From Bryum argenteum (Eukaryota > Streptophyta > Bryopsida > Bryales > Bryaceae), in NCBI GenBank assembly GCA_037043015.1, contig CM073329.1, positions 7,394,648 to 7,458,647 on the forward strand: a stretch of DNA of 64,000 nucleotides, read 5' to 3'. The stretch's first letter is position 1. Each line of letters opens with the position of its first letter. Position numbers and translations under genes: made by a program. Below the pieces are notes generated by a model. The model was not told the DNA's origin. It saw only the letters and a program-made list of their open reading frames with translations, and made no database searches. Of this stretch, positions 1 to 64,000 are shown one piece after another.

Positions 1-2559
1 CTTTGCCTTTAAAAGAAATTCTTTTCCTTGATTTTCTCCTTACAATGTGGAGTTACAACCCACTACCAAGCACTAGTGCTCGGTAATGGAGTGGTGCATC
101 TATTGTGCCCCGTCATTGCCATGTGGATCCCAAAGCAATATCCAAAGTCAATTCCAAAGCTACAAAATTGTTCCATGTCATCCTTGTCACTCCCCCTACT
201 TCCTCTCATGTGACAACCCCTTGCTAATTTGAACCAATGCTATTCATCCAACTCATTGCCTTTCCTTTTGTGTGGATTGCCCTTGATTCGTTCATACTTG
301 GATCCCACCGGACCATAGGCTTCAAAAATCGACACTGCCCTTTTTCAACGTTTACTTAGATGCGATTTCTGACTTCTTTTGATCATAGAATCTAGTACCT
401 TTAAAACTTATACATTCGTATGTCAATCAAATTTATAGATCCACTGAGGTCTTCACTTTTCATAGAATTGATCAAATTACAATATTAGAACAATCATCTT
501 CTTTTTTGGGATGATATGGATTAAAGGGTTCTAAATTCTTGTTGGTAGGTAACGTACTAGGAAAATGCTTTACTAACTATAACCTCATGGGACCTAAGAT
601 ATTTAGAGAAAAGCTTGATTTTTCACATGGGGGTATGGTTGAAACCCAAATGCAAAGGTAGGTGTTTGTAAATGCAAAAGGAAATAGAATAACTCTTGTG
701 CCATAGGAGCATGTTCATGAAAATTGAGCCTTTCCGCATGAAACGGGACTTTCTTGGCCCTAGGATTGGTTTACCATTTCTTCTAAGATGGCAAGCGCTC
801 ACTCGTTGCTAGAGGCTTTCTCTAATGACATTCTTGTTCAAAGAATATTTCAATAGAGAATACGATAAGTGTCAAGAGTTGAGTGGTGGGAAGTGGTACC
901 AAGAGCCACAATTCCACAAACCATTAATATTGCAGTGAGACCTGATTAAAAGAATTATATAATTGGGACTTACAATAGTTCCAATATGATACCAAAATTC
1001 CTTTTATATACTAAGTGAAAACTTGGCTTAGTATTCCATTTAGAAACTAAAAAGTAAAATGGTGAAAAAAGTTGAATCTCAAAATTTTGTTGAAAATTCA
1101 AAGTTATGAAACTTCTATTGTGTTTGGGTTGTTATTGAGAATGGATGAGAATATACTAGAGTTTTGATCATTTTATAGCCTATATGAATTCAAATCATCA
1201 ATAAAATTGTGTTTTGGATCACAATCCAAATTCTTCTCCTGGCCAAAGATCGCTCTAGAGGAATATAGTGTTTTGTCCATTTGTTATTTTGCGTTAGAAA
1301 TGACGTATACCCGGACTAGTCGAAATTAGTATGGAAAGGTTGGAAAAAGAGCGCGAGTGCATGTTAAAGCATTTAACATGCTTTTGTCACTGTTGACGTC
1401 CGTTTAACAGTGAGTGCCAATAGTGACACGGTGGGATTTTGGGAGAACAGTTTTTGGTCAAAAATAACAAAACACGTCAACGTTGACATGTACGTCCGTC
1501 CTTGGGGAGTAACTTTAGCACTTCCGTTTTTACCCTTTACTAATATTTTAATGATTAAATATAGTTAGATCCATGTCAAAGACGTTTCTTTAAACTCGGA
1601 TGATGTTTAAAGTGACATGGGCGACGCGTTCAAGTGTGTTACTTTTGATGATTCTTAAATCCTACGTGGAATGCCTTGATGACGTGGAAAGCTTATGTGG
1701 AGGATATGGGTGGCGAGGACAAGTTGGTGTTTGGTCATGGGGGTGTCAATAGTGACGTTGGCGTTTTTTTGTTGACGCAACTTCATCAACGTGTGTTTAA
1801 AACCCCAATTCCGTTAAAATGGCATTATTAGGTAGAGATGGCACACTCAACTTTTCGAACTTTAGTTCAAGAACCATGTGATATAACAGAATTTTAAGGT
1901 GATATTAGGAAAAATGAGTGAAAATGTATATAAAAGAGTGATATTACCAAAAAAATTGTGATATTACAGAATACACCATTTTGTATGAGCACAAATGTAA
2001 GATCTAATGTGACAAAATGGCACATGGCATAGTGCCATTTTAACAGAATTGGGGTTCTATGAAAACGTAATGACATAGCTGACGTGTCAAGTGCATTTAT
2101 AGTAAAGGTGACGTGGTTGTTAGGGTTTGACTTTGTCAATGATTCTAGAGATTGTCAATAGTTACGCGGGTGTCAGAAGTTACATAGATTATCTTCAACT
2201 GTGTTTCAGGAAACGCGTTTCAAGAAAGTGCATGGAGCTTTAGGGTTTTGCAGTGGCGAGGGTTTCTGCGTCAAAAGTGACTCGCGCGTCAAAAGTGACA
2301 TAGGTTGTGTTAAACATTGTTTTTAGAAACGTCATCAAATAGGGTACGTGAATGCGTCACTATTAACGCAGGTTTAACGCCACTACATCACTTTTGACGT
2401 CGTATAACGTAAACGCGTCACTGAACCTGAGGATGACTTTCATCGGGGTGGATGAACAAAGGCGGCTAGGGTTTGCCGCCATAGTTAGGTACTTAGGTCA
2501 TGGTACTTTTAGGGAATATATAAGCTAGAATCTCACTCTTGCTTTCATTTTTAAACATT

Positions 2560-2780
2560 TCGTGTTAGAGTTCTACAGTTTTAGAGATTAACATGTTAGA
2601 TTGTTAAAGTATAAGTTGTAGTGGTGTTGGAGTTTTACAAGTTTTTCTTCTTTCTTTGCAATTTCTCTTCTTCACATTTTGTATTAGAGTTCTACAGTTT
2701 TAGAGATGAACATGTTAGATTGTTAAGATATCATTTGTAGAGGTGTTGGAGTTTTACAAGTTTTTCTTCTTTTTTGCAAT
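2560..2780. repeat. Direct repeat of about 130 bp
   Basis: A unit containing TTCTACAGTTTTAGAGAT, then a GGTGTTGGAGTTTTACAAG segment and a TTTTTCTTCTT tract, occurs twice in tandem here. The corresponding U2 position (about 44915-45010) has it once, so copy number differs between the duplicates. The breakpoint of the inverted copy (8832) lies in this unit. Confidence 0.6.
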
Positions 2781-2945
2781 TCTTAGGTTGTTCAAGAGTT
2801 ACATCGTGATGATCTCCATCCCAGTTTGATTGCATGACGTGCCTTATTAAACTCAACGTGTCTGTGGTAATGTGTATTGTGCAGATCAAGAAAAATTGAG
2901 TATGAGAAAACCCAGAAAGTCACTCTACGGCGGCTAGGGTTTCTG

Positions 2946-3034
2946 CGTCAAAAGTGATGCGCGCGTCAAAAGTGATGCGCACGTCAAAAGTGATGTGCGC
3001 GTCAAAAGTGACGCGTCCGTCAAAAGTGACATAG
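2946..3034. repeat. 18-bp tandem array CGTCAAAAGTGATGCGCG
   Basis: Five successive units start at 2946, 2964, 2982, 3000 and 3018, each beginning CGTCAAAAGTGA. The matching place in U2 (about 45176-45245) has four units. The units are head to tail with no unique spacers. Confidence 0.8.
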
Positions 3035-3724
3035 ATTGTGTTAAACACTGTTTTTAGAGACGTCATCATATAGAGTACTCGAATGCGTCACTATTAACGT
3101 AGTATAACGCAAGAAGTACCCTATCACATACTTGTCACATATATGTAGCCTTTATGCCTTATGCTACTAAGCAATACTTGCGACTTTGTATCAGTGGCTA
3201 ATTTTCCATCTAATACAACAAAAGCACTGACCAGCTTCATGTTGCACTCCATTTCGTGTATGTTTCTGTCAGAGTGTGTTATTTTTGACGTTGCATTTAC
3301 TTTATCGATTGTGTCATATAACGTCACTTTTGACGTTTTCAATTCCGTCATGTTGTGTCATGTAACGTCACTTTGACACGAGACCCTGTTTCTATTGACA
3401 CATAACTCGATAACGCGAATGTCACCTTACGTCTAAAGATATCATCCGAAACGCGTTAAAATAAATGACATTTGTATTTAACAATGTTAAACAACGACAA
3501 ATTTAACGTCGGTGACGCATTCTACAAAGACGTCACTCTGCGTCAACGTTAATACAATATAAATATATAACAAATATCTAAATTCTAGTGCAAAATTATA
3601 CGCAAAATCCAAGATCATGCCACGTGTCTAATTCTCAGCCATTAAGAATCTCCCACATCAACAAATTCTTCATCCATCCAAAACGACGGAGGAGTGTGCA
3701 CTTCATAACCTACGTGGAAATTAA

Positions 3725-3984
3725 CCCCTGAATTTCCTTGATGCAAAACGGTCTAAGTCACAAAATTTGACCTTCCTTTAGATTATGTTCAAAAACTCTC
3801 AATCTAAGCATTATTCAAAAGATCCAACCGTAAGATCTCAAAGTTCATTTGACATTCTTCTCACATACCAAGTTTGAACCGTTCATTCTTCCTCATTTGT
3901 GAGATTATAATGGTCAAAGTTGGCTGAGTTTTTCTCTTGCGGGAACCTCCAAAACCCGTTTCAGGTTTTGAGGAAAGTTAGGGG
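3725..3984. mobile_element. piggyBac-like MITE (260 bp), TTAA target
   Basis: The insertion is absent from U2 (about 57965-57970). It is preceded by TTAA (3721-3724) and followed by TTAG (3985-3988). Its ends CCCCTGAATTTCC and, inverted, CCCCTAACTTTCC match at 11 of 13 positions. It has no coding capacity. It is the same length, to one base, as the MITE at 5645-5903 and has the same CCCCTGA start, so the two are probably one family. Confidence 0.65.
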
Positions 3985-4819
3985 TTAGCCATGAGAAATG
4001 TCCATCTCATAGCGACTGTGGACACTAAGTTACTTCGGAAGTTACTGACCCTAAGTAACTTACCTGCCCAAAGATGACGCGTTTTGACGTAGCAAGTCAC
4101 CTTCTGTTAAACGGTTTGACACATTTAAACGTCCAACGTCAAGCCCAAAAGACGTCCGTGACGTAGTGCGCATTTTTGCGTCGACAAAATTGACCCTGTA
4201 AAACCACATTAAACAGCGTTAAAACGTATGTTAAACTATGTTCCTCCGGACACTGTTTTCCTCTAGTGTCGGGTTGCATATCGTCTTATATCTTGCCAAA
4301 ATTGCATTTATAATTTGCCAAAGTATCACTTGCATTGCGGTGCCAAAACTAGAGTTCTAAGCTAGGGTTCAAATATTGGAATGTTTGCTTCAGCCTTTGG
4401 AGTTGAATTGGAATAGTAATATCAATATTGCTTGATATATTTGTGACCAATGGTAGGAGGATATCAACTTGGAAGAATATCATAAAATCTAGCAAGTTAA
4501 TAAATTTGAGATGTCCATGGAACAAGGATATTTCAAGTCTAAAACATAATTGCTAGATTCACAATATTATTGCTCAGCGGTCGTTTTGACATGATAAAGT
4601 TTCAACTTATTGCAATAATCTTAATTTCTTAGAATTATTTTGTCGTCTACTTTTAAATTTGATGACATTCAGTAAACACCATGCATAATTTAATAAATAT
4701 AGATCGGAAATTAAGTATAAAAATTGTTAACTAGGATAATTATGCATGGTTGATTCTTGGTTGATATCAATGCCATACGTAATAGGGTGTTATCTGAGAT
4801 TCATATGTACAGGGGAAAA

Positions 4820-5161
4820 GCTTAGGCCCCCAATGAGGAGGTCGTGGGTTCTATTCCCCATGCCGGCGTGGTGCTCACCACTATAGTCCACCCAACTATT
4901 GTGGGAGGTCCTTGGACCTCGTTGTATGGGTACCATCAAAGCCCTTTGGGGGGATACTATGTCAAGTATCTTCAAGGCACTAGTAACTAGGCTAGAAACT
5001 AGCGTAGTTATAGTGTCCACCCTCGAGAGGGGGAAGTAGTATTGTTCCAATTTCCCCTTGTCCGGTGGCCATCGGGATATTAGCATTACGAACGGACACT
5101 TCATTCACGCCGGCCCCCTTAGAAAGGGACCGGAGTTTCTATCTATCTATTTCTATCTATC
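4820..5161 (+). mobile_element. tRNA-derived SINE
   Basis: This 342-bp insertion is flanked by a perfect 12-bp duplication, TACAGGGGAAAA (4808-4819 and 5162-5173), and is absent from U2 at about 58795. An internal RNA polymerase III B box, GGTTCTATTCC, sits at 4847-4857, and an A-box-like stretch lies just after the start. The 3' end is a TCTATC/TTTCTATC tail. These are standard plant SINE traits: tRNA-like head, pol III boxes, simple tail and variable-length target duplication. The antisense ORF across it (4790-5104) is not a gene. Confidence 0.8.
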
Positions 5162-5401
5162 TACAGGGGAAAAAGTGTGAACTTTTAAACTCAAATCAGC
5201 AATTCGACTAATTTGAACAGGAAAAATTGCGAACTTCTTAACTCAAACTAGTAATTCGGGAAATTTTAATTTTCGTTTGACGGTTCTGTAAGTAAATGTC
5301 GTCGGCTTGTCTTATACATTGCATGACATGCATTTAATATGTGACATCGAAATGGCTAGAAGGCCAGTTTGTATAGTCCGCCACATTTCAGAGAGACATA
5401 A

Positions 5402-6089
5402 AGGCCTGTTCGCACCTCGCCTTAGAGGAGGTCTTAGGAGGGGGTCGTAACTCTATTAAAAAGTGTTTGTTCCCACCTACATTCATTAATAATTACCAAT
5501 CCTACATGGATGTCCACATGGCACACTTTAAAGAGTAGGGTATTAGTATACATTTAAGAGAACAAAAGAGATTTGCTCAACAATAGTAGGCAATACTTAA
5601 GGGAGCACCAATATTGGAAAGATTCTCAAATTTTCCTCACTTAACCCCTGAGCGCCCCAACGGACTAAATCTGTCCGCCAAGAATTTGTCCGATCAGAAG
5701 TCAACCCAACTTTGACTAGTATAATAAATAAATCCATACGGTCATTTTGACTCAAATTTTCAGCACACATTCATACCCTAATCATATTCCAACTTCAACG
5801 GTTGGATCTACTTGATCCCATGTTTCTTTGCGCCACGTCATTTTAAACAGATCAAGGTTCACCACAGCCTAATTTTGCTTGATATGGAGGGGGCGCTCAG
5901 GGGTTAAGAGTGGTCTTATGTATTGTCCCACTTGGGGGGCCATTACGTAATCCCCTTACTATTGATTACACCTTTACAAACCTCATTGATGACACCTTTC
6001 CTCAAAAGAAGGTATTCCTCCCCAAATTGTAGGGGTGTTAAATTTTTATCCGTGGACGCTCTTTGCAAAGGCTAGGTGCGAACAAGCCC
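5402..6089. mobile_element. Tourist-like (PIF/Harbinger) MITE with a nested MITE
   Basis: The element is flanked by TAA (5399-5401 and 6090-6092). Its inverted ends are AGGCCTGTTCGCACCT and, from the other side, GGGCTTGTTCGCACCT. TWA targets and GG(C/G)C...GTTCG ends fit PIF/Harbinger MITEs. It is 688 bp here because a TTAA MITE (5645-5903) landed inside; the U2 copy (59262-59682) is 421 bp and lacks it. The short ORF at 6076-6258 starts inside the right end and is not credible as a gene. Confidence 0.65.
5645..5903. mobile_element. piggyBac-like MITE (259 bp), TTAA target
   Basis: A perfect 14-bp TIR, CCCCTGAGCGCCCC, bounds the insertion, with TTAA on each side (5641-5644 and 5904-5907). 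It is absent from U2 (about 59500), where a single TTAA remains. TTAA targets are typical of piggyBac and some Kolobok elements; the CCC ends favour piggyBac. It is nested in the Tourist-like MITE. Confidence 0.8.
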
Positions 6090-6269
6090 TAAGAGACTGA
6101 CGATGGACTTCGCATCTTTTAAGATAATAATTGTTACGTTGACATTAAAAGGGGATGATCAATCCTGCATGGAGGATCCTAGAAGAAAATTTATTGTCTC
6201 AGATATCTATAATTCTGTAGCCGCTATCAAGATGAAGTCAACTGTGCTTGTGTGGTGACGTCTGTGAAG

Positions 6270-8292
6270 CTAGTGCCGGTGTAAACTAGTTGGATTCATA
6301 CAAACTAGTCACTAAAATTTCCAATTGTAAAAGAGTGATTGTTTGTTAATGTAAAACAGTCATTATATCAAGTCAATGTAAGTCAATGTAAATCATGTAA
6401 ATCATGATCTATAGGTACTTTTCTCTTACAAGAAATCTTATGATTCTATAATTTTTACAAGGTCATTATTTGTCAACGCAAGTGTTAAAATCATTTTTTC
6501 TCTCTTCCTATCTATACTCCCTTTAGGATTCAAAGTTTTGCTGATTTAAAGTACTTGCGAATAAAAGATTACCTACAGAAGTATAGATGCGTTCTTACCA
6601 CAATTTACTTGATATCATCATGATCATTTGGATAGGGTCATAATTAGCTAGTCAAAGTGTTAAAATTGCCTCCTCCCCCTCTTTATTTAGTTTTTTATAC
6701 ATACTTTTAGCTATAATAGAAAAAAGAAGCTCTTAACACTTAACCTAGGTATTGAAATTATTTGGGAGTTGGTGGAACCATATAAATACTTAGTTAATTT
6801 CCACATGTGTGGATATGTAAATAAGAGTTACTTGGGACATAATTCCGAATGCCAAATAATTTACAGTTTTGATGGTGGTTGAAATTGGATATAATAAGAT
6901 TTAAGTAAGATTTGAACAGTGAACACTTAGATTCATAAAACTGCATGCTTCTATCAACTTGCAAGTAAATTCCAAACTATATGCACAACAAAGAAGAATT
7001 TGAGTATATAACTTTTGCTGAATAAAAACATATGCACCATGAACATCCATATGTCGACTTGTGTAAATGCATCTTCATTGTATAGAGCCACATACCATTC
7101 ATGTAAAATTGGTCAAAGAAATATACTGAAGAGAAAAAGTGTTCCATTAGCGTTCAACCATTGAAAAGTGGAAAATTGTACTATGCGAAATCCATACTAA
7201 AATATACATTGTCTACGTAGCAGCCCTCGCGCCCCTCTACATGCGCCTCCCCATACCCCTGCATTGTTCCACGTGGCATCAACTTTGCACCAACGTGGAG
7301 CCAATGTGGCAACGACATCGATAACTTTTAACTTTTCACCGGGGTCTTGCTATGTTGTGAATTTTTTACCTTACCAGTTATTGGGTGCGCGCAACCGTCT
7401 TTTAAACTGCCGTATCGAGCTGGTAGGTAGACCATATCGCCCATATTAAGGACAACCCTGATTTTACATATTAAGTTAACATTTTTTCTAAAGTAAAATA
7501 AATCAATCTATAGATTTTGAAAAGGGCCTTCAACGACCACTGGTTGCAAGTACGTCACCATGATGACGTATACAAAAGTAAATGGAACTTTGCTTGACTT
7601 TCGTCGCAAACCAATTGAAAGAGTACTATATATATAGTGACTTCATCCACATGGAGGGCACCACATGGAAGGCACTTCGTCGGCGCAACTAAATTCCGGT
7701 TGCTTGTCACATACCACTCACACAATTTGCACAATAGGTAAATAACACCACAGTTTACTTTTGCGATTCAATATAAGTGGACTCCATTGACTCTAGTCAA
7801 TGTAAGCTACATATTGCAACGTGAAATCTGGAGAGGTGGCTTCCTTCTTCGGAACTGCAGAGATATTCTACGGCGACAAGCCCATACCTCACAATTGTTC
7901 CACTTTTTTAACCAAATTTACTAAAAATTGAAAAATAATAATAAAAATAAAAATATAATCCAATTGGCATGTCAGATTGTACAACTTTATGAGTGCATAA
8001 TTATCCCAATACATACTATGAAAAGTATAAGAGAACTGAATCGCAACTTTGCAAGTATTAAGATTTTTGACTTAATCTTCTTTCTACACTAATCCGTCAC
8101 TGTGGAAGTGTGAAACAACTCACAATAAGTCAACTCTAAACTCCTAGTGCAAGTATAGTGTATGAAACATGAAACATAATTGAATTTGAAATACAAATTT
8201 TCATAAATTTCGAAAGGACCTAAATTGTAATCTAATAAAAAAATATATGCAAATCAACTTATTTCATTGTATGTCAAAATAATGTTATTACC
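6270..8292. other. Non-coding part of U1
   Basis: No credible gene is visible. The stretch 6470-6720 holds two degenerate units of about 170-195 bp that correspond to the larger array at 19260-20700. The 7200-7460 stretch is relatively GC-rich and is repeated almost unchanged at 60785-61030 and, more diverged, at 21355-21590. Conservation is no better in the reading frame than around it, so I do not call the 61-codon ORF at 7264-7449 a gene. Confidence 0.6.
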
Positions 8293-8296
8293 AAAT

Positions 8297-8831
8297 GGGT
8301 GGAAGCACACGAGGGTGGATCAAAAAGTATGTTACGCCCTCTAAATCCTGTAAATTTGCTTGTTCAATGGCCTTTCTTGGACCCCTCTACATCTTAAAGT
8401 ACTGATTTTTTTTTGGATTTAGGTAAAAAGAGTGTTGGAGTGTGCAAATCACTTGACAAATTTTTTCAAAAATATTAGGAACATATTGTAATTTGCAGAA
8501 AAGTACAATGATTTTCAGAAAAGTACGTTACAGCAGTCAAAAATGTTACAAAGTACTCCAATTTGGTAAGATTTGAGTTGCAAAGTACTAAAATAATTAT
8601 ATGGTTAGAGAGAGCACCTTATAAGGTAACATATGTTGTATCATTACTTTCCAAAAACTCATCCCTTCTTTACAATTTGTAGCGGTCAAAGGGCAAAATT
8701 TTTGACATGATGAAATTTAGTCAAAAATTAAAATTTTTAGGTGGATTTTTGTGCATTCCACCATATTCATACAATCCCCACGTGAGGCATTTGTACCAAC
8801 TCAATGTTTTTGGCACCAAAGGCTACTTCTA
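8297..8831. mobile_element. Element 3, left part (non-autonomous, GGGT TIR)
   Basis: The left end GGGTGGAAGCACACGAGGGT follows the TSD AAAT (8293-8296). The stretch is rich in AAGTAC and AGTACT. The right part of the same element, with a matching inverted end, survives only in the U2 copy (62319-62619). The unoccupied site can be seen near 34331-34345 in the third copy of this flank. The TIR closely resembles that of element 1. No ORF is visible; the reconstructed length would be about 0.84 kb. Confidence 0.7.
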
Positions 8832-10292
8832 ACATGTTCATCTCTAAAACTGTAGAACTCTAATACAAAATGTGAAGAAGAGAAATTGCAAAGAAAGAAG
8901 AAAAACTTGTAAAACTCCAACACCACTACAACTTATACTTTAACAATCTAACATGTTAATCTCTAAAACTGTAGAACTCTAACACGAAATGTTTAAAAAT
9001 GAAAGCAAGAGTGAGATTCTAGCTTATATATTCCCTAAAAGTACCATGACCTAAGTACCTAACTATGGCGGCAAACCCTAGCCGCCTTTGTTCATCCACC
9101 CCGATGAAAGTCATCCTCAGGTTCAGTGACGCGTTTACGTTATACGACGTCAAAAGTGATGTAGTGGCGTTAAACCTGCGTTAATAGTGACGCATTCACG
9201 TACCCTATTTGATGACGTTTCTAAAAACAATGTTTAACACAACCTATGTCACTTTTGACGCGCGAGTCACTTTTGACGCAGAAACCCTCGCCACTGCAAA
9301 ACCCTAAAGCTCCATGCACTTTCTTGAAACGCGTTTCCTGAAACACAGTTGAAGATAATCTATGTAACTTCTGACACCCGCGTAACTATTGACAATCTCT
9401 AGAATCATTGACAAAGTCAAACCCTAACAACCACGTCACCTTTACTATAAATGCACTTGACACGTCAGCTATGTCATTACGTTTTCATAGAACCCCAATT
9501 CTGTTAAAATGGCACTATGCCATGTGCCATTTTGTCACATTAGATCTTACATTTGTGCTCATACAAAATGGTGTATTCTGTAATATCACAATTTTTTTGG
9601 TAATATCACTCTTTTATATACATTTTCACTCATTTTTCCTAATATCACCTTAAAATTCTGTTATATCACATGGTTCTTGAACTAAAGTTCAGAAAGTTGA
9701 GGTGTGCCATTCTACCGGAATAATGCCATTTTAACGGAATTGGGGTTTTAAACACACGTTGACAGAAGTTTGCGTCAACAAAAACGCCAACGTCACTATT
9801 GACACCCCCATGACCAAACACCAACTTGTCCTCGTCACCCATATCCTCCACATAAGCTTTCCACGTCATCAAGGCATTCCACGTAGGATTTAAGAATCTG
9901 TCAAAAGTAACACACTTGAACGTCGCCCATGTCACTTTAAACATCATCTGAGTTTAAAGAAACGTGCTGACATGGATCTAACTATATTTAATCATTAAAA
10001 TATTAGTAAAGGGTAAAAAACGAAGTGCTAAAGTTACTCCCCCCAAGGGACGTACATGTCAACGTTGACGTGTTTTGTTATTTTTGACCAAAAACTGTTC
10101 TCCCAAAATCCCACCGTGTCACTATTGGCACTCACTGTTAAACGGACGTCAACAGTGACAAAAGCATGTTAAACTGTTTAACATGCACTACGTCACTTTT
10201 TCCAACCTTTCCATACTAATTTCGACTAGTCTGGGTATACGTCATTTCTAACGCAAAATAACAGTGGACAAAACACTATATTCCTCTAGAGC
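8832..10292. mobile_element. Truncated inverted copy of the TGACG-rich element
   Basis: The TIR core appears in reverse at 10283-10292 and the dense TGAC/GTCA motifs continue back to 8832. The other end is missing because the inverted duplication breaks off inside the element. Confidence 0.5.
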
Positions 10293-11546
10293 GATGCTGG
10301 CCAGGAGAAGAATTTGGATTGTGATCTGCAAAACACAATTTTATTGATGATTTGAATTCATATAGGCTATAAAATGATCAAAACTCTAGTATATTCTCAT
10401 CCATTCTCAATAACAACCCAAACACAATAGAAGTTTCATAACTTTGAATTTTCAACAAAATTTTGAGATTCAACTTTTTTCACCATTTTACTTTTTAGTT
10501 TCTAAATGGAATACTAAGCCAAGTTTTCACTTAGTATATAAAAGGAATTTTGGTATCATATTGGAACTATTGTAAGTCCCAATTATATAATTCTTTTAAT
10601 CAGGTCTCACTGCAATATTAATGGTTTGTGGAATTGTGGCTCTTGGTACCACTTCCCACCACTCAACTCTTGACACTTATCGTATTCTCTATTGAAATAT
10701 TCTTTGAACAAGAATGTCATTAGAGAAAGCCTCTAGCAACGAGTGAGCGCTTGCCATCTTAGAAGAAATGGTAAACCAATCCTAGGGCCAAGAAAGTCCC
10801 GTTTCATGCGGAAAGGCTCAATTTTCATGAACATGCTCCTATGGCACAAGAGTTATTCTATTTCCTTTTGCATTTACAAACACCTACCTTTGCATTTGGG
10901 TTTCAACCATACCCCCATGTGAAAAATCAAGCTTTTCTCTAAATATCTTAGGTCCCATGAGGTTATAGTTAGTAAAGCATTTTCCTAGTACGTTACCTAC
11001 CAACAAGAATTTAGAACCCTTTAATCCATATCATCCCAAAAAAAGAAGATGATTGTTCTAATATTGTAATTTGATCAATTCTATGAAAAGTGAAGACCTC
11101 AGTGGATCTATAAATTTGATTGACATACGAATGTATAAGTTTTAAAGGTACTAGATTCTATGATCAAAAGAAGTCAGAAATCGCATCTAAGTAAACGTTG
11201 AAAAAGGGCAGTGTCGATTTTTGAAGCCTATGGTCCGGTGGGATCCAAGTATGAACGAATCAAGGGCAATCCACACAAAAGGAAAGGCAATGAGTTGGAT
11301 GAATAGCATTGGTTCAAATTAGCAAGGGGTTGTCACATGAGAGGAAGTAGGGGGAGTGACAAGGATGACATGGAACAATTTTGTAGCTTTGGAATTGACT
11401 TTGGATATTGCTTTGGGATCCACATGGCAATGACGGGGCACAATAGATGCACCACTCCATTACCGAGCACTAGTGCTTGGTAGTGGGTTGTAACTCCACA
11501 TTGTAAGGAGAAAATCAAGGAAAAGAATTTCTTTTAAAGGCAAAGT
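8832..11546 (-). repeat. Inverted copy of the first 2.7 kb of U1
   Basis: Read on the minus strand this block reproduces positions 1-2716; for example the ORF at 28-213 reappears at 11333-11518 and that at 1894-2139 at 9408-9653. The junction at about 8831/8832 lies in a repeated stretch (lower strand of the 2690-2716 sequence), immediately after sequence belonging to element 3. It therefore looks like a rearrangement breakpoint rather than a transposon end. Confidence 0.85.
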
Positions 11547-12985
11547 GCCACGTTGGAGAAAAGGGTGAAACTTCCTCTCCCTCCCGTGTAGATTGGCCCA
11601 TAGGGCCATGCCACACCATCGGCAGGCCGCCCTGCTGCCGCTGCTCCTGAATTTTCTCCGCTTTTCATCAATTGCTAGTTGACTTTCAAGCACTAATGCC
11701 TGGTAGTTTTCAAGTGCCTCCCATGTGCCATGTCACTGCCATGTAGATCCCAAAGCATCAGAAGCAAACCCCAAAGCTACAAAGTTGCTCTATGTCACTC
11801 TTACCACTCTCCCTACTTCCTCCAACATAGCAACCACTTGCTAATTAGAACCAATACGAATCTTCCATCTCACTGCCTTTCCTCCCATGTGTTATGGCCC
11901 TCAGATACATGAGACAAGTACCAACATGCTCCAAATTCACGATTGCTGCCAGATGGCTCCTCATGATTACCAGGCATGATCTCCTGTACACAAAAGTGAA
12001 CAAGTCTATATTAAAGTTTTTGCGGGGAGTTGAATAATGCTCTACAGTGTTTTCATCCACAGGCACAGAGCCAGAGAGCTGTAACAGCGCGCGGCTTAAA
12101 GCCCGGCGGCCGACTGTCGGGCCCCACCACAAACTACTGTTTGTGCCGGTAGCGGTGCTCTCCCGTTTAGGGCAACCTTGTCTCCAGTCTGTGCAAGAAG
12201 GGCCTTCAACGATGAGAATGCGTCATGAGGACTACGACGATAAGGACTCTGGTGGCTTCGATCCTCAGGAATGCTGAATCATTTCACGGCGAAAGGTACA
12301 TGCCGCACAACGACTACAGTAGGTTGACCCCTTAGCTTAGATCTAATCTCTTGTGCCATATACCCTGTAAGTGCACCTCCAGGAGTGACCACTGACTGAC
12401 ACTGTTCCAACGATCAATATAAAAGGATCCGGCCGCAAGTATTTTGATTCTGTTGAATAAGATATTACACACTGCAGCCATGATCTTGAGTCACCGTGCA
12501 GCAGCTCACGATGTGTCAACAATGACCTCAAAAGTTTCGGTTAAAAGAAAAATGACATGAAATTGGGAGAGATAGTAAGCGTTACTTATTGATCGAAGGT
12601 ACACCAGATTCCCGAATCGCATTCCACGACATCGATAATACCGACTGACACCCAGCCATGTAAGATAATCATGACTCGCATAAACTAAGATTGTCATCTC
12701 ACTTTCGGCAACTTGTATGTATCATAAGCAAACAGAATAGGGAACCAAGCTCATCAGTGTAATGTGAACAGTATATACGATCAAACTGACTAACGAAGTT
12801 ACTCAGATTCGTGGATTTACAAAACATGATCTGATTCTGTACTACGTACAGACACCGACTTCCTTTACTTACACACACCTTCTGGCTACCGACACTGCCA
12901 CTACATCCGCTACCCACCTCAATGTACTTGCACGGCCATGTAGTAGAGTGGTATCTACACACTATGAACTTCAATCTTTCCGCTC
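11547..12985. other. 3'-flank spacer of gene copy 1
   Basis: This is the inverted counterpart of 39060-40507. It includes a GC-rich island (12060-12290) with short open frames on both strands. A small ORF beginning MPGNHEEPSG, behind an acceptor-like GTACAG, is present in both copies (minus strand near 11970; plus strand near 40070), but the downstream residues differ and I recognise no family. I call no gene. Confidence 0.5.
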
Positions 12986-12991
12986 ACAGAT

Positions 12992-13471
12992 TTACACGAG
13001 CAAGACGATGCCCAGCTTCACCAGATCCACGACCGTCAGTTTCACGCCCAAGAACAGCACCGTCAGCAGCTTCGTCTTCTCATCTTCCACGCAATCCAGC
13101 GCGACGTGGTACACGTCCCCGATCAGCGTCGCCTTCGACAAGTCGATCACCACGCGTACCTTGGCCACCTTCACTCCGAGGATCTCCAAGTCCACGTACA
13201 CCAAGTTGCCCACCACCACTGTCGCTGTCACGGGCGTCAGCACTGTCGTCGTCTTGGCAGGGCACAGCTGGCCCGTGGCACCGAGGCCAACATACACCCT
13301 GATGTCGTGGTAGCACAGATTGAGGTTGACTTTGATATTTAAGTTCACTTTCAGCTTCACACCCAAGTCCAGCTTCCTGGAGCCTGACTCCACGGCTGTG
13401 GCGTCCGCAGCCACGCAGAACGCCGCCATCACCAGACCCAGCAGAGCCAGAGTTCTCATCGACGCCGCCAT
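12992..13471 (-). CDS. Predicted small secreted protein, copy 1 (Cys19, type A promoter)
   Basis: The gene is a single exon of 159 residues and I do not recognise the family. Residues 1-26 form a typical secretory signal (MAASMRTLALLGLVMAAF core, likely cut after ADA or ATA). The mature part is rich in Val, Leu, Lys and Thr in alternating beta-strand-like runs (KLKVNLNIKVNLNL) with three cysteines (53, 70, 127). There is no transmembrane segment after the signal and no retention motif, so export to the wall or apoplast is the simplest reading. The start ATG has G at -3 and +4 and is the first ATG after the TATA box. The coding sequence looks identical to the other copies except codon 19 (Cys here and in copies 4 and 5; Phe in copies 2 and 3). 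Longer antisense ORFs over it are shadows. Confidence 0.85.
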   Translation of the reverse strand: MAASMRTLALLGLVMAAFCVAADATAVESGSRKLDLGVKLKVNLNIKVNLNLCYHDIRVYVGLGATGQLCPAKTTTVLTPVTATVVVGNLVYVDLEILGVKVAKVRVVIDLSKATLIGDVYHVALDCVEDEKTKLLTVLFLGVKLTVVDLVKLGIVLLV

Positions 13472-14880
13472 GACTCACGAGCGCTTCGCAAAGTGATCGA
13501 GCTAGAAAGGCTGGTACGTGCAAGCAGGAAGCGGGAGAGCGAGTGAGATGATGATTTGACTCGGGTGAGTGCAGCTGGCTTTATACTCGCTGGAGCAGAT
13601 ATTCTGCCTTTTGAATATTGTCAGGCGAGCAGGGACGCCTCACCTCGCTACTCGCAGCAACAGTAACCGGGAGATGTCGTGTCCATGCATCCTTGAGTCA
13701 ATGGATGCATGAGCACGATAAACAATCCATCAGCAAGTTGTGTGAATTAACTGTGGTCAATGTGGTCGCCGACTCTAAACAATGAACATGTCTGAGAATG
13801 TATGAGTAGGGTTTCGTGGCGGTCACAATTCCCCGGCCCCTAGATTTCGTGGCTTGCCATGAATGGGACATGAAATAATGGTGCAATGCAAGTGAAACAA
13901 GTGTGCTCATCATCATCGTTGACGAGTTCACGTACTAAAATCAGCACTATCTCGTGTCAGAAATCGATGCAACAATCATGTGATGAAGCAGCGGTCAACT
14001 CTTGCCAGACAGCATTCCCAGGGGAGAAGTTAGAACGCAGAATATCCTAATCGATATGTAAAACACTAAAACCCCGTACAGAAATAGTATCAACCATATT
14101 CTGCTATCGGGTCAAGCATCATTTGAGGAGACGGATCAGGTTGCACATGTTTCACCCAGAATTAAAGTACAGAAAGGACGAGGGCTCTGACTAACTTTAC
14201 GTTATTTTTCTCAGATCAGTTGATGTAATAGTCAATGTATTACTGGAAGTGTCTTGCAGTTGGTCCATAACAGAGCCAGACACAATATCAAACTTGTATT
14301 ACAATCATGCTGCCTGATAAATATTCTCTAAGAAGGCCGCCTGTTGTAGTGAAATATGGTGGACATTTACACTCATTGAAGAATGTAGCGTCGTTTGCAT
14401 CTGGTAGAATTGAAGCCTCTTGTAATGTGCTTGTGGTCACTACTGAGCTAGTGTCAATCATGTATTGAGGTGCTCCATGTACCTATTTGAGCGGACCAAT
14501 GGGCAGAGGTGTAACATTGAAATGCTTGTCACAGTGCTCCCGTGTGTGAAAGTTGCTTCAACTTCTCTCTGTTGTAGCTTTGTCACATCTTTACCCCGGA
14601 GAAGGGATTTGCAAGGTGCACCATGAACCATGAACCAACAACGAGTGAAGGTGTCGAGCTCGGCACATGTAACACAATCCGTGTTTGTAGCTGACCTTCG
14701 ATTGCATGGCTTTTGCATTTTCTGCTGTAGCGTCACACATGTCATGTCACAAGCGGGTTTGACTTCCTCACTGTGCGACAGGGTCATCGATATCTGAGCT
14801 TAACATTCTTGTCCATTATGCGTCCATGCACGATAGATCTCTTTGAAATGTCAACGTAAAAAGATATTATAATCATACAC
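13472..14880 (-). promoter_or_regulatory. Type A upstream region of gene copy 1
   Basis: This region is the inverted counterpart of about 37170-38576 (copy 4); 63452-64000 (copy 5) carries its proximal part. ORFs inside, such as 13698-13931 and 14458-14787, recur in the copies only because the DNA is duplicated. Short blocks (TCAACTCTTGCCAGACAG; CATTCATGGCAAGCCACG in copy 4) also occur in the otherwise diverged type B upstream regions, so the types share an origin. Confidence 0.55.
13580..13585 (-). promoter_or_regulatory. TATA box of gene copy 1
   Basis: GTATAAAGCC on the minus strand lies about 110 bp upstream of the ATG and is followed by CAGCTGCA, as in copies 4 and 5 (type A promoter). 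Confidence 0.7.
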
Positions 14881-15429
14881 TCTAGAGTTCTTCAGTTTCC
14901 AACATCTCACTCATGGCTTTCTGTAAGGTGGCGGTCTAATCTAAACTGCCCTTACAGCCGCTTGGATGTCAAAGTAATAAAAGAGGGTGTTCTAAAATAA
15001 AGCAGTATGGCAAAGATAGAGCTCTAGACTTCTTCTTCACTAAGAGCTCTCTGTTAGCTTCCTATTATAAGTGTACCATGTACTCATTGCAAACGGTCTT
15101 GCATAAGGTGTCAAATAAGGGCTCAGGGCACCATTTATGAAATATTTATGAGCTCATCTTCAAATTAAAGTTCCTAGTAAATTGTAAATGGATGTCAAGA
15201 TGATGACTCTATTGGGACTATCTTTCCTTTCACTTTCACCATGTACGCTAATTGTTTACCCCACTAGCTATGGTGCAGATTCCGTAGTTTGAAATTTGAG
15301 CCATTATCGAGAACTTACTTGAATGCTTGCAAGTGATGTCATTGTTGTTGGAGGTTTGTGGTGAGGTGGTATACTGGTATTGTGTCGGAGTGAGTGAGGG
15401 TCACAGTTAGGAAGCACTTGAAATCTGCC

Positions 15430-16090
15430 TTAAATTGCCCAAGGTGTTGTGTATGCTCGTTTATTCTCAAAATTTGCCCAATTATATAATATTGCAAGAC
15501 CTTCAAAGATTCACCAAAAAATTAGATTTTACTTATTGTCAATTTAGATTTTTTGTACTTGGTAATTAGGTTTTATGCATGATCTCAAAGTTTAAATCTT
15601 TTATCCCATTATTCTTCACATGTCATATTTATCATCAAAGTGGAGCCTTTGAGATTGAATTTCTGCATACCTTCATTTGAGAATTCAAGCATTTCTTTAG
15701 GTTTTATAGGTTGCATACTTAAGGGTATAAATCTTATTGACATGTTCCTAGCTCACCTAGGAACAAGAATATGAATGTGAGTCTTAGTTCAAATTAACTC
15801 TTAATATTGGTCTTTTGGGCTTACAAAAAACTTCAAGTTACCCATTTTGCAACAAGAGGAAAATAATTTTTTCAACTTCAAATGTTATGATCTTTCAACT
15901 GGTAAAAAATTTGAAACTAATGTTTACAATACACATACATGGATAAGTTAGGTATGAGATCTTGCGGTTAAATACTTAAGATTACCTCAAAAGATGTAAA
16001 TTGTCATCTTGCATTGAAAGAGGGTGGTTTTGAGGAGTTTTAAAAGCTTTAAGGGCTTTCGGCTTTAGGGGTCAAGCTTAACTTTCTTGA
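15430..16090. repeat. Diverged dispersed repeat, copy 1
   Basis: Phrases such as TCAAAATTTGCCCA, ATAGGTTGCAT and CTCACCTAGGAACA recur in the same order at 36350-37090. The two copies lie in the same orientation although the surrounding arms are inverted, which suggests independent insertion or an inversion. The type is unknown and nothing is coded. Confidence 0.45.
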
Positions 16091-16170
16091 GAAGATCATT
16101 AATCTGGAGACAATCATTCATCACAAAAGTGGAACCATGTTCGTGATTCACACTTGGCGACTCTCTTGTC

Positions 16171-16318
16171 TCTTCGAGAGATTGGCACTTTGGCAGGGTG
16201 ACGATGAACACCCTTATATAAGCGCTATCATCGTTTCTGGGAGATCTTCGAGAGATTGGCACTTTGGCAGGGTGACGATGATCACCCTTATATAAGCGCT
16301 ATCATCGTTTCTGGGAGA
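16171..16318. repeat. 74-bp tandem duplication carrying a TATATAA motif
   Basis: Units at 16171-16244 and 16245-16318 differ at only one or two positions. Each holds CCCTTATATAAGCGCTATCA, a TATA-like motif beside an AGCGCT palindrome. No gene follows convincingly. Confidence 0.85.
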
Positions 16319-17000
16319 CAATGGGCTTTTTTCTTCACAATCCTTCGAATTTTCGATTAGGACCCCCCGTGACCATTTTTGATAATTCTAAATTCGAAAA
16401 TGGGCCTACGGCCTCAAATTATTATAGCAGCCCCTCCTTGGCATTTGAAGCCTAAACATTCAAAATTTAGTGTTCAAAATTTAGTGTGCTCTTTTATTAC
16501 CCTTCCCCTCCCTTGCCCCCGACAAATGCTCGTAGCACTGATTTACAGTGATCCGGTCCCGACAGGGCCCCAAAAATGTCCCGAATTCCTGTTCATGTTG
16601 TCACGGGCTTGGCGCAACCGCAACATGTCAAACCAGCTAATGCGGCGACATCTGTGAAGCTACCATAGCAGCTATCCAATGGAGTACATGCAGTTATATG
16701 GCAGCTACCGAAACGGACTGTGCTACAGCCGAATGAGCCGATGGAATAATCCTAATTCACGCTTGTTGCCGAATTGGACTTGGGGACATGATGCCATTTT
16801 GTATTGGACTTGGGAACATGATGCCATTTTTTATGTGGAATTTATCGGAACTGGGGACATGAAGTGTGATTTGCTAGACTGGTAAGTCCCTTTCGGGGGC
16901 AGTTATTAAGAGATCATTTGCTACACTTTACTCAGATGCACATGCTTTCATTTACTGACTTGGTCGGTGGGGTAAATTTCATTCGAAATTTCGTTAGGTC

Positions 17001-17154
17001 CTGAGTCCCGCTTCTGCCTGATAGAGTACCTTGTCTAACTTAGGATGAGCCTTGTACATACATTCTACGAATTTCTGCTGAGTCCCGCTTCAGCCTGATA
17101 GACTACCTTCTCTAACTTAAAATGAGCCTTGTATATACATTCTAGGAATTTCTG
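17001..17154. repeat. 77-bp tandem duplication
   Basis: Units starting CTGAGTCCCGCTTC lie at 17001-17077 and 17078-17154 with about eight differences, so this duplication is older than the 74-bp one. Confidence 0.85.
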
Positions 17155-17519
17155 CAGGGAGTATGAAAAAACCTCACATGTCTTCATTTCCCAAATATGT
17201 TATGATAATTTGGTAGTTTTAACATTGCAACTGTGGATTGCATGATCATGAAGCATAGCATCATGAAGTTAGTTAATGAATCGTCCGGCATGTCATCTTC
17301 CTATTCGATGCCACAGAAGCTGCCGTTCATCAACATATTTATCCACGATTCACGAAGCTATTTGTTTCTGGGTAAGAAAGTGCTAGTGGAACTCCATTAG
17401 TATGGAATTTTCTCAATTTATCGAACATGGCGATTTCTAAACACACTACATGGTGACCGATTCCTAGTACAATCTTGCTCTTCACTCAAAAAGTAATTAG
17501 ACTTAAAGGCACTGAGTGG

Positions 17520-18201
17520 CGCCCTCGTCCTTTCTGGGTTGAGGACAGTCAACCTGATCAAATAATTACCTCAAACTTGCTTGAACCGTGACCGCCAAAC
17601 AAATCACGAATCAGAGGTTGACAATATTTCTGGACCAGATTTAACATATCGGATAGGACAAACTGCATACTTACCCCCTGGAGATCCTGTCTGACAAGAG
17701 TTGACCGCCGCTTCATCTCATGATTGTTGCATCGGTTTCCGGCACGGAACAATTCAGAATTTATCACGCGATCGAAGAACCCGGCTTCGAAGGTGATCAG
17801 CACACTTGTATCGATTGCATGGCAACGGACCATTCATGGCAAGCCACGGAAATTTACAACGAGATTGTGACCGCCACAACAACCTACGCATACATTCCCG
17901 GTCATGTTCATTGCTTAGAGCCGCCAACAACATCGACGATAGGTAGTCTGCACACCTTGCATTTCGATTCAGGGATGCATGACACGGCATCATCCGGGTG
18001 ACTGTTGCTTCGTAGCGTGGGACACTTCGGTCATTGCTGCCTTGAGGTGTTTTCACTGAGGCTAAAGAGTTGGATAGTTACCCACCTGCGATTATAAAGC
18101 CAGCTGCATCGCTCAAAGCGAATCATCTTCTCACTCACTCTTCCGCTTCCTGCTTGCACAAGTCTTCCTAGCTCGATCACTTTGCGAAGCGCTCGTGAGT
18201 C
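17520..18201 (+). promoter_or_regulatory. Type B upstream region of gene copy 2
   Basis: This region is the inverted counterpart of 35171-35880 (copy 3) and is clearly diverged from type A beyond the last 110 bp. The 5' untranslated stretch just before the ATG (AGCTCGATCACTTTGCGAAG) is shared by both types. Confidence 0.55.
18093..18098 (+). promoter_or_regulatory. TATA box of gene copy 2
   Basis: ATTATAAAGCCAGCTGCA lies about 109 bp upstream of the ATG; the same block sits before copy 3. Confidence 0.7.
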
Positions 18202-18681
18202 ATGGCGGCGTCGATGAGAACTCTGGCTCTGCTGGGTCTGGTGATGGCGGCGTTCTTCGTGGCTGCGGACGCCACAGCCGTGGAGTCAGGCTCCAGGAAG
18301 CTGGACTTGGGTGTGAAGCTGAAAGTGAACTTAAATATCAAAGTCAACCTCAATCTGTGCTACCACGACATCAGGGTGTATGTTGGCCTCGGTGCCACGG
18401 GCCAGCTGTGCCCTGCCAAGACGACGACAGTGCTGACGCCCGTGACAGCGACAGTGGTGGTGGGCAACTTGGTGTACGTGGACTTGGAGATCCTCGGAGT
18501 GAAGGTGGCCAAGGTACGCGTGGTGATCGACTTGTCGAAGGCGACGCTGATCGGGGACGTGTACCACGTCGCGCTGGATTGCGTGGAAGATGAGAAGACG
18601 AAGCTGCTGACGGTGCTGTTCTTGGGCGTGAAACTGACGGTCGTGGATCTGGTGAAGCTGGGCATCGTCTTGCTCGTGTAA
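18202..18681 (+). CDS. Predicted small secreted protein, copy 2 (Phe19, type B promoter)
   Basis: This encodes the same 159-residue intronless protein as copy 1, with the signal peptide core MAAFFVAADA (Phe at residue 19). The coding DNA shows no other difference from copies 1, 4 and 5 that I can find, although the upstream region is of the diverged type B. Copy 2 is transcribed away from copy 1; the divergent pair is separated by about 4.7 kb. The 3' flank (18770-19125) is locally duplicated. The product is unrecognised; an exported, beta-rich, Lys/Val-rich protein with three cysteines is what the sequence shows. Confidence 0.85.
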   Translation: MAASMRTLALLGLVMAAFFVAADATAVESGSRKLDLGVKLKVNLNIKVNLNLCYHDIRVYVGLGATGQLCPAKTTTVLTPVTATVVVGNLVYVDLEILGVKVAKVRVVIDLSKATLIGDVYHVALDCVEDEKTKLLTVLFLGVKLTVVDLVKLGIVLLV

Positions 18682-18769
18682 ATCTGTGAGCGGAAAGATT
18701 GAAGTTCATAGTGTAAAGATACCACTCTACTACATTGCCGTGCAAGTACATTGAGGTGGGTAGCGGATG

Positions 18770-19125
18770 TAGTGGCAGTGTCGGTAGCCAGAAGGTGTGT
18801 GTAAGTAAAAGGAAGTCGGTGTCTGTACGTAGTACAGAATCAGATCATGTTTTGTAAATCCACGAATCTGAGTGACGTTTTATAGTGGTTTTGTTGTATA
18901 CGGTGTTTAAATTGTATTGATTGAGCTATTGGGAGTTGGAAATGTTGTGGCAGTGTCGGTTGCAGAAGGTGTAATTAAGAGGAAGTCTGTCCCTGTAGTA
19001 CAGTACCAGTTCATGTTTGTAATCCACGAATCTGGATAATTTTATGAATCTGTTGTGTTTGATACGCTGTTCGAATTGTACTGATTGAGGTATTGGGAGT
19101 TGGAAATAGCTCAATGGGCGGGGAA
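18770..19125. repeat. Tandem duplication of the gene 3' flank
   Basis: The block from GTGGCAGTGTCGGT through AATCCACGAATCTG occurs at 18770-18880 and again, with substitutions, at 18945-19040. TATTGGGAGTTGGAAAT also repeats. Only copy 2 shows this duplication. Confidence 0.65.
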
Positions 19126-19259
19126 TGGGGGGGGAGTCGGGTGCGGTCATGCCATCCCCTCTCGTCATACACTCATACCCGTCTTACACTCATACCCATG
19201 CCTTCTTCATATTCTTGTTGAATCAAATCAACACCAATTAGTTCCTTCCATGTAAATTT

Positions 19260-20700
19260 GAGTTACATGTCACTTTTTTAATAATTTCATATATTTTATA
19301 AGATCATAATTAGCTATAGGAAACTTCTAAACCACCTCCTCCGTTCCTCCTCTCTTTAATTTTATTTCATTTATTACGTAACATCGCGCAATGCCAAACT
19401 AAGTAAATTATGTTAGGTAGGTACGTTTCTTTAAAAAAAAAATCCATAATTTTTGTTAGGTCAATACTTATCAAAAAAAATTTAAAAATCATTTTCCCTC
19501 TCCATATTATTATTCTTGTTAATATTTAAAGTTCTGTTCAATTAATATACGTGCAAGTAAAAGATGACCTAGAGATGCATTATTATCACAAATTATTTGA
19601 TTTCACTATCATTTGATAAGGTGATAAAATGACCCCTCCCCTCTTTATGAATTTTCTTCTTGTTTTTCATCACCAACTAGTATTAAATACTTGCAACCAT
19701 TATCTACCTTATAGATCTGTTCCTCCTTCGATTTTATCTCTATTTGCCCTATCATATTAATAAGCAAATTATTAGTTTATCAAAGTTTTAAAATTATATT
19801 TTCTCCCATTTTAACTAAAATTCCTCTATTATTAAAGGTTGTTGTTACTACAAAGAAATCTAGAGCACTATGGAAAAAGTAGTTCCAATTTTCTTATAAT
19901 TTTTTGATGGCTCCATCATTTTTATATGGTCCTTATTAGCTAATCCAATTGTTCGATTAACCTTCTCCACTTCATTCCCTTCCCTATCTCTAAAATATTT
20001 AACATATTATTTTATACGATACAATCACTTAAGAAATTTATCAAAACCCCTTTCACTCTCTTTTAGCTTATACATTTGCAGTCATCGCCTTACTTAAAAT
20101 TGTCTATTCAAATATTCCCATGTACATACTAGCTATACTTCTTATTCCCTTTGAATGATTTCAACACTTCCATCACATTCATGAGGTCTTTAATAGCTTA
20201 CGTAAGTATGAAGATCACCTCCCTTCCCCTTTTATTCCTTAGTACCTTATCATTCAAAGTTCTCGTCGGTGTACGTAAATTATGACATATAGATGCAATT
20301 CCCCATGGTTTTGTTGTTATGATTCCATTATTTTTATAGGGTCATAATTAGCCCAAGTATTAAGATCATCTCTTCTCCCCCTTTATCTATTTTATGCTTA
20401 TTTTTCAATGTTCATGTGATTCTAAATACTTGCAACTAAATTCCACCCTATAGATCCGTTAGGCCTACAATTTCTTTTATTATTCCATCATTTTGGTAAG
20501 GTAATTATTAGCATATAATCAACATTTAGAATTAATTTTCCTCCCTTCTCAGCTAAATTTCCCTCTATTTTTTCGTCTATTTTTCAAAGTTTTAATTACT
20601 TCAACCATTCTTAAGTAATTCAGGAAAAATAGTTCCAATTTATTTTTCAAATATTTTGATGACCAATTCCGTTATTTTCTTAGCATTCCAGTTAGCTTGC
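19260..20700. repeat. Degenerate tandem array, units of about 170 bp
   Basis: About eight diverged units follow one another, each with a GGTCATAATTAGC-like block, a CTCCCCTCTTT-like pyrimidine block, a TTCAAAGTT block and ATACTTGCAA...ATAGATC. Blocks start near 19280, 19460, 19620, 19755, 19930, 20190, 20340 and 20500. U1 (6470-6720) and U2 (60040-60290) have about two units at the equivalent place, so the array expanded in this copy. Confidence 0.55.
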
Positions 20701-22134
20701 GGGGATGTGGGAACCTAGGGGGTGGCGCGAGGGCCTGCGCACGGTACATTTGATGGCTAATGATGGTGGAACTATATGAATAATTAACTTACACATATGT
20801 AGATATGTAAATAGGGGTTGGGACATAACTGAAAATGCCAATTTAGACATTTGATGATAGTTGAAATACAATATAATAGAACAAAGGAGATCTAAACACT
20901 TAATTTAGATATTAAAATGATTTGGCCTCAATTGTTCAAATTATATGTATAATTACTTTACACATGTGTTGATGTGTAAATAAGGGTTGGGACATGATTC
21001 AAAATGCCCATTTACACATCTGATGGTGATTGAAATTGTATATAATAAGATAAATGAGATCTAAACACTTAAACTTCTAAAACTGCATGCTTCTATCAAC
21101 TTTCAAGTAAAATCCAATCAATATGCACAACAAAGAAAAATATTAGTATTTATTGTTGGCCCAATAAATATATATGCACCAAGAAACATCCATAAAGCAT
21201 GCATGTTCATTGAATAAAGCCACATACCATTCATGTAATATTGATCAAACAAACATAATTAAGAGAAAAAGTATTTCATTAGCGTTCAACCATACAAAAA
21301 TACAAAATTGTATTAAATATGCTAAATGCCTAAATCCACACTAAATTGTACATTGCCTACGTAGCAACCCGTGCGCTCTTGTACCCTTGTCCTTCTTCCA
21401 CGTGGCATCCACCTTGCGCCAATGCCGAGTCAATGTGGCAACCACATTGATGATCTTTCACTTGGGACTAACTATGTCGCGAATGTTTTACATTATTTAC
21501 TAACTATCGGGTGGATGTTGGCCTCTACCGACGGGCGTATCGGACAAGTAGGCGGACCGGAAGCTAGCCCATCATGACAACCCTGATTATCGATAAGCTA
21601 ACAATTTTTTCTAGAGTATAAAAATTCAACCTATACTTTTTCAAAAAGGCCTTCAAGTACAAGTGGTTGCAAATATGTCAGACACGGTGACGTATACAAA
21701 AGTAAAGAGAATTAGGTTTGGGTTTTGTCACAAACCAAAGAATACTATGTACAGACGTACAGTGACTTCATCACCATGGAAGGCACACAGTCCGCGCGCC
21801 CGTAGCTGAATTCCGGATTTCCGGCCGTGTGTCACAAAGACACATACCTGCGGGAGACTCTGCACAGTATACCAATAACACCGCCATTTAGTTTTGCAGT
21901 TCCACCCAACTTGACTCTAGACTAGTCGGTGTAAGCCACTTATTACGCCTTGAAATCTAGAGAGGTGGCTTCCTCCTCCATAACCGCGGAGATAATTTTC
22001 AGTGACAAGCACATGCCACACAACTGTTGCACCATATTGCTTAAAAATTAAAAAGAAAAAAACTTAGTGCAATCGTCACGTATAATTGTACATTTTAACA
22101 AGTATCTCATCGTTCCCCTCCTAATAATGAACGT
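20700..22134. other. Diverged copy of U1 7-kb region, left flank of element 1
   Basis: Phrases from U1 6770-8020 recur in order but with many substitutions; a stretch of about 175 bp (near 20760-21070) is present twice. Together with 34078-34690 this forms a third copy of the unit end, interrupted by element 1. No gene is visible. Confidence 0.55.
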
Positions 22135-22138
22135 ATAA

Positions 22139-22164
22139 GGGTGAAAGCATGCTAGGGTGGCACA
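22139..22164 (+). repeat. Left TIR of element 1
   Basis: Twenty-six bases match the right end exactly in inverted orientation. The GGGTGG-like repeat inside it (AGGGTGGCACA) is shared with element 3. Confidence 0.9.
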
Positions 22165-22689
22165 CTTACGGCCACCCTAAAGTACTTGGACTGTACTTAA
22201 AGTCAACGCCCTTCAATTCCGGATTTGCTTGAAGTACTGTGGGTACTCCCCTTACTAATTCAGGGTTTGGGCAGGCTGTTGAGTGTGCATGATTGCGCAA
22301 TCTACGGAGATCCAGCCACTTCATGCCATGAATAGATTTTGCCATCGATTTTATTTAGCCATCATTAACGGGCCTTGGCCGCCAAGTTCTCCTCACCGGT
22401 GACCGCCAGTCGATGTGACCACCTGACCGGTGACAGCCGGTGATCTTCTTTTCTCCCATGCGAGTGTGGGTGGAGCTGCATTTTCCTTGCTTTTGTCTGT
22501 GCGTTGCTTGTGTCTGAGGTGTGTTTCTGTATTGTCCCTGCGTATTGGCTTTGCGTGTGAGGTTTAGGGTCTTCGTGTACTGAGAGTGGTTGAGTTTGTT
22601 GTTGTTGGACGAGGTTTGTGCTGTCAGGTACGGGTTTGCATTGAGCTGTGAGTTTGAGCGTGAAAATCGAGCTTGAGTGAGCGGTGGCG

Positions 22690-22935
22690 GGCATTGAAGG
22701 TCTGAGCGGGGTGAATATTCAGCGTTGATTGAGGTTCGCTGTGTGCGTGTGAGGTTCGCTGTGTGCGTGTGAGGTTTAGCGAGTGCTTGTGAGGTTCGCT
22801 GTACATTGTAAAGAACCGCATTGTGCGTGTGAGGTTTGCTGTGATTGTGCGTGTGAGGTTTAGGGTAGCATTGTGTGCGTCTGAGGTGTGTGTGCGTCTG
22901 AGGTTTAGGGTAGCATTGTGTGCGTCTGAGCTCTC
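22690..22935. repeat. GTGTGCGTGTGAGGTTT-like repeats before gene A
   Basis: A degenerate array of GTGCGTGTGAGGTTYGCTGTG-type units (roughly 20-30 bp) precedes the start of gene A. It may be the leader or promoter of gene A; no TATA box stands out. Confidence 0.6.
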
Positions 22936-22992
22936 TAGCATTGTGTGCGCGGGAGGTTCGGGATCATTGTGAGGTGCGCGTTGTTGCGTGCG

Positions 22993-23763
22993 ATGGGTCG
23001 GATGAAGCAAACGGCCATTGATGGGAGAGGGAAGCCGGGTGCAGCGTCAAAAGCGAAGTCATCACCGACGAAGTCTGCCAAATCGAAGGAGGTGGCTGGC
23101 TCGTCAACTTCTAAGAAGGTAGGGGTGAAGGCAGCAACGAACAGAAAAGCAGACAATGTTGTTGAGGACGAGGTCGATGAGATGGAGGAGGACTGCAATA
23201 GCGATGAAGATGAAGACCTCGACGTGGAAGTGATTGACCTTGACTCAGCTATGAAGAAGTGCAAACCTCCCCCTTCCCTGATTCTTGCCCATGAGTGGAC
23301 TGAGAAATACGGCTTGGAGGGTACTGGAGAGAACCCGAAGCGCTTCCCCAAAGGTCACAAAACTGCAGAAGAGATGGCCAAAGTATTTGGCAAGCGATCG
23401 GGAAAGAAGGGCCGTAACGGGTTTAGGTGGCAGGACGTTACGAATGCGGAGATTATGGCCAGAGTTCGGAAGCTGCACCCGATCATTTATTCGCATGATC
23501 CTCTACGCATACCCTCGCATTTGAAGGTCAAATTTGCAGAAGGGATAGTTCATGAAAACCAGCACGGAATTGGATCTGTCAACTGGGCAGCCTTTGCTCA
23601 AGTCGTGAACAACACTCAGCGCACTACGCGATCCAAAAGGACAGCCAAGCTCGAGTACATGAAGGAGCAAGGCCTGTCTCCCGTGACGAAGGATGAGTTG
23701 AAGAGCTTGAAGCTGGAGCCCGGAGAACTTAGAAGATTCGAGCCTGCTGATGGCGCTAAAAAG
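22993..23763 (+). CDS. Gene A exon 1: H3-tail-like N-terminus and conserved unknown domain
   Basis: The start ATG (22993) has G at -3 and +4 and gives MGRMKQTA, five of seven residues identical to the histone H3 start ARTKQTA. A Lys/Ser/Ala-rich basic tail follows to residue 52, then an acidic stretch (54-84) ending in VEVIDLD, a SUMO-interacting-like motif. Residues 92-210 form a domain I do not recognise (PPPSL... EKYGLEG... NAEIMARVRKLHPIIYSH). Element 2 encodes a recognisable relative (NADVRNRINRIYSIVYQH) at about 46512-46690. The exon ends in phase 0 at GT (23764). An upstream in-frame ATG at 22945 is possible but has no support from element 2. Confidence 0.7.
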
Positions 23764-23890
23764 GTAGGTTGAATATTTGTTCACCGTTTGTGTATGTTTA
23801 CAGTTTTGTAAATTATGTGAGAATTTCCGCTCTTACATGAACTGTGTGCTGCCTACCTAAAGTGTTGATGTTGGAGTTTTGTGGTGGCAG

Positions 23891-24711
23891 GATATGTCTG
23901 AAGTATGCGGGAGTCGCATTCCCACCAAGCAAGAAGATGACCTTGGTTTGCGTACTGCTGAAAGAATTGCTCGTATAGGGGAGATGATCAGCCTTTTGAC
24001 ACTGGAAATAGCGAAGTGTAAGAGTGCTCTGTCTTGCATAAGCTCAAGAAGCAAGGCTGCCAAGAACCAGCTTCAAGCAACGGAGGCTAATCGAGACGAG
24101 CTAGAGGAGCAACTTGCTAGTTTGGAGTCGGAATTACAAGATGATCCTTCTGCTAAAGTTGAGAAAATAGTTGTGGAGCGGCTGAGGAAAAAAAACAATG
24201 CAAAGATGGATGCTGCTGCTGAGGAATATCGTGCTGCAGTCTCGGAGTTGGGAGCTGGTCGAGAGCACTCTGAAGTCGAAGCAACGACAGCTTACTGCCT
24301 TCAACGATGAGGCGCAGCACTTAAAATTTGGAGGGCGCCCATCAGGGATGCAGCCGTGGCCTTTGTTTTATGCGCGCAAGATTCCTTTAGTTGGCCCTGT
24401 AGTCCACTTAGCAGTTACTGTTTGTAGTCTGTGTGCCTTCCCTTTCCCAAATTTTGACATTATTGTAGCAAACTGTAAGCACCTTTATCACCCTTGGTGT
24501 GCATTGACTGTTTTTGGCAAAGGGAGAGGGACAGCTTGTGTGGAGAGGATGTGCCAGGGATTTGTGCACCCCAATTGGCACACAAGCTTCGGGTGGGGTA
24601 TTCCATCAGAGGAGTTGCAACAGCGGGCAACACAGTTTGACTTACATGGCGAGGCTCTTCGATTGAAGCACGATCGTGAGAACTTGGCGTTGCAGAAGGA
24701 TGAGGCTTTGG
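23891..24711 (+). pseudogene. Gene A exon 2: coiled coil and RING/PHD-like zinc finger, one frameshift
   Basis: The first part (to about 24249) is a long coiled coil with heptad-like Leu/Ala spacing and an ESELQDDP break. The frame then changes at a GGG run near 24249, and the coil continues in another frame. A Cys/His cluster follows (24423-24580): CxxC, then CKHLYHPWC, then two more Cys before VHPNWHTSFGW. The same cluster is readable in element 2 at 47510-47690 (CVVC... LYHPWWC... HPNWYKSFGF). The pattern suggests a treble-clef RING or PHD fold, perhaps for chromatin reading or ubiquitin-ligase-like contacts. The donor is at 24712. Confidence 0.6.
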
Positions 24712-25524
24712 GTAAGTCTTCCATGTCACGTTTTGTCTTCAGTGGTAAAGTGAATACATACTGTAGAGCGTGTTAGGGTTTTGTGTATTTAGAGTACAAG
24801 TGATTGCGTTGTAATGTGATCAGTGTAGTGATTTGCACTCAAGTGCTGTGCTAGAGAGAAGGAAGTAATGGAAAATGTGTACTTTGGATTCATAGTGTGA
24901 ATACTTAGTACTTAAAAAGTACTGTTTGGTAGTTAGTAGCTGCCACTCTGAATACTTTGTTACTACAAAGTCTACAGAAGAGGATGTATAGTAGTACTCA
25001 GTTTGTGATTAAGTAGTCGAAAGCATGCTCAAGTACTTTTCCATAGTAGGTTTGGTACTTCACTGAAGTATAGTGTGGTACTTTAGATATGGCTTCAGTA
25101 TGCTCTTCATGGAAAATCTGTACTTTGGATTCATGCTAAGTACTTAAAAAGTATTGTTTGGCTGTTAGTAGCTGCCACTCTGAATACTTTGTTACTACAA
25201 AGTCTACCCAACAGGATGTATAGTAGTACTGAGTTTGTGATTAAGTAGTCAAAGGCATGCTAAAGTACTCTTCAATAGTAGGTTTGGTACTTCACTGAAG
25301 TACATTGTGGTACTTCACTGAAGTACACTGTGGTACTTCAGATATTTCTTCAGTATGCTAGTAGTTGTGTGGTACTACTGTGCCTTTCTTTAGGTACAGA
25401 GTTCAGTCATGGTAGTAAGTAGTATTCTTTTACACCATTATGTGTACATTATTAGGTATAAGTTGTACATCTATGAGTATACTAAGCGTGGGTTATGCTT
25501 ATTGGCTATGAATCCATGTGTCAG
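24712..25524. other. Gene A intron with dense GTAC motifs
   Basis: This proposed intron joins phase 1 exons: G at 24711 plus AT at 25525 rebuilds an Asp codon. It holds about 20 GTAC tetramers, many as AAGTAC, AGTACT or GGTACTTCACTGAAGTAC, and contains an internal duplication of about 230 bp. Confidence 0.55.
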
Positions 25525-26890
25525 ATGGACAAAGGGAGCCAATTAAGCGTTGTGGCGGAACTAGCAGGGCGACGGGACAAGAAATGCCTACACCAACAAC
25601 CCCGGTGGTCACCAGCTCGGCCATAGCTGTACAAGAAGTAATCGATTTTGGGGAAGGAACTGAGGGTCCAAAGACGCTCGAAGAAGTTGTCTCCCCAACG
25701 TCTTTGGCTTCACCCGAGCCGCTCACACACCCAATTCCTCAGGTAGCACCTCAGGTGCCCACACTCCCAGAAGCTCTATGTGCACCACAGCTCGGCACAC
25801 TCCCAAGATTTGCAGCTTTGCCACAGTTGCCCACACTCCCACGACCAGTGTCTGTCACTACAGTACCAAGAGAGTCGCAGAGGCGTTTGGTTGTTTCCAA
25901 TTATGCAGGTTTGTGCCCTTCAATATTAGTTTGTGGATTCTTAGTGCAGTATGTTTTCAGTCGTGATTGCTTGGCTGAAATGTGGCTGTGGTGTTAGGAT
26001 TGCTGAGAGGCATTCCTAAACAGGACTCTGCCTCCGATGAAGACACTGCATCGTCAAAACGAGATGATGGTGATGGCTCAGACTCGGAGGTGAATAGTGA
26101 CGATGAAGGAGGGGATTCACCCCCATCAGAACCTTTAGTAACCCCCCTCCAGGAGCCAAAGTCAGTTGCACTACTTTGCACTTCCCCAGAAGAGTCTCGC
26201 AACATTGTGGGAATTAACCCAAGTCCTACGTTGACCACCGATAATGAAGCGGTGCATGCATCTGGTGTTAAGTATTGCCAAGGAGGCTGAGAAGCATATT
26301 GAAGGAAGCAACCAAGCAGTTGGCCAGGTTGATGCTGGAAGCAACGGGCCAAACTTGATGGAAATCGAGCGGGGCTGCAACGATGAGGATGTCCGTGATA
26401 AAGACGGAGAACTAGCAGTCCCTGCAGCTGCAGCGGAGAAGGGACCTGACGTGGAGCTTGCTCCTGTTTCCAAGGGCGCATTGGCAAAGGAGGACAACCG
26501 CTCGGCAACGATTCCCATTGATCAGCCAATATCAGTTGGCCAACAGCATGACATCCAGCCCTCCGTGATGGAGAGTGAAGGAGGTTCCCCGCTGACAATG
26601 GAAATTGATCCAGCTCCTCGGCCCGCGGAAGGCAACGTTGCGAGCATCCGGGCGAAGGAGTCCGAGATCTTTGGTCATGTACCAAAAAAGAAGCGAAAGA
26701 TGAAATCCGTGAATGAGGTGGAGGAAGAAGGAAGGCCGCATTTGTAAGAAAACTTCAAAGCCGGATGTGGAGGAGGAAAACCCGGCTGTAACCAAGATGA
26801 AGTCGGTAAATGAGGTGGAGGAAGAAGGCCCGGCTGCAACCAAGAAAAGTTCAAAGCGGGTGAGGAAGGGGAAGGGTGATAAACGATAGC
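25525..26890 (+). pseudogene. Gene A exons 3-4: Pro-rich and acidic linker with NLS
   Basis: Exon 3 (25525-25908) is rich in Pro, Thr and Leu, with LPTLP/LPQLPTLP-like repeats. Exon 4 opens at 25998 in matching phase with an acidic Ser/Asp/Glu stretch. The frame then shifts near 26275 and continues with VPKKKRKMK, a classical SV40-type nuclear localisation signal (26679-26702). The unit KMKSVNEVEEEG occurs twice (about 26696 and 26798), showing a local duplication, and a frameshift lies between the repeats. The tail KKSSKRVRKGKGDKR is strongly basic and ends at TAG 26887-26889. Low-complexity content means homology tests will be weak here. Confidence 0.5.
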
Positions 26891-27029
26891 ACTACTTTGT
26901 ATGTATGAATTACAAGTAGATAGTTGTAGAATGTGGTAATTGTATATTGTGATAAGTTTGGAACTTATCATTGGTTTTGCATATATATATATTTGAACTA
27001 CAGTTCATTTTTTGTTCTGCTAATCGCAG

Positions 27030-28052
27030 ATAACAAACAATGATGAATCCAAAAATACTAGTAGATCTGAAATGGTTGTTATCGATAATGAGAAAGAAAG
27101 CAGCCGTAACTGCCCCGGCAAGGATTATCCAGTGGATGTGGCAGCTTCCTCCAACATGGATTCCGCATATGGAGCTGACGGTGTCTTGCAGGGTGTTGAT
27201 GGTAGTGAGAATTCAGAGGTATGATTTCTATACCCTTTACACCTTGTTTGTTACACCTTGAATTTGATCTGGGCAGAATGGCTTCACTTTATATGATGTT
27301 TGTTTTGAAGGTGTGCGAGTACAAGCACTGTGAATCCGGTGAAGGGTCATTTGCATGTCGGAGCAAACAGAGTCGTGGGATCATCGGGATGATTGATTAT
27401 TTGTGGAGGACATGTCCCAAGGAAATTTATCTTGAATGCTACATCACTTGTGTCGTGTCGTGGTAGTTGTAGAAACATGCTTGTTCAAAAAGGTCTGAGT
27501 TTGAATTTGGATTTGTTCTGGACTAATGGTAGGGGCTGGGGACTTAAGACATTGGACGCTATTGAAAAAGGTCAATTTGTTGTTGAATATCATGGTGAAA
27601 TATGTACACACGCAGAAACCATGAGGAGGGCGGCAGTGCAACCAAGCTTGGACGTTGACTACAGAGCAGATGCGGCCAACAACGACAAGACATCGTTAAG
27701 TCTAGACCCACTTTTGTATGGTAACGTTTCCCGTTTTTTGAATCACAGGTGTGTGGATGCTAATCTGGTGGACATGCCGGTAAAGACTGATCATAGTGAT
27801 CCACAACTATATTATGTAGCCCTTTTTGCAATCAGAAACATCGAGCCGTATGAGGAGCTCACGTGGGTAAGGCTTCTAATCACAAGTTTAAGGTTTCCTT
27901 CACTTTTTTTCTTTCATGATTGTATTAGGGGCTGATTGTAATGTGGGCTCTTTGCCTTGCAGGACTATAGAACATCATTCCAGGATAACAACACTGGAGC
28001 ATGCCTTTGCGGTAGTTTCAATTGTCGATACCCCCAAGGCATGGATTACTAA
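27030..28052 (+). pseudogene. Gene A SET module, element 1 (SUVR/SUV39-like)
   Basis: A pre-SET start is visible as CPGKDYPVDV (27030-27218 exon), then a Cys cluster (CEYKHC). CGGHVPRKFI aligns with the GH..RKFI segment of plant SUVR proteins, and SCRGSCRNMLVQKGL with the last pre-SET cysteines. The SET core has RGWGL, VVEYHGE, GNVSRFLNHRC, ANL and EELTWDY. The post-SET CLCGSFNCR lies in the last exon, joined across a phase 0 intron (27867-27962). A TGA sits just before the CGGH frame (27390-27392), and two small indels near 27431 and 27460 scramble two pre-SET cysteines. The SET core itself is open. Family members transfer methyl groups to H3K9; activity of this copy is doubtful. Confidence 0.75.
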
Positions 28053-29005
28053 CGGTAGATAGTGTACATATTATGACCATGGTAGATAGTGTACATATTA
28101 TGACCAGACTTGATACTCAAACATTGTACATAGCATAACCAGACTTCGCTTATCAAACATCTTACTTCTCTTCCCCTTCAGCATGGAAGTTTAATGAAAT
28201 CCTTTACATATCTCATGCACTTGGCTTTATCAGCTTCTCATGACCAAATTCTCGTTGATGTTCGATTCTTACCCATTGAGGAACATCACAGTTATGTCCT
28301 CTTACTTTGTGCGTGAAAGCAAGTGGAATGTGTAGTACTCTAGGTACACAGGCAGTACTCATACTTAGGTAGTCGCGACATCACATTGAGAAACATCACA
28401 GTTATGTCCTCTCACTTTGTGCGTGGCAAGTGGAATGTGTAGTACTCTAGGTACACAATGAGTACTTGTGGGTAGTCGCGAATACTATAAAAGTACATGT
28501 AGACTACTAATGTACTCGTGGGTTCATTATGAATACTAGCAGTACAAATGACTTAGATAGTTGAAGGTCTTGGTTGAAGGACTTAAAAACTTCAATACGG
28601 GTGCCAGAGAATTTTCTCATTGCCTTAAAATGCGTCACAAGACTACGGAAGTACAACAAACAGGGGAGTGACAATTACCACAATTACACTTGCAAGAGTA
28701 CAGACTCAAGAGACTTTAGATATGACAAAGTTGGAAACTCAAATGAGTTCAGCCAAGTGAAAATTGGGTATTCAAAATACCAGTAGTGTACATGATGTAT
28801 ACAAATCTGTACTCAGAGTACTCGGACAGTACGTTAACAAGCTGCTGAGCAAGGTAGTCTTTCACCTAAGGCCTTGAATCATCTGTTGCCCACCACACTG
28901 ACAAGCTTTGCTCAATCATTTCCCGGGTTTCCGCTGTCATTTTATAAACTGATGTGTTGCCCCTAACAGTGTGTTGTGCAAGTATCATTGGAAACTTGAT
29001 GACCT
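28053..29005. other. Intergenic region between convergent genes A and B, element 1
   Basis: No coding sequence is convincing. A block around 28260-28340 (ACCCATTGAGGAACATCACA...GTGCGTG) is partly repeated at 28380-28450. GTAC motifs are frequent (28330-28830). Short ORFs such as 28574-28786 have no support. Confidence 0.5.
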
Positions 29006-32000
29006 TTAACAAGATGAGGACGAATATGTCTTTGGAAGAGATTTGTCAAGCAAAACAAATGTGTTAGAGCCTCTCCCGTACTTTTGGTAGTACATGCCAA
29101 CTATGGCTTCATCACCTACATCAAACTCCTCTCCCCAGGGGCACAAAAAGTCTTGTTGGAGCTCAAACTTAGGTTTAATACATTGAAGGACATAAAAGTC
29201 TACGCCTTCATCGTTACCCTCAGGAGCTGGAATCATGAAATTGTCCCCAATTTGGACAAGACTTGAGTTGTCGGCTTCCACACCACCATGTACCCAACTC
29301 TCTGGTTCATCATGAGATTCGATTTGCTCCTGTACTGCTGCCACGTTGAATGGTCTTAGACGCACAACCCTCCGATCCGGGACATGCGATTGTTGCTCTC
29401 AACTCACCCACTCCTGATTGATGCAAGGGGCACAAAAACACGACAAATCGCGAACCATCAAAAGGGTGGAGTCAGTCAGGGAACATCCAAAAATGCTATG
29501 AAATTGACGAGATCCAAGAATCGTTCTGCACTTCCACTCGTTTGATCTGTCCACCTCCTCCGGGCCAATGTGCCAAAATACACGAGATATTGGCACTTCA
29601 TTCCTCACATCAGATGAACCAATAACACGGTGGGAAAACTTGGCCTTTAAAAACTCCACACACCTTTGGTGTGCATTAGTGGTCGTCTTCCGGATGTTGA
29701 ATTTGATGCTGACGCAAAGCCCTCTTTACAACTGCTCCAGCCCCGTCCCACTCTCCTGCATCAAAAGTACTCATTAGATATCAAAAGTACAAAAAGTACC
29801 TAACATGTACTCAGAATACTTGAAGAACACCCAGTGCCAAACCCCCTTTCAAGGTAACCAGATGAGCTAAACGGATGAGCAAAAACACGCTGGAGAGACA
29901 CACCGTACATAAGTCATTGACATGAACAAAGATATAACTAATGACACTTAATCATCAAGAATTACTCTCCTGCATCAGATGTACTCATCAGGTACTCAAA
30001 GTATAAAAGTATAGTTTCTATACTCAGAGCACTCGAAGTACACCCTATTGCCACAGAGCCTTTGATCCGAATGAGCAACTACACGATGGAACACTAGATA
30101 TGAACAAATAAAAAATGAATGACTGTCAATCATCAAGTATTAAAAGAAGGAACACTCTAAGAATGGGAGAGATACCTTTTCCATGACCACTGCCGAAAAA
30201 ATTCCATCGCATTTGGCAGCCTGTAAGACCCGGGTACCGCGCCACGAAGTACATTGCCCGAGACCCTTTAAATTGTGAAGAGCACCCGTCACTGTACACC
30301 CAATGCTCATGTGGCCTATACCCTGCAGCCACCAACCAATCCCAGTGCAAAAGGAGACAATATTGGACAAACAATGAATCGTGTTTTTGTCATCATTTGA
30401 TGTAATAGTGAGTGTGCTTTACTATGCCACCATCCTCACCTAATTTGTTGGCGGCAACTTAAAGAAAGTAATGTGCACAAGAATGGATATTGAATTACTA
30501 AACCAAGTGCATCGATTGAACCTCATTTTGTATAGCAAAGGTGTAATTCTCGGCAAAGTCTATGTGAGAAATCAAAACACCGGGAGGCACATTCTCCATC
30601 ATTTTTCTGCACTCACCATCTTGCCAATTTGCAATGAAATTATGAGTCACAAATGATTGCACCTTCTTTCTAAAATACAAAACAAAGTCACACTGGGATG
30701 TTTCCTTGAACACCTCATGTATGCGTTTTTTCTCATAGCCAGTGTCTTCATGAACTCCCACTACCTTCATTTCAAAGCATCTCCATTTTACCAACAGGTT
30801 AGTAGCAAGAGACAATTCTTGGGGACAAAACATCACCTTTGAAACACCACAAGAGTTGCACTCTCCCATTAAACATGCAAGTTTATGCCACTTATCGAGG
30901 TCATCCTTTGGACAAACACATGCATGCCAAAGCGCTGAGATGCAATCATATGTGACAGTCGTTGCACAACAACCATCACTACCTAAACCGCAAACCTCAC
31001 AAGCACATGTGCATCCTATGTGACAATGATTACCCTTAGAAGTATCCCTAAAGGTATTCAAAGCTTCCCTTAACAAGTCCATTTCAACATGATTTACACA
31101 ACAACAACTATTACGGTCTTTCAAGGTCTTTACATACCAAGGCTTCAAATATTCAAAACGCACGCTTTATACGGCACTCAGGATGCGCTTCTCTAAACGC
31201 TTGAAACAATTGGGCCTACCAGATCACACAACATTGGCAGTCTTAGTACATCACGCAGTACTTTGAGTACCGTCAAGAGTGTAAATGAACTACAAATATA
31301 CATTAAGTACACCATTGCAATGACAAGGTCGGTCTAAAAGCGATGGAAGGGGTACTCGAGAATATCATATTTGGATAGATGTGTTCCAAACACAAGACAA
31401 TAGAGTACTCAAACATTAACTACTACTACTTCTTTAGTACAGTTATACTAAATATCATACCTACTCTACCCAAGACACTTTCGACCCATGAAATTCTGTA
31501 CACAAACTCTGACCGGTTGTACCTAAAGCACACATGAATGACCCAAAGCTACTTAATGACTACCAAGTCTGTACTCATATTACTATTTTCATACCTCAAA
31601 GTAATTAAAAGTACTAAGTTGTAGTCATACAAGTTTCCAACTACAAAGCACTACCTTATATGACTGAGAGTACAGTGACATCTATCACGAATATTGCAGA
31701 GCCTCAATAACTATTTTCACAACTACAACATATGTACTACTAAGCTTGTTAAAATTCGTTTGTAAAGAAAATTACTACCACAGTGTACCTTCAATACCAC
31801 TTAGCCACGATCTTCATACATCGGCACACACACATGGGCACTTGCAACTGTTTAAAGTGAAGGAGCCAACAAAATTGAGCAGTTGTAATTTGGGAGGGAT
31901 AGAATTGCGACTCACCTGGGTATCTGTGAGATAGTGAGTAGCATGCACAACATACTCACTCCTCCCTAATCGTTTCCGAGTCACATCCTTCTTATTCGGT

Positions 32001-33157
32001 GAGACACGAGATCTTCCATGCCACCATGCACGCACCGTTTCTTTCACATATTCTGACAACCCCGCACGCTTTTTCCGCTCCAGTAGCTTGTATTGTGCCT
32101 GCACATCATTACAACCACTTCTCCTCTCTACAGCATTCATGATATTCCGAGGATGCACCTGCACAACCACAACAAATTCCATCAAAGACGTTTTCTGATG
32201 ATGCACATGTTCAACATCCCAAATCCTTGTCACTACACATTTTACAAACCACCCTACACAACAGTTGTAGACATGGACAGCAAATAGACATGATCATATG
32301 ATACCATTGCAACCCTACCACTGACCTTCAAAGATTCAACAAAGAGTTTGAGGCCTCATGGAGGCTGACGGTGTGAATATGCGATCAAACGTAACTATAA
32401 TGCTGTAATGGGCACAATAAATCGATTACAACAATTATTCAAAGGCAGCTTTAGCCACCAGAAACCCGTCCCCACCGCCTCTCGTAACGCACGTATACAA
32501 GCGATCAATTCGGTAACTCACCTTATAATTTGCTCGAGTCTCCTATAATAGGACCTTAAAACCCTAAGAAGAAATCCTAAGTTGAAGACGGGATAGAAAT
32601 TGGAAAGCAACGCACTGCAGCACCCTCGACGATCTCTCGAGTTCCTTCAATGCCGTCACCACGTTGCGTCCGAGAGAACCCCTTCCTCGCCAAAAATTCC
32701 TTAGAATGTGCGCCCTTCACCGCCCGTAGTTCGTTCGGTAACTCTTCGAGGAAAGTGTGTATGGATCTTGCTTGAAGGCCGTGGGTAATAGGACGGCAAA
32801 GAGAGGCCAAATTGTGTCGTGATTCAATATCTTTTCAATGATCGTCCTCCTACAGCTCGGGGTCTTGCACTCCTGTAGCTCCTCCACAATACAACGAGCT
32901 AATTTGTTCGACTTCCTACTACTTGTGCGGTCAGGCATTGCACTAGTTTCAATCGAACCCTCCACAGAACACCGAAGTGTTTGTACATTCTCCGCAGATG
33001 CCGCTAGCCTCGCTCTGTACGCCTGCATTCGTAGTCGAGATTGTTCTGCGTGCACCTGCCGTCGAAGTTCAGCCGCTGCTGCAGCTGGAGCTCGAACTTG
33101 TGGACCAGGTCGAATAACGCCATGCCGAGTACGCTCCCGATTGGCCTGATTACCCAT
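29006..33157 (-). pseudogene. Element 1 gene B: DDE-type transposase-like protein (broken)
   Basis: Exons run from 33157 (MGN start) through about 32570, 32233-31916, about 31200-30500, about 30420-30176 and 29755-29006. The motif order matches gene B of element 2: a Pro/Arg-rich N-terminus (GVIRPGPQ), RVSPNKKDVTRKRLG, a Cys cluster (CCCVNHVEMDLLREAL), HIDFAENYTF with the first Asp, QNEVQSMHL, WVYSDGCSSQFKG with the second Asp, FFGSGHGKG|EWDGAGAVVKRAL across an intron (29756-30175), and the C-terminal block RDLSCFCAPC and IGDNFMIPA. Frameshifts or stops lie near 32730, 31165, 30400 and 29690. HIDFAENY...SDG...HGKG..DG is, in my memory, typical of a widespread uncharacterised transposase-like family in animals; I infer an RNase H-fold transposase. 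Confidence 0.7.
32570..33157 (-). pseudogene. Gene B N-terminal exon, element 1
   Basis: The start MGNQANRERTR matches MGNARTQQRR of element 2, which fixes the start. An Arg/Ala/Gln-rich helix follows (RRQVHAEQSRLRMQAYRARL), then KLARCIVEELQ aligned with KIVQFIIEEFQ. The frame shifts near 32730 and the following segment aligns with SYRTELESLKIPTSKEKL of element 2. This part is probably a DNA-binding or dimerisation region. Confidence 0.55.
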
Positions 33158-34047
33158 CACCACAAACCCCACCTAAACCAACGCGAACGTCACGAATGTT
33201 CAGCTCAATTCTCAGAGATGCTGAAGCAGGTAACCCTAATCCAACGCGAACGTCTAAATTGACCAGAAAAGAAGCTAAATCGTAGAAACACCACACTCTC
33301 ATCCTTCCAGGAGATCTCCGTGTCAAGCGGAGCAAGACGACGTGCCCCATACATTGGATCCTTTCTAAATGCGGTTGAAGTTATTGTAAAGCCTGCAAGA
33401 GAAAGTGGAGGAAGCCTAATCCCGGAAACGCCGAAGGAGAAAGCCAGGAATTGCGCCTCCAGCTCCCACGAATCTTACTAAAATCGGAACGCTTAAGTAC
33501 TCGTAGTACTCCCAGTGTACTCATTCATGATTTTCCCGCACTTCCTGCGCATGGACCTTGGCGCCAAAAAATGGCTCGTCTTAAACCTACCAGACTATAG
33601 ATCAGTCTTCTCTATCCGATTGCAAAAAAAAAAATCAAATTTCATTTATTTTTGACTGAATTAAACCATGTCAATGGTTTTGCACCTTGACCGCTAAAAA
33701 TAGCAAGGAAAATTTGAGTTTTTTGGAGGTTTCTATGCACCATGAGAAGCCTTACACTATGCCCTTTCTATCCATATAATTTTTTGAGTACTTTGCAACT
33801 TAATTTTATCAAAAAGTGAGTACTTTGTGTGATTTTTACACACTGCGACGAAGTACCCTATACACCCCAAAGTGCAAATAAAGGAATGTTCCACCTATTT
33901 TTAGATAAAGTGATCAATAGATTTGGAATATTCATAATGTCTTCTACCATAATCTACAAAAACTTTAGTACTTCGGGAGGTGGAGGAATCCAAAAACGGC
34001 CTTTGAACATGCAAGTTCACAGTCACTTGGGACGGTAACGTACTTTT

Positions 34048-34073
34048 TGTGCCACCCTAGCATGCTTTCACCC
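34048..34073 (-). repeat. Right TIR of element 1
   Basis: Perfect inverted match to 22139-22164, followed by the TSD ATAA. Confidence 0.9.
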
Positions 34074-34077
34074 ATAA

Positions 34078-34690
34078 CTAGATTCAATCACTAATATTAT
34101 ATATCAAATGATAGAGAAATTTTACAGTAGAACTATTCTTCACTGTGTACTGTGTGTAGCAGCTCACGGTCTCTCCACGTTGAACTCCAAGTTTAAAGTG
34201 TAGTGTACGAAACATAAAACATGTTTGAAATTGACATACATCATGTCATAAGTTTGGACGGGAAATTAATTGTGATCTAATAAATATCTAAAGGTAGACC
34301 AGTTTACCTCATTGTATTCCAAAGTGATAACATTACCCAATAAACAAATAGCCATGTCAGATGGTCATGACTTTCCTACAAAGTGTCACCCCAATTCAAG
34401 AGGAGATTTGTTAAAAGATGTGTATCACAAACATATTAAACATGGATCACCACCAGGCATCATCTGAACACCGTAAACAACACAACAGATTCATAAATTA
34501 TGCAGATTCGCGGATTTACAAATATGATCTGGTTCTGTACTACATAGACCGACTTCCTCGTACTTACACACACCTTCTGGCTACCGACACTGCCACTACA
34601 TCCGCTACCCACCTCAATGTACTTGCACGGCCATGTAGTAGAGTGGTATCTACACACTATGAACTGTCTTCAATCTTTCCGCTCACAGAT
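34078..34690. other. Right flank of element 1 and 3' flank of gene copy 3
   Basis: This is diverged sequence matching U1 8030-8292 and then the flank seen at 62624-62972. Around 34331-34345 it shows the unoccupied target of element 3. No gene is visible. Confidence 0.6.
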
Positions 34691-35170
34691 TTACACGAGC
34701 AAGACGATGCCCAGCTTCACCAGATCCACGACCGTCAGTTTCACGCCCAAGAACAGCACCGTCAGCAGCTTCGTCTTCTCATCTTCCACGCAATCCAGCG
34801 CGACGTGGTACACGTCCCCGATCAGCGTCGCCTTCGACAAGTCGATCACCACGCGTACCTTGGCCACCTTCACTCCGAGGATCTCCAAGTCCACGTACAC
34901 CAAGTTGCCCACCACCACTGTCGCTGTCACGGGCGTCAGCACTGTCGTCGTCTTGGCAGGGCACAGCTGGCCCGTGGCACCGAGGCCAACATACACCCTG
35001 ATGTCGTGGTAGCACAGATTGAGGTTGACTTTGATATTTAAGTTCACTTTCAGCTTCACACCCAAGTCCAGCTTCCTGGAGCCTGACTCCACGGCTGTGG
35101 CGTCCGCAGCCACGAAGAACGCCGCCATCACCAGACCCAGCAGAGCCAGAGTTCTCATCGACGCCGCCAT
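34691..35170 (-). CDS. Predicted small secreted protein, copy 3 (Phe19, type B promoter)
   Basis: Intronless, 159 residues, same sequence as copy 2 including Phe19. The secretory signal spans residues 1-26 and the mature chain is beta-rich with Cys53, Cys70 and Cys127. The upstream region is type B, an inverted copy of that of copy 2. The 3' flank carries a 4-bp difference (CTGTCTTC) just after the shared CTGTGAGCGGAAAGATTGAAG block. Copy 3 lies about 620 bp from the right end of element 1 and diverges from copy 4. Confidence 0.85.
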   Translation of the reverse strand: MAASMRTLALLGLVMAAFFVAADATAVESGSRKLDLGVKLKVNLNIKVNLNLCYHDIRVYVGLGATGQLCPAKTTTVLTPVTATVVVGNLVYVDLEILGVKVAKVRVVIDLSKATLIGDVYHVALDCVEDEKTKLLTVLFLGVKLTVVDLVKLGIVLLV

Positions 35171-35880
35171 GACTCACGAGCGCTTCGCAAAGTGATCGAG
35201 CTAGGAAGACTTGTGCAAGCAGGAAGCGGAAGAGTGAGTGAGAAGATGATTCGCTTTGAGCGATGCAGCTGGCTTTATAATCGCAGGTGGGTAACTATCC
35301 AACTCTTTAGCCTCAGTGAAAACACCTCAAGGCAGCAATGACCGAAGTGTCCCACGCTACGAAGCAACAGGTACTCGGAAGATGCCGTGTCATGCATCCC
35401 TGAATCGAAATGCAAGGTGTGCAGACTACCTGTCGTCGATGTTGTTGGCGGCTCTAAGCAATGAACATGACCGGGAATGTATGCGTAGGGTGTTGTGGCG
35501 GTCACAATCTCGTTGTAGATTCCCGTGGCTTGCCATGAATGGTTTGATGCCATGCAATCGATACAAGTGTGCTGATCACCTTCGTAGCCGGGTTCTTCGA
35601 TCGCGTGATAAATTCAGAATTTTTTCGTGTCGGAAATCGATGCAACAATCATGAGATAAATCGGCGGTCAACTCTTGTCAGACAGGATCTCCAGGGGGTA
35701 AGAATGCAGTTTATCGTATTCGATAATTATGTAAAATCTGGTACAGAAATATTGTCAAGCCCTAATTTGTGGATTATTCGGCTTCCAGGGTTCAAGCATA
35801 TTTGATCTGTCTGATCAGGTTGTCCTTAACTCAGAAAGGACGAGGGCGGTACTCTGTGGCTCCAATAATTTATGAGCTTT
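35171..35880 (-). promoter_or_regulatory. Type B upstream region of gene copy 3
   Basis: Inverted counterpart of about 17500-18201 with scattered substitutions; the match continues, weaker, to about 36120. Confidence 0.5.
35274..35279 (-). promoter_or_regulatory. TATA box of gene copy 3
   Basis: TTATAAAGCCAGCTGCA on the minus strand, about 104 bp upstream of the ATG, same as copy 2. Confidence 0.7.
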
Positions 35881-36349
35881 AAGTGATCGATAATGACAAG
35901 TGAAAGTTTCATTATTGTAAGGTTACAGTCTAGTCATTTTGGTTAGTCTGGCACTTCATCAGTTATGAAAGAAATTTTGAGTGATACAAGTTTTACTCTT
36001 GAGTTAAGACCGAAATTGTAATAGGAATGAGTCACCATGTAGAGTATTTAGAAAACACCATGTTCGATAAATTGAGGAGATTTCATGATAATGGAATTCC
36101 ATGAGCAGTTTCTCACCAGGAGAACTTAATGAATTGTGTTAACCCCTTAAGTCGACTGAGACCATATTCTGGGCAATTAAGGTTTGTCAGCCTTTGGCTT
36201 CCTAATTTGGTTCGTATGAAATTGAAACCTTTTGCAAGTAAAAAAGTTGTATCATACATTCATACCTTTTCGAAAAGTCCTTAAGAGCTTCAAAATTCCT
36301 CATACATTGGAGAAAACAGTCAAAACACTATTCAAAATGTGCCCAAAAT

Positions 36350-36762
36350 TGTCCAAAATGTGGATATGTGCTCGTTCATTTTCAAATTTTGCCCATAATC
36401 ATTTAAATGCACAAAATCTTCTTAAATTCACCTAAAATTGAGATTCTAAGTTTTCGAGTTTTTTTTTTTATAAAATAATGTAAATAAGATATTAAGGCAT
36501 GCTCTCTCCACTTGGATTTTCAATCCAATCATTCCTCATATTACACTTTTATCACGTCAACAATCGGTCTTTGTAGTTGGATTTCAGCATTCCTCCATGT
36601 GAATAATCAAGCATCTCTTGAGATTTTACAGGTTGCATGAGGGTAAAAATTGTATAGACGTATTTCTAACTCACCTCGGAACACGAATTTGAAGAGCCAC
36701 ATATTAAATTTTTACCAAATACGGTTTTTTATTGGCCCTCAAAAAATTACACTAAGGGGAAG

Positions 36763-36849
<87 letters not shown>

Positions 36850-37090
36850 CTCCAACTTCATGAATATTACAATTGCTCAATTGGTAAAGAATTTGAGTAT
36901 GGGATTTGATATCCATATACACGTCCAAGTTTGGTACTACATCTACAGTTACATACATGAAAGTACGTCAAAATTTAAAAATATCCACCTTGATCAAAAG
37001 AAAATAGTCTTTGGGAGTTTTGGGACTTTTTAGTAGTTTTGGGGCTAGTGATTTAGGGGTTAAAAACTTAAAATATCTTAAGAAATGTCA
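36350..37090. repeat. Diverged dispersed repeat, copy 2
   Basis: This matches 15430-16090 in order and orientation (CTCGTT...TCAAATTTTGCCCA, ACAGGTTGCAT, CTCACCTCGGAACA). The TA microsatellite lies inside it. Confidence 0.45.
36763..36848. repeat. Poly-A run and (TA)n microsatellite
   Basis: A run of A is followed by about 34 uninterrupted TA dinucleotides. ORFs reading Tyr-Ile repeats across it are artefacts. Confidence 0.95.
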
Positions 37091-37169
37091 ACTTTTACAA
37101 CACCAAATAGAAAGCTGACATGGTATACTACTGGATTCAGAAACTACCTTAGAGAGATATGCTTCATAA

Positions 37170-38576
37170 TCGTGCAATTTGTACTAGCAAATATTCATTG
37201 ACATTCCAAAGAGATCTATCGTGCATGGACGCATAATGGACAAGAATGTTAAGCTCAGATATCGATGACCCTGTCGCACAGTGAGGAAGTCAAACCCGCT
37301 TGTGACATGACATGTGTGACGCTACAGCAGAAAATGCAAAAGCCATGCAATCGAAGGTCAGCTACAAACACGGATTGTGTTACATGTGCCGAGCTCGACA
37401 CCTTCACTCGTTGTTGGTTCATGGTTCATGGTGCACCTTGCAAATCCCTTCTCCGGGGTAAAGATGTGACAAAGCTACAACAGAGAGAAGTTTAAGCAAC
37501 TTTCACACACGGGAGCACTGTGACTAGCATGTCAATGTCACACCACTGCCCACTGGTCCGCTCAAATAGGTACATGGAGCACCTCAATACATGATTGACA
37601 CTAGCTCAGTAGTGACCACAAGCACATTACAAGAGGCTTCAATTCTACCAGATGCAAACGACGCTACATTCTTCAATGAGTGTAAATGTCCACCATACTT
37701 TACTACAACAGGCGGCCTTCTTAGAGAATATTTATCAGCATGATTGTAATACAAGTTTGATATTGTGTCTGGCTCTGTTATGGACCAACTGCAAGACACT
37801 TCCAGTAATACATTGACTATTACATCAACTGATCTGAGAAAAATAACGTAAAGTTAGTCAGAGCCCTCGTCCTTTCTGTACTTTAATTCTGGGTGAAACA
37901 TGTGCAACCTGATCCGTCTCCTCAAATGATGCTTGACCCGATAGCAGAATATGGTTGATACTATTTCTGTACGGGGTTTTAGTGTTTTACATATCGATTA
38001 GGATATTCTGCGTTCTAACTTCTCCCCTGGGAATGCTGTCTGGCAAGAGTTGACCGCTGCTTCATCACATGATTGTTGCATCGATTTCTGTCACGAGATA
38101 GTGCTGATTTTAGTACGTGAACTCGTCAACGATGATGATGAGCACAATTGTTTCACTTGCATTGCACCATTGTTTCCAGTCCCATTCATGGCAAGCCACG
38201 GAATCTAGGGGCCGGGGAATTGTGACCGCCACGAAACCCTACTCATACATTCTCAGACATGTTCATTGTTTAGAGTCGGCGACCACATTGACCACAGTTA
38301 ATTCACACAACTTGCTGATGGATTGTTTATCGTGCTCATGCATCCATTGACTCAAGGATGCATGGACACGACATCTCCCGGTTACTGTTGCTGCGAGTAG
38401 CGAGGTGAGGCGTCCCTGCTCGCCTGACAATATTCAAAAGGCAGAATATCTGCTCCAGCGAGTATAAAGCCAGCTGCACTCACCCGAGTCAAATCATCAT
38501 CTCACTCGCTCTCCCGCTTCCTGCTTGCACGTACCAGCCTTTCTAGCTCGATCACTTTGCGAAGCGCTCGTGAGTC
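37170..38576 (+). promoter_or_regulatory. Type A upstream region of gene copy 4
   Basis: Inverted counterpart of 13472-14880. It differs from it at scattered bases (for example, CATTGTTTCCAGTCCC here against the shorter form near copy 1). Confidence 0.55.
38463..38468 (+). promoter_or_regulatory. TATA box of gene copy 4
   Basis: GAGTATAAAGCCAGCTGCA about 110 bp upstream of the ATG. Confidence 0.7.
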
Positions 38577-39056
38577 ATGGCGGCGTCGATGAGAACTCTG
38601 GCTCTGCTGGGTCTGGTGATGGCGGCGTTCTGCGTGGCTGCGGACGCCACAGCCGTGGAGTCAGGCTCCAGGAAGCTGGACTTGGGTGTGAAGCTGAAAG
38701 TGAACTTAAATATCAAAGTCAACCTCAATCTGTGCTACCACGACATCAGGGTGTATGTTGGCCTCGGTGCCACGGGCCAGCTGTGCCCTGCCAAGACGAC
38801 GACAGTGCTGACGCCCGTGACAGCGACAGTGGTGGTGGGCAACTTGGTGTACGTGGACTTGGAGATCCTCGGAGTGAAGGTGGCCAAGGTACGCGTGGTG
38901 ATCGACTTGTCGAAGGCGACGCTGATCGGGGACGTGTACCACGTCGCGCTGGATTGCGTGGAAGATGAGAAGACGAAGCTGCTGACGGTGCTGTTCTTGG
39001 GCGTGAAACTGACGGTCGTGGATCTGGTGAAGCTGGGCATCGTCTTGCTCGTGTAA
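38577..39056 (+). CDS. Predicted small secreted protein, copy 4 (Cys19, type A promoter)
   Basis: Intronless, 159 residues, same as copies 1 and 5 (Cys19). The secretory signal, Val/Lys/Leu-rich beta-like body and three mature-chain cysteines are as in the other copies. It diverges from copy 3 and converges on copy 5 across U2. The 3' flank to about 39250 matches that of copy 5 closely; beyond this it follows copy 1 (inverted). Confidence 0.85.
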   Translation: MAASMRTLALLGLVMAAFCVAADATAVESGSRKLDLGVKLKVNLNIKVNLNLCYHDIRVYVGLGATGQLCPAKTTTVLTPVTATVVVGNLVYVDLEILGVKVAKVRVVIDLSKATLIGDVYHVALDCVEDEKTKLLTVLFLGVKLTVVDLVKLGIVLLV

Positions 39057-39059
39057 ATC

Positions 39060-40507
39060 TGTGAGCGGAAAGATTGAAGTTCATAGTGTGTAGATACCAC
39101 TCTACTACATTGCCGTGCAAGTACATTGAGGTGGGTAGCGGATGCGGTGGCAGTGTCGGTAGCCAGAAGGTGTGTGTAAGTAAGAGGAAGTCGGTCTCTG
39201 GAGTACAGAATCAGATCACCGTTGTGAATCCACGAATCTGAGTAACTTTGGTAGTCAGTTTGATCGTATATACTGTTCACATTACACTGATGAGCTTGGT
39301 TCCCTATTCTATTTGCTTATGATACATACAAGTCGCCGAAAGTGAGATCATGACAATCTTCATGCGATTCATGATTATCTTACATGGCTGGGTGTCAGTC
39401 GGTATTATCGATGTCGTGGAATGCGATGCGGGAATCTGGTGTACCTTCGATCAATAAGTAACGCTTACTATCTCTCCCAATTTCATGTCATTTTTCTTTT
39501 TAACCGACGGAAACTTTTGTGGTCATTGTTGACACATCGTGAGCTGCTGCACGGGGACTCAAGATCATGGCTGCAGTGTGTAATATCTTATTCAACAGAA
39601 TCAAAATACTTGCGGCCGGATCTTTTTATATTGATCGTTGGAACAGTGTCAGTCAGTGGTCACTCCTGGAGGTGCACTTACAGGGTATATGGCACAAGAG
39701 ATTAGATCTAAGCTAAGGGGTCAACCTACTGTAGTCGTTGTGCGGCATGTACCTTTCGCCGTGAAATGATTCAGCATTCCTGAGGATCGAAGCCACCAGA
39801 GTCCTTATCGTCGTAGTCTTCAGGACGCTTTCTCATCGTTGAAGGCCCTTCGTGCACAGACTGGAGACAAGGTTGCGCTAAACGGGAGAGCACCGCTACC
39901 GGCACAAACAGTAGTTTGTGGTGGGGCCCGACAGTTGGCCGCCGGGCTTTAAGCCGCGCGCTGTTACAGCTCTCTGGCTCTGTGCCTGTGGATGAAAGCA
40001 CTGTAGAGCATTATTCAACTCCCCGCAAAAACTTTAATATAGACTTGTTCACTTTTGTGTACAGGAGATCATGCCTGGTAATCATGAGGAGCCATCTGGC
40101 AGCAATCGTGAATTTGGAGCATGTTGGTACTTGTCTTATGTATCTGAGGGCCATAACACATGGGACGAAAGGCAGTGTGATGGAAGATTCGCATTGGTTC
40201 TAATTAGCAAGTGGTTGCTATGTGAGAGGAAGTAGGGAGAGTGGTTAGAGTGACATAGAGCAACTTTGTAGCTTTGGGGTTTGCTTCTGATGCTTTGGGA
40301 TCTACATGGCAATGGCATGGCACATGGGAGGCACTTGAAAACTACCTGGCATTAGTGCTTGGAAGTCGATTGGCAATTGAAGAAAAGTGGAGAAAATTCA
40401 GGAGCAGCGGCAGCAGGTAGGGGCGGCCTGCCGATGGTGTGGCATGGCCCTGTGGGCCAATCCACACGGGAGGGAGAGGAAGTTTCACACTTTTCTCCAA
40501 CGTGGCA
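39060..40507. other. 3'-flank spacer of gene copy 4
   Basis: Inverted counterpart of 11547-12985, with the same GC-rich island (39770-40010). No gene is called. Confidence 0.5.
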
Positions 40508-41655
40508 CTTTGCCTTTAAAAGAAATAGAAATTCTTTTCGTTGATGTTCTCCTTACAATGTGGAGTTACAACCCACTACCAAGCACTAGTGCTCGGTAAT
40601 GGAGTAGTGCATTTATTGTGCCCCGTCATTGCCATGTGGATCCCAAAGCAATATCCAAAGTCAATTCCAAAGCTATAGAATTGTTCCATGTCATCCTTGT
40701 CACTCCCCCTACTTCCTCTCATGTGACAACCCCTTGCTAATTTGAACCAATGCTATTCATCCAACTCATTGCCTTTCCTCTCGTGTGGATTGCCCTTGAT
40801 TCGTTGATACTTGGATCCCACCGGACCATAGGCTTCAAAAATCGACACTGCCCTTTTTCAACGTTAGATGCGATTTCTAACTTCTTCTAATCATAGAATC
40901 TAGTACCTTTAAAACTTATACATTCGTATGTCCGTCAAATTTATAGATCCAAGGTCTTCACTTTTCATAGAATTGATCAAACTACAATATTAGAACAATC
41001 ATCTTCTTCTTTGGGATGATATGGCTTAAAGGGTTCTAAATTCCTGTTGGTAGGTAACGTACTAGGAAAATGCTTTACTAACTATAACCTCATGGGACCT
41101 AGAAGATATTTAGAGAAAAGCTTGAATTTTCACATGGGGGTATGCTTGAAACCCAAATGCAAAGGTAGGTGTTTGGAAATGCAAAAGGAAATAGAATAAC
41201 TCTTGTGCCATAGGAGCATGTTCATGAAAATTGAGCCTTTCCGCATGAAACGGGATTTTCTTGGCCCTAGGATTGGTTTACCATTTCTTCTAAGATGGCA
41301 AGCGCTCACTCGTTGCTAGAGGCTTTCTCTAATGACATTCTTGTTCAAAGAATATTTTAATAGAGAATACAATAAGTGTCAAGGGTTGAGTGGTGGGAAG
41401 TGGTACCAAGAGCCACAATTCCACAAACCATTAATATTGCAGTGAGACTTGATTAAAAGAATCATATAATTGAGACTTACAATAGTTCCAATATGATACC
41501 AAAATTCCTTTTAGATACTAAGTGAAAACTTGGCTTAGTATTCCATTTAGAAACTAAAAAGTAAAATGGTGAAAAAAGTTGAACCTCAAAATTTTGTTGA
41601 AAATTCAAAGTTATGAAACTTCTATTGTGTTTGGGTTGTTATTGAGAATGGATGA

Positions 41656-43497
41656 GGGTAAGTGTCTGTAAAGATATTTAGTAATTCTAACGAATTGGTA
41701 TAAACATCTAAGTAATTTTAGATTCATTCCAAGGAGGTTACTATAGATTGTTAAAGTCTATTTTGTACATTGATTTGATTATTTTATACAATTCGATACA
41801 CTAAAGATTAAGAAGGTAATAATTAACCACTCGATAATTGTTTTTCTTCTCACTAAGTTAATTCTTTATTTTGTTATCGATTAGTTTTAGAATTCACTCT
41901 TATTAACATTATCCCCAATTAGATAGTAGGTGATAAAACTTTCTATTTGTTACTTTCCTGAATTGTTAGTTGTCACTTCCATTTTGTCTTCCATTCTTCT
42001 TCACCAACTCGTCTTTTTCAATGATTCAATTTCTTCATGGTTTCAATTTGATGTTTCTCTGCTTTTTCTTCAACTTGTCAATTCAACCTTTTCTCCTCTA
42101 TTCCTTCCACTGGTACAACCCTTTTAGCTTTGTTCACTCTATTCGAATTAATCTCCAACTCGGCTTTCTTCACCAACTCCTCTTTGTTCACAATTTGAAT
42201 TTCAGTCTCACAGGTTGGAATATTATGATATCTATTTGCACAAAATCTACAAGTTTTCTTCATTTCCCAATTGTACTCTCAAACATAATTGTTAACAATC
42301 AATTATACTACAATGACATCGACCAGTAGCTTCTCATAAACCAACTCGACATTTTATTTGTTTGACATTCATACTACTCGGAATTCTATCACTCAATTAG
42401 ATCTTTCAATTTGTACTTTATTCACTCAATTCGTACGCAAGGTAATTCGTTTCTATCAGTACCTATTTCAACTCGTTTCTCTCTCAACGACTCGAACTTA
42501 TTCTGTTCTTACAATTCGTTAACATTCGATAACTTTCTCACAACTTAGCTTCCTACAGGCAATTCAGATTTCACGACTCGTTCATACATACTCCATCACA
42601 ATCAGACAACTTGCATTTCATTCACTCCACACACTTCCATACAAAATACTATTCAAATTACATTTATAAGTCCGATTTGTACATCAATAAAACAAAAACA
42701 CATTGATCAAAACACACTACTCGATTACACAGTCTTTCACACGACTGGGACCACACTCGACTACATGCAAATGGGCCCATAGTTTTTCTTCTTCCTCCTA
42801 CTTATGCTGTTTCTTCCAGTAGTAACCGTTGCACCCACTCGCTATACTTTTTCCCTAGCCTATTCGTATCCCTTACAACTGGCCTTTTACTTATATTAAT
42901 CTAATTTCCAATTAGTAATCAACTACTCGGATTTTCTCCTTGTTTGTTCAACTGATGTACTAATTGCTTTACAAAATTGAAGTTTAACCAATTGGAAATT
43001 GCTAAAGCCAGTTTTAAGTAATTACAACTAGTCTACAGTGTCTGATACGGGTACCAAAAAGGACTGTCTTACTAAAACACTGTCATTTTATGTTTCACTT
43101 ATTGTGTGCTAGAAATTACACTTTTTCAATTCGCATGTAAAAGGACTATGATTTCATATTATCTATGTCTTGAAACTATATGAAATGCTCAAATATAAAC
43201 TTAATAAAATGCATGAATATTTGTTTCAATATAAAATCTTAAATTCATAGTCATTTTGCTACTATAATGTGAACAAGTGCTGAATATGATAAATTAGGAA
43301 AATATTCAATTTTTGAGTTTTAACCTATAAATCACATGATTATTGTGTACCAACATGAAAGTTTTGATTATTGTGTACCAACATGCTATGACACCATGAA
43401 AGTTTTGTAATTTTCCAATATTTTTTTCATTTCCAAAAGGACATTTTTCTAAAGTCCGGACAGTCCGGAAAAAGATACCCTGATTGGACACTTGCCC
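41656..43497. mobile_element. 1.84-kb insertion with GGG...CCC ends
   Basis: The ends GGGTAAGTGTC (41656) and, inverted, GGGCAAGTGTC (ending 43497) match at 10 of 11 bases. A 4-bp duplication, ATGA, flanks it (41652-41655, 43498-43501), and U1 has a single ATGA at the same place near 1152-1155. No transposase ORF is visible, so it is non-autonomous. The interior is rich in CAACTCG/CAATTCG words. The 4-bp TSD and GGG end recall elements 1-3, but the TIR is otherwise different. Confidence 0.75.
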
Positions 43498-45175
43498 ATG
43501 AGAATATACTAGTGTTTTGATCATTTTATAGCCTATATGAATTCAAATCATCAATAAAATTGTGTTTCGCAGATCACAGTCCAAATTCTTCTCTTGGCCA
43601 GCATCGCTCTAGAGGAAAATAGTGTTTTGTCCACTGTTATTTTGCGTTAGAAATGACGTATACCCAGAGTGACTAGTCGAAATCAGTGTGGAAAGGTTGG
43701 AAAAAGTGACGTAGTGCATGTTAAACAGTTTAACATGCTTTCGTCACTGTTAACGTCCGTTTAACAGTGAGTGCCAATAGTGACACGGTGGGATTTTGGG
43801 AGAACGGTTTTGGGTCAAAAATAACAAAACACGTCAACGTTGACATGTACGTCCCTTGGAGGGAGTAACTTTAGCACTTCGTTTTTTACCCTTCACTAAT
43901 ATTTTAATGATTAAATATAGTTAGATCCATGTCAGCACGTTTCTTTAAACTCAGATGATGTTTAAAGTGACATGGGCGACGTTCAAGTGTGTTACTTTTG
44001 ACAGATTCCTAAATCCTACGTGGAATGCCTTGATGACGTGGAAAGCTTATGTGGAGGATATGGGTGACGAGGACAAGTTGGTGTTTGGTCCTGGAGGGTG
44101 TCAATAGTGACGTTGGCGTTTTTGTTGACGCAAACTGCTGTCAACGTGTGTTTAAAACCCCAATTCCGTTAAAATGGCATTATTCCGGTAGAATGGCACA
44201 CCTCAACTTTCTGAACTTTAGTTCAAAAACCATGTGATATTACAGAATTTTAAGGTGATATTAGGGAAAATGAGTGAAAATTTATATAAAAGAGTGATAT
44301 TACCAAAAAAATTGTGATATTACAGAATACACCATTTTGTATGAGCACAAATGTAAGATCTAGTGTGACAAAATGGCACATGGCATAGTGCCATTTTAAC
44401 GGAATTGGGGTTTTAAGGAAATGTAATGACATAGCTGACGTGTCAAGTGCATTTATAGTAAAGGTGACGTGGTTGTTAGGGTTTGACTTTGTCAATGATT
44501 CTAGAGATTGTCAATAGTTACGCGGGTGTCAGAAGTTACATAGATTATCTTCAAATGTGTTTCAGGAAACGCGTTTCAAGAAAGTGCCTGGAGCTTTAGG
44601 GTTTTGCGGTGGCCAGGGTTTCTGCGTCAAAAGTGACTCGCGCGTCAAAAGTGACATAGGTTGTGTTAAACATTGTTTTTAGAAACGTCATCATATAGGG
44701 TACGTGAATGCGTCACTATTAACGCAGGTTTAACGCCACCACGTCACTTTTAACGTCGTATAACGTAAACGCGTCACTGAATCTGAGGATGACTTTCATC
44801 GGGGTGGATGAACAAAGGCGGCTAGGGTTTGCCGCCATAGTTAGATCATGGTACTTTTAGGGAATATATAAGCTAGAATCTCACTCTTGCTTTCATTTCT
44901 AGACATTTTGAGTTAGAGTTCTACAGTTTTAGAGATGAACATGTTAGATTGTTAAAGTATCATCTGTAGAGGTGTTGGAGTTTTACAAGTTTTTCTTCTT
45001 TTTTGCAATTCTTAGGTTGTTCAAGAGTTGCACCGTGATGATCTCCATCCCAGTTTGATTGCATGACGTGCCTTATTAAACTCAACGTGTCCGTGGTAAT
45101 TTGTATTGTGCAGATCAAGAAAAATCGAGCATGAAGAAACCCAGAAAGTCACTCTACGGCGGCTAGGGTTTCTGC

Positions 45176-45245
45176 GTCAAAAGTGATGCGCACGTCAAAA
45201 GTGATGTGCGCGTCAAAAGTGACGCGCCTGTCAAAAGTGACATAG
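45176..45245. repeat. 18-bp tandem array, U2 copy
   Basis: Four units of the CGTCAAAAGTGA array, one fewer than the U1 copy, about 115 bp before the left end of element 2. Confidence 0.75.
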
Positions 45246-45359
45246 ATTGTGTTGAACACTGTTTTTAGAGACGTCATCATATAGAGTACTTGAATGCGTC
45301 ACTATTGACGCAGATTTAACGCTAGCGCGTCACTTTGACGTAGTATAACGCAAGAAGTA

Positions 45360-45381
45360 GGGTCCATGTACACTAAACCGG
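45360..45381 (+). repeat. Left TIR of element 2
   Basis: Twenty of 22 bases match the inverted right end; the TIR contains GTAC. Confidence 0.88.
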
Positions 45382-46341
45382 ACCCAAAATGGGCAAGTGT
45401 GGTAAGTATGTACTGTACATGTCATACATGAATATCCGGATCATCACGGTCGAGAAACGGACACGTGGTCTTTGTATGGCGGGGAAGATCGTTGGGGTGC
45501 TCGGTGGGTAGGGTTTGGTGAGCGTATTCGCGCGCTTTTTTCCTGATGCGCGTGTTTTTGAACTTTCCCCCCCCCCCGAGTCTGTCTCCCTCTCGCGAGT
45601 TGTCTCCCTCCTCGAGCTTTCTCCCTCCTCGTGAGCTTTCTCTCTCCTCCGGAGCTTTCGTATGCAAGTTTAGGGTTAAGGGTGCTCGGAGGCGGTGTTC
45701 GTGTGCAAGTGAAGGCTGCGCTTTTGGAGTGTGTAGTCTTCTGAGCGTGTTGGTGTGTAGTTTTCTGAGCGTGAGTGTGTGTAGTTGACGGTTGTTATTG
45801 TCGAGCGTGCCCGAGAGTGTGCCGTTTTCGCTCTCGCCTAATTATTGTGCTTTCCCGAGTTTCCCGAGTGTAGAAACCTGAGCGTTTAGTTTAGGGTTGT
45901 CATCAACGGGCTCCCGCAAGATGTAGATGGTTTTCGCAGGATGGTGCCATTCTTTGTGTTTTTGGGAAGCGGTGTAGTGGAGGAAAGTGAGTCCAAAGAT
46001 CGTTCGGGAGTCAAGTGCGGCAAGAAGAAGTCGGTGTCAAGTCTCCATTTTGAAGGTGAGATTGGTTAAGGTTTAGGGTGTTATGTATTGTCTTATTTGT
46101 GGCTTTTTGTGGCCTTCGTCTTGTTTCGTTGCTTCCACCGCCAAGTTCGTAGTTTTTGAGTTTTAGTTATTTGAAGTTTGCGAGTGGTGCGGTGCGAGGG
46201 GACAGGACAGAGCAGAGCGCGAGCAAAGATGGGAAGCGAAGGAGCTACCGTGCGGCGGCGGACGGCGATGAAGAGGTCGATTTGTCCTTAGCGCTGGACG
46301 ATGTAGAAGATAGGATTTCGGTCTTTGAGGAAAGGTAGGCC

Positions 46342-46690
46342 GCCCCGCCATACACCTTGGAGGACTTCCGCGACAAGTTTGGCTTGTCCATTGAAGGTAT
46401 CAACCTCCACAAAAGCAAGGATCTTGTAGGAAGTGCGCAATCGCTGCAGACCTTGTAGCGGTGTTTGGACCTCGAGAGAGGTAAGAGCGGTTTCTTTTTG
46501 GAGATTGCAAGAATGCCGACGTTAGGAACCGGATCAATAGAATCTACTCTATTGTGTACCAACATCCCCATGGACCCAAAAACAAGTTGATAGGCAAAGA
46601 CTTCGCTATAGGAATTGTCATTGATGTTGTAAAGAAGTTAGATGTAAGTCGGGCCACCTTCGCTTCTCAATCGAACAACAATCGTAGATA
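46342..46690 (+). pseudogene. Conserved unknown domain, element 2 copy
   Basis: YTLEDFRDKFGLSIEG aligns with the element 1 stretch around EWTEKYGLEG. After frame changes, NADVRNRINRIYSIVYQH and FAIGIVIDV align with NAEIMARVRKLHPIIYSH and FAEGIVHEN. Substitutions are mostly conservative, which suggests the domain was once under selection. I do not recognise the fold; a helical DNA-binding or protein-interaction domain is possible. Confidence 0.55.
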
Positions 46691-47484
46691 GCGTGGACAA
46701 AGAAGATGACCCCGCCCCCGCAAGAAAAGGCGAAACTCGCCCGTAAATCTTCGAGGAAGTGGCGAAGAAGAGGGCTTGGACGAGATGTTGCGGTACATTT
46801 ACATGCACCCATTCCATTTTGAGTTTAGGCTCGGCTTGATTTTTTGAGTTTAGGCTCGACTTGATTTTGAGTTTAGGCTCAGTTTGATATTTTAAGGGTT
46901 CACTTACGCAAGCTTGTTGATTTTCGTAGGGTCTCCCTATGGTGAAGAACGAGGTGTTGGTGCAGACATCTCGACACAACACTCCAAAGCAATGGTAGGC
47001 GGCGGAAGGCTTGGAGAACCGTGTGGCTTCATTAGCGACAAGAAAACCGAGATCTCCGAGCTATTGGTTGTCGTTGGGTTAGAGCTGCGCAGTGCATCAA
47101 GAAGGATGTGGGCGAAGCCATGAAGGAAAGGGACGTCATATGCCGTTCGGTGGACGACATGCGTATGGCCTTGCGCTCAATGGAGCGAGACATGTGAAGA
47201 ATGTCGATCCAAGATGGAGGCGAGAACTCGAAGGAGCGGAGAAGGTGAACCTCAAGATGACGCACGACTTCTACCGGTCTACGTTGATGAAGCAAGAAGT
47301 CTGAATTTGAGAAGATTTTAGCCGAGGAGAAGGTGAAGGTGAACAAACACCAATCTCTTTTGAAGAGGACTGAATTTTTTAGAGAGCCGTTAGCCTCTTT
47401 GACCCCAGATTGCATTCCCTCCACCGGGGTCAATCTAGTTTTCCTCTTCACCTCACCCTATCACCTCCTCCATTTCATCAGGCT

Positions 47485-47805
47485 TGAATGATGATGGTGT
47501 TATTGATGTCACTAATTGTGTGGTTTGTGATATGCCCTTCCCACTTAGTGACATCGTCGTTTGTAGTCAGAACACTGTACCACCCATGGTGGTGCGTGAT
47601 TACATGGTTTAAGGGTGCTTGGAAATGTAAAGAACAATCTTGTAACACCACAGTGTGCACCCTAATTGGTACAAAAGCTTCGGTTTTGTGGAGCCCCATC
47701 TTTGCCTTGCGCGGAGAAGGCCGAGGAATTGGATTGTGAGGTCTTTGCGGCAACAAGTGATATGTGAGAGAACCACAATCGCGAAGGGGAAACTTCCCGA
47801 CATTG
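47485..47805 (+). pseudogene. Zinc-finger segment, element 2 copy
   Basis: CVVCDMPFPLSDIVVC is followed, one frame over, by LYHPWWC, further Cys pairs, and HPNWYKSFGF. It shares PFP..DI, YHPW and HPNW..SFG with element 1. The donor GTGAGT lies at 47806. Confidence 0.55.
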
Positions 47806-48466
47806 GTGAGTTCACTTCCTCTCTTACTCTTATGCTATACAACCTCATGTACAGCTGGTTACTTTTTATTCATTTTTCAGATACATATAGTCGATGGGTA
47901 GAGTATGCTCGGGAGTGAGAAGGTGTGAATTGTTGAAGTAGATGTAGTTTTGTGGGGCAGAGTCTGGTTTAGTACTCCACGTGAGTACATGTGAGACTTC
48001 GAAACTGGCTTCAGTATTGACTTAGCTCTTTGCAAGTATATAACCTACGAACAAAAACTTTCAGACGTTTATGCTAGTACTTAGAGAATTGCAGTGAAGT
48101 ATATTTTTGTAACATGTACTAAAGAAACACACTTCGAGTAAGTGTTTGTACTTTGCTTACTGTACTCGAAGTGTTTGTGTACTCTGCGTGCGTTACTCGA
48201 AGTACTTTGTGTACCTCGAGTAAGAGTTTGTACTTTGCGCCAGTGCGCCACAGATGTGGTAATAGTATGATATACTACATCTTGTACTTGAGAGGTAAGT
48301 TTACATACCATATACAGCTTTTGTTAGTATAATGTACTATTGCACGAGTACCTTGATGACCTATTCCATACTATAGTGGTATATCATATTCGATTCGATG
48401 CCCGTCTTAATTCTTCTGGACCACTTTGATGCTTGAGCATTAAGCTTTATGCTGTTGGTTTTGCAG
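47806..48466. other. Intron of element 2 gene A with GTAC motifs
   Basis: TTG|GTGAGT to TTTTGCAG|GTTC. About a dozen GTAC tetramers occur in the second half, with ACTCGAAGTAC-like repeats. It sits in the same place as the GTAC-rich intron of element 1, after the zinc finger. Confidence 0.5.
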
Positions 48467-49450
48467 GTTCATCTCAACCATTGCCCTCCGGCTCTGGCTC
48501 CATTTGTACGGGAGTTTGGAGTCATGGAGAAGCTTGACCAAGCCGTGAATCCGCGATTCAAGGCGAGAATTGGCGATTCGAGAAGATCAAAGATCAAGGA
48601 CGCCGAAGATGACAAAGTGCGGGAATCTCACGACTACGATAGGGTGAAGAAAGATGCTCCCGAGACCTTGGGACAAGCGGATAGTCCTCTCACGGTTTAG
48701 TCCCAAGAGCTTTGGACGCCGATCCGGGATTAGGCGGTGGCGACAATGATTCGCTAGCACCCCATACGGCCATGAAGAGGGTCCCGACGCCGATTGTCAT
48801 TTGCCCCGACTTAGGAACGGAGATCGAGGATGTGGAGATGGAACCCATCCCAGCGGAAGAAAATGTGGGCGATGACGAGGGTGATCTTTGCACTAAGTGG
48901 TGGTCTTGAGTGCAGGCAAGCTAAATCCCAAGGAGATGGGAGCGGTTCGAAGGTTCTTTGAAAATCTTGGAGAGGTCGACCGAGATAGAGTTTTGGAAGA
49001 ATTGAGGCAGAGAGATTGCTGCATTGAAGGGACAGACTCGGATTCATCAAAGACCGATCGAGGAAATTGAGTCTCCATCGACTCCCGAGCCGAGCGAGCG
49101 TAAAGGCGTTGTAAGGAATGTACCACCGTTCGAGGTGTACCAACCTAATACCGCAGGCCCGTGAAAACAAGGAGCGTGGCGAACTTGCGCCCGATCCCAC
49201 GGTTTATACCCGTGCCAACTCGAAAACCGATAAAGTGCGGACGCGAGGTGATGGACTGCTACATATGTACCCCCACAAAAATCTCGTAGCGGACCGGAGA
49301 AGAGGCCCAAGGTAGATCCGCTTAAACCTTGACCCGAGCTAGAAGATGAAGAAATTGTGTCTTATCTTTGGGTGGTGATGCGCAGTCGCACCAACAAAGT
49401 CAAGCGACGTACAAGGTGAAGTTAGATTGAAGTAGTAGGGAGATACAGAA

Positions 49451-49458
<8 letters not shown>

Positions 49459-49492
<34 letters not shown>

Positions 49493-49655
49493 TCGTGACT
49501 AACAGGAGCCGCATGGAACAGGAGCCGTGACCCTGTGTAGCATTTCGGCCAGTGCTAGTTTTTATTTTTTATATTTTTTTTTATTCGTGACTAACATGAG
49601 GCGCATGTAACAGGAGCCGTGACCCTGTGTAGCATTTCGGCCAGGGCTAGCTAGT
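49459..49655. repeat. Poly-T tract and tandem duplication in element 2
   Basis: A run of over 30 T leads into TTATTCGTGACTAACAGGAG and about 55 further bases; a second, slightly diverged copy follows after another T-rich stretch (about 49576-49652). This lies in a presumed intron before the pre-SET exon. Confidence 0.8.
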
Positions 49656-49860
49656 TCTTAAGTAGAACCTTTGGCTTGTGTTATTTTCCCTTTTTTTTGG
49701 CATTGCCCTACCATCACAAGTTTATGGTGGCACTTCCAACATGTATGGATCGTTGAGGGTTTACCGCAATTAGGTGGCTCTCTTGGATAAATTATTGTTC
49801 ATTATTTTGTACATTGTAGCCTTGGGCATTCAATATGTTATTTGAACATCTCATGATCAG

Positions 49861-51337
49861 TTGATGCAGTATGAGACTCAAAAGAAAGATTCATGTGATC
49901 TTTCTGTCGGGATTGAGCAATGTCCTATTGACATACAGTTCAGAGAAGGCACAGAGCAGGGACCACCTCGATTTAAATATATGAAGTGTAGTGTGCGTCA
50001 TGGAAGTGCGGCTCTAAAATTGCCAGGATTTTCAAGGACGGTGAGTCCGCAAAAAGTTGTGTGGCGGTGGTGCCGGGAACGAAGAGGAGGCGGTGTTCGT
50101 GTGCAAGTCAAGATGGAATGCTTCCTCCATACGAAGCAAACGGTTTGCTTCACCAGCACTACATAGAGATGGTACTTGTACTCACAAATGCTGTTAATTC
50201 TAGAATTGGGAAATCTTATGTGTATGTTTGTTTCTTATAATGTGTTATTTGGATGACTAGGCAAGAAGAGAAAAACTTGGAGAAGAGGAGGATGTATACG
50301 AGTATTGCGAGGGGCCGAAGTGTTTGTATTTCGGTAAAAAACAAATGTGTGATGGCCATATTTCGCGTACTTTTTTGAACGAATGCTCACCCAATGTGGA
50401 TGTCGCCCAAACTGCTCAAACCGGGTGGTGCAATGAGGTCGACACGAAGACTACGAGTTGGTATAAATATGAAATCATGTTGGCATTCATATGCTTTTTT
50501 TTGTGAATGTGTTTGTTTTGAAAGTGAATTATAATGCCTTGTTGTGTGTTTGATTTTTGGACAAACCCAAAGAAACAGTGGGGTATTCGGACTTTGGAGG
50601 AACTTCCCAAAGGAGCGTTTGTCTTCGAATATGTGGGCCAAATTGTGAGTAACCAGGAGATGTCAACTCGGCCATTCCAAACCAAGTATGCGCTCACCTG
50701 GATTTAGATGCCGATTGGAGGTCCGAGATTTTGCTAACAGATGAAGAGGCCTTGTGTCTTGATGCAACGAAGTGTGGGAATGTCTCACGTTTCGTGAACC
50801 ATCGGTAAGAGTAGGAGTTCATGTTCTTCATAATACGGGTTTTGTGCACTACTGTATTAAGAAGGGATTGTGTGCTACTTGTGTGCATGCTTGCATGATG
50901 AATCGTTTTTTTTGCTCCACAGGTGTTATGACGCCAACCTTATTGACATTCCTGTGAAGATTGACACTATGGAATCACGATACTATCATGTGAGTTTGTA
51001 GCTCCAAGTTCCCATTGATGCATTGTTTTTTCTTTAACATTCATTTGATGCATTCTCAGTTTTCAGAAGAGCACCGGCCCACTAGGAACGCTGATGACAG
51101 GCCTCTGTTTGAGCTGTGTGTGAGCTCTGATGTTTGCTTGTGTGTGAGCAGGTAGCATTTTTTACAAAAGAAGAAGTGAAGGCGGGCGAGGAGCTAACCT
51201 GGGACTACGGCATGGATTTCTCCAAGAATCCTAAAACCGTATGTGGGTTTAGGTGTTGCTGCAATAGCATCTACTGCAGGGATACGGGTGGTGCTAGTCT
51301 TCCAGTCCCGGACATAACCGGCCATTCATGTGCCTGA
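49861..51337 (+). pseudogene. Gene A SET module, element 2 (SUVR/SUV39-like)
   Basis: The pre-SET begins DLSVGIEQCPIDI and PPRFKYM, followed in a second frame by RRRCSCASQDG and PPYEANGLL, then YEYCEGPKC, MCDGHISRTFLNEC and CGCRPNCSNRVVQ. These match the nine-cysteine pre-SET of SUV39-type enzymes and the GH..R.F spacing of plant SUVR proteins. The SET core has WGIRTLEELPKGAFVFEYVG, LDLDADWRSEILLTDEEALC, GNVSRFVNHR|CYDANLIDIPV and YYH|VAFFTKEEV with EELTWDYGMDF. The post-SET CCCNSIYCRD ends the protein. Introns fall within NHR|C and after YYH. LDADW....L.DEEALCLDAT is the SUVR signature I recall. Frameshifts and stops (near 50060, 50385, 50425, 50705) break the frame. Confidence 0.78.
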
Positions 51338-52186
51338 AGAAATACCTCAAGACCATATGTTTAAATGTTGTGCATAGTAGTCGCAGAATAATGTGTACAT
51401 GTAGCAATGTAGTTTAAAAGACCCTTGCAAAGTATGTGTATATGTACTTTTGATATGTACATTGGAAGAGTTTTATTAAACTCTGAGCTCCATCAAATAA
51501 TACAAATTATTGGGTTGACTTTTACTCTGTAGTGGGTGATCGCATGTTGATGTATATGAAAGTACTTAGAAAGTGGGTAGGAATGTGGCGGTATGTAATT
51601 ACACTTGTCGATGTATATTACTGTATTGCCATGGCCCGTTTGATTGACTGCCTCGTCATTTTTGGCGTAAAATGCAGTCACAGTAAAAAATTCAGTCACA
51701 ATAAAAAGTTCAGTAAAAAAGAATTATCCCATATTGTTCGGGAAGTTACCTCACGGGGTAAATAAGTACAGAAGTTAACCGGGGCCCTTTCGTCAGCAAG
51801 ACACCGAGATGTCCTTCAGATCGGGGACGAGAGAAATCATAAGGGGAAAGTACCTTGCCCTTGATGTGGGGGGGGGGGACCGGTTCTTGCATGACACAAT
51901 TGAATACCCAAACCGGAGGCAGTCCATGTTTGGGACTTTTTTTTTTTTTTCACTAACTGATTTTCTACAGTACCCCCATGTATGCTAGTATCATCATATC
52001 ATGCACCAAGTATATACAGGACTTTTTAAGTATACATCACCCATCGATAGAGTACATAAAGTATACTGATACACTAAAAGTATTTTACAGAATGCATTCA
52101 TACCCAAGAATGTAACCACATAGTATTACATACTCTATCATGAAGACGAAAAATCATTAAAAAGTTGTTATCAATTTAATCACACA
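51338..52186. other. Intergenic region between convergent genes A and B, element 2
   Basis: No gene is visible. It has a G run (51869-51878), a T run (51937-51950) and several GTAC motifs. The two genes end about 850 bp apart, as in element 1 (about 950 bp). Confidence 0.5.
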
Positions 52187-54097
52187 TCAGAACCCCTCAA
52201 GGCTCGTCCTAATGACTTCAATAGTTTCACTACTCAGCTGATAAACATGATCATCTCCTTTCACTCTATGAAGAGCAGGCACCATTGTGAACTTGCAGGC
52301 AAGAACTAAATCCGCATCAATGTAAGCAAGTTGGGAATTAGTCAAATACACATATGATTGCTCACTATTCCCCCACTTTTGATAGTAGGTACCTGCAATA
52401 ACGTGTTGTCCACGCTCGAACTCTCCACCCCACACGCAGGTGAAGCTCTCTCGCACAAGTTGTTTTTCTTTTTGGCATTGGAGAACATAGAACTCAACAC
52501 CTTCCCGACTGCCTTGGATCGCTCGAACAGCAAAATTGTCACCAATTTTCACCAAACCTCCAAGTGATTCATCATCAGATACGTAATCCCACGGCTCTTC
52601 TTCAGCAGAATTGCTTCCTTCTCCTGGACCATGTACCATTTGGTCCCTCACAAAAGTCACATTAGTAGGGGCTAGTTTCACAACCCTCCAAAACTTAACA
52701 TGTGATGAATTCTCACAAGATTGCCAGTCACTATCTATACATGGCGCACAATAGCAAGCAAGCTCTCTGACCATTAGCAATGTTGGGTCCGCTGGTGAGA
52801 CTGCGTGTATAGAATGAAAATTCCTTGAACCTGGGATTGTGTCACATCCATGTAAATGTGTCCTCTCCACATCATCAGGCTTGATGTTGTAAAAGTGTCT
52901 ATACGACACAGTTCTCTTGGATTGAAAAGAACTCGACACCAGGCTTGACATAGACTCCGTAAGGAATTCCACCACATCTTTGGCGTCTTGCAACCTCCTT
53001 GACGGGTTGTGAAGTTGCTCTGTTCGAAGAGCCCGCTTCACCACAGCTCCGGCTCCATCCCATTCCCCCTTTCCATGACCTGTCCCAAAGAAATTCCAAG
53101 TAATCTCACAAACCCCCGTTAGTCCAAGATAACGACTAACAAAGTACATAGATCTAGCCCTTTAAAGCGCGCGCCCCGCACACCCATCACTCCACACCCA
53201 ATGGCGAGAGGGGTTGACACCTTCAGATTTCATCCATGCCCAATGGAGAAGCAAACAATGCTGGACAAATAAAGTATCATGAGTGCGGTCATCCGAAATA
53301 TAGAAATGAGTGTCTTTCCTTACTTTACCTGTAGTCACATCCATGCGGTATGTGATGTGAACTAAGATGGTTACCTGTGAAGATTGCCAATGCATTGATT
53401 GAATTTCGTTTTGCATCTCAAAAGTATAATTTTCAGCAAAGTCTATATGAGACAACACGACATCATGAGGCAAAGTTTCCATACTTTTCCTGCATTGCAA
53501 ATCTTGCCACCTAGCAACAAAATTATGAGTCACAAATTTCTGCAATTTTGGCAACAAATACTGTATGAAGACATAGCAAGAAGTTTCTTTGAACACTTCC
53601 TTAATTTTCTTCCTGGGCTCCCCATTGTCAGTGTACCCAACCAATTCGTTCTCAAAACACCTCCATCTGAAGGTCCATGTCTCATTTGACCTTTCCAGAG
53701 GACAAATTGGGAGCTTGTTGGCACCACAATTACCGCACAACCCCATCAGACATTCAAGTTTGTGGAATTCATGAGTCTCTGCCTTCGGACAGACGATTTG
53801 CTCCCACAGTGAAGTCACCCCTTTAAAACTCTGTTCTGTTGCAGAACAACCCAATTCGGAAGTACTTATGCAAAGTGGACAATCACAACTGCAAGATAGG
53901 GAAGCATGTACTCCCTTATTGGAATTACGCATGTTGTTCATCCCTTCCCGGAGCAAGTCAATCTCTACGTGGTATTTGCAGCAGCAAACATTACGATCTT
54001 TGCACCTCTTTACAAAAAACGGCTTCAATCTCTTAAATGCGCTGAATCCTATTGTCTGATCTTCGTGCGCCATACGGAATCGAGAATGGAAAGAAGA
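52187..54097 (-). pseudogene. Element 2 gene B: transposase-like catalytic and C-terminal region (one in-frame stop)
   Basis: The reading frame is open from the acceptor at 54098-54100 to 52187 apart from one TAA (53162-53164) next to the second catalytic Asp. Motifs in order: Cys cluster CCCKYHVEIDLLREGM...CSCDCPLC; HIDFAENYTFEMQNEIQSMH with Asp codon 53441-53443; HWVWSDGCAG with Asp codon 53186-53188; NFFGTGHGKGEWDGAG with Glu codon 53063-53065. Asp-Asp spacing is about 85 residues and Asp-Glu about 41. The C-terminal part has a Cys motif (ELACYCAPC) and a block, LVKIGDNFAVRA...VEFYVLQC...GGEF, that resembles a small beta-barrel. I infer an RNase H-fold DDE transposase. It is colinear with gene B of element 1, which has an extra intron between HGKG and EWDG. 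Confidence 0.78.
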
Positions 54098-54100
54098 CTG

Positions 54101-54837
54101 CAAGAATCAAAATCAAGTGCATGCCCACTGAAGGTAAGTAAATCTACCCAACAAAAATAGTATATACTTCAAATGTATCTGCACAGATAGCATCGTAAGT
54201 ATGTAAATATACCTGACAAGCTATATGGGACAGTAAGCATACTTGAATACTATATCGACATACTTGATCAATAAAATCATGTACTGTGAGAAGTATAGAA
54301 TAGGTTTGTATGTGCAATACAGAAGTACGTATATGGTAGTCTATATCCTCAGTACAAACAAAACATATACATTGAAATGTATATGTGATATACATACATT
54401 AGAATTCAGAATCGAACATATACTAGCCAATGTATATTAGAGTCTACAAAGACTATGGGATCTACTTTATACACGATCCGGTGCACCTCAAAGTACATTG
54501 TATCCTGTAGAAGGTACTATGTTTTGTAATCCTACATCAAATGTGTACATTAAGTTAAACAACACACTATCAAAAGTCTACAAAGTCAAGGCATGGTATG
54601 AGGAGTACATAAACCACAGTACTTTATAAACCAATAGACATGCATGTAGTCAACTTTGTGCCTTGACTTCACACATATTCATGTGGTGTAGTTTTAAGGT
54701 AGACGTACAGACAACAGATACTTCAATCATGCATTTCATGTATTCAGCAGGGATACATTCTACCGATCGAGGTACTATCATATATCGAAACTTGCAGAAT
54801 GTAAGAAATTTAGGACGGTGTGGAGTTCATAACATAC
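54101..54837. other. Gene B intron of element 2 with GTA/GTAC repeats
   Basis: This intron lies between the conserved donor and the TTGCAG acceptor. It is rich in GTATAT, GTACAT and AGTAC words. The same intron in element 1 is about 31205-31915 and is likewise rich in AGTAC. Confidence 0.6.
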
Positions 54838-55632
54838 CAGACTTTCTAGAAGGAAATGCGTAGGGTGCTGTTCGTATGTTTTCAGCCCCAACCTTTTCCG
54901 CGTCACGTCCTTCTTGTTCGGACTTACTCGGGTTTCGGAAGTCCACCATAGGTAGACTAAGGCTTTCGTATTGTTGGAAATGCCTTCTCGCTTTCTCCGT
55001 TCAGCTAAGGTGAAGACTGAGGATCCAATCAATTCCAGAGTTTGACGCCGCTGAATTGCGTTGGAAATGTTACTTTTCTTTGTGCCCAGGACCCTCGATA
55101 ATGCTCTGACTCCGCCAACATTTCTGGAAATCGCAGCTTCAAGAAGAGTTGTCTTTCTCACCAACTTCTCCTTCGAAGTTGGTATCTTCAATGACTCCAA
55201 TTCGGTCCTGTAGCTTTGGATGAACGAATCCGAGCTCGGCTTCAGGACGGGCACGAGTAGTACTCCGGGAGATGAGGCATTAGTGCAGTATTCCGAAGCA
55301 TTGATTCCATCACAGCCTTCCGGAACTCATGACCCCGACGCACACCTTGGAACTCCTCGATTATGAATTGAACGATTTTGTTCGAGACTCTAGAGGCATC
55401 TCTTTGCCCAAAATCGCGCGATGGTGCTCCATCGTCAGCTGTGGGGAGCAATCTCGAAGCTTTCATGCTGCGCGCGTTTCCTCATCCGACATTGCCGCTG
55501 ACGCTCAGTTGCTCGCTCTCTAGCCAGAATTACATCAGTTCGAAGAAGCTCTTCTTGAAGTGCTTGTGCTCTCTGAGCAGGTCCGGGACGTCTCACTCCA
55601 GCTCGCCGTTGTTGAGTCCGCGCATTTCCCAT
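54838..55632 (-). pseudogene. Element 2 gene B: N-terminal exon (frameshifted)
   Basis: MGNARTQQRRAGVRRPGP opens the protein (55632), a helical Arg/Gln-rich stretch follows, then KIVQFIIEEFQ, a possible helix-turn-helix (GGVRALSRVLGTKKSNISNA) and RVSPNKKDVTRKRLG with HPTHFLLESL at the donor. The donor (54837/54838) matches the intron position of element 1 after THYLTDTQ (31916). The frame changes near 55440 and 55245. The HTH-like part and the basic motif are candidates for TIR binding. Confidence 0.6.
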
Positions 55633-57385
55633 TTCGTTTCCTACAAACTTCCCTCCAAAAAAAGGCATATGAGCAGAAAAACCAATAGTGCAGCATGGGT
55701 TGAACTTTTCCGACACTTTTACAATAACTAGCAGCGGGAGGTTGTCTGTACGAAGCGGGGAAGAATGCAGTCACGGAAACACAGACACAAGGAATGCGAG
55801 CTTTTGGATCTAGCATCGTTTTTCTCCGAAACCAGGAATTGCTCGTAAGGCATTGGAGTGAAATCCTCTTCCAGGCATCGGATCTCTCTCAGGCCAGACG
55901 CCATTCCTCACGCAACGAGATAAAAGACTCTCAAATACAAATCAAGGGCATTTCTCTAGAAAGCGGGAAAGCATGCAGACAGTTAAATTCTACTAAAGGC
56001 TTCAGATCCCTCCCTAACTGGATACTATTCTAACAAAACACGATTCAACTTCTAGGCGGGAGTATGTCAATGGCGAGACTAGCAGCAGATGAATATTGAT
56101 ACAAAAGAGCAGCAGATTAATATGGATAAGTGATACCTAGATCGAAATCCCACGGTGAGATTGGGGTTTGGTGTCGACGCCCTTCACTTCTGAGTGCGCT
56201 AGACAACTCCTCCAACCGCTATTAGCATTCACGGATTCTCTCTTCGTCCTCCAGATTCTCACTGTGCGTCCAGAACCTTCTCTAGCGCTTCATATACTAG
56301 ACTCAAAGCGTCAAAGCGCACAACATATTCTCGACTTCTCACTTTCGGGCTTCGCACTTTCTGAGTTTTTGGTGAAACAGCTCCGAAAAACACAACAACA
56401 GAAGAAACTGACCAGAAAGGGCGATACCGCACAACACCAAACCCTAAACCTCCCAAATTCATTGGGATTCCATTCATCTGACAAACGTTTACAGAAAATT
56501 CTCCCATTTTTAGAAAGAAATGGACGTTCAATTGAAGTCTGAGCTTTGAAGATAGTCTTCTAGCGCCGCCCTACAGCAGTAGCAATTAGAAGAGTCCAAG
56601 GAAGGGCGATAAAGCAAGCACTTCAGATCCGTTTCGAGGGAGAAGAAGGCGGCAGTTACCCACTCCTGTCCAATGATATTAACGAGCTTCATGCAACAAC
56701 GGAGCGTCATCATTGCGAAGGTTACTTTTGCAGGTCGTGGGCTGTCAAAGGGCCGCCGATTTGATCGGAAAGGCGAGACACGTGGCGTTGTGTCAGGCCC
56801 CACTAGAGTCAGTGAGTACATTTAGGTACTTCAGAGTATATAACATACCATAAAGTGCTCCCCAGCTGCATTTTAAGATTCGAGGCAATATCTCCTAACG
56901 GAATGGAATTTATTCTCTGCTATAGCTGGCCCACGTACATTCTAGTCACATTAAACAGTAACTACGAAAAAAACCAAAAAAAAAACAATTCCACTTTGTT
57001 TTTCTTTGTGTTGAAATAAACAAGCTAAGTCTTTCTATAGATGACAATTTAGACTATGGCTTGCATATTTCCATATTGAATATGCAAGAGCAATGTGTGT
57101 ACATTACACAATCCATAAGTTACGCCTAGATTGTACAAATTCTCTTGCCCAACAAAGTATATTTGTGCCTAATACAAAACTGTGGCAGGTATATGTCGGT
57201 ATATAAATATACTCTTTATGTTCATTTGAAGCACAATCTATTAATAAACACTTCAAACATTGGTAGAAGGTTGAGTATATATCCATATTATGGTACCAAA
57301 AACCTCAACAATCTCCTATAATTTAATTGACATACGATTGAACACCACACACTCCTGAAACTGTCACTGTGACTACATTTTTGTA
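55633..57385. other. Right subterminal region of element 2
   Basis: No third gene is visible. ORFs up to 124 codons (56168-56542) have no counterpart in element 1, and their composition does not suggest protein. The likely gene B promoter and leader lie at about 55633-55900. Confidence 0.5.
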
Positions 57386-57407
57386 CCGGTTTAGTGTACA
57401 TTCACCC
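57386..57407 (-). repeat. Right TIR of element 2
   Basis: Inverted match to 45360-45381, followed by the TSD AGTA (57408-57411). Confidence 0.88.
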
Positions 57408-58968
57408 AGTACCCTATCACATATCTGTCACATATATGTAGCCTTTATGCCTTATGCTACTCAATACTTGCGACTTTGTATCAGTGGCTAATTTTCCATC
57501 TAATACAACGAAAGCACTGACCAGCTTCATGTTGCACTCCATTTCGTGTATGTTTCTATGAGAGTGTGTTATTTTTGACGTTGCATTTACTTTATCGATT
57601 GTGTCATATAACGTCACTTTGACACGAGACCCTGTTTCTATTGACACATAACTCGATAACGCGAATGTCACCTTACGTCTAAACACATCATCCGTAACGC
57701 GTTAAAACAAATGACATTTGTATTTAACAATGTTAAACAACGACAAATTTAACGTCGGTGACGCATTCCACAAAGACGTCACTCTGCGTCAACGTTAACA
57801 CAATATAAATATATAACGGATATCTAAATTCTAGTGCAAAATTATACGCAAAATCTAAGATCATGCCACGTGTCTAATTCTCAGCCATTAAGAATCTCCC
57901 ACATCAACAAATTCTTCATCCATCCAAAATGACGGAGGAGTGTGCACGTCATAACCTACGTGGAAATTAAACATGAGAAATGTCCATCTCATAGCCACCG
58001 TGGACACTAAGTTACTTCGGAAGTTACTGACCCTAGGTAACTTACCTGCCCAAAGATGACGCATTTTAACGTAGCACGTCACCTTATGTTAAATGGTTTG
58101 ACACGTTTAGACGTCCAACGTCAAGCCCAAAAGACGTCCGTGACGTAGTGCGCATTTTTGCGTCGACAAAATTGACCCTGTAAAACCGCGTTTAAACTGC
58201 GTTAAAACGCATGTTAAACTGTGTTCCTCCGGACACTGTTTTCCTCTAGTGTCGGGTTGCATATCGTCTTACATCTTGCCAAAATTGCATTTATAATTTG
58301 CCAAAGTATCACCTACATTGCGGTGCCAAAACTAGAGTTCTAAGCAAGGGTTCAAATATTGGATCGTTTGCTTCAGCCTTTGGAGTTGAATTAGAATAGT
58401 AATATCAATATTGCTTGATATATTTGTGACCAATGGTAGGAGGATATCAACTTGGAAGAATATCATAAAATCTAGCAAGTTACTAAATTTGAGATGTCCA
58501 TGGAACAAGGATATTTCAAGTCTAAAACATAATTGCTAGATTCACAATATTATTGCTCAGCGGTCGTTTTGACATGATAAAGTTTCAACTTATTGCAATA
58601 ATCTTAATTTCTTAGAATTATTTTGTCGTCTACTTTTAAATTTGATGACATTCAGTAAACACCATGCATAATTTAATAAATATAGATCGGAAATTAAGTA
58701 TATTAAAAATTGTTAACTAGGATATGCATGGTTGATTCTTGTTTAATGTCAATGCCATACGTGATACTTGGGTGTTATCTGAGATTCATATGTACAGGGG
58801 AAAAAGTGTGAACTTTTAAACTCAAATCAGCAATTCGACAAATTTGAACAGGAAAAATTGCGAACTTCTTAACCCAAACTAGTAATTCGGGAAATTTTAA
58901 TTTTCATTTGATGGTTCTGTACGTAAATGTCGTCGGCTTGTCATATACATTGCATGACATGCATTTAA

Positions 58969-59193
58969 CCACTAAAGGTCTGAGCGTGCCGTGGCGACCC
59001 GTAGAATACGGTGTATTTTTGTTGTATTTGGAGTGAATTCACACCTTTAATGGGTTTGAGTTCAAAGAAGAAGTTGACATTTGAATGAATGCGGTTCCAG
59101 TGAGCTATTACAATTCCAATTTCGAGTTTCTTGTTGGTAGCAAATCCTAATTATACGACAGCGTACATACTATCCCCAAGGGACTTTTAAGGG
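58969..59193. mobile_element. TTAA-flanked MITE (225 bp) unique to U2
   Basis: The insertion sits between TTAA at 58965-58968 and TTAA at 59194-59197. U1 has a single TTAA at 5334-5337. The ends CCACTAAAGGTC and, inverted, CCCTTAAAAGTC match at 9 of 12 positions. It is non-coding and probably another piggyBac-like MITE family. Confidence 0.65.
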
Positions 59194-59261
59194 TTAATAT
59201 GTGACATTGAAATGGCTGGAAGGCCAGTTTGTATAGTCCGCCATATTTCAAAGAGACATAA

Positions 59262-59682
59262 AGGCCTGTTTGCACCTGGCCTTAGAGGAGGTCTTAGGAG
59301 GGGGTCGTAACTCTATTAAAGAGTGTTTGTTTTCACCTACATTCATTAATAATTACTAATCCTACATGGATGTTTACATAGCACACTTTAAAGAGTAGGG
59401 TATTAGTAAACATTTAGGAGAACAAAAGAGATTTGCTCAACAATAGTAGGCAATACTTAAGGGAGCACCAATATTGAAAAGATTCTCAAATTTTCTTCAC
59501 TTAAGAGTGGTCTTATGTATTGTCCCACTTGGGGGGCCATTACATAATCCCCTCACTATTGATTACACCTTTACAAACCTCATTGATGACACCTTTCCTC
59601 AAAAGAAGGTATTCCTCCCCAAATTGTGGGGGTGTTAAATTTTTATCCACGCTCTTTGCAAAGGCTAGGTGCGAACAAGCCC
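59262..59682. mobile_element. Tourist-like MITE, U2 copy without nested insertion
   Basis: Flanked by TAA at 59259-59261 and 59683-59685, this is the same element as 5402-6089 but without the TTAA MITE. It shows the pre-insertion state. Confidence 0.65.
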
Positions 59683-61854
59683 TAAGAGACCGACGGTGGA
59701 CTTCGCATCTTTTAAGATGATAATTGTTACGTTGACATTAATAGAGGATGATCAATCCTGCATGGAGGATCCTGGAAGAAAATTTATCGTCTCAGATATA
59801 TTTAATTCTGTAGCCGCTATCAAGATGAAGTCAACTATGCTTGTGTGGTGACGTCCGTGAAGCTAGTGCCGGTGTAAACTAGTTGGATTCATACAAACTA
59901 GTCACTAAAAATTTCAGTCGTAAGAGACTAAGAGAGTGATTGTTCGTTAATGTAAATCATTAAATCAAGTCAATGTAAATCATGTAAATCATGATCTATA
60001 GGTACTTTTCTCTTACAAGAAATCTTATGATTCTATAATTTTTACAAGGTCATTATTTGTCAACGCAAGTGTTAAAATCATTTTTTCTCTCGTCATATCT
60101 ATATTCCCTTTAATATTCAAAGTTTTGCTGATTTAAAGTACTTGCGAATAAAAGATTACCTATTGATGCATTCCTACCACAATTTACTTGATATCACCAT
60201 GATCATTTGGATAGGGTCATATTAGCTAGTCAAAGTGTTAAAATTGCCCCCTCCCCCTCTTTATTTAGTTTTTTATACATAGTTTTGGCTATAATAGAAA
60301 AAAGAAGCTCTTAACACTTAACCTAGGTATTGAAATTATTTGGGAGTTGGTGGAACCATATAAATACTTAATTAGTTAATTTCCACATGTGTGGATATGT
60401 AAATAAGAGTTGGGACATAATTCCAAATGCCACTTTACAGTTTTGATGGTGGTTGAAATTGGATATAGTAAGATTTAAGTAAGCTTTGAACAGTGAACAC
60501 TTAGATTCATAAAATTGCATGCTTCTATCAACTTGCAAGTAAATTCCAAACTCTATGCACAACAAAGAAGAATTTGAGTATATAACTTTTGCTGAATAAA
60601 AACATATGCACCATGAACATTCATATGTCGACTTGTGTAAATGCATCTTCATTGTATAGAGCCACATACCATTCATGTAAAATTGGTCAAAGAAATATAC
60701 TGAAGAGAAAAAGTGTTCCATTAGCGTTCAACCATTGAAAAGTGGAAAATTGTACTATGCGAAATCCATACTAAAATATACATTGTCTACGTAGCAGCCC
60801 TCGCGCCCCTCTACATGCGCCTCCCCATACCCCTGCATTGTTCCACGTGGCATCAACTTTGCACCAACGTGGAGCCAATGTGGCAACGACATCGATAACT
60901 TTTAACTTTTCACCGGGGTCTTGCTATGTTGTGAATTTTTTACCTTACCAGTTATTGGGTGCGCGCAACCGTCTTTTAAACTGCCGTATCGAGCTGGTAG
61001 GTAGACCATATCGCCCATATTAAGGACAACCCTGATTTTACATATTAAGTTAACATTTTTTCTAAAGTAAAATAAATCAATCTATAGATTTTGAAAAGGG
61101 CCTTCAACGACCACTGGTTGCAAGTACGTCACCATGATGACGTATACAAAAGTAAATGGAACTTTGCTTGACTTTCGTCGCAAACCAATTGAAAGAGTAC
61201 TATATATATAGTGACTTCATCCACATGGAGGGCACCACATGGAAGGCACTTCGTCGGCGCAACTAAATTCCGGTTGCTTGTCACATACCACTCACACAAT
61301 TTGCACAATAGGTAAATAACACCACAGTTTACTTTTGCGATTCAATATAAGTGGACTCCATTGACTCTAGTCAATGTAAGCTACATATTGCAACGTGAAA
61401 TCTGGAGAGGTGGCTTCCTTCTTCGGAACTGCAGAGATATTCTACGGCGACAAGCCCATACCTCACAATTGTTCCACTTTTTTAACCAAATTTACTAAAA
61501 ATTGAAAAATAATAATAAAAATAAAAATATAATCTAATCGGCAATTCGCAATGTCAGATTGTACAACTTTATGAGTGCATAATTATCCCAATACATACTA
61601 TGAAAAGTATAAGAGAACTAAATCGCAACTTTGCAAGTATTAAGATTTTTGACTTAATCTTCTTTCTACACTACTCCGTCACTGTGGAAGTGTGGAACAA
61701 CTCACAATAAGTCAACTCTAAACTCCTAGTTCAAGTATAGTGTATGAAACATGAAACATAATTGAAATTGAAATACAAATTTTCATAAATTTCAAAAGAC
61801 CTAAATTGTAATCTAATAAAAAAATATATGCAAATCAACTTATTTGCTTGTTCA

Positions 61855-62619
61855 ATTGCCTTTCTTGGACCCCTCTACATCTTAAAGTACTGATTTTTTT
61901 TTGGATTTAGGTGAAAAGAGTGTTGGAGTGTGCAAATCACTTGACAAATTTTTTCAAAAATATTAGGAACATATTGTAATTTGCAGAAAAGTACAATGCT
62001 TTTCAGAAAAGTACGTTACAGCAGTCAAAAATGTTACAAAGTACTCCAATTTGGTAAGATTTGAGTTGCAAAGTACTAAAATAATTATATGGTTAGAGAG
62101 AGCACCTTATAAGGTAACATATGTTGTATCATTACTTTCCAAAAACTCATCCTTTCCTTACAATTTTTAGCGGTCAGAGGGCAAAATTTTTGACATGATG
62201 TAATTTAGTCAAAAATTAAAATTTTTAGGTGGATTTTTGTGCATTCCACCATATTCATACAATCCCCACGTGGGGCATTTGTACCAACTCATTGTTTTTG
62301 GCACCAAAGGCTACTTCTAGGAATCAAGATATAGTACTTAGCATGTACTCTTTGTACAATATTAAAAACTTTCGATGGGGATAATTGTCAATATTGCGAC
62401 TTTTATCACTAGCCCACAACCAAGTCTAATAGTCCCCTCACTTCTCTTTAATTCACTATGATTTTCAACACTCAATGCTTCGTATAAAGTTAACCTTGTT
62501 TATATGCAAATTGAGATTTCTAGTACTTAAAGTACCCATCAAAATTGGGCGTTGACTTTTGGTACTTCTTGAGTGCAAGTACTTGTCCAAAAGTGATCCA
62601 CCCTAGTATGCTTCTACCC
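61855..62619. mobile_element. Element 3, right part (left TIR deleted)
   Basis: The right end, read inverted, is GGGTAGAAGCATACTAGGGT (ending at 62619), followed by AAAT (62620-62623), the same TSD as at 8293-8296. About 100 bp including the left TIR are missing here relative to 8265-8365. The stretch 62319-62619 is the part absent from U1. Many AGTAC motifs are present. Confidence 0.7.
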
Positions 62620-62971
62620 AAATAGACATATAGCCAAAATTTGAGATGATCATGACTCCCATACAAAAGGTCACCTCACTTCAAGCGGAGAATTGTTCAG
62701 AGATGTGTATCACAAACATATCAAACAGAGGTCACCACCATGATTATTTGAACACCGTATTCAACAAAACCACTATAAAACGTTACTCAGATTCGTGGAT
62801 TCACAACGGTGATCTGATTCTGTACTCCAGAGACCGACTTCCTCTTACTTACACACACCTTCTGGCTACCGACACTGCCACTGCATCCGCTACCCACCTC
62901 AATGTACTTGCACGGCCATGTAGTAGAGTGGTATCTACACACTATGAACTTCAATCTTTCCGCTCACAGAT

Positions 62972-63451
62972 TTACACGAGCAAGACGATGCCCAGCTTCA
63001 CCAGATCCACGACCGTCAGTTTCACGCCCAAGAACAGCACCGTCAGCAGCTTCGTCTTCTCATCTTCCACGCAATCCAGCGCGACGTGGTACACGTCCCC
63101 GATCAGCGTCGCCTTCGACAAGTCGATCACCACGCGTACCTTGGCCACCTTCACTCCGAGGATCTCCAAGTCCACGTACACCAAGTTGCCCACCACCACT
63201 GTCGCTGTCACGGGCGTCAGCACTGTCGTCGTCTTGGCAGGGCACAGCTGGCCCGTGGCACCGAGGCCAACATACACCCTGATGTCGTGGTAGCACAGAT
63301 TGAGGTTGACTTTGATATTTAAGTTCACTTTCAGCTTCACACCCAAGTCCAGCTTCCTGGAGCCTGACTCCACGGCTGTGGCGTCCGCAGCCACGCAGAA
63401 CGCCGCCATCACCAGACCCAGCAGAGCCAGAGTTCTCATCGACGCCGCCAT
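62972..63451 (-). CDS. Predicted small secreted protein, copy 5 (Cys19, type A promoter)
   Basis: Intronless, 159 residues, same sequence as copies 1 and 4. The upstream region to the window end (64000) is nearly identical to that of copy 1, with a few substitutions (for example, 63678 C against T). The 3' flank resembles copy 4 at first and then leads into element 3 and U2. A secreted product of unknown role is inferred from the signal peptide only. Confidence 0.85.
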   Translation of the reverse strand: MAASMRTLALLGLVMAAFCVAADATAVESGSRKLDLGVKLKVNLNIKVNLNLCYHDIRVYVGLGATGQLCPAKTTTVLTPVTATVVVGNLVYVDLEILGVKVAKVRVVIDLSKATLIGDVYHVALDCVEDEKTKLLTVLFLGVKLTVVDLVKLGIVLLV

Positions 63452-64000
63452 GACTCACGAGCGCTTCGCAAAGTGATCGAGCTAGAAAGGCTGGTACGTG
63501 CAAGCAGGAAGCGGGAGAGCGAGTGAGATGATGATTTGACTCGGGTGAGTGCAGCTGGCTTTATACTCGCTGGAGCAGATATTCTGCCTTTTGAATATTG
63601 TCAGGCGAGCAGGGACGCCTCACCTCGCTACTCGCAGCAACAGTAACCGGGAGATGTCGTGTCCATGCATCCTTGAGCCAATGGATGCATGAGCACGATA
63701 AACAATCCATCAGCAAGTTGTGTGAATTAACTGTGGTCAATGTGGTCGCCGACTCTAAACAATGAACATGTCTGAGAATGTATGAGTAGGGTTTCGTGGC
63801 GGTCACAATTCCCCGGCCCCTAGATTTCGTGGCTTGCCATGAATGGGACATGAAATAATGGTGCAATGCAAGTGAAACAAGTGTGCTCATCATCATCGTT
63901 GACGAGTTCACGTACTAAAATCAGCACTATCTCGTGACAGAAATCGATGCAACAATCATGTGATGAAGCAGCGGTCAACTCTTGCCAGACAGCATTCCCA
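63452..64000 (-). promoter_or_regulatory. Type A upstream region of gene copy 5 (cut by window end)
   Basis: It follows 13472-14020 almost base for base and runs off the window. Confidence 0.6.
63560..63565 (-). promoter_or_regulatory. TATA box of gene copy 5
   Basis: GTATAAAGCC on the minus strand, same position relative to the ATG as in copies 1 and 4. Confidence 0.7.

Follow-up and report, generated by a model that had tools for sequence, protein, structure and literature searches.

Two questions are raised by this locus: whether a gene for a histone-methyltransferase-like SET protein that lies between the terminal inverted repeats (TIRs) of a large transposon belongs to that transposon, and what it would do there. 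The window, a 64,000-nucleotide stretch of the Bryum argenteum genome, was analyzed together with related copies elsewhere in the genome (Table 1). For the first element, El1, a preliminary description had proposed a transposon with its own SET gene, and its perfect 26-bp TIR, ATAA target-site duplication (TSD), SET gene and convergent transposase were all confirmed; in 100 shuffles, 0 matches to the TIR 26-mer were expected, even allowing 3 mismatches. A second element with SET exons, El2 (45360-57407), had been overlooked in that description. The window copies of both elements are decayed: El1 genes 1 and 2 are frame-broken, and El2 gene 1 is degenerate, with its N-terminal domain and RING-like part still recognizable by eye.

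Table 1. Coordinates of El1, El2 and associated features in the window.
Feature	Position	Strand	Basis or detail
El1 element, 11,935 bp	22139..34073	.	TIRs, TSD, six genomic copies end to end (window copy included)
El1 left TIR, 26 bp	22139..22164	+	exact 26-mer
El1 right TIR, 26 bp, identical to left arm	34048..34073	-	exact 26-mer
El1 left TSD ATAA	22135..22138	.	read from flanking sequence
El1 right TSD ATAA	34074..34077	.	read from flanking sequence
El1 gene 1, N-terminal domain, coiled coil, weak RING-like cysteines, charged tail	22993..26889	+	translations; gene shared with related elements
El1 gene 1 approximate exons	22993-23763, 23894-24262, 24261-24710, 25524-25907, 25997-26284, 26280-26744, 26794-26889	+	
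El1 gene 2, SET protein	27030..28052	+	PF00856 match; solved SET structures
El1 gene 2 approximate exons	27030-27218, 27311-27461, 27456-27866, 27963-28052	+	
El1 gene 3, transposase	29006..33157	-	matches El2 version
El1 gene 3 pieces	29006-29398, 29399-29725, 30126-30389, 30498-31166, 31814-32293	-	
El1 gene 3 N-terminal exon	~32577-33157	-	likeness to C6 copy
El2 element, 12,048 bp, diverged El1 relative, equal layout	45360..57407	.	
El2 left TIR	45360..45391	+	27/32 positions match right arm
El2 right TIR	57376..57407	-	
El2 left TSD AGTA	45356..45359	.	
El2 right TSD AGTA	57408..57411	.	
Empty pre-insertion site, paralogous to El2 insertion point, single AGTA	3109..3127	.	
El2 gene 1 remnant, degenerate	46500..47700	+	by-eye comparison with El1, without statistic
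El2 SET gene remnant, degenerate	50280..51340	+	pre-SET ~50280-50446; SET ~50575-50805, 50923-50990, 51152-51340
El2 transposase	52187..55326	-	52187-54106 with one internal stop; 54778-55326

Six end-to-end copies of the El1 family, the window copy among them, were found in the window's own genome. Both exact TIRs are retained in five of these, each flanked by a different perfect 4-bp TSD (ATAA, AACA, TATC, TGGT and GTCA), with no obvious common target word. Inside the TIR-bounded copies of El1 and El2 (n = 16), a transposase match was present in all 16 and a SET match in 15. The transposase occupies at least 163 places in the genome, and a SET match was found within 15 kb in 125 of the 163 places listed, all 125 in tail-to-tail arrangement (~4 expected). 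El1 and El2 each represent a family within a large lineage of ~12-kb DNA transposons with 4-bp target duplications, and the SET gene is a regular component of the mobile element. Transposase cores of SET-retaining families show differences at a mean of 42% of sites (27 rows), and SET and transposase diverge in step (Mantel r 0.912). The SET gene is not indispensable, since no recognizable SET was present in the 8 kb read for L056, a family within the SET clade that has apparently lost the gene, or in the 8 kb read for each of the outer lineages L057 and L058. On the transposase tree, two changes account for SET presence when the rows are 28 with a linked SET and 3 whose lack of SET was read directly; adding 15 rows in which SET went undetected raises the number to 9. 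Non-detection overstates the absence of SET, because a SET match within 2 kb later emerged for one or more places initially scored as lacking it (C10:7858370). Searches for relatives in GTDB genomes and IMG/VR returned pattern matches, none of which was confirmed.

The preliminary description had treated the plus-strand coding region of El1 as a single gene with a SET module. The module is present, but the region probably comprises two separate genes, as judged from the reading frames. In the copies read, gene 1 lies upstream of the SET gene in the same orientation, and its product is a coiled-coil, weakly RING-like protein, the RING match in Pfam falling below cut-off. A single long RING-SET fusion gene was considered and dropped, because gene 1 stops after its basic tail in El1 (terminal stop at 26887-26889; SET gene at ~27030-28052), in the C6 copy and in two SET-less relatives. 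A composite RING-SET query yielded 8 matches, none of them a protein of such build.

The open reading frame at 27393-27935 of gene 2 matches the Pfam SET family (PF00856, E 4.3e-15), and a typed composite of the gene used as query matched solved SET structures with a best E of 1.2e-32. The pre-SET/SET/post-SET module previously proposed was borne out, with pre-SET and post-SET cysteines read in the exons on either side of SET, the pre-SET exon being frame-broken in the window copy relative to a sister copy. Post-SET cysteines are present in both El1 and the C6 copy. Among related proteins, P0125, a metagenomic row clustering with the transposon SETs, presents PF00856 and PF05033 above cut-off, while P0105 has only a weak pre-SET match. 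The N-terminal WIYLD domain, which is ubiquitin-binding in SUVR4, was absent from P0105 and P0125, scanned as exon or fragment proteins rather than full-length spliced ones, and present in the control P0116. The earlier placement of the SET protein near SUVR proved right and was narrowed by the tree, in which the SET region forms one clade with plant SUVR1/2/4 (support 99/97), apart from SUVH, EHMT and SETDB1-type rows; the closest named relatives of gene 2 are SUVR4 and SUVR4-like proteins (44-48% identity). The transposon SETs fall into several branches, none of them within the clade that unites host and flowering-plant SUVRs (99/96). A recent origin by capture of the host SUVR gene is unsupported, because that gene (L119), a separate locus, groups with the flowering-plant SUVRs at 99/96. 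A single clade of all transposon SETs was not rejected (p-AU 0.519 and 0.215 in two tests), and free SET trees lack such a clade (0% of 200 bootstrap trees). A single capture would explain the transposase tree most simply, without being proven by the SET tree. Catalytic motifs are conserved in the transposon SETs, and the SET gene is under purifying selection between families, with dN/dS of 0.07-0.18 across the 10 such pairs that could be measured, for which the choice of open exons is a possible source of artefact. Very recent copies show relaxed ratios (0.84 for the El1 pair; 0.81 and 2.14 for others).

The convergent gene was likewise upheld as transposase-type: it lies on the minus strand, its El1 version matches that of El2, the El2 version used as query is homologous to 96 proteins, and modeling predicts an RNase-H-like integrase core. 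Foldseek alone gave no match for the transposase model at E 0.001 or better, and sequence searches of the transposase against Pfam, NCBIfam and PDB yielded no identification, with nothing above the Pfam cut-off. No Harbinger transposase domain was detected by Pfam at E 1 or below in five family proteins, an absence that is no proof. HarbingerS elements, of the PIF/Harbinger type, duplicate 3 bp of target, and the duplications at the El1 copies and El2 are 4 bp long. Nor do these agree with the 7-12-bp TSD of MuDR given in the available text of PMC10741241. By its 4-bp TSD and by description, rather than by comparison to a Sola reference, the family fits Sola, for which the available portions of two sources give a 4-bp TSD, a DDD-type transposase, a size range and, for Sola1, a report from the moss Physcomitrella (PMC10741241; PMC9033089). 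The likeness extends to TSD length, size range and presence in a moss, the DDD-type transposase being part of Sola's description; unlike El1 and El2, Sola is described in those portions with no mention of a SET gene.

What the SET protein does for the element can be addressed by weighing several readings. The one we favor, with a probability of roughly 0.7, is a SET-bearing lineage whose SET protein would be an active H3K9-type enzyme, with counter-silencing as the preferred mechanism. We infer cut-and-paste movement for the element and, for its SET protein, histone lysine methyltransferase activity in the nucleus, most likely directed at H3K9 as in plant SUVR4. The protein would be made from the element, act in trans on element chromatin and alter the level of H3K9 methylation on element nucleosomes, uncoupled from DNA methylation; the host H3K9me2/CHG-methylation loop would thereby be weakened, giving the transposase time to be expressed and to act. 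This mechanism, taken by itself, is less likely than not and is preferred only tentatively. The direction of the chromatin effect is a guess, because the mark written is usually linked to silencing, which is awkward for an anti-silencing role, and conserved motifs are no guarantee of activity, since, of the group's three plant enzymes, SUVR1 and SUVR2 showed no in vitro activity according to the available text of PMC7218100. Also weighing against the favored reading are the relatives without recognizable SET, the relaxed ratios of very recent copies, the decay of the window copies, the missing WIYLD domain in the two scanned proteins and the lack of a Foldseek match at E 0.001 or better.

Self-restraint is a less probable role, in which the SET protein would put a repressive H3K9 mark on copies in trans, limiting the harm done by high copy number or concealing the element from more potent silencing by the host. 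It is consistent with the H3K9me2/me3 writing reported for SUVR4 and SUVR5 (PMC7218100, available text) and with purifying selection on SET in a many-copy lineage, but selection could maintain self-repression in trans only with difficulty among copies that share the transposase in trans as well. A more far-reaching version of the favored reading, unlikely as a whole, is a mobile chromatin-control cassette: a lineage of bryophyte transposons would have captured a SUVR-type H3K9 methyltransferase a single time in early land-plant evolution, adding it to an older RING-like gene, the pair would since have served to move H3K9 on element nucleosomes out of the host's H3K9me2/CHG loop, and transposon-linked SUVR-type SETs would now far outnumber host SUVRs. 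Less probable than self-restraint, and unlikely, is a targeting or non-histone role, in which the SET protein, possibly together with the RING-like one, would methylate the transposase, the gene 1 product or nucleosomes at the target and so steer integration or assembly of the transposition complex. The co-divergence of SET and transposase (r 0.912) and their convergent adjacency in 125/125 linked places argue for it, whereas the multiplication of an apparently SET-less family (L056, from a direct read; four nearly identical transposase rows with SET not detected) and the five El1 TSDs without an obvious common word argue against it. Transposons commonly capture fragments of host genes, and SET could be a functionless, hitch-hiking fragment of this kind, as the three relatives read without SET and the weak constraint in very recent copies might suggest; this is very improbable, given the retention of SET across families with 42% mean divergence in transposase cores (27 rows) and the conserved motifs, and the between-family dN/dS of 0.07-0.18 (10 pairs) contradicts this reading in its simple form. 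A host SET locus hit by an unrelated transposon, which the preliminary description had named, together with a lack of further SET-bearing copies, as grounds for refutation, is rejected as next to impossible, with no evidence found in its favor, since SET sits between the TIRs of copies at independent genomic sites and likewise in many related families, and the host SUVR, grouping with flowering-plant SUVRs, is a different locus.

The preliminary description knew of no superfamily with this pairing, a claim that did not hold: SET histone methyltransferase genes are reported from HarbingerS and MuDR transposons of Phytophthora in the available text of PMC12730594, citing Kojima and Jurka 2014. 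The pairing of SET and transposase is therefore known, and El1 and El2 are a variant of it. As far as descriptions allow comparison, those elements are likewise DNA transposons with a SET histone methyltransferase gene, but belong to other transposase superfamilies and to oomycete hosts; in El1 and El2 the TSD is 4 bp, the SET is of plant SUVR1/2/4 type, a RING-like gene is present in addition, and the scanned transposase proteins have no Pfam family above cut-off. Within largely open-access literature, some of it available in part, the HarbingerS/MuDR report was the only one found, with no SET-bearing Sola or moss transposon. Epigenetic modifiers or regulators are also carried by fungal transposons encoding TET/JBP dioxygenases and by Vandal elements of plants with a self-encoded regulator of their silencing, both thought to aid escape from silencing (PMC12730594, available text); TET/JBP enzymes act on methylated DNA, whereas the El1/El2 gene is of histone methyltransferase type. 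SETMAR/Metnase is a host fusion gene, in contrast to the two separate genes on a mobile, multicopy element seen here. Plant SUVR4, of the SUVR1/2/4 group, is alike as the closest named relative of gene 2 in the same 99/97 clade, but carries the WIYLD domain that the two scanned transposon-type SET proteins lack.

Transposon-borne epigenetic erasers and anti-silencing proteins are already known; if the favored reading is true, a long-kept SUVR-type writer would turn the host's silencing vocabulary into parasite property. A single genome offers natural controls, with many SET-bearing families, at least one apparent SET loss and outer lineages in which no SET was seen, so that the benefit of a histone methyltransferase to a transposon can be examined by comparing chromatin, expression and insertion sites among families. 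SET-gene counts in bryophytes may be inflated by transposons. Since the SET gene has apparently been kept by selection on the transposon, a genomic parasite seems to own a tool with which hosts control parasites.

El1, the transposon proposed in the preliminary description, is real and complete: its 26-bp terminal inverted repeat (TIR), GGGTGAAAGCATGCTAGGGTGGCACA, occurs twice in the window, exact and inverted, with no matches expected by chance (100 shuffles, up to three mismatches allowed), and the claimed target-site duplication (TSD), ATAA, flanks each end. The SET gene claimed for it was borne out by a SET domain match (E 4.3e-15) on one ORF; the closest solved structures for the pre-SET/SET/post-SET exons, queried as a typed composite, were SETMAR, SUV39H2 and EHMT1/2. 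The opposite-strand gene matches its counterpart in El2, a diverged relative located through a GC-skew profile and self-comparison of the window. A paralogous stretch with a single AGTA provides the empty site of the El2 insertion. Little similarity is left between El1 and El2 at the DNA level; in translated comparison, the transposases share 44-77% identity (coding-frame pieces above 40 bits) and the SET exons have a common order and orientation. In El2, gene 1 and the SET gene both read as degenerate, and the main part of the transposase (639 residues) is open except for one stop. The end of a third related element (GGGTGGAAGCACACGAGGGTGG...), similar to the right TIR of El1, also lies in the window.

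Coordinates of the features discussed (window positions unless a contig of the same assembly is named)
Feature	Location	Details
El1	22139-34073	
El1 TIRs	22139-22164; 34048-34073	
El1 SET ORF	27393-27935	
El2	45360-57407	starts GGGTCC, ends CACCC; TIR arms match at 27/32 positions; TSD AGTA
Empty site of El2	3109-3127	
End of third element	8297-8731	
Stretch aligned to right 430 bp of El1	8295-8731	67.6% identity
Multicopy sequence adjoining El1	34694-35173 (-)	ORF of ~160 aa
Its repeats	near 12748-14093, 17507-18927, 37955-39296, 62615-63995	copies 83-93% identical
Long repeat pairs	10396-14854 and 37198-41656; 1-2719 and 8828-11545; 5904-8270 and 59501-61851	95-98% identity; 2/3 pairs inverted
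Enlarged El1 copy	C5:9381537-9409381	27.8 kb through inserts; ~345 bp missing
Host SUVR exon pair (L119)	C2:7294270-7295000	
SET-less locus L056	C8:12731200-12739200	
Place scored SET-not-detected	C10:7858370	SET match missed at first

The long repeats around El1 and El2 point to recent transposition or segmental duplication. The ORF of the multicopy sequence adjoining El1 is lysine/leucine/valine-rich, with a start that looks hydrophobic on visual inspection, and matches nothing in Pfam.

The SET gene and convergent transposase of the preliminary description stand, but in place of its two genes there are probably three. Gene 1 lies upstream of the SET gene in the same direction, with a coiled coil and a cysteine/histidine cluster between its N-terminal domain and its charged tail; the cluster resembles Pfam RING weakly, below cut-off in both El1 (E 5e-4) and L056 (0.09). 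Because gene 1 stops after its basic tail in El1, a C6 copy and two SET-less relatives, SET is provisionally assigned to a gene of its own, gene 2, encoding about 260-290 residues.

Copy searches covered the window's own assembly (258.8 Mb, 25 contigs). Exact El1 TIRs were found 12 times, six per direction (reversed control, 0), and reading these loci gave six end-to-end copies (that of the window, a C2 copy, a C4 copy with one imperfect TIR, and three C5 copies, of which two are simple and one is enlarged) and one 648-bp end fragment. The five other long copies are 96.6-98.2% identical to the window copy over their main pieces, and each of the five copies in which both TIRs are exact carries a perfect TSD (ATAA, AACA, TATC, TGGT, GTCA). 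In the enlarged copy the pre-SET/SET exon is still open. An El2 TIR 16-mer occurs 39 times (control, 1). When adjacent TIRs of opposite direction were paired at distances of up to 50 kb, 16 bounded copies resulted, 11 of El2 (seven of 10.8-12.2 kb, four of 18.8-43.8 kb) and five of El1 (four of 11.8-11.9 kb, one of 27.8 kb); all contain a transposase match and 15/16 enclose a SET match, as expected if the SET gene belongs to the element.

The association extends across the lineage. Two SET and two transposase queries were searched against the same genome, scoring the best 150 of 290, 150 of 320, 69 of 560 and 150 of 340 candidates, and merging gave at least 174 SET places, host genes included, and at least 163 transposase places. 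Among the 163 transposase places listed, a SET match lies within 5 kb in 118 and within 15 kb in 125, all 125 pairs being tail-to-tail; among the 174 SET places listed, 126 have a transposase match within 15 kb. Random placement linked 3.9 places on average and never more than 11 (1000 trials), and a smaller earlier count found 34/66 linked, every one convergent. SET and transposase distances correlate (r 0.912, 27 linked pairs with both sequences fetched), a value reached by 0/9999 permutations (highest 0.264).

Three of the 38 transposase places lacking a SET match were read over 8 kb each, and no SET was recognisable in any: L056 has transposase and gene 1, L058 (C2) transposase and a diverged gene 1, and L057 (C6) an open transposase without gene 1. 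A single 43-row group of the transposase-core tree takes in each of the 28 SET-linked rows (FastTree 0.99; IQ-TREE SH-aLRT 92, not starred, after removal of three distant rows). This group excludes L057 and L058, and L056 is nested deep within it together with four near-copies that were not read. The most economical interpretation is a single gain of SET at the base plus one loss, gain and loss being indistinguishable from the tree alone; nine changes are needed if 15 further SET-not-detected rows are scored as SET-less, a score that overlooked a SET match in at least one place, on C10. L056 offers a natural comparison: the family belongs to the SET clade and has gene 1 and a transposase, but no SET could be recognised in it. 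Beyond the window, the protein collection contains 96 homologues of the El2 transposase, including those of Ceratodon purpureus (moss, P0018) and Calypogeia fissa (liverwort, P0080); the Patella (limpet) and Homalodisca (leafhopper) homologues (P0088, P0092) are distant. On the strength of these hits the host is probably a moss. A EukProt transcript (P0076) is a further relative (40% identity over 66%). Since relatives occur in this transcript, Patella and Homalodisca, a wide transposase family without a Pfam name is suggested.

The best named relatives of the transposon SET are plant SUVR1 and SUVR4. An IQ-TREE phylogeny of 50 rows, which include 27 of the 52 transposon rows available, unites the transposon SETs with SUVR1/2/4 in a single group (99/97), upholding the SUVR-side placement. 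SUVR rows and the host exon pair L119, read through its intron with intron columns trimmed, group at 99/96 to the exclusion of every transposon SET used; these are therefore not recent copies of L119. Either an old capture or fast evolution of the transposon SET genes may explain this topology. A single clade of all transposon SETs was not rejected (p-AU 0.519 and 0.215), yet was not recovered. Motif positions that we take to be needed for catalysis are conserved across transposon rows (G 47/51, W 51/52, G 48/52; N 50/52, H 51/52, C 49/51; ELT 52/52). Among 30 open SET exons from 37 loci examined, a restriction that shifts dN/dS somewhat towards constraint, between-family dN/dS was 0.07-0.18 in the 10/45 pairs with measurable dS, the other 35 being saturated at synonymous sites. 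Within families it was 0.10-0.17 at dS 0.26-0.31, and reached 0.81, 0.84 and 2.14, on few changes, in very recent pairs.

The pairing had been thought undescribed, but an excerpt of PMC12730594 already reports SET genes in DNA transposons, namely HarbingerS and MuDR of Phytophthora, a feature shared with the El1/El2 lineage. Relative to the literature searched, it appears to be new that a seemingly Sola-like lineage of a probable moss carries a SUVR-type gene and has kept it across many families; as far as searched, the natural SET-less comparators and the associated RING-like gene are new as well.

According to excerpted sources, SUVR4 converts H3K9me1 to higher states in vitro, SUVR1 and SUVR2 showing no activity there (PMC7218100), and the SRA domain that SUVH enzymes possess is absent from SUVRs (PMC3063831). 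Rival roles for the SET protein may be self-restraint or a part in integration. The preferred, unproven mechanism is that a transposon-owned SUVR-type enzyme could change H3K9 methylation on element copies, a change that would not feed the host DNA-methylation loop. This mechanism is encouraged by precedents for transposon-encoded anti-silencing factors (PMC12730594, excerpt), and H3K9me3 has been proposed to be permissive in Arabidopsis seed germination (PMC13017857, a 2026 paper, excerpt).
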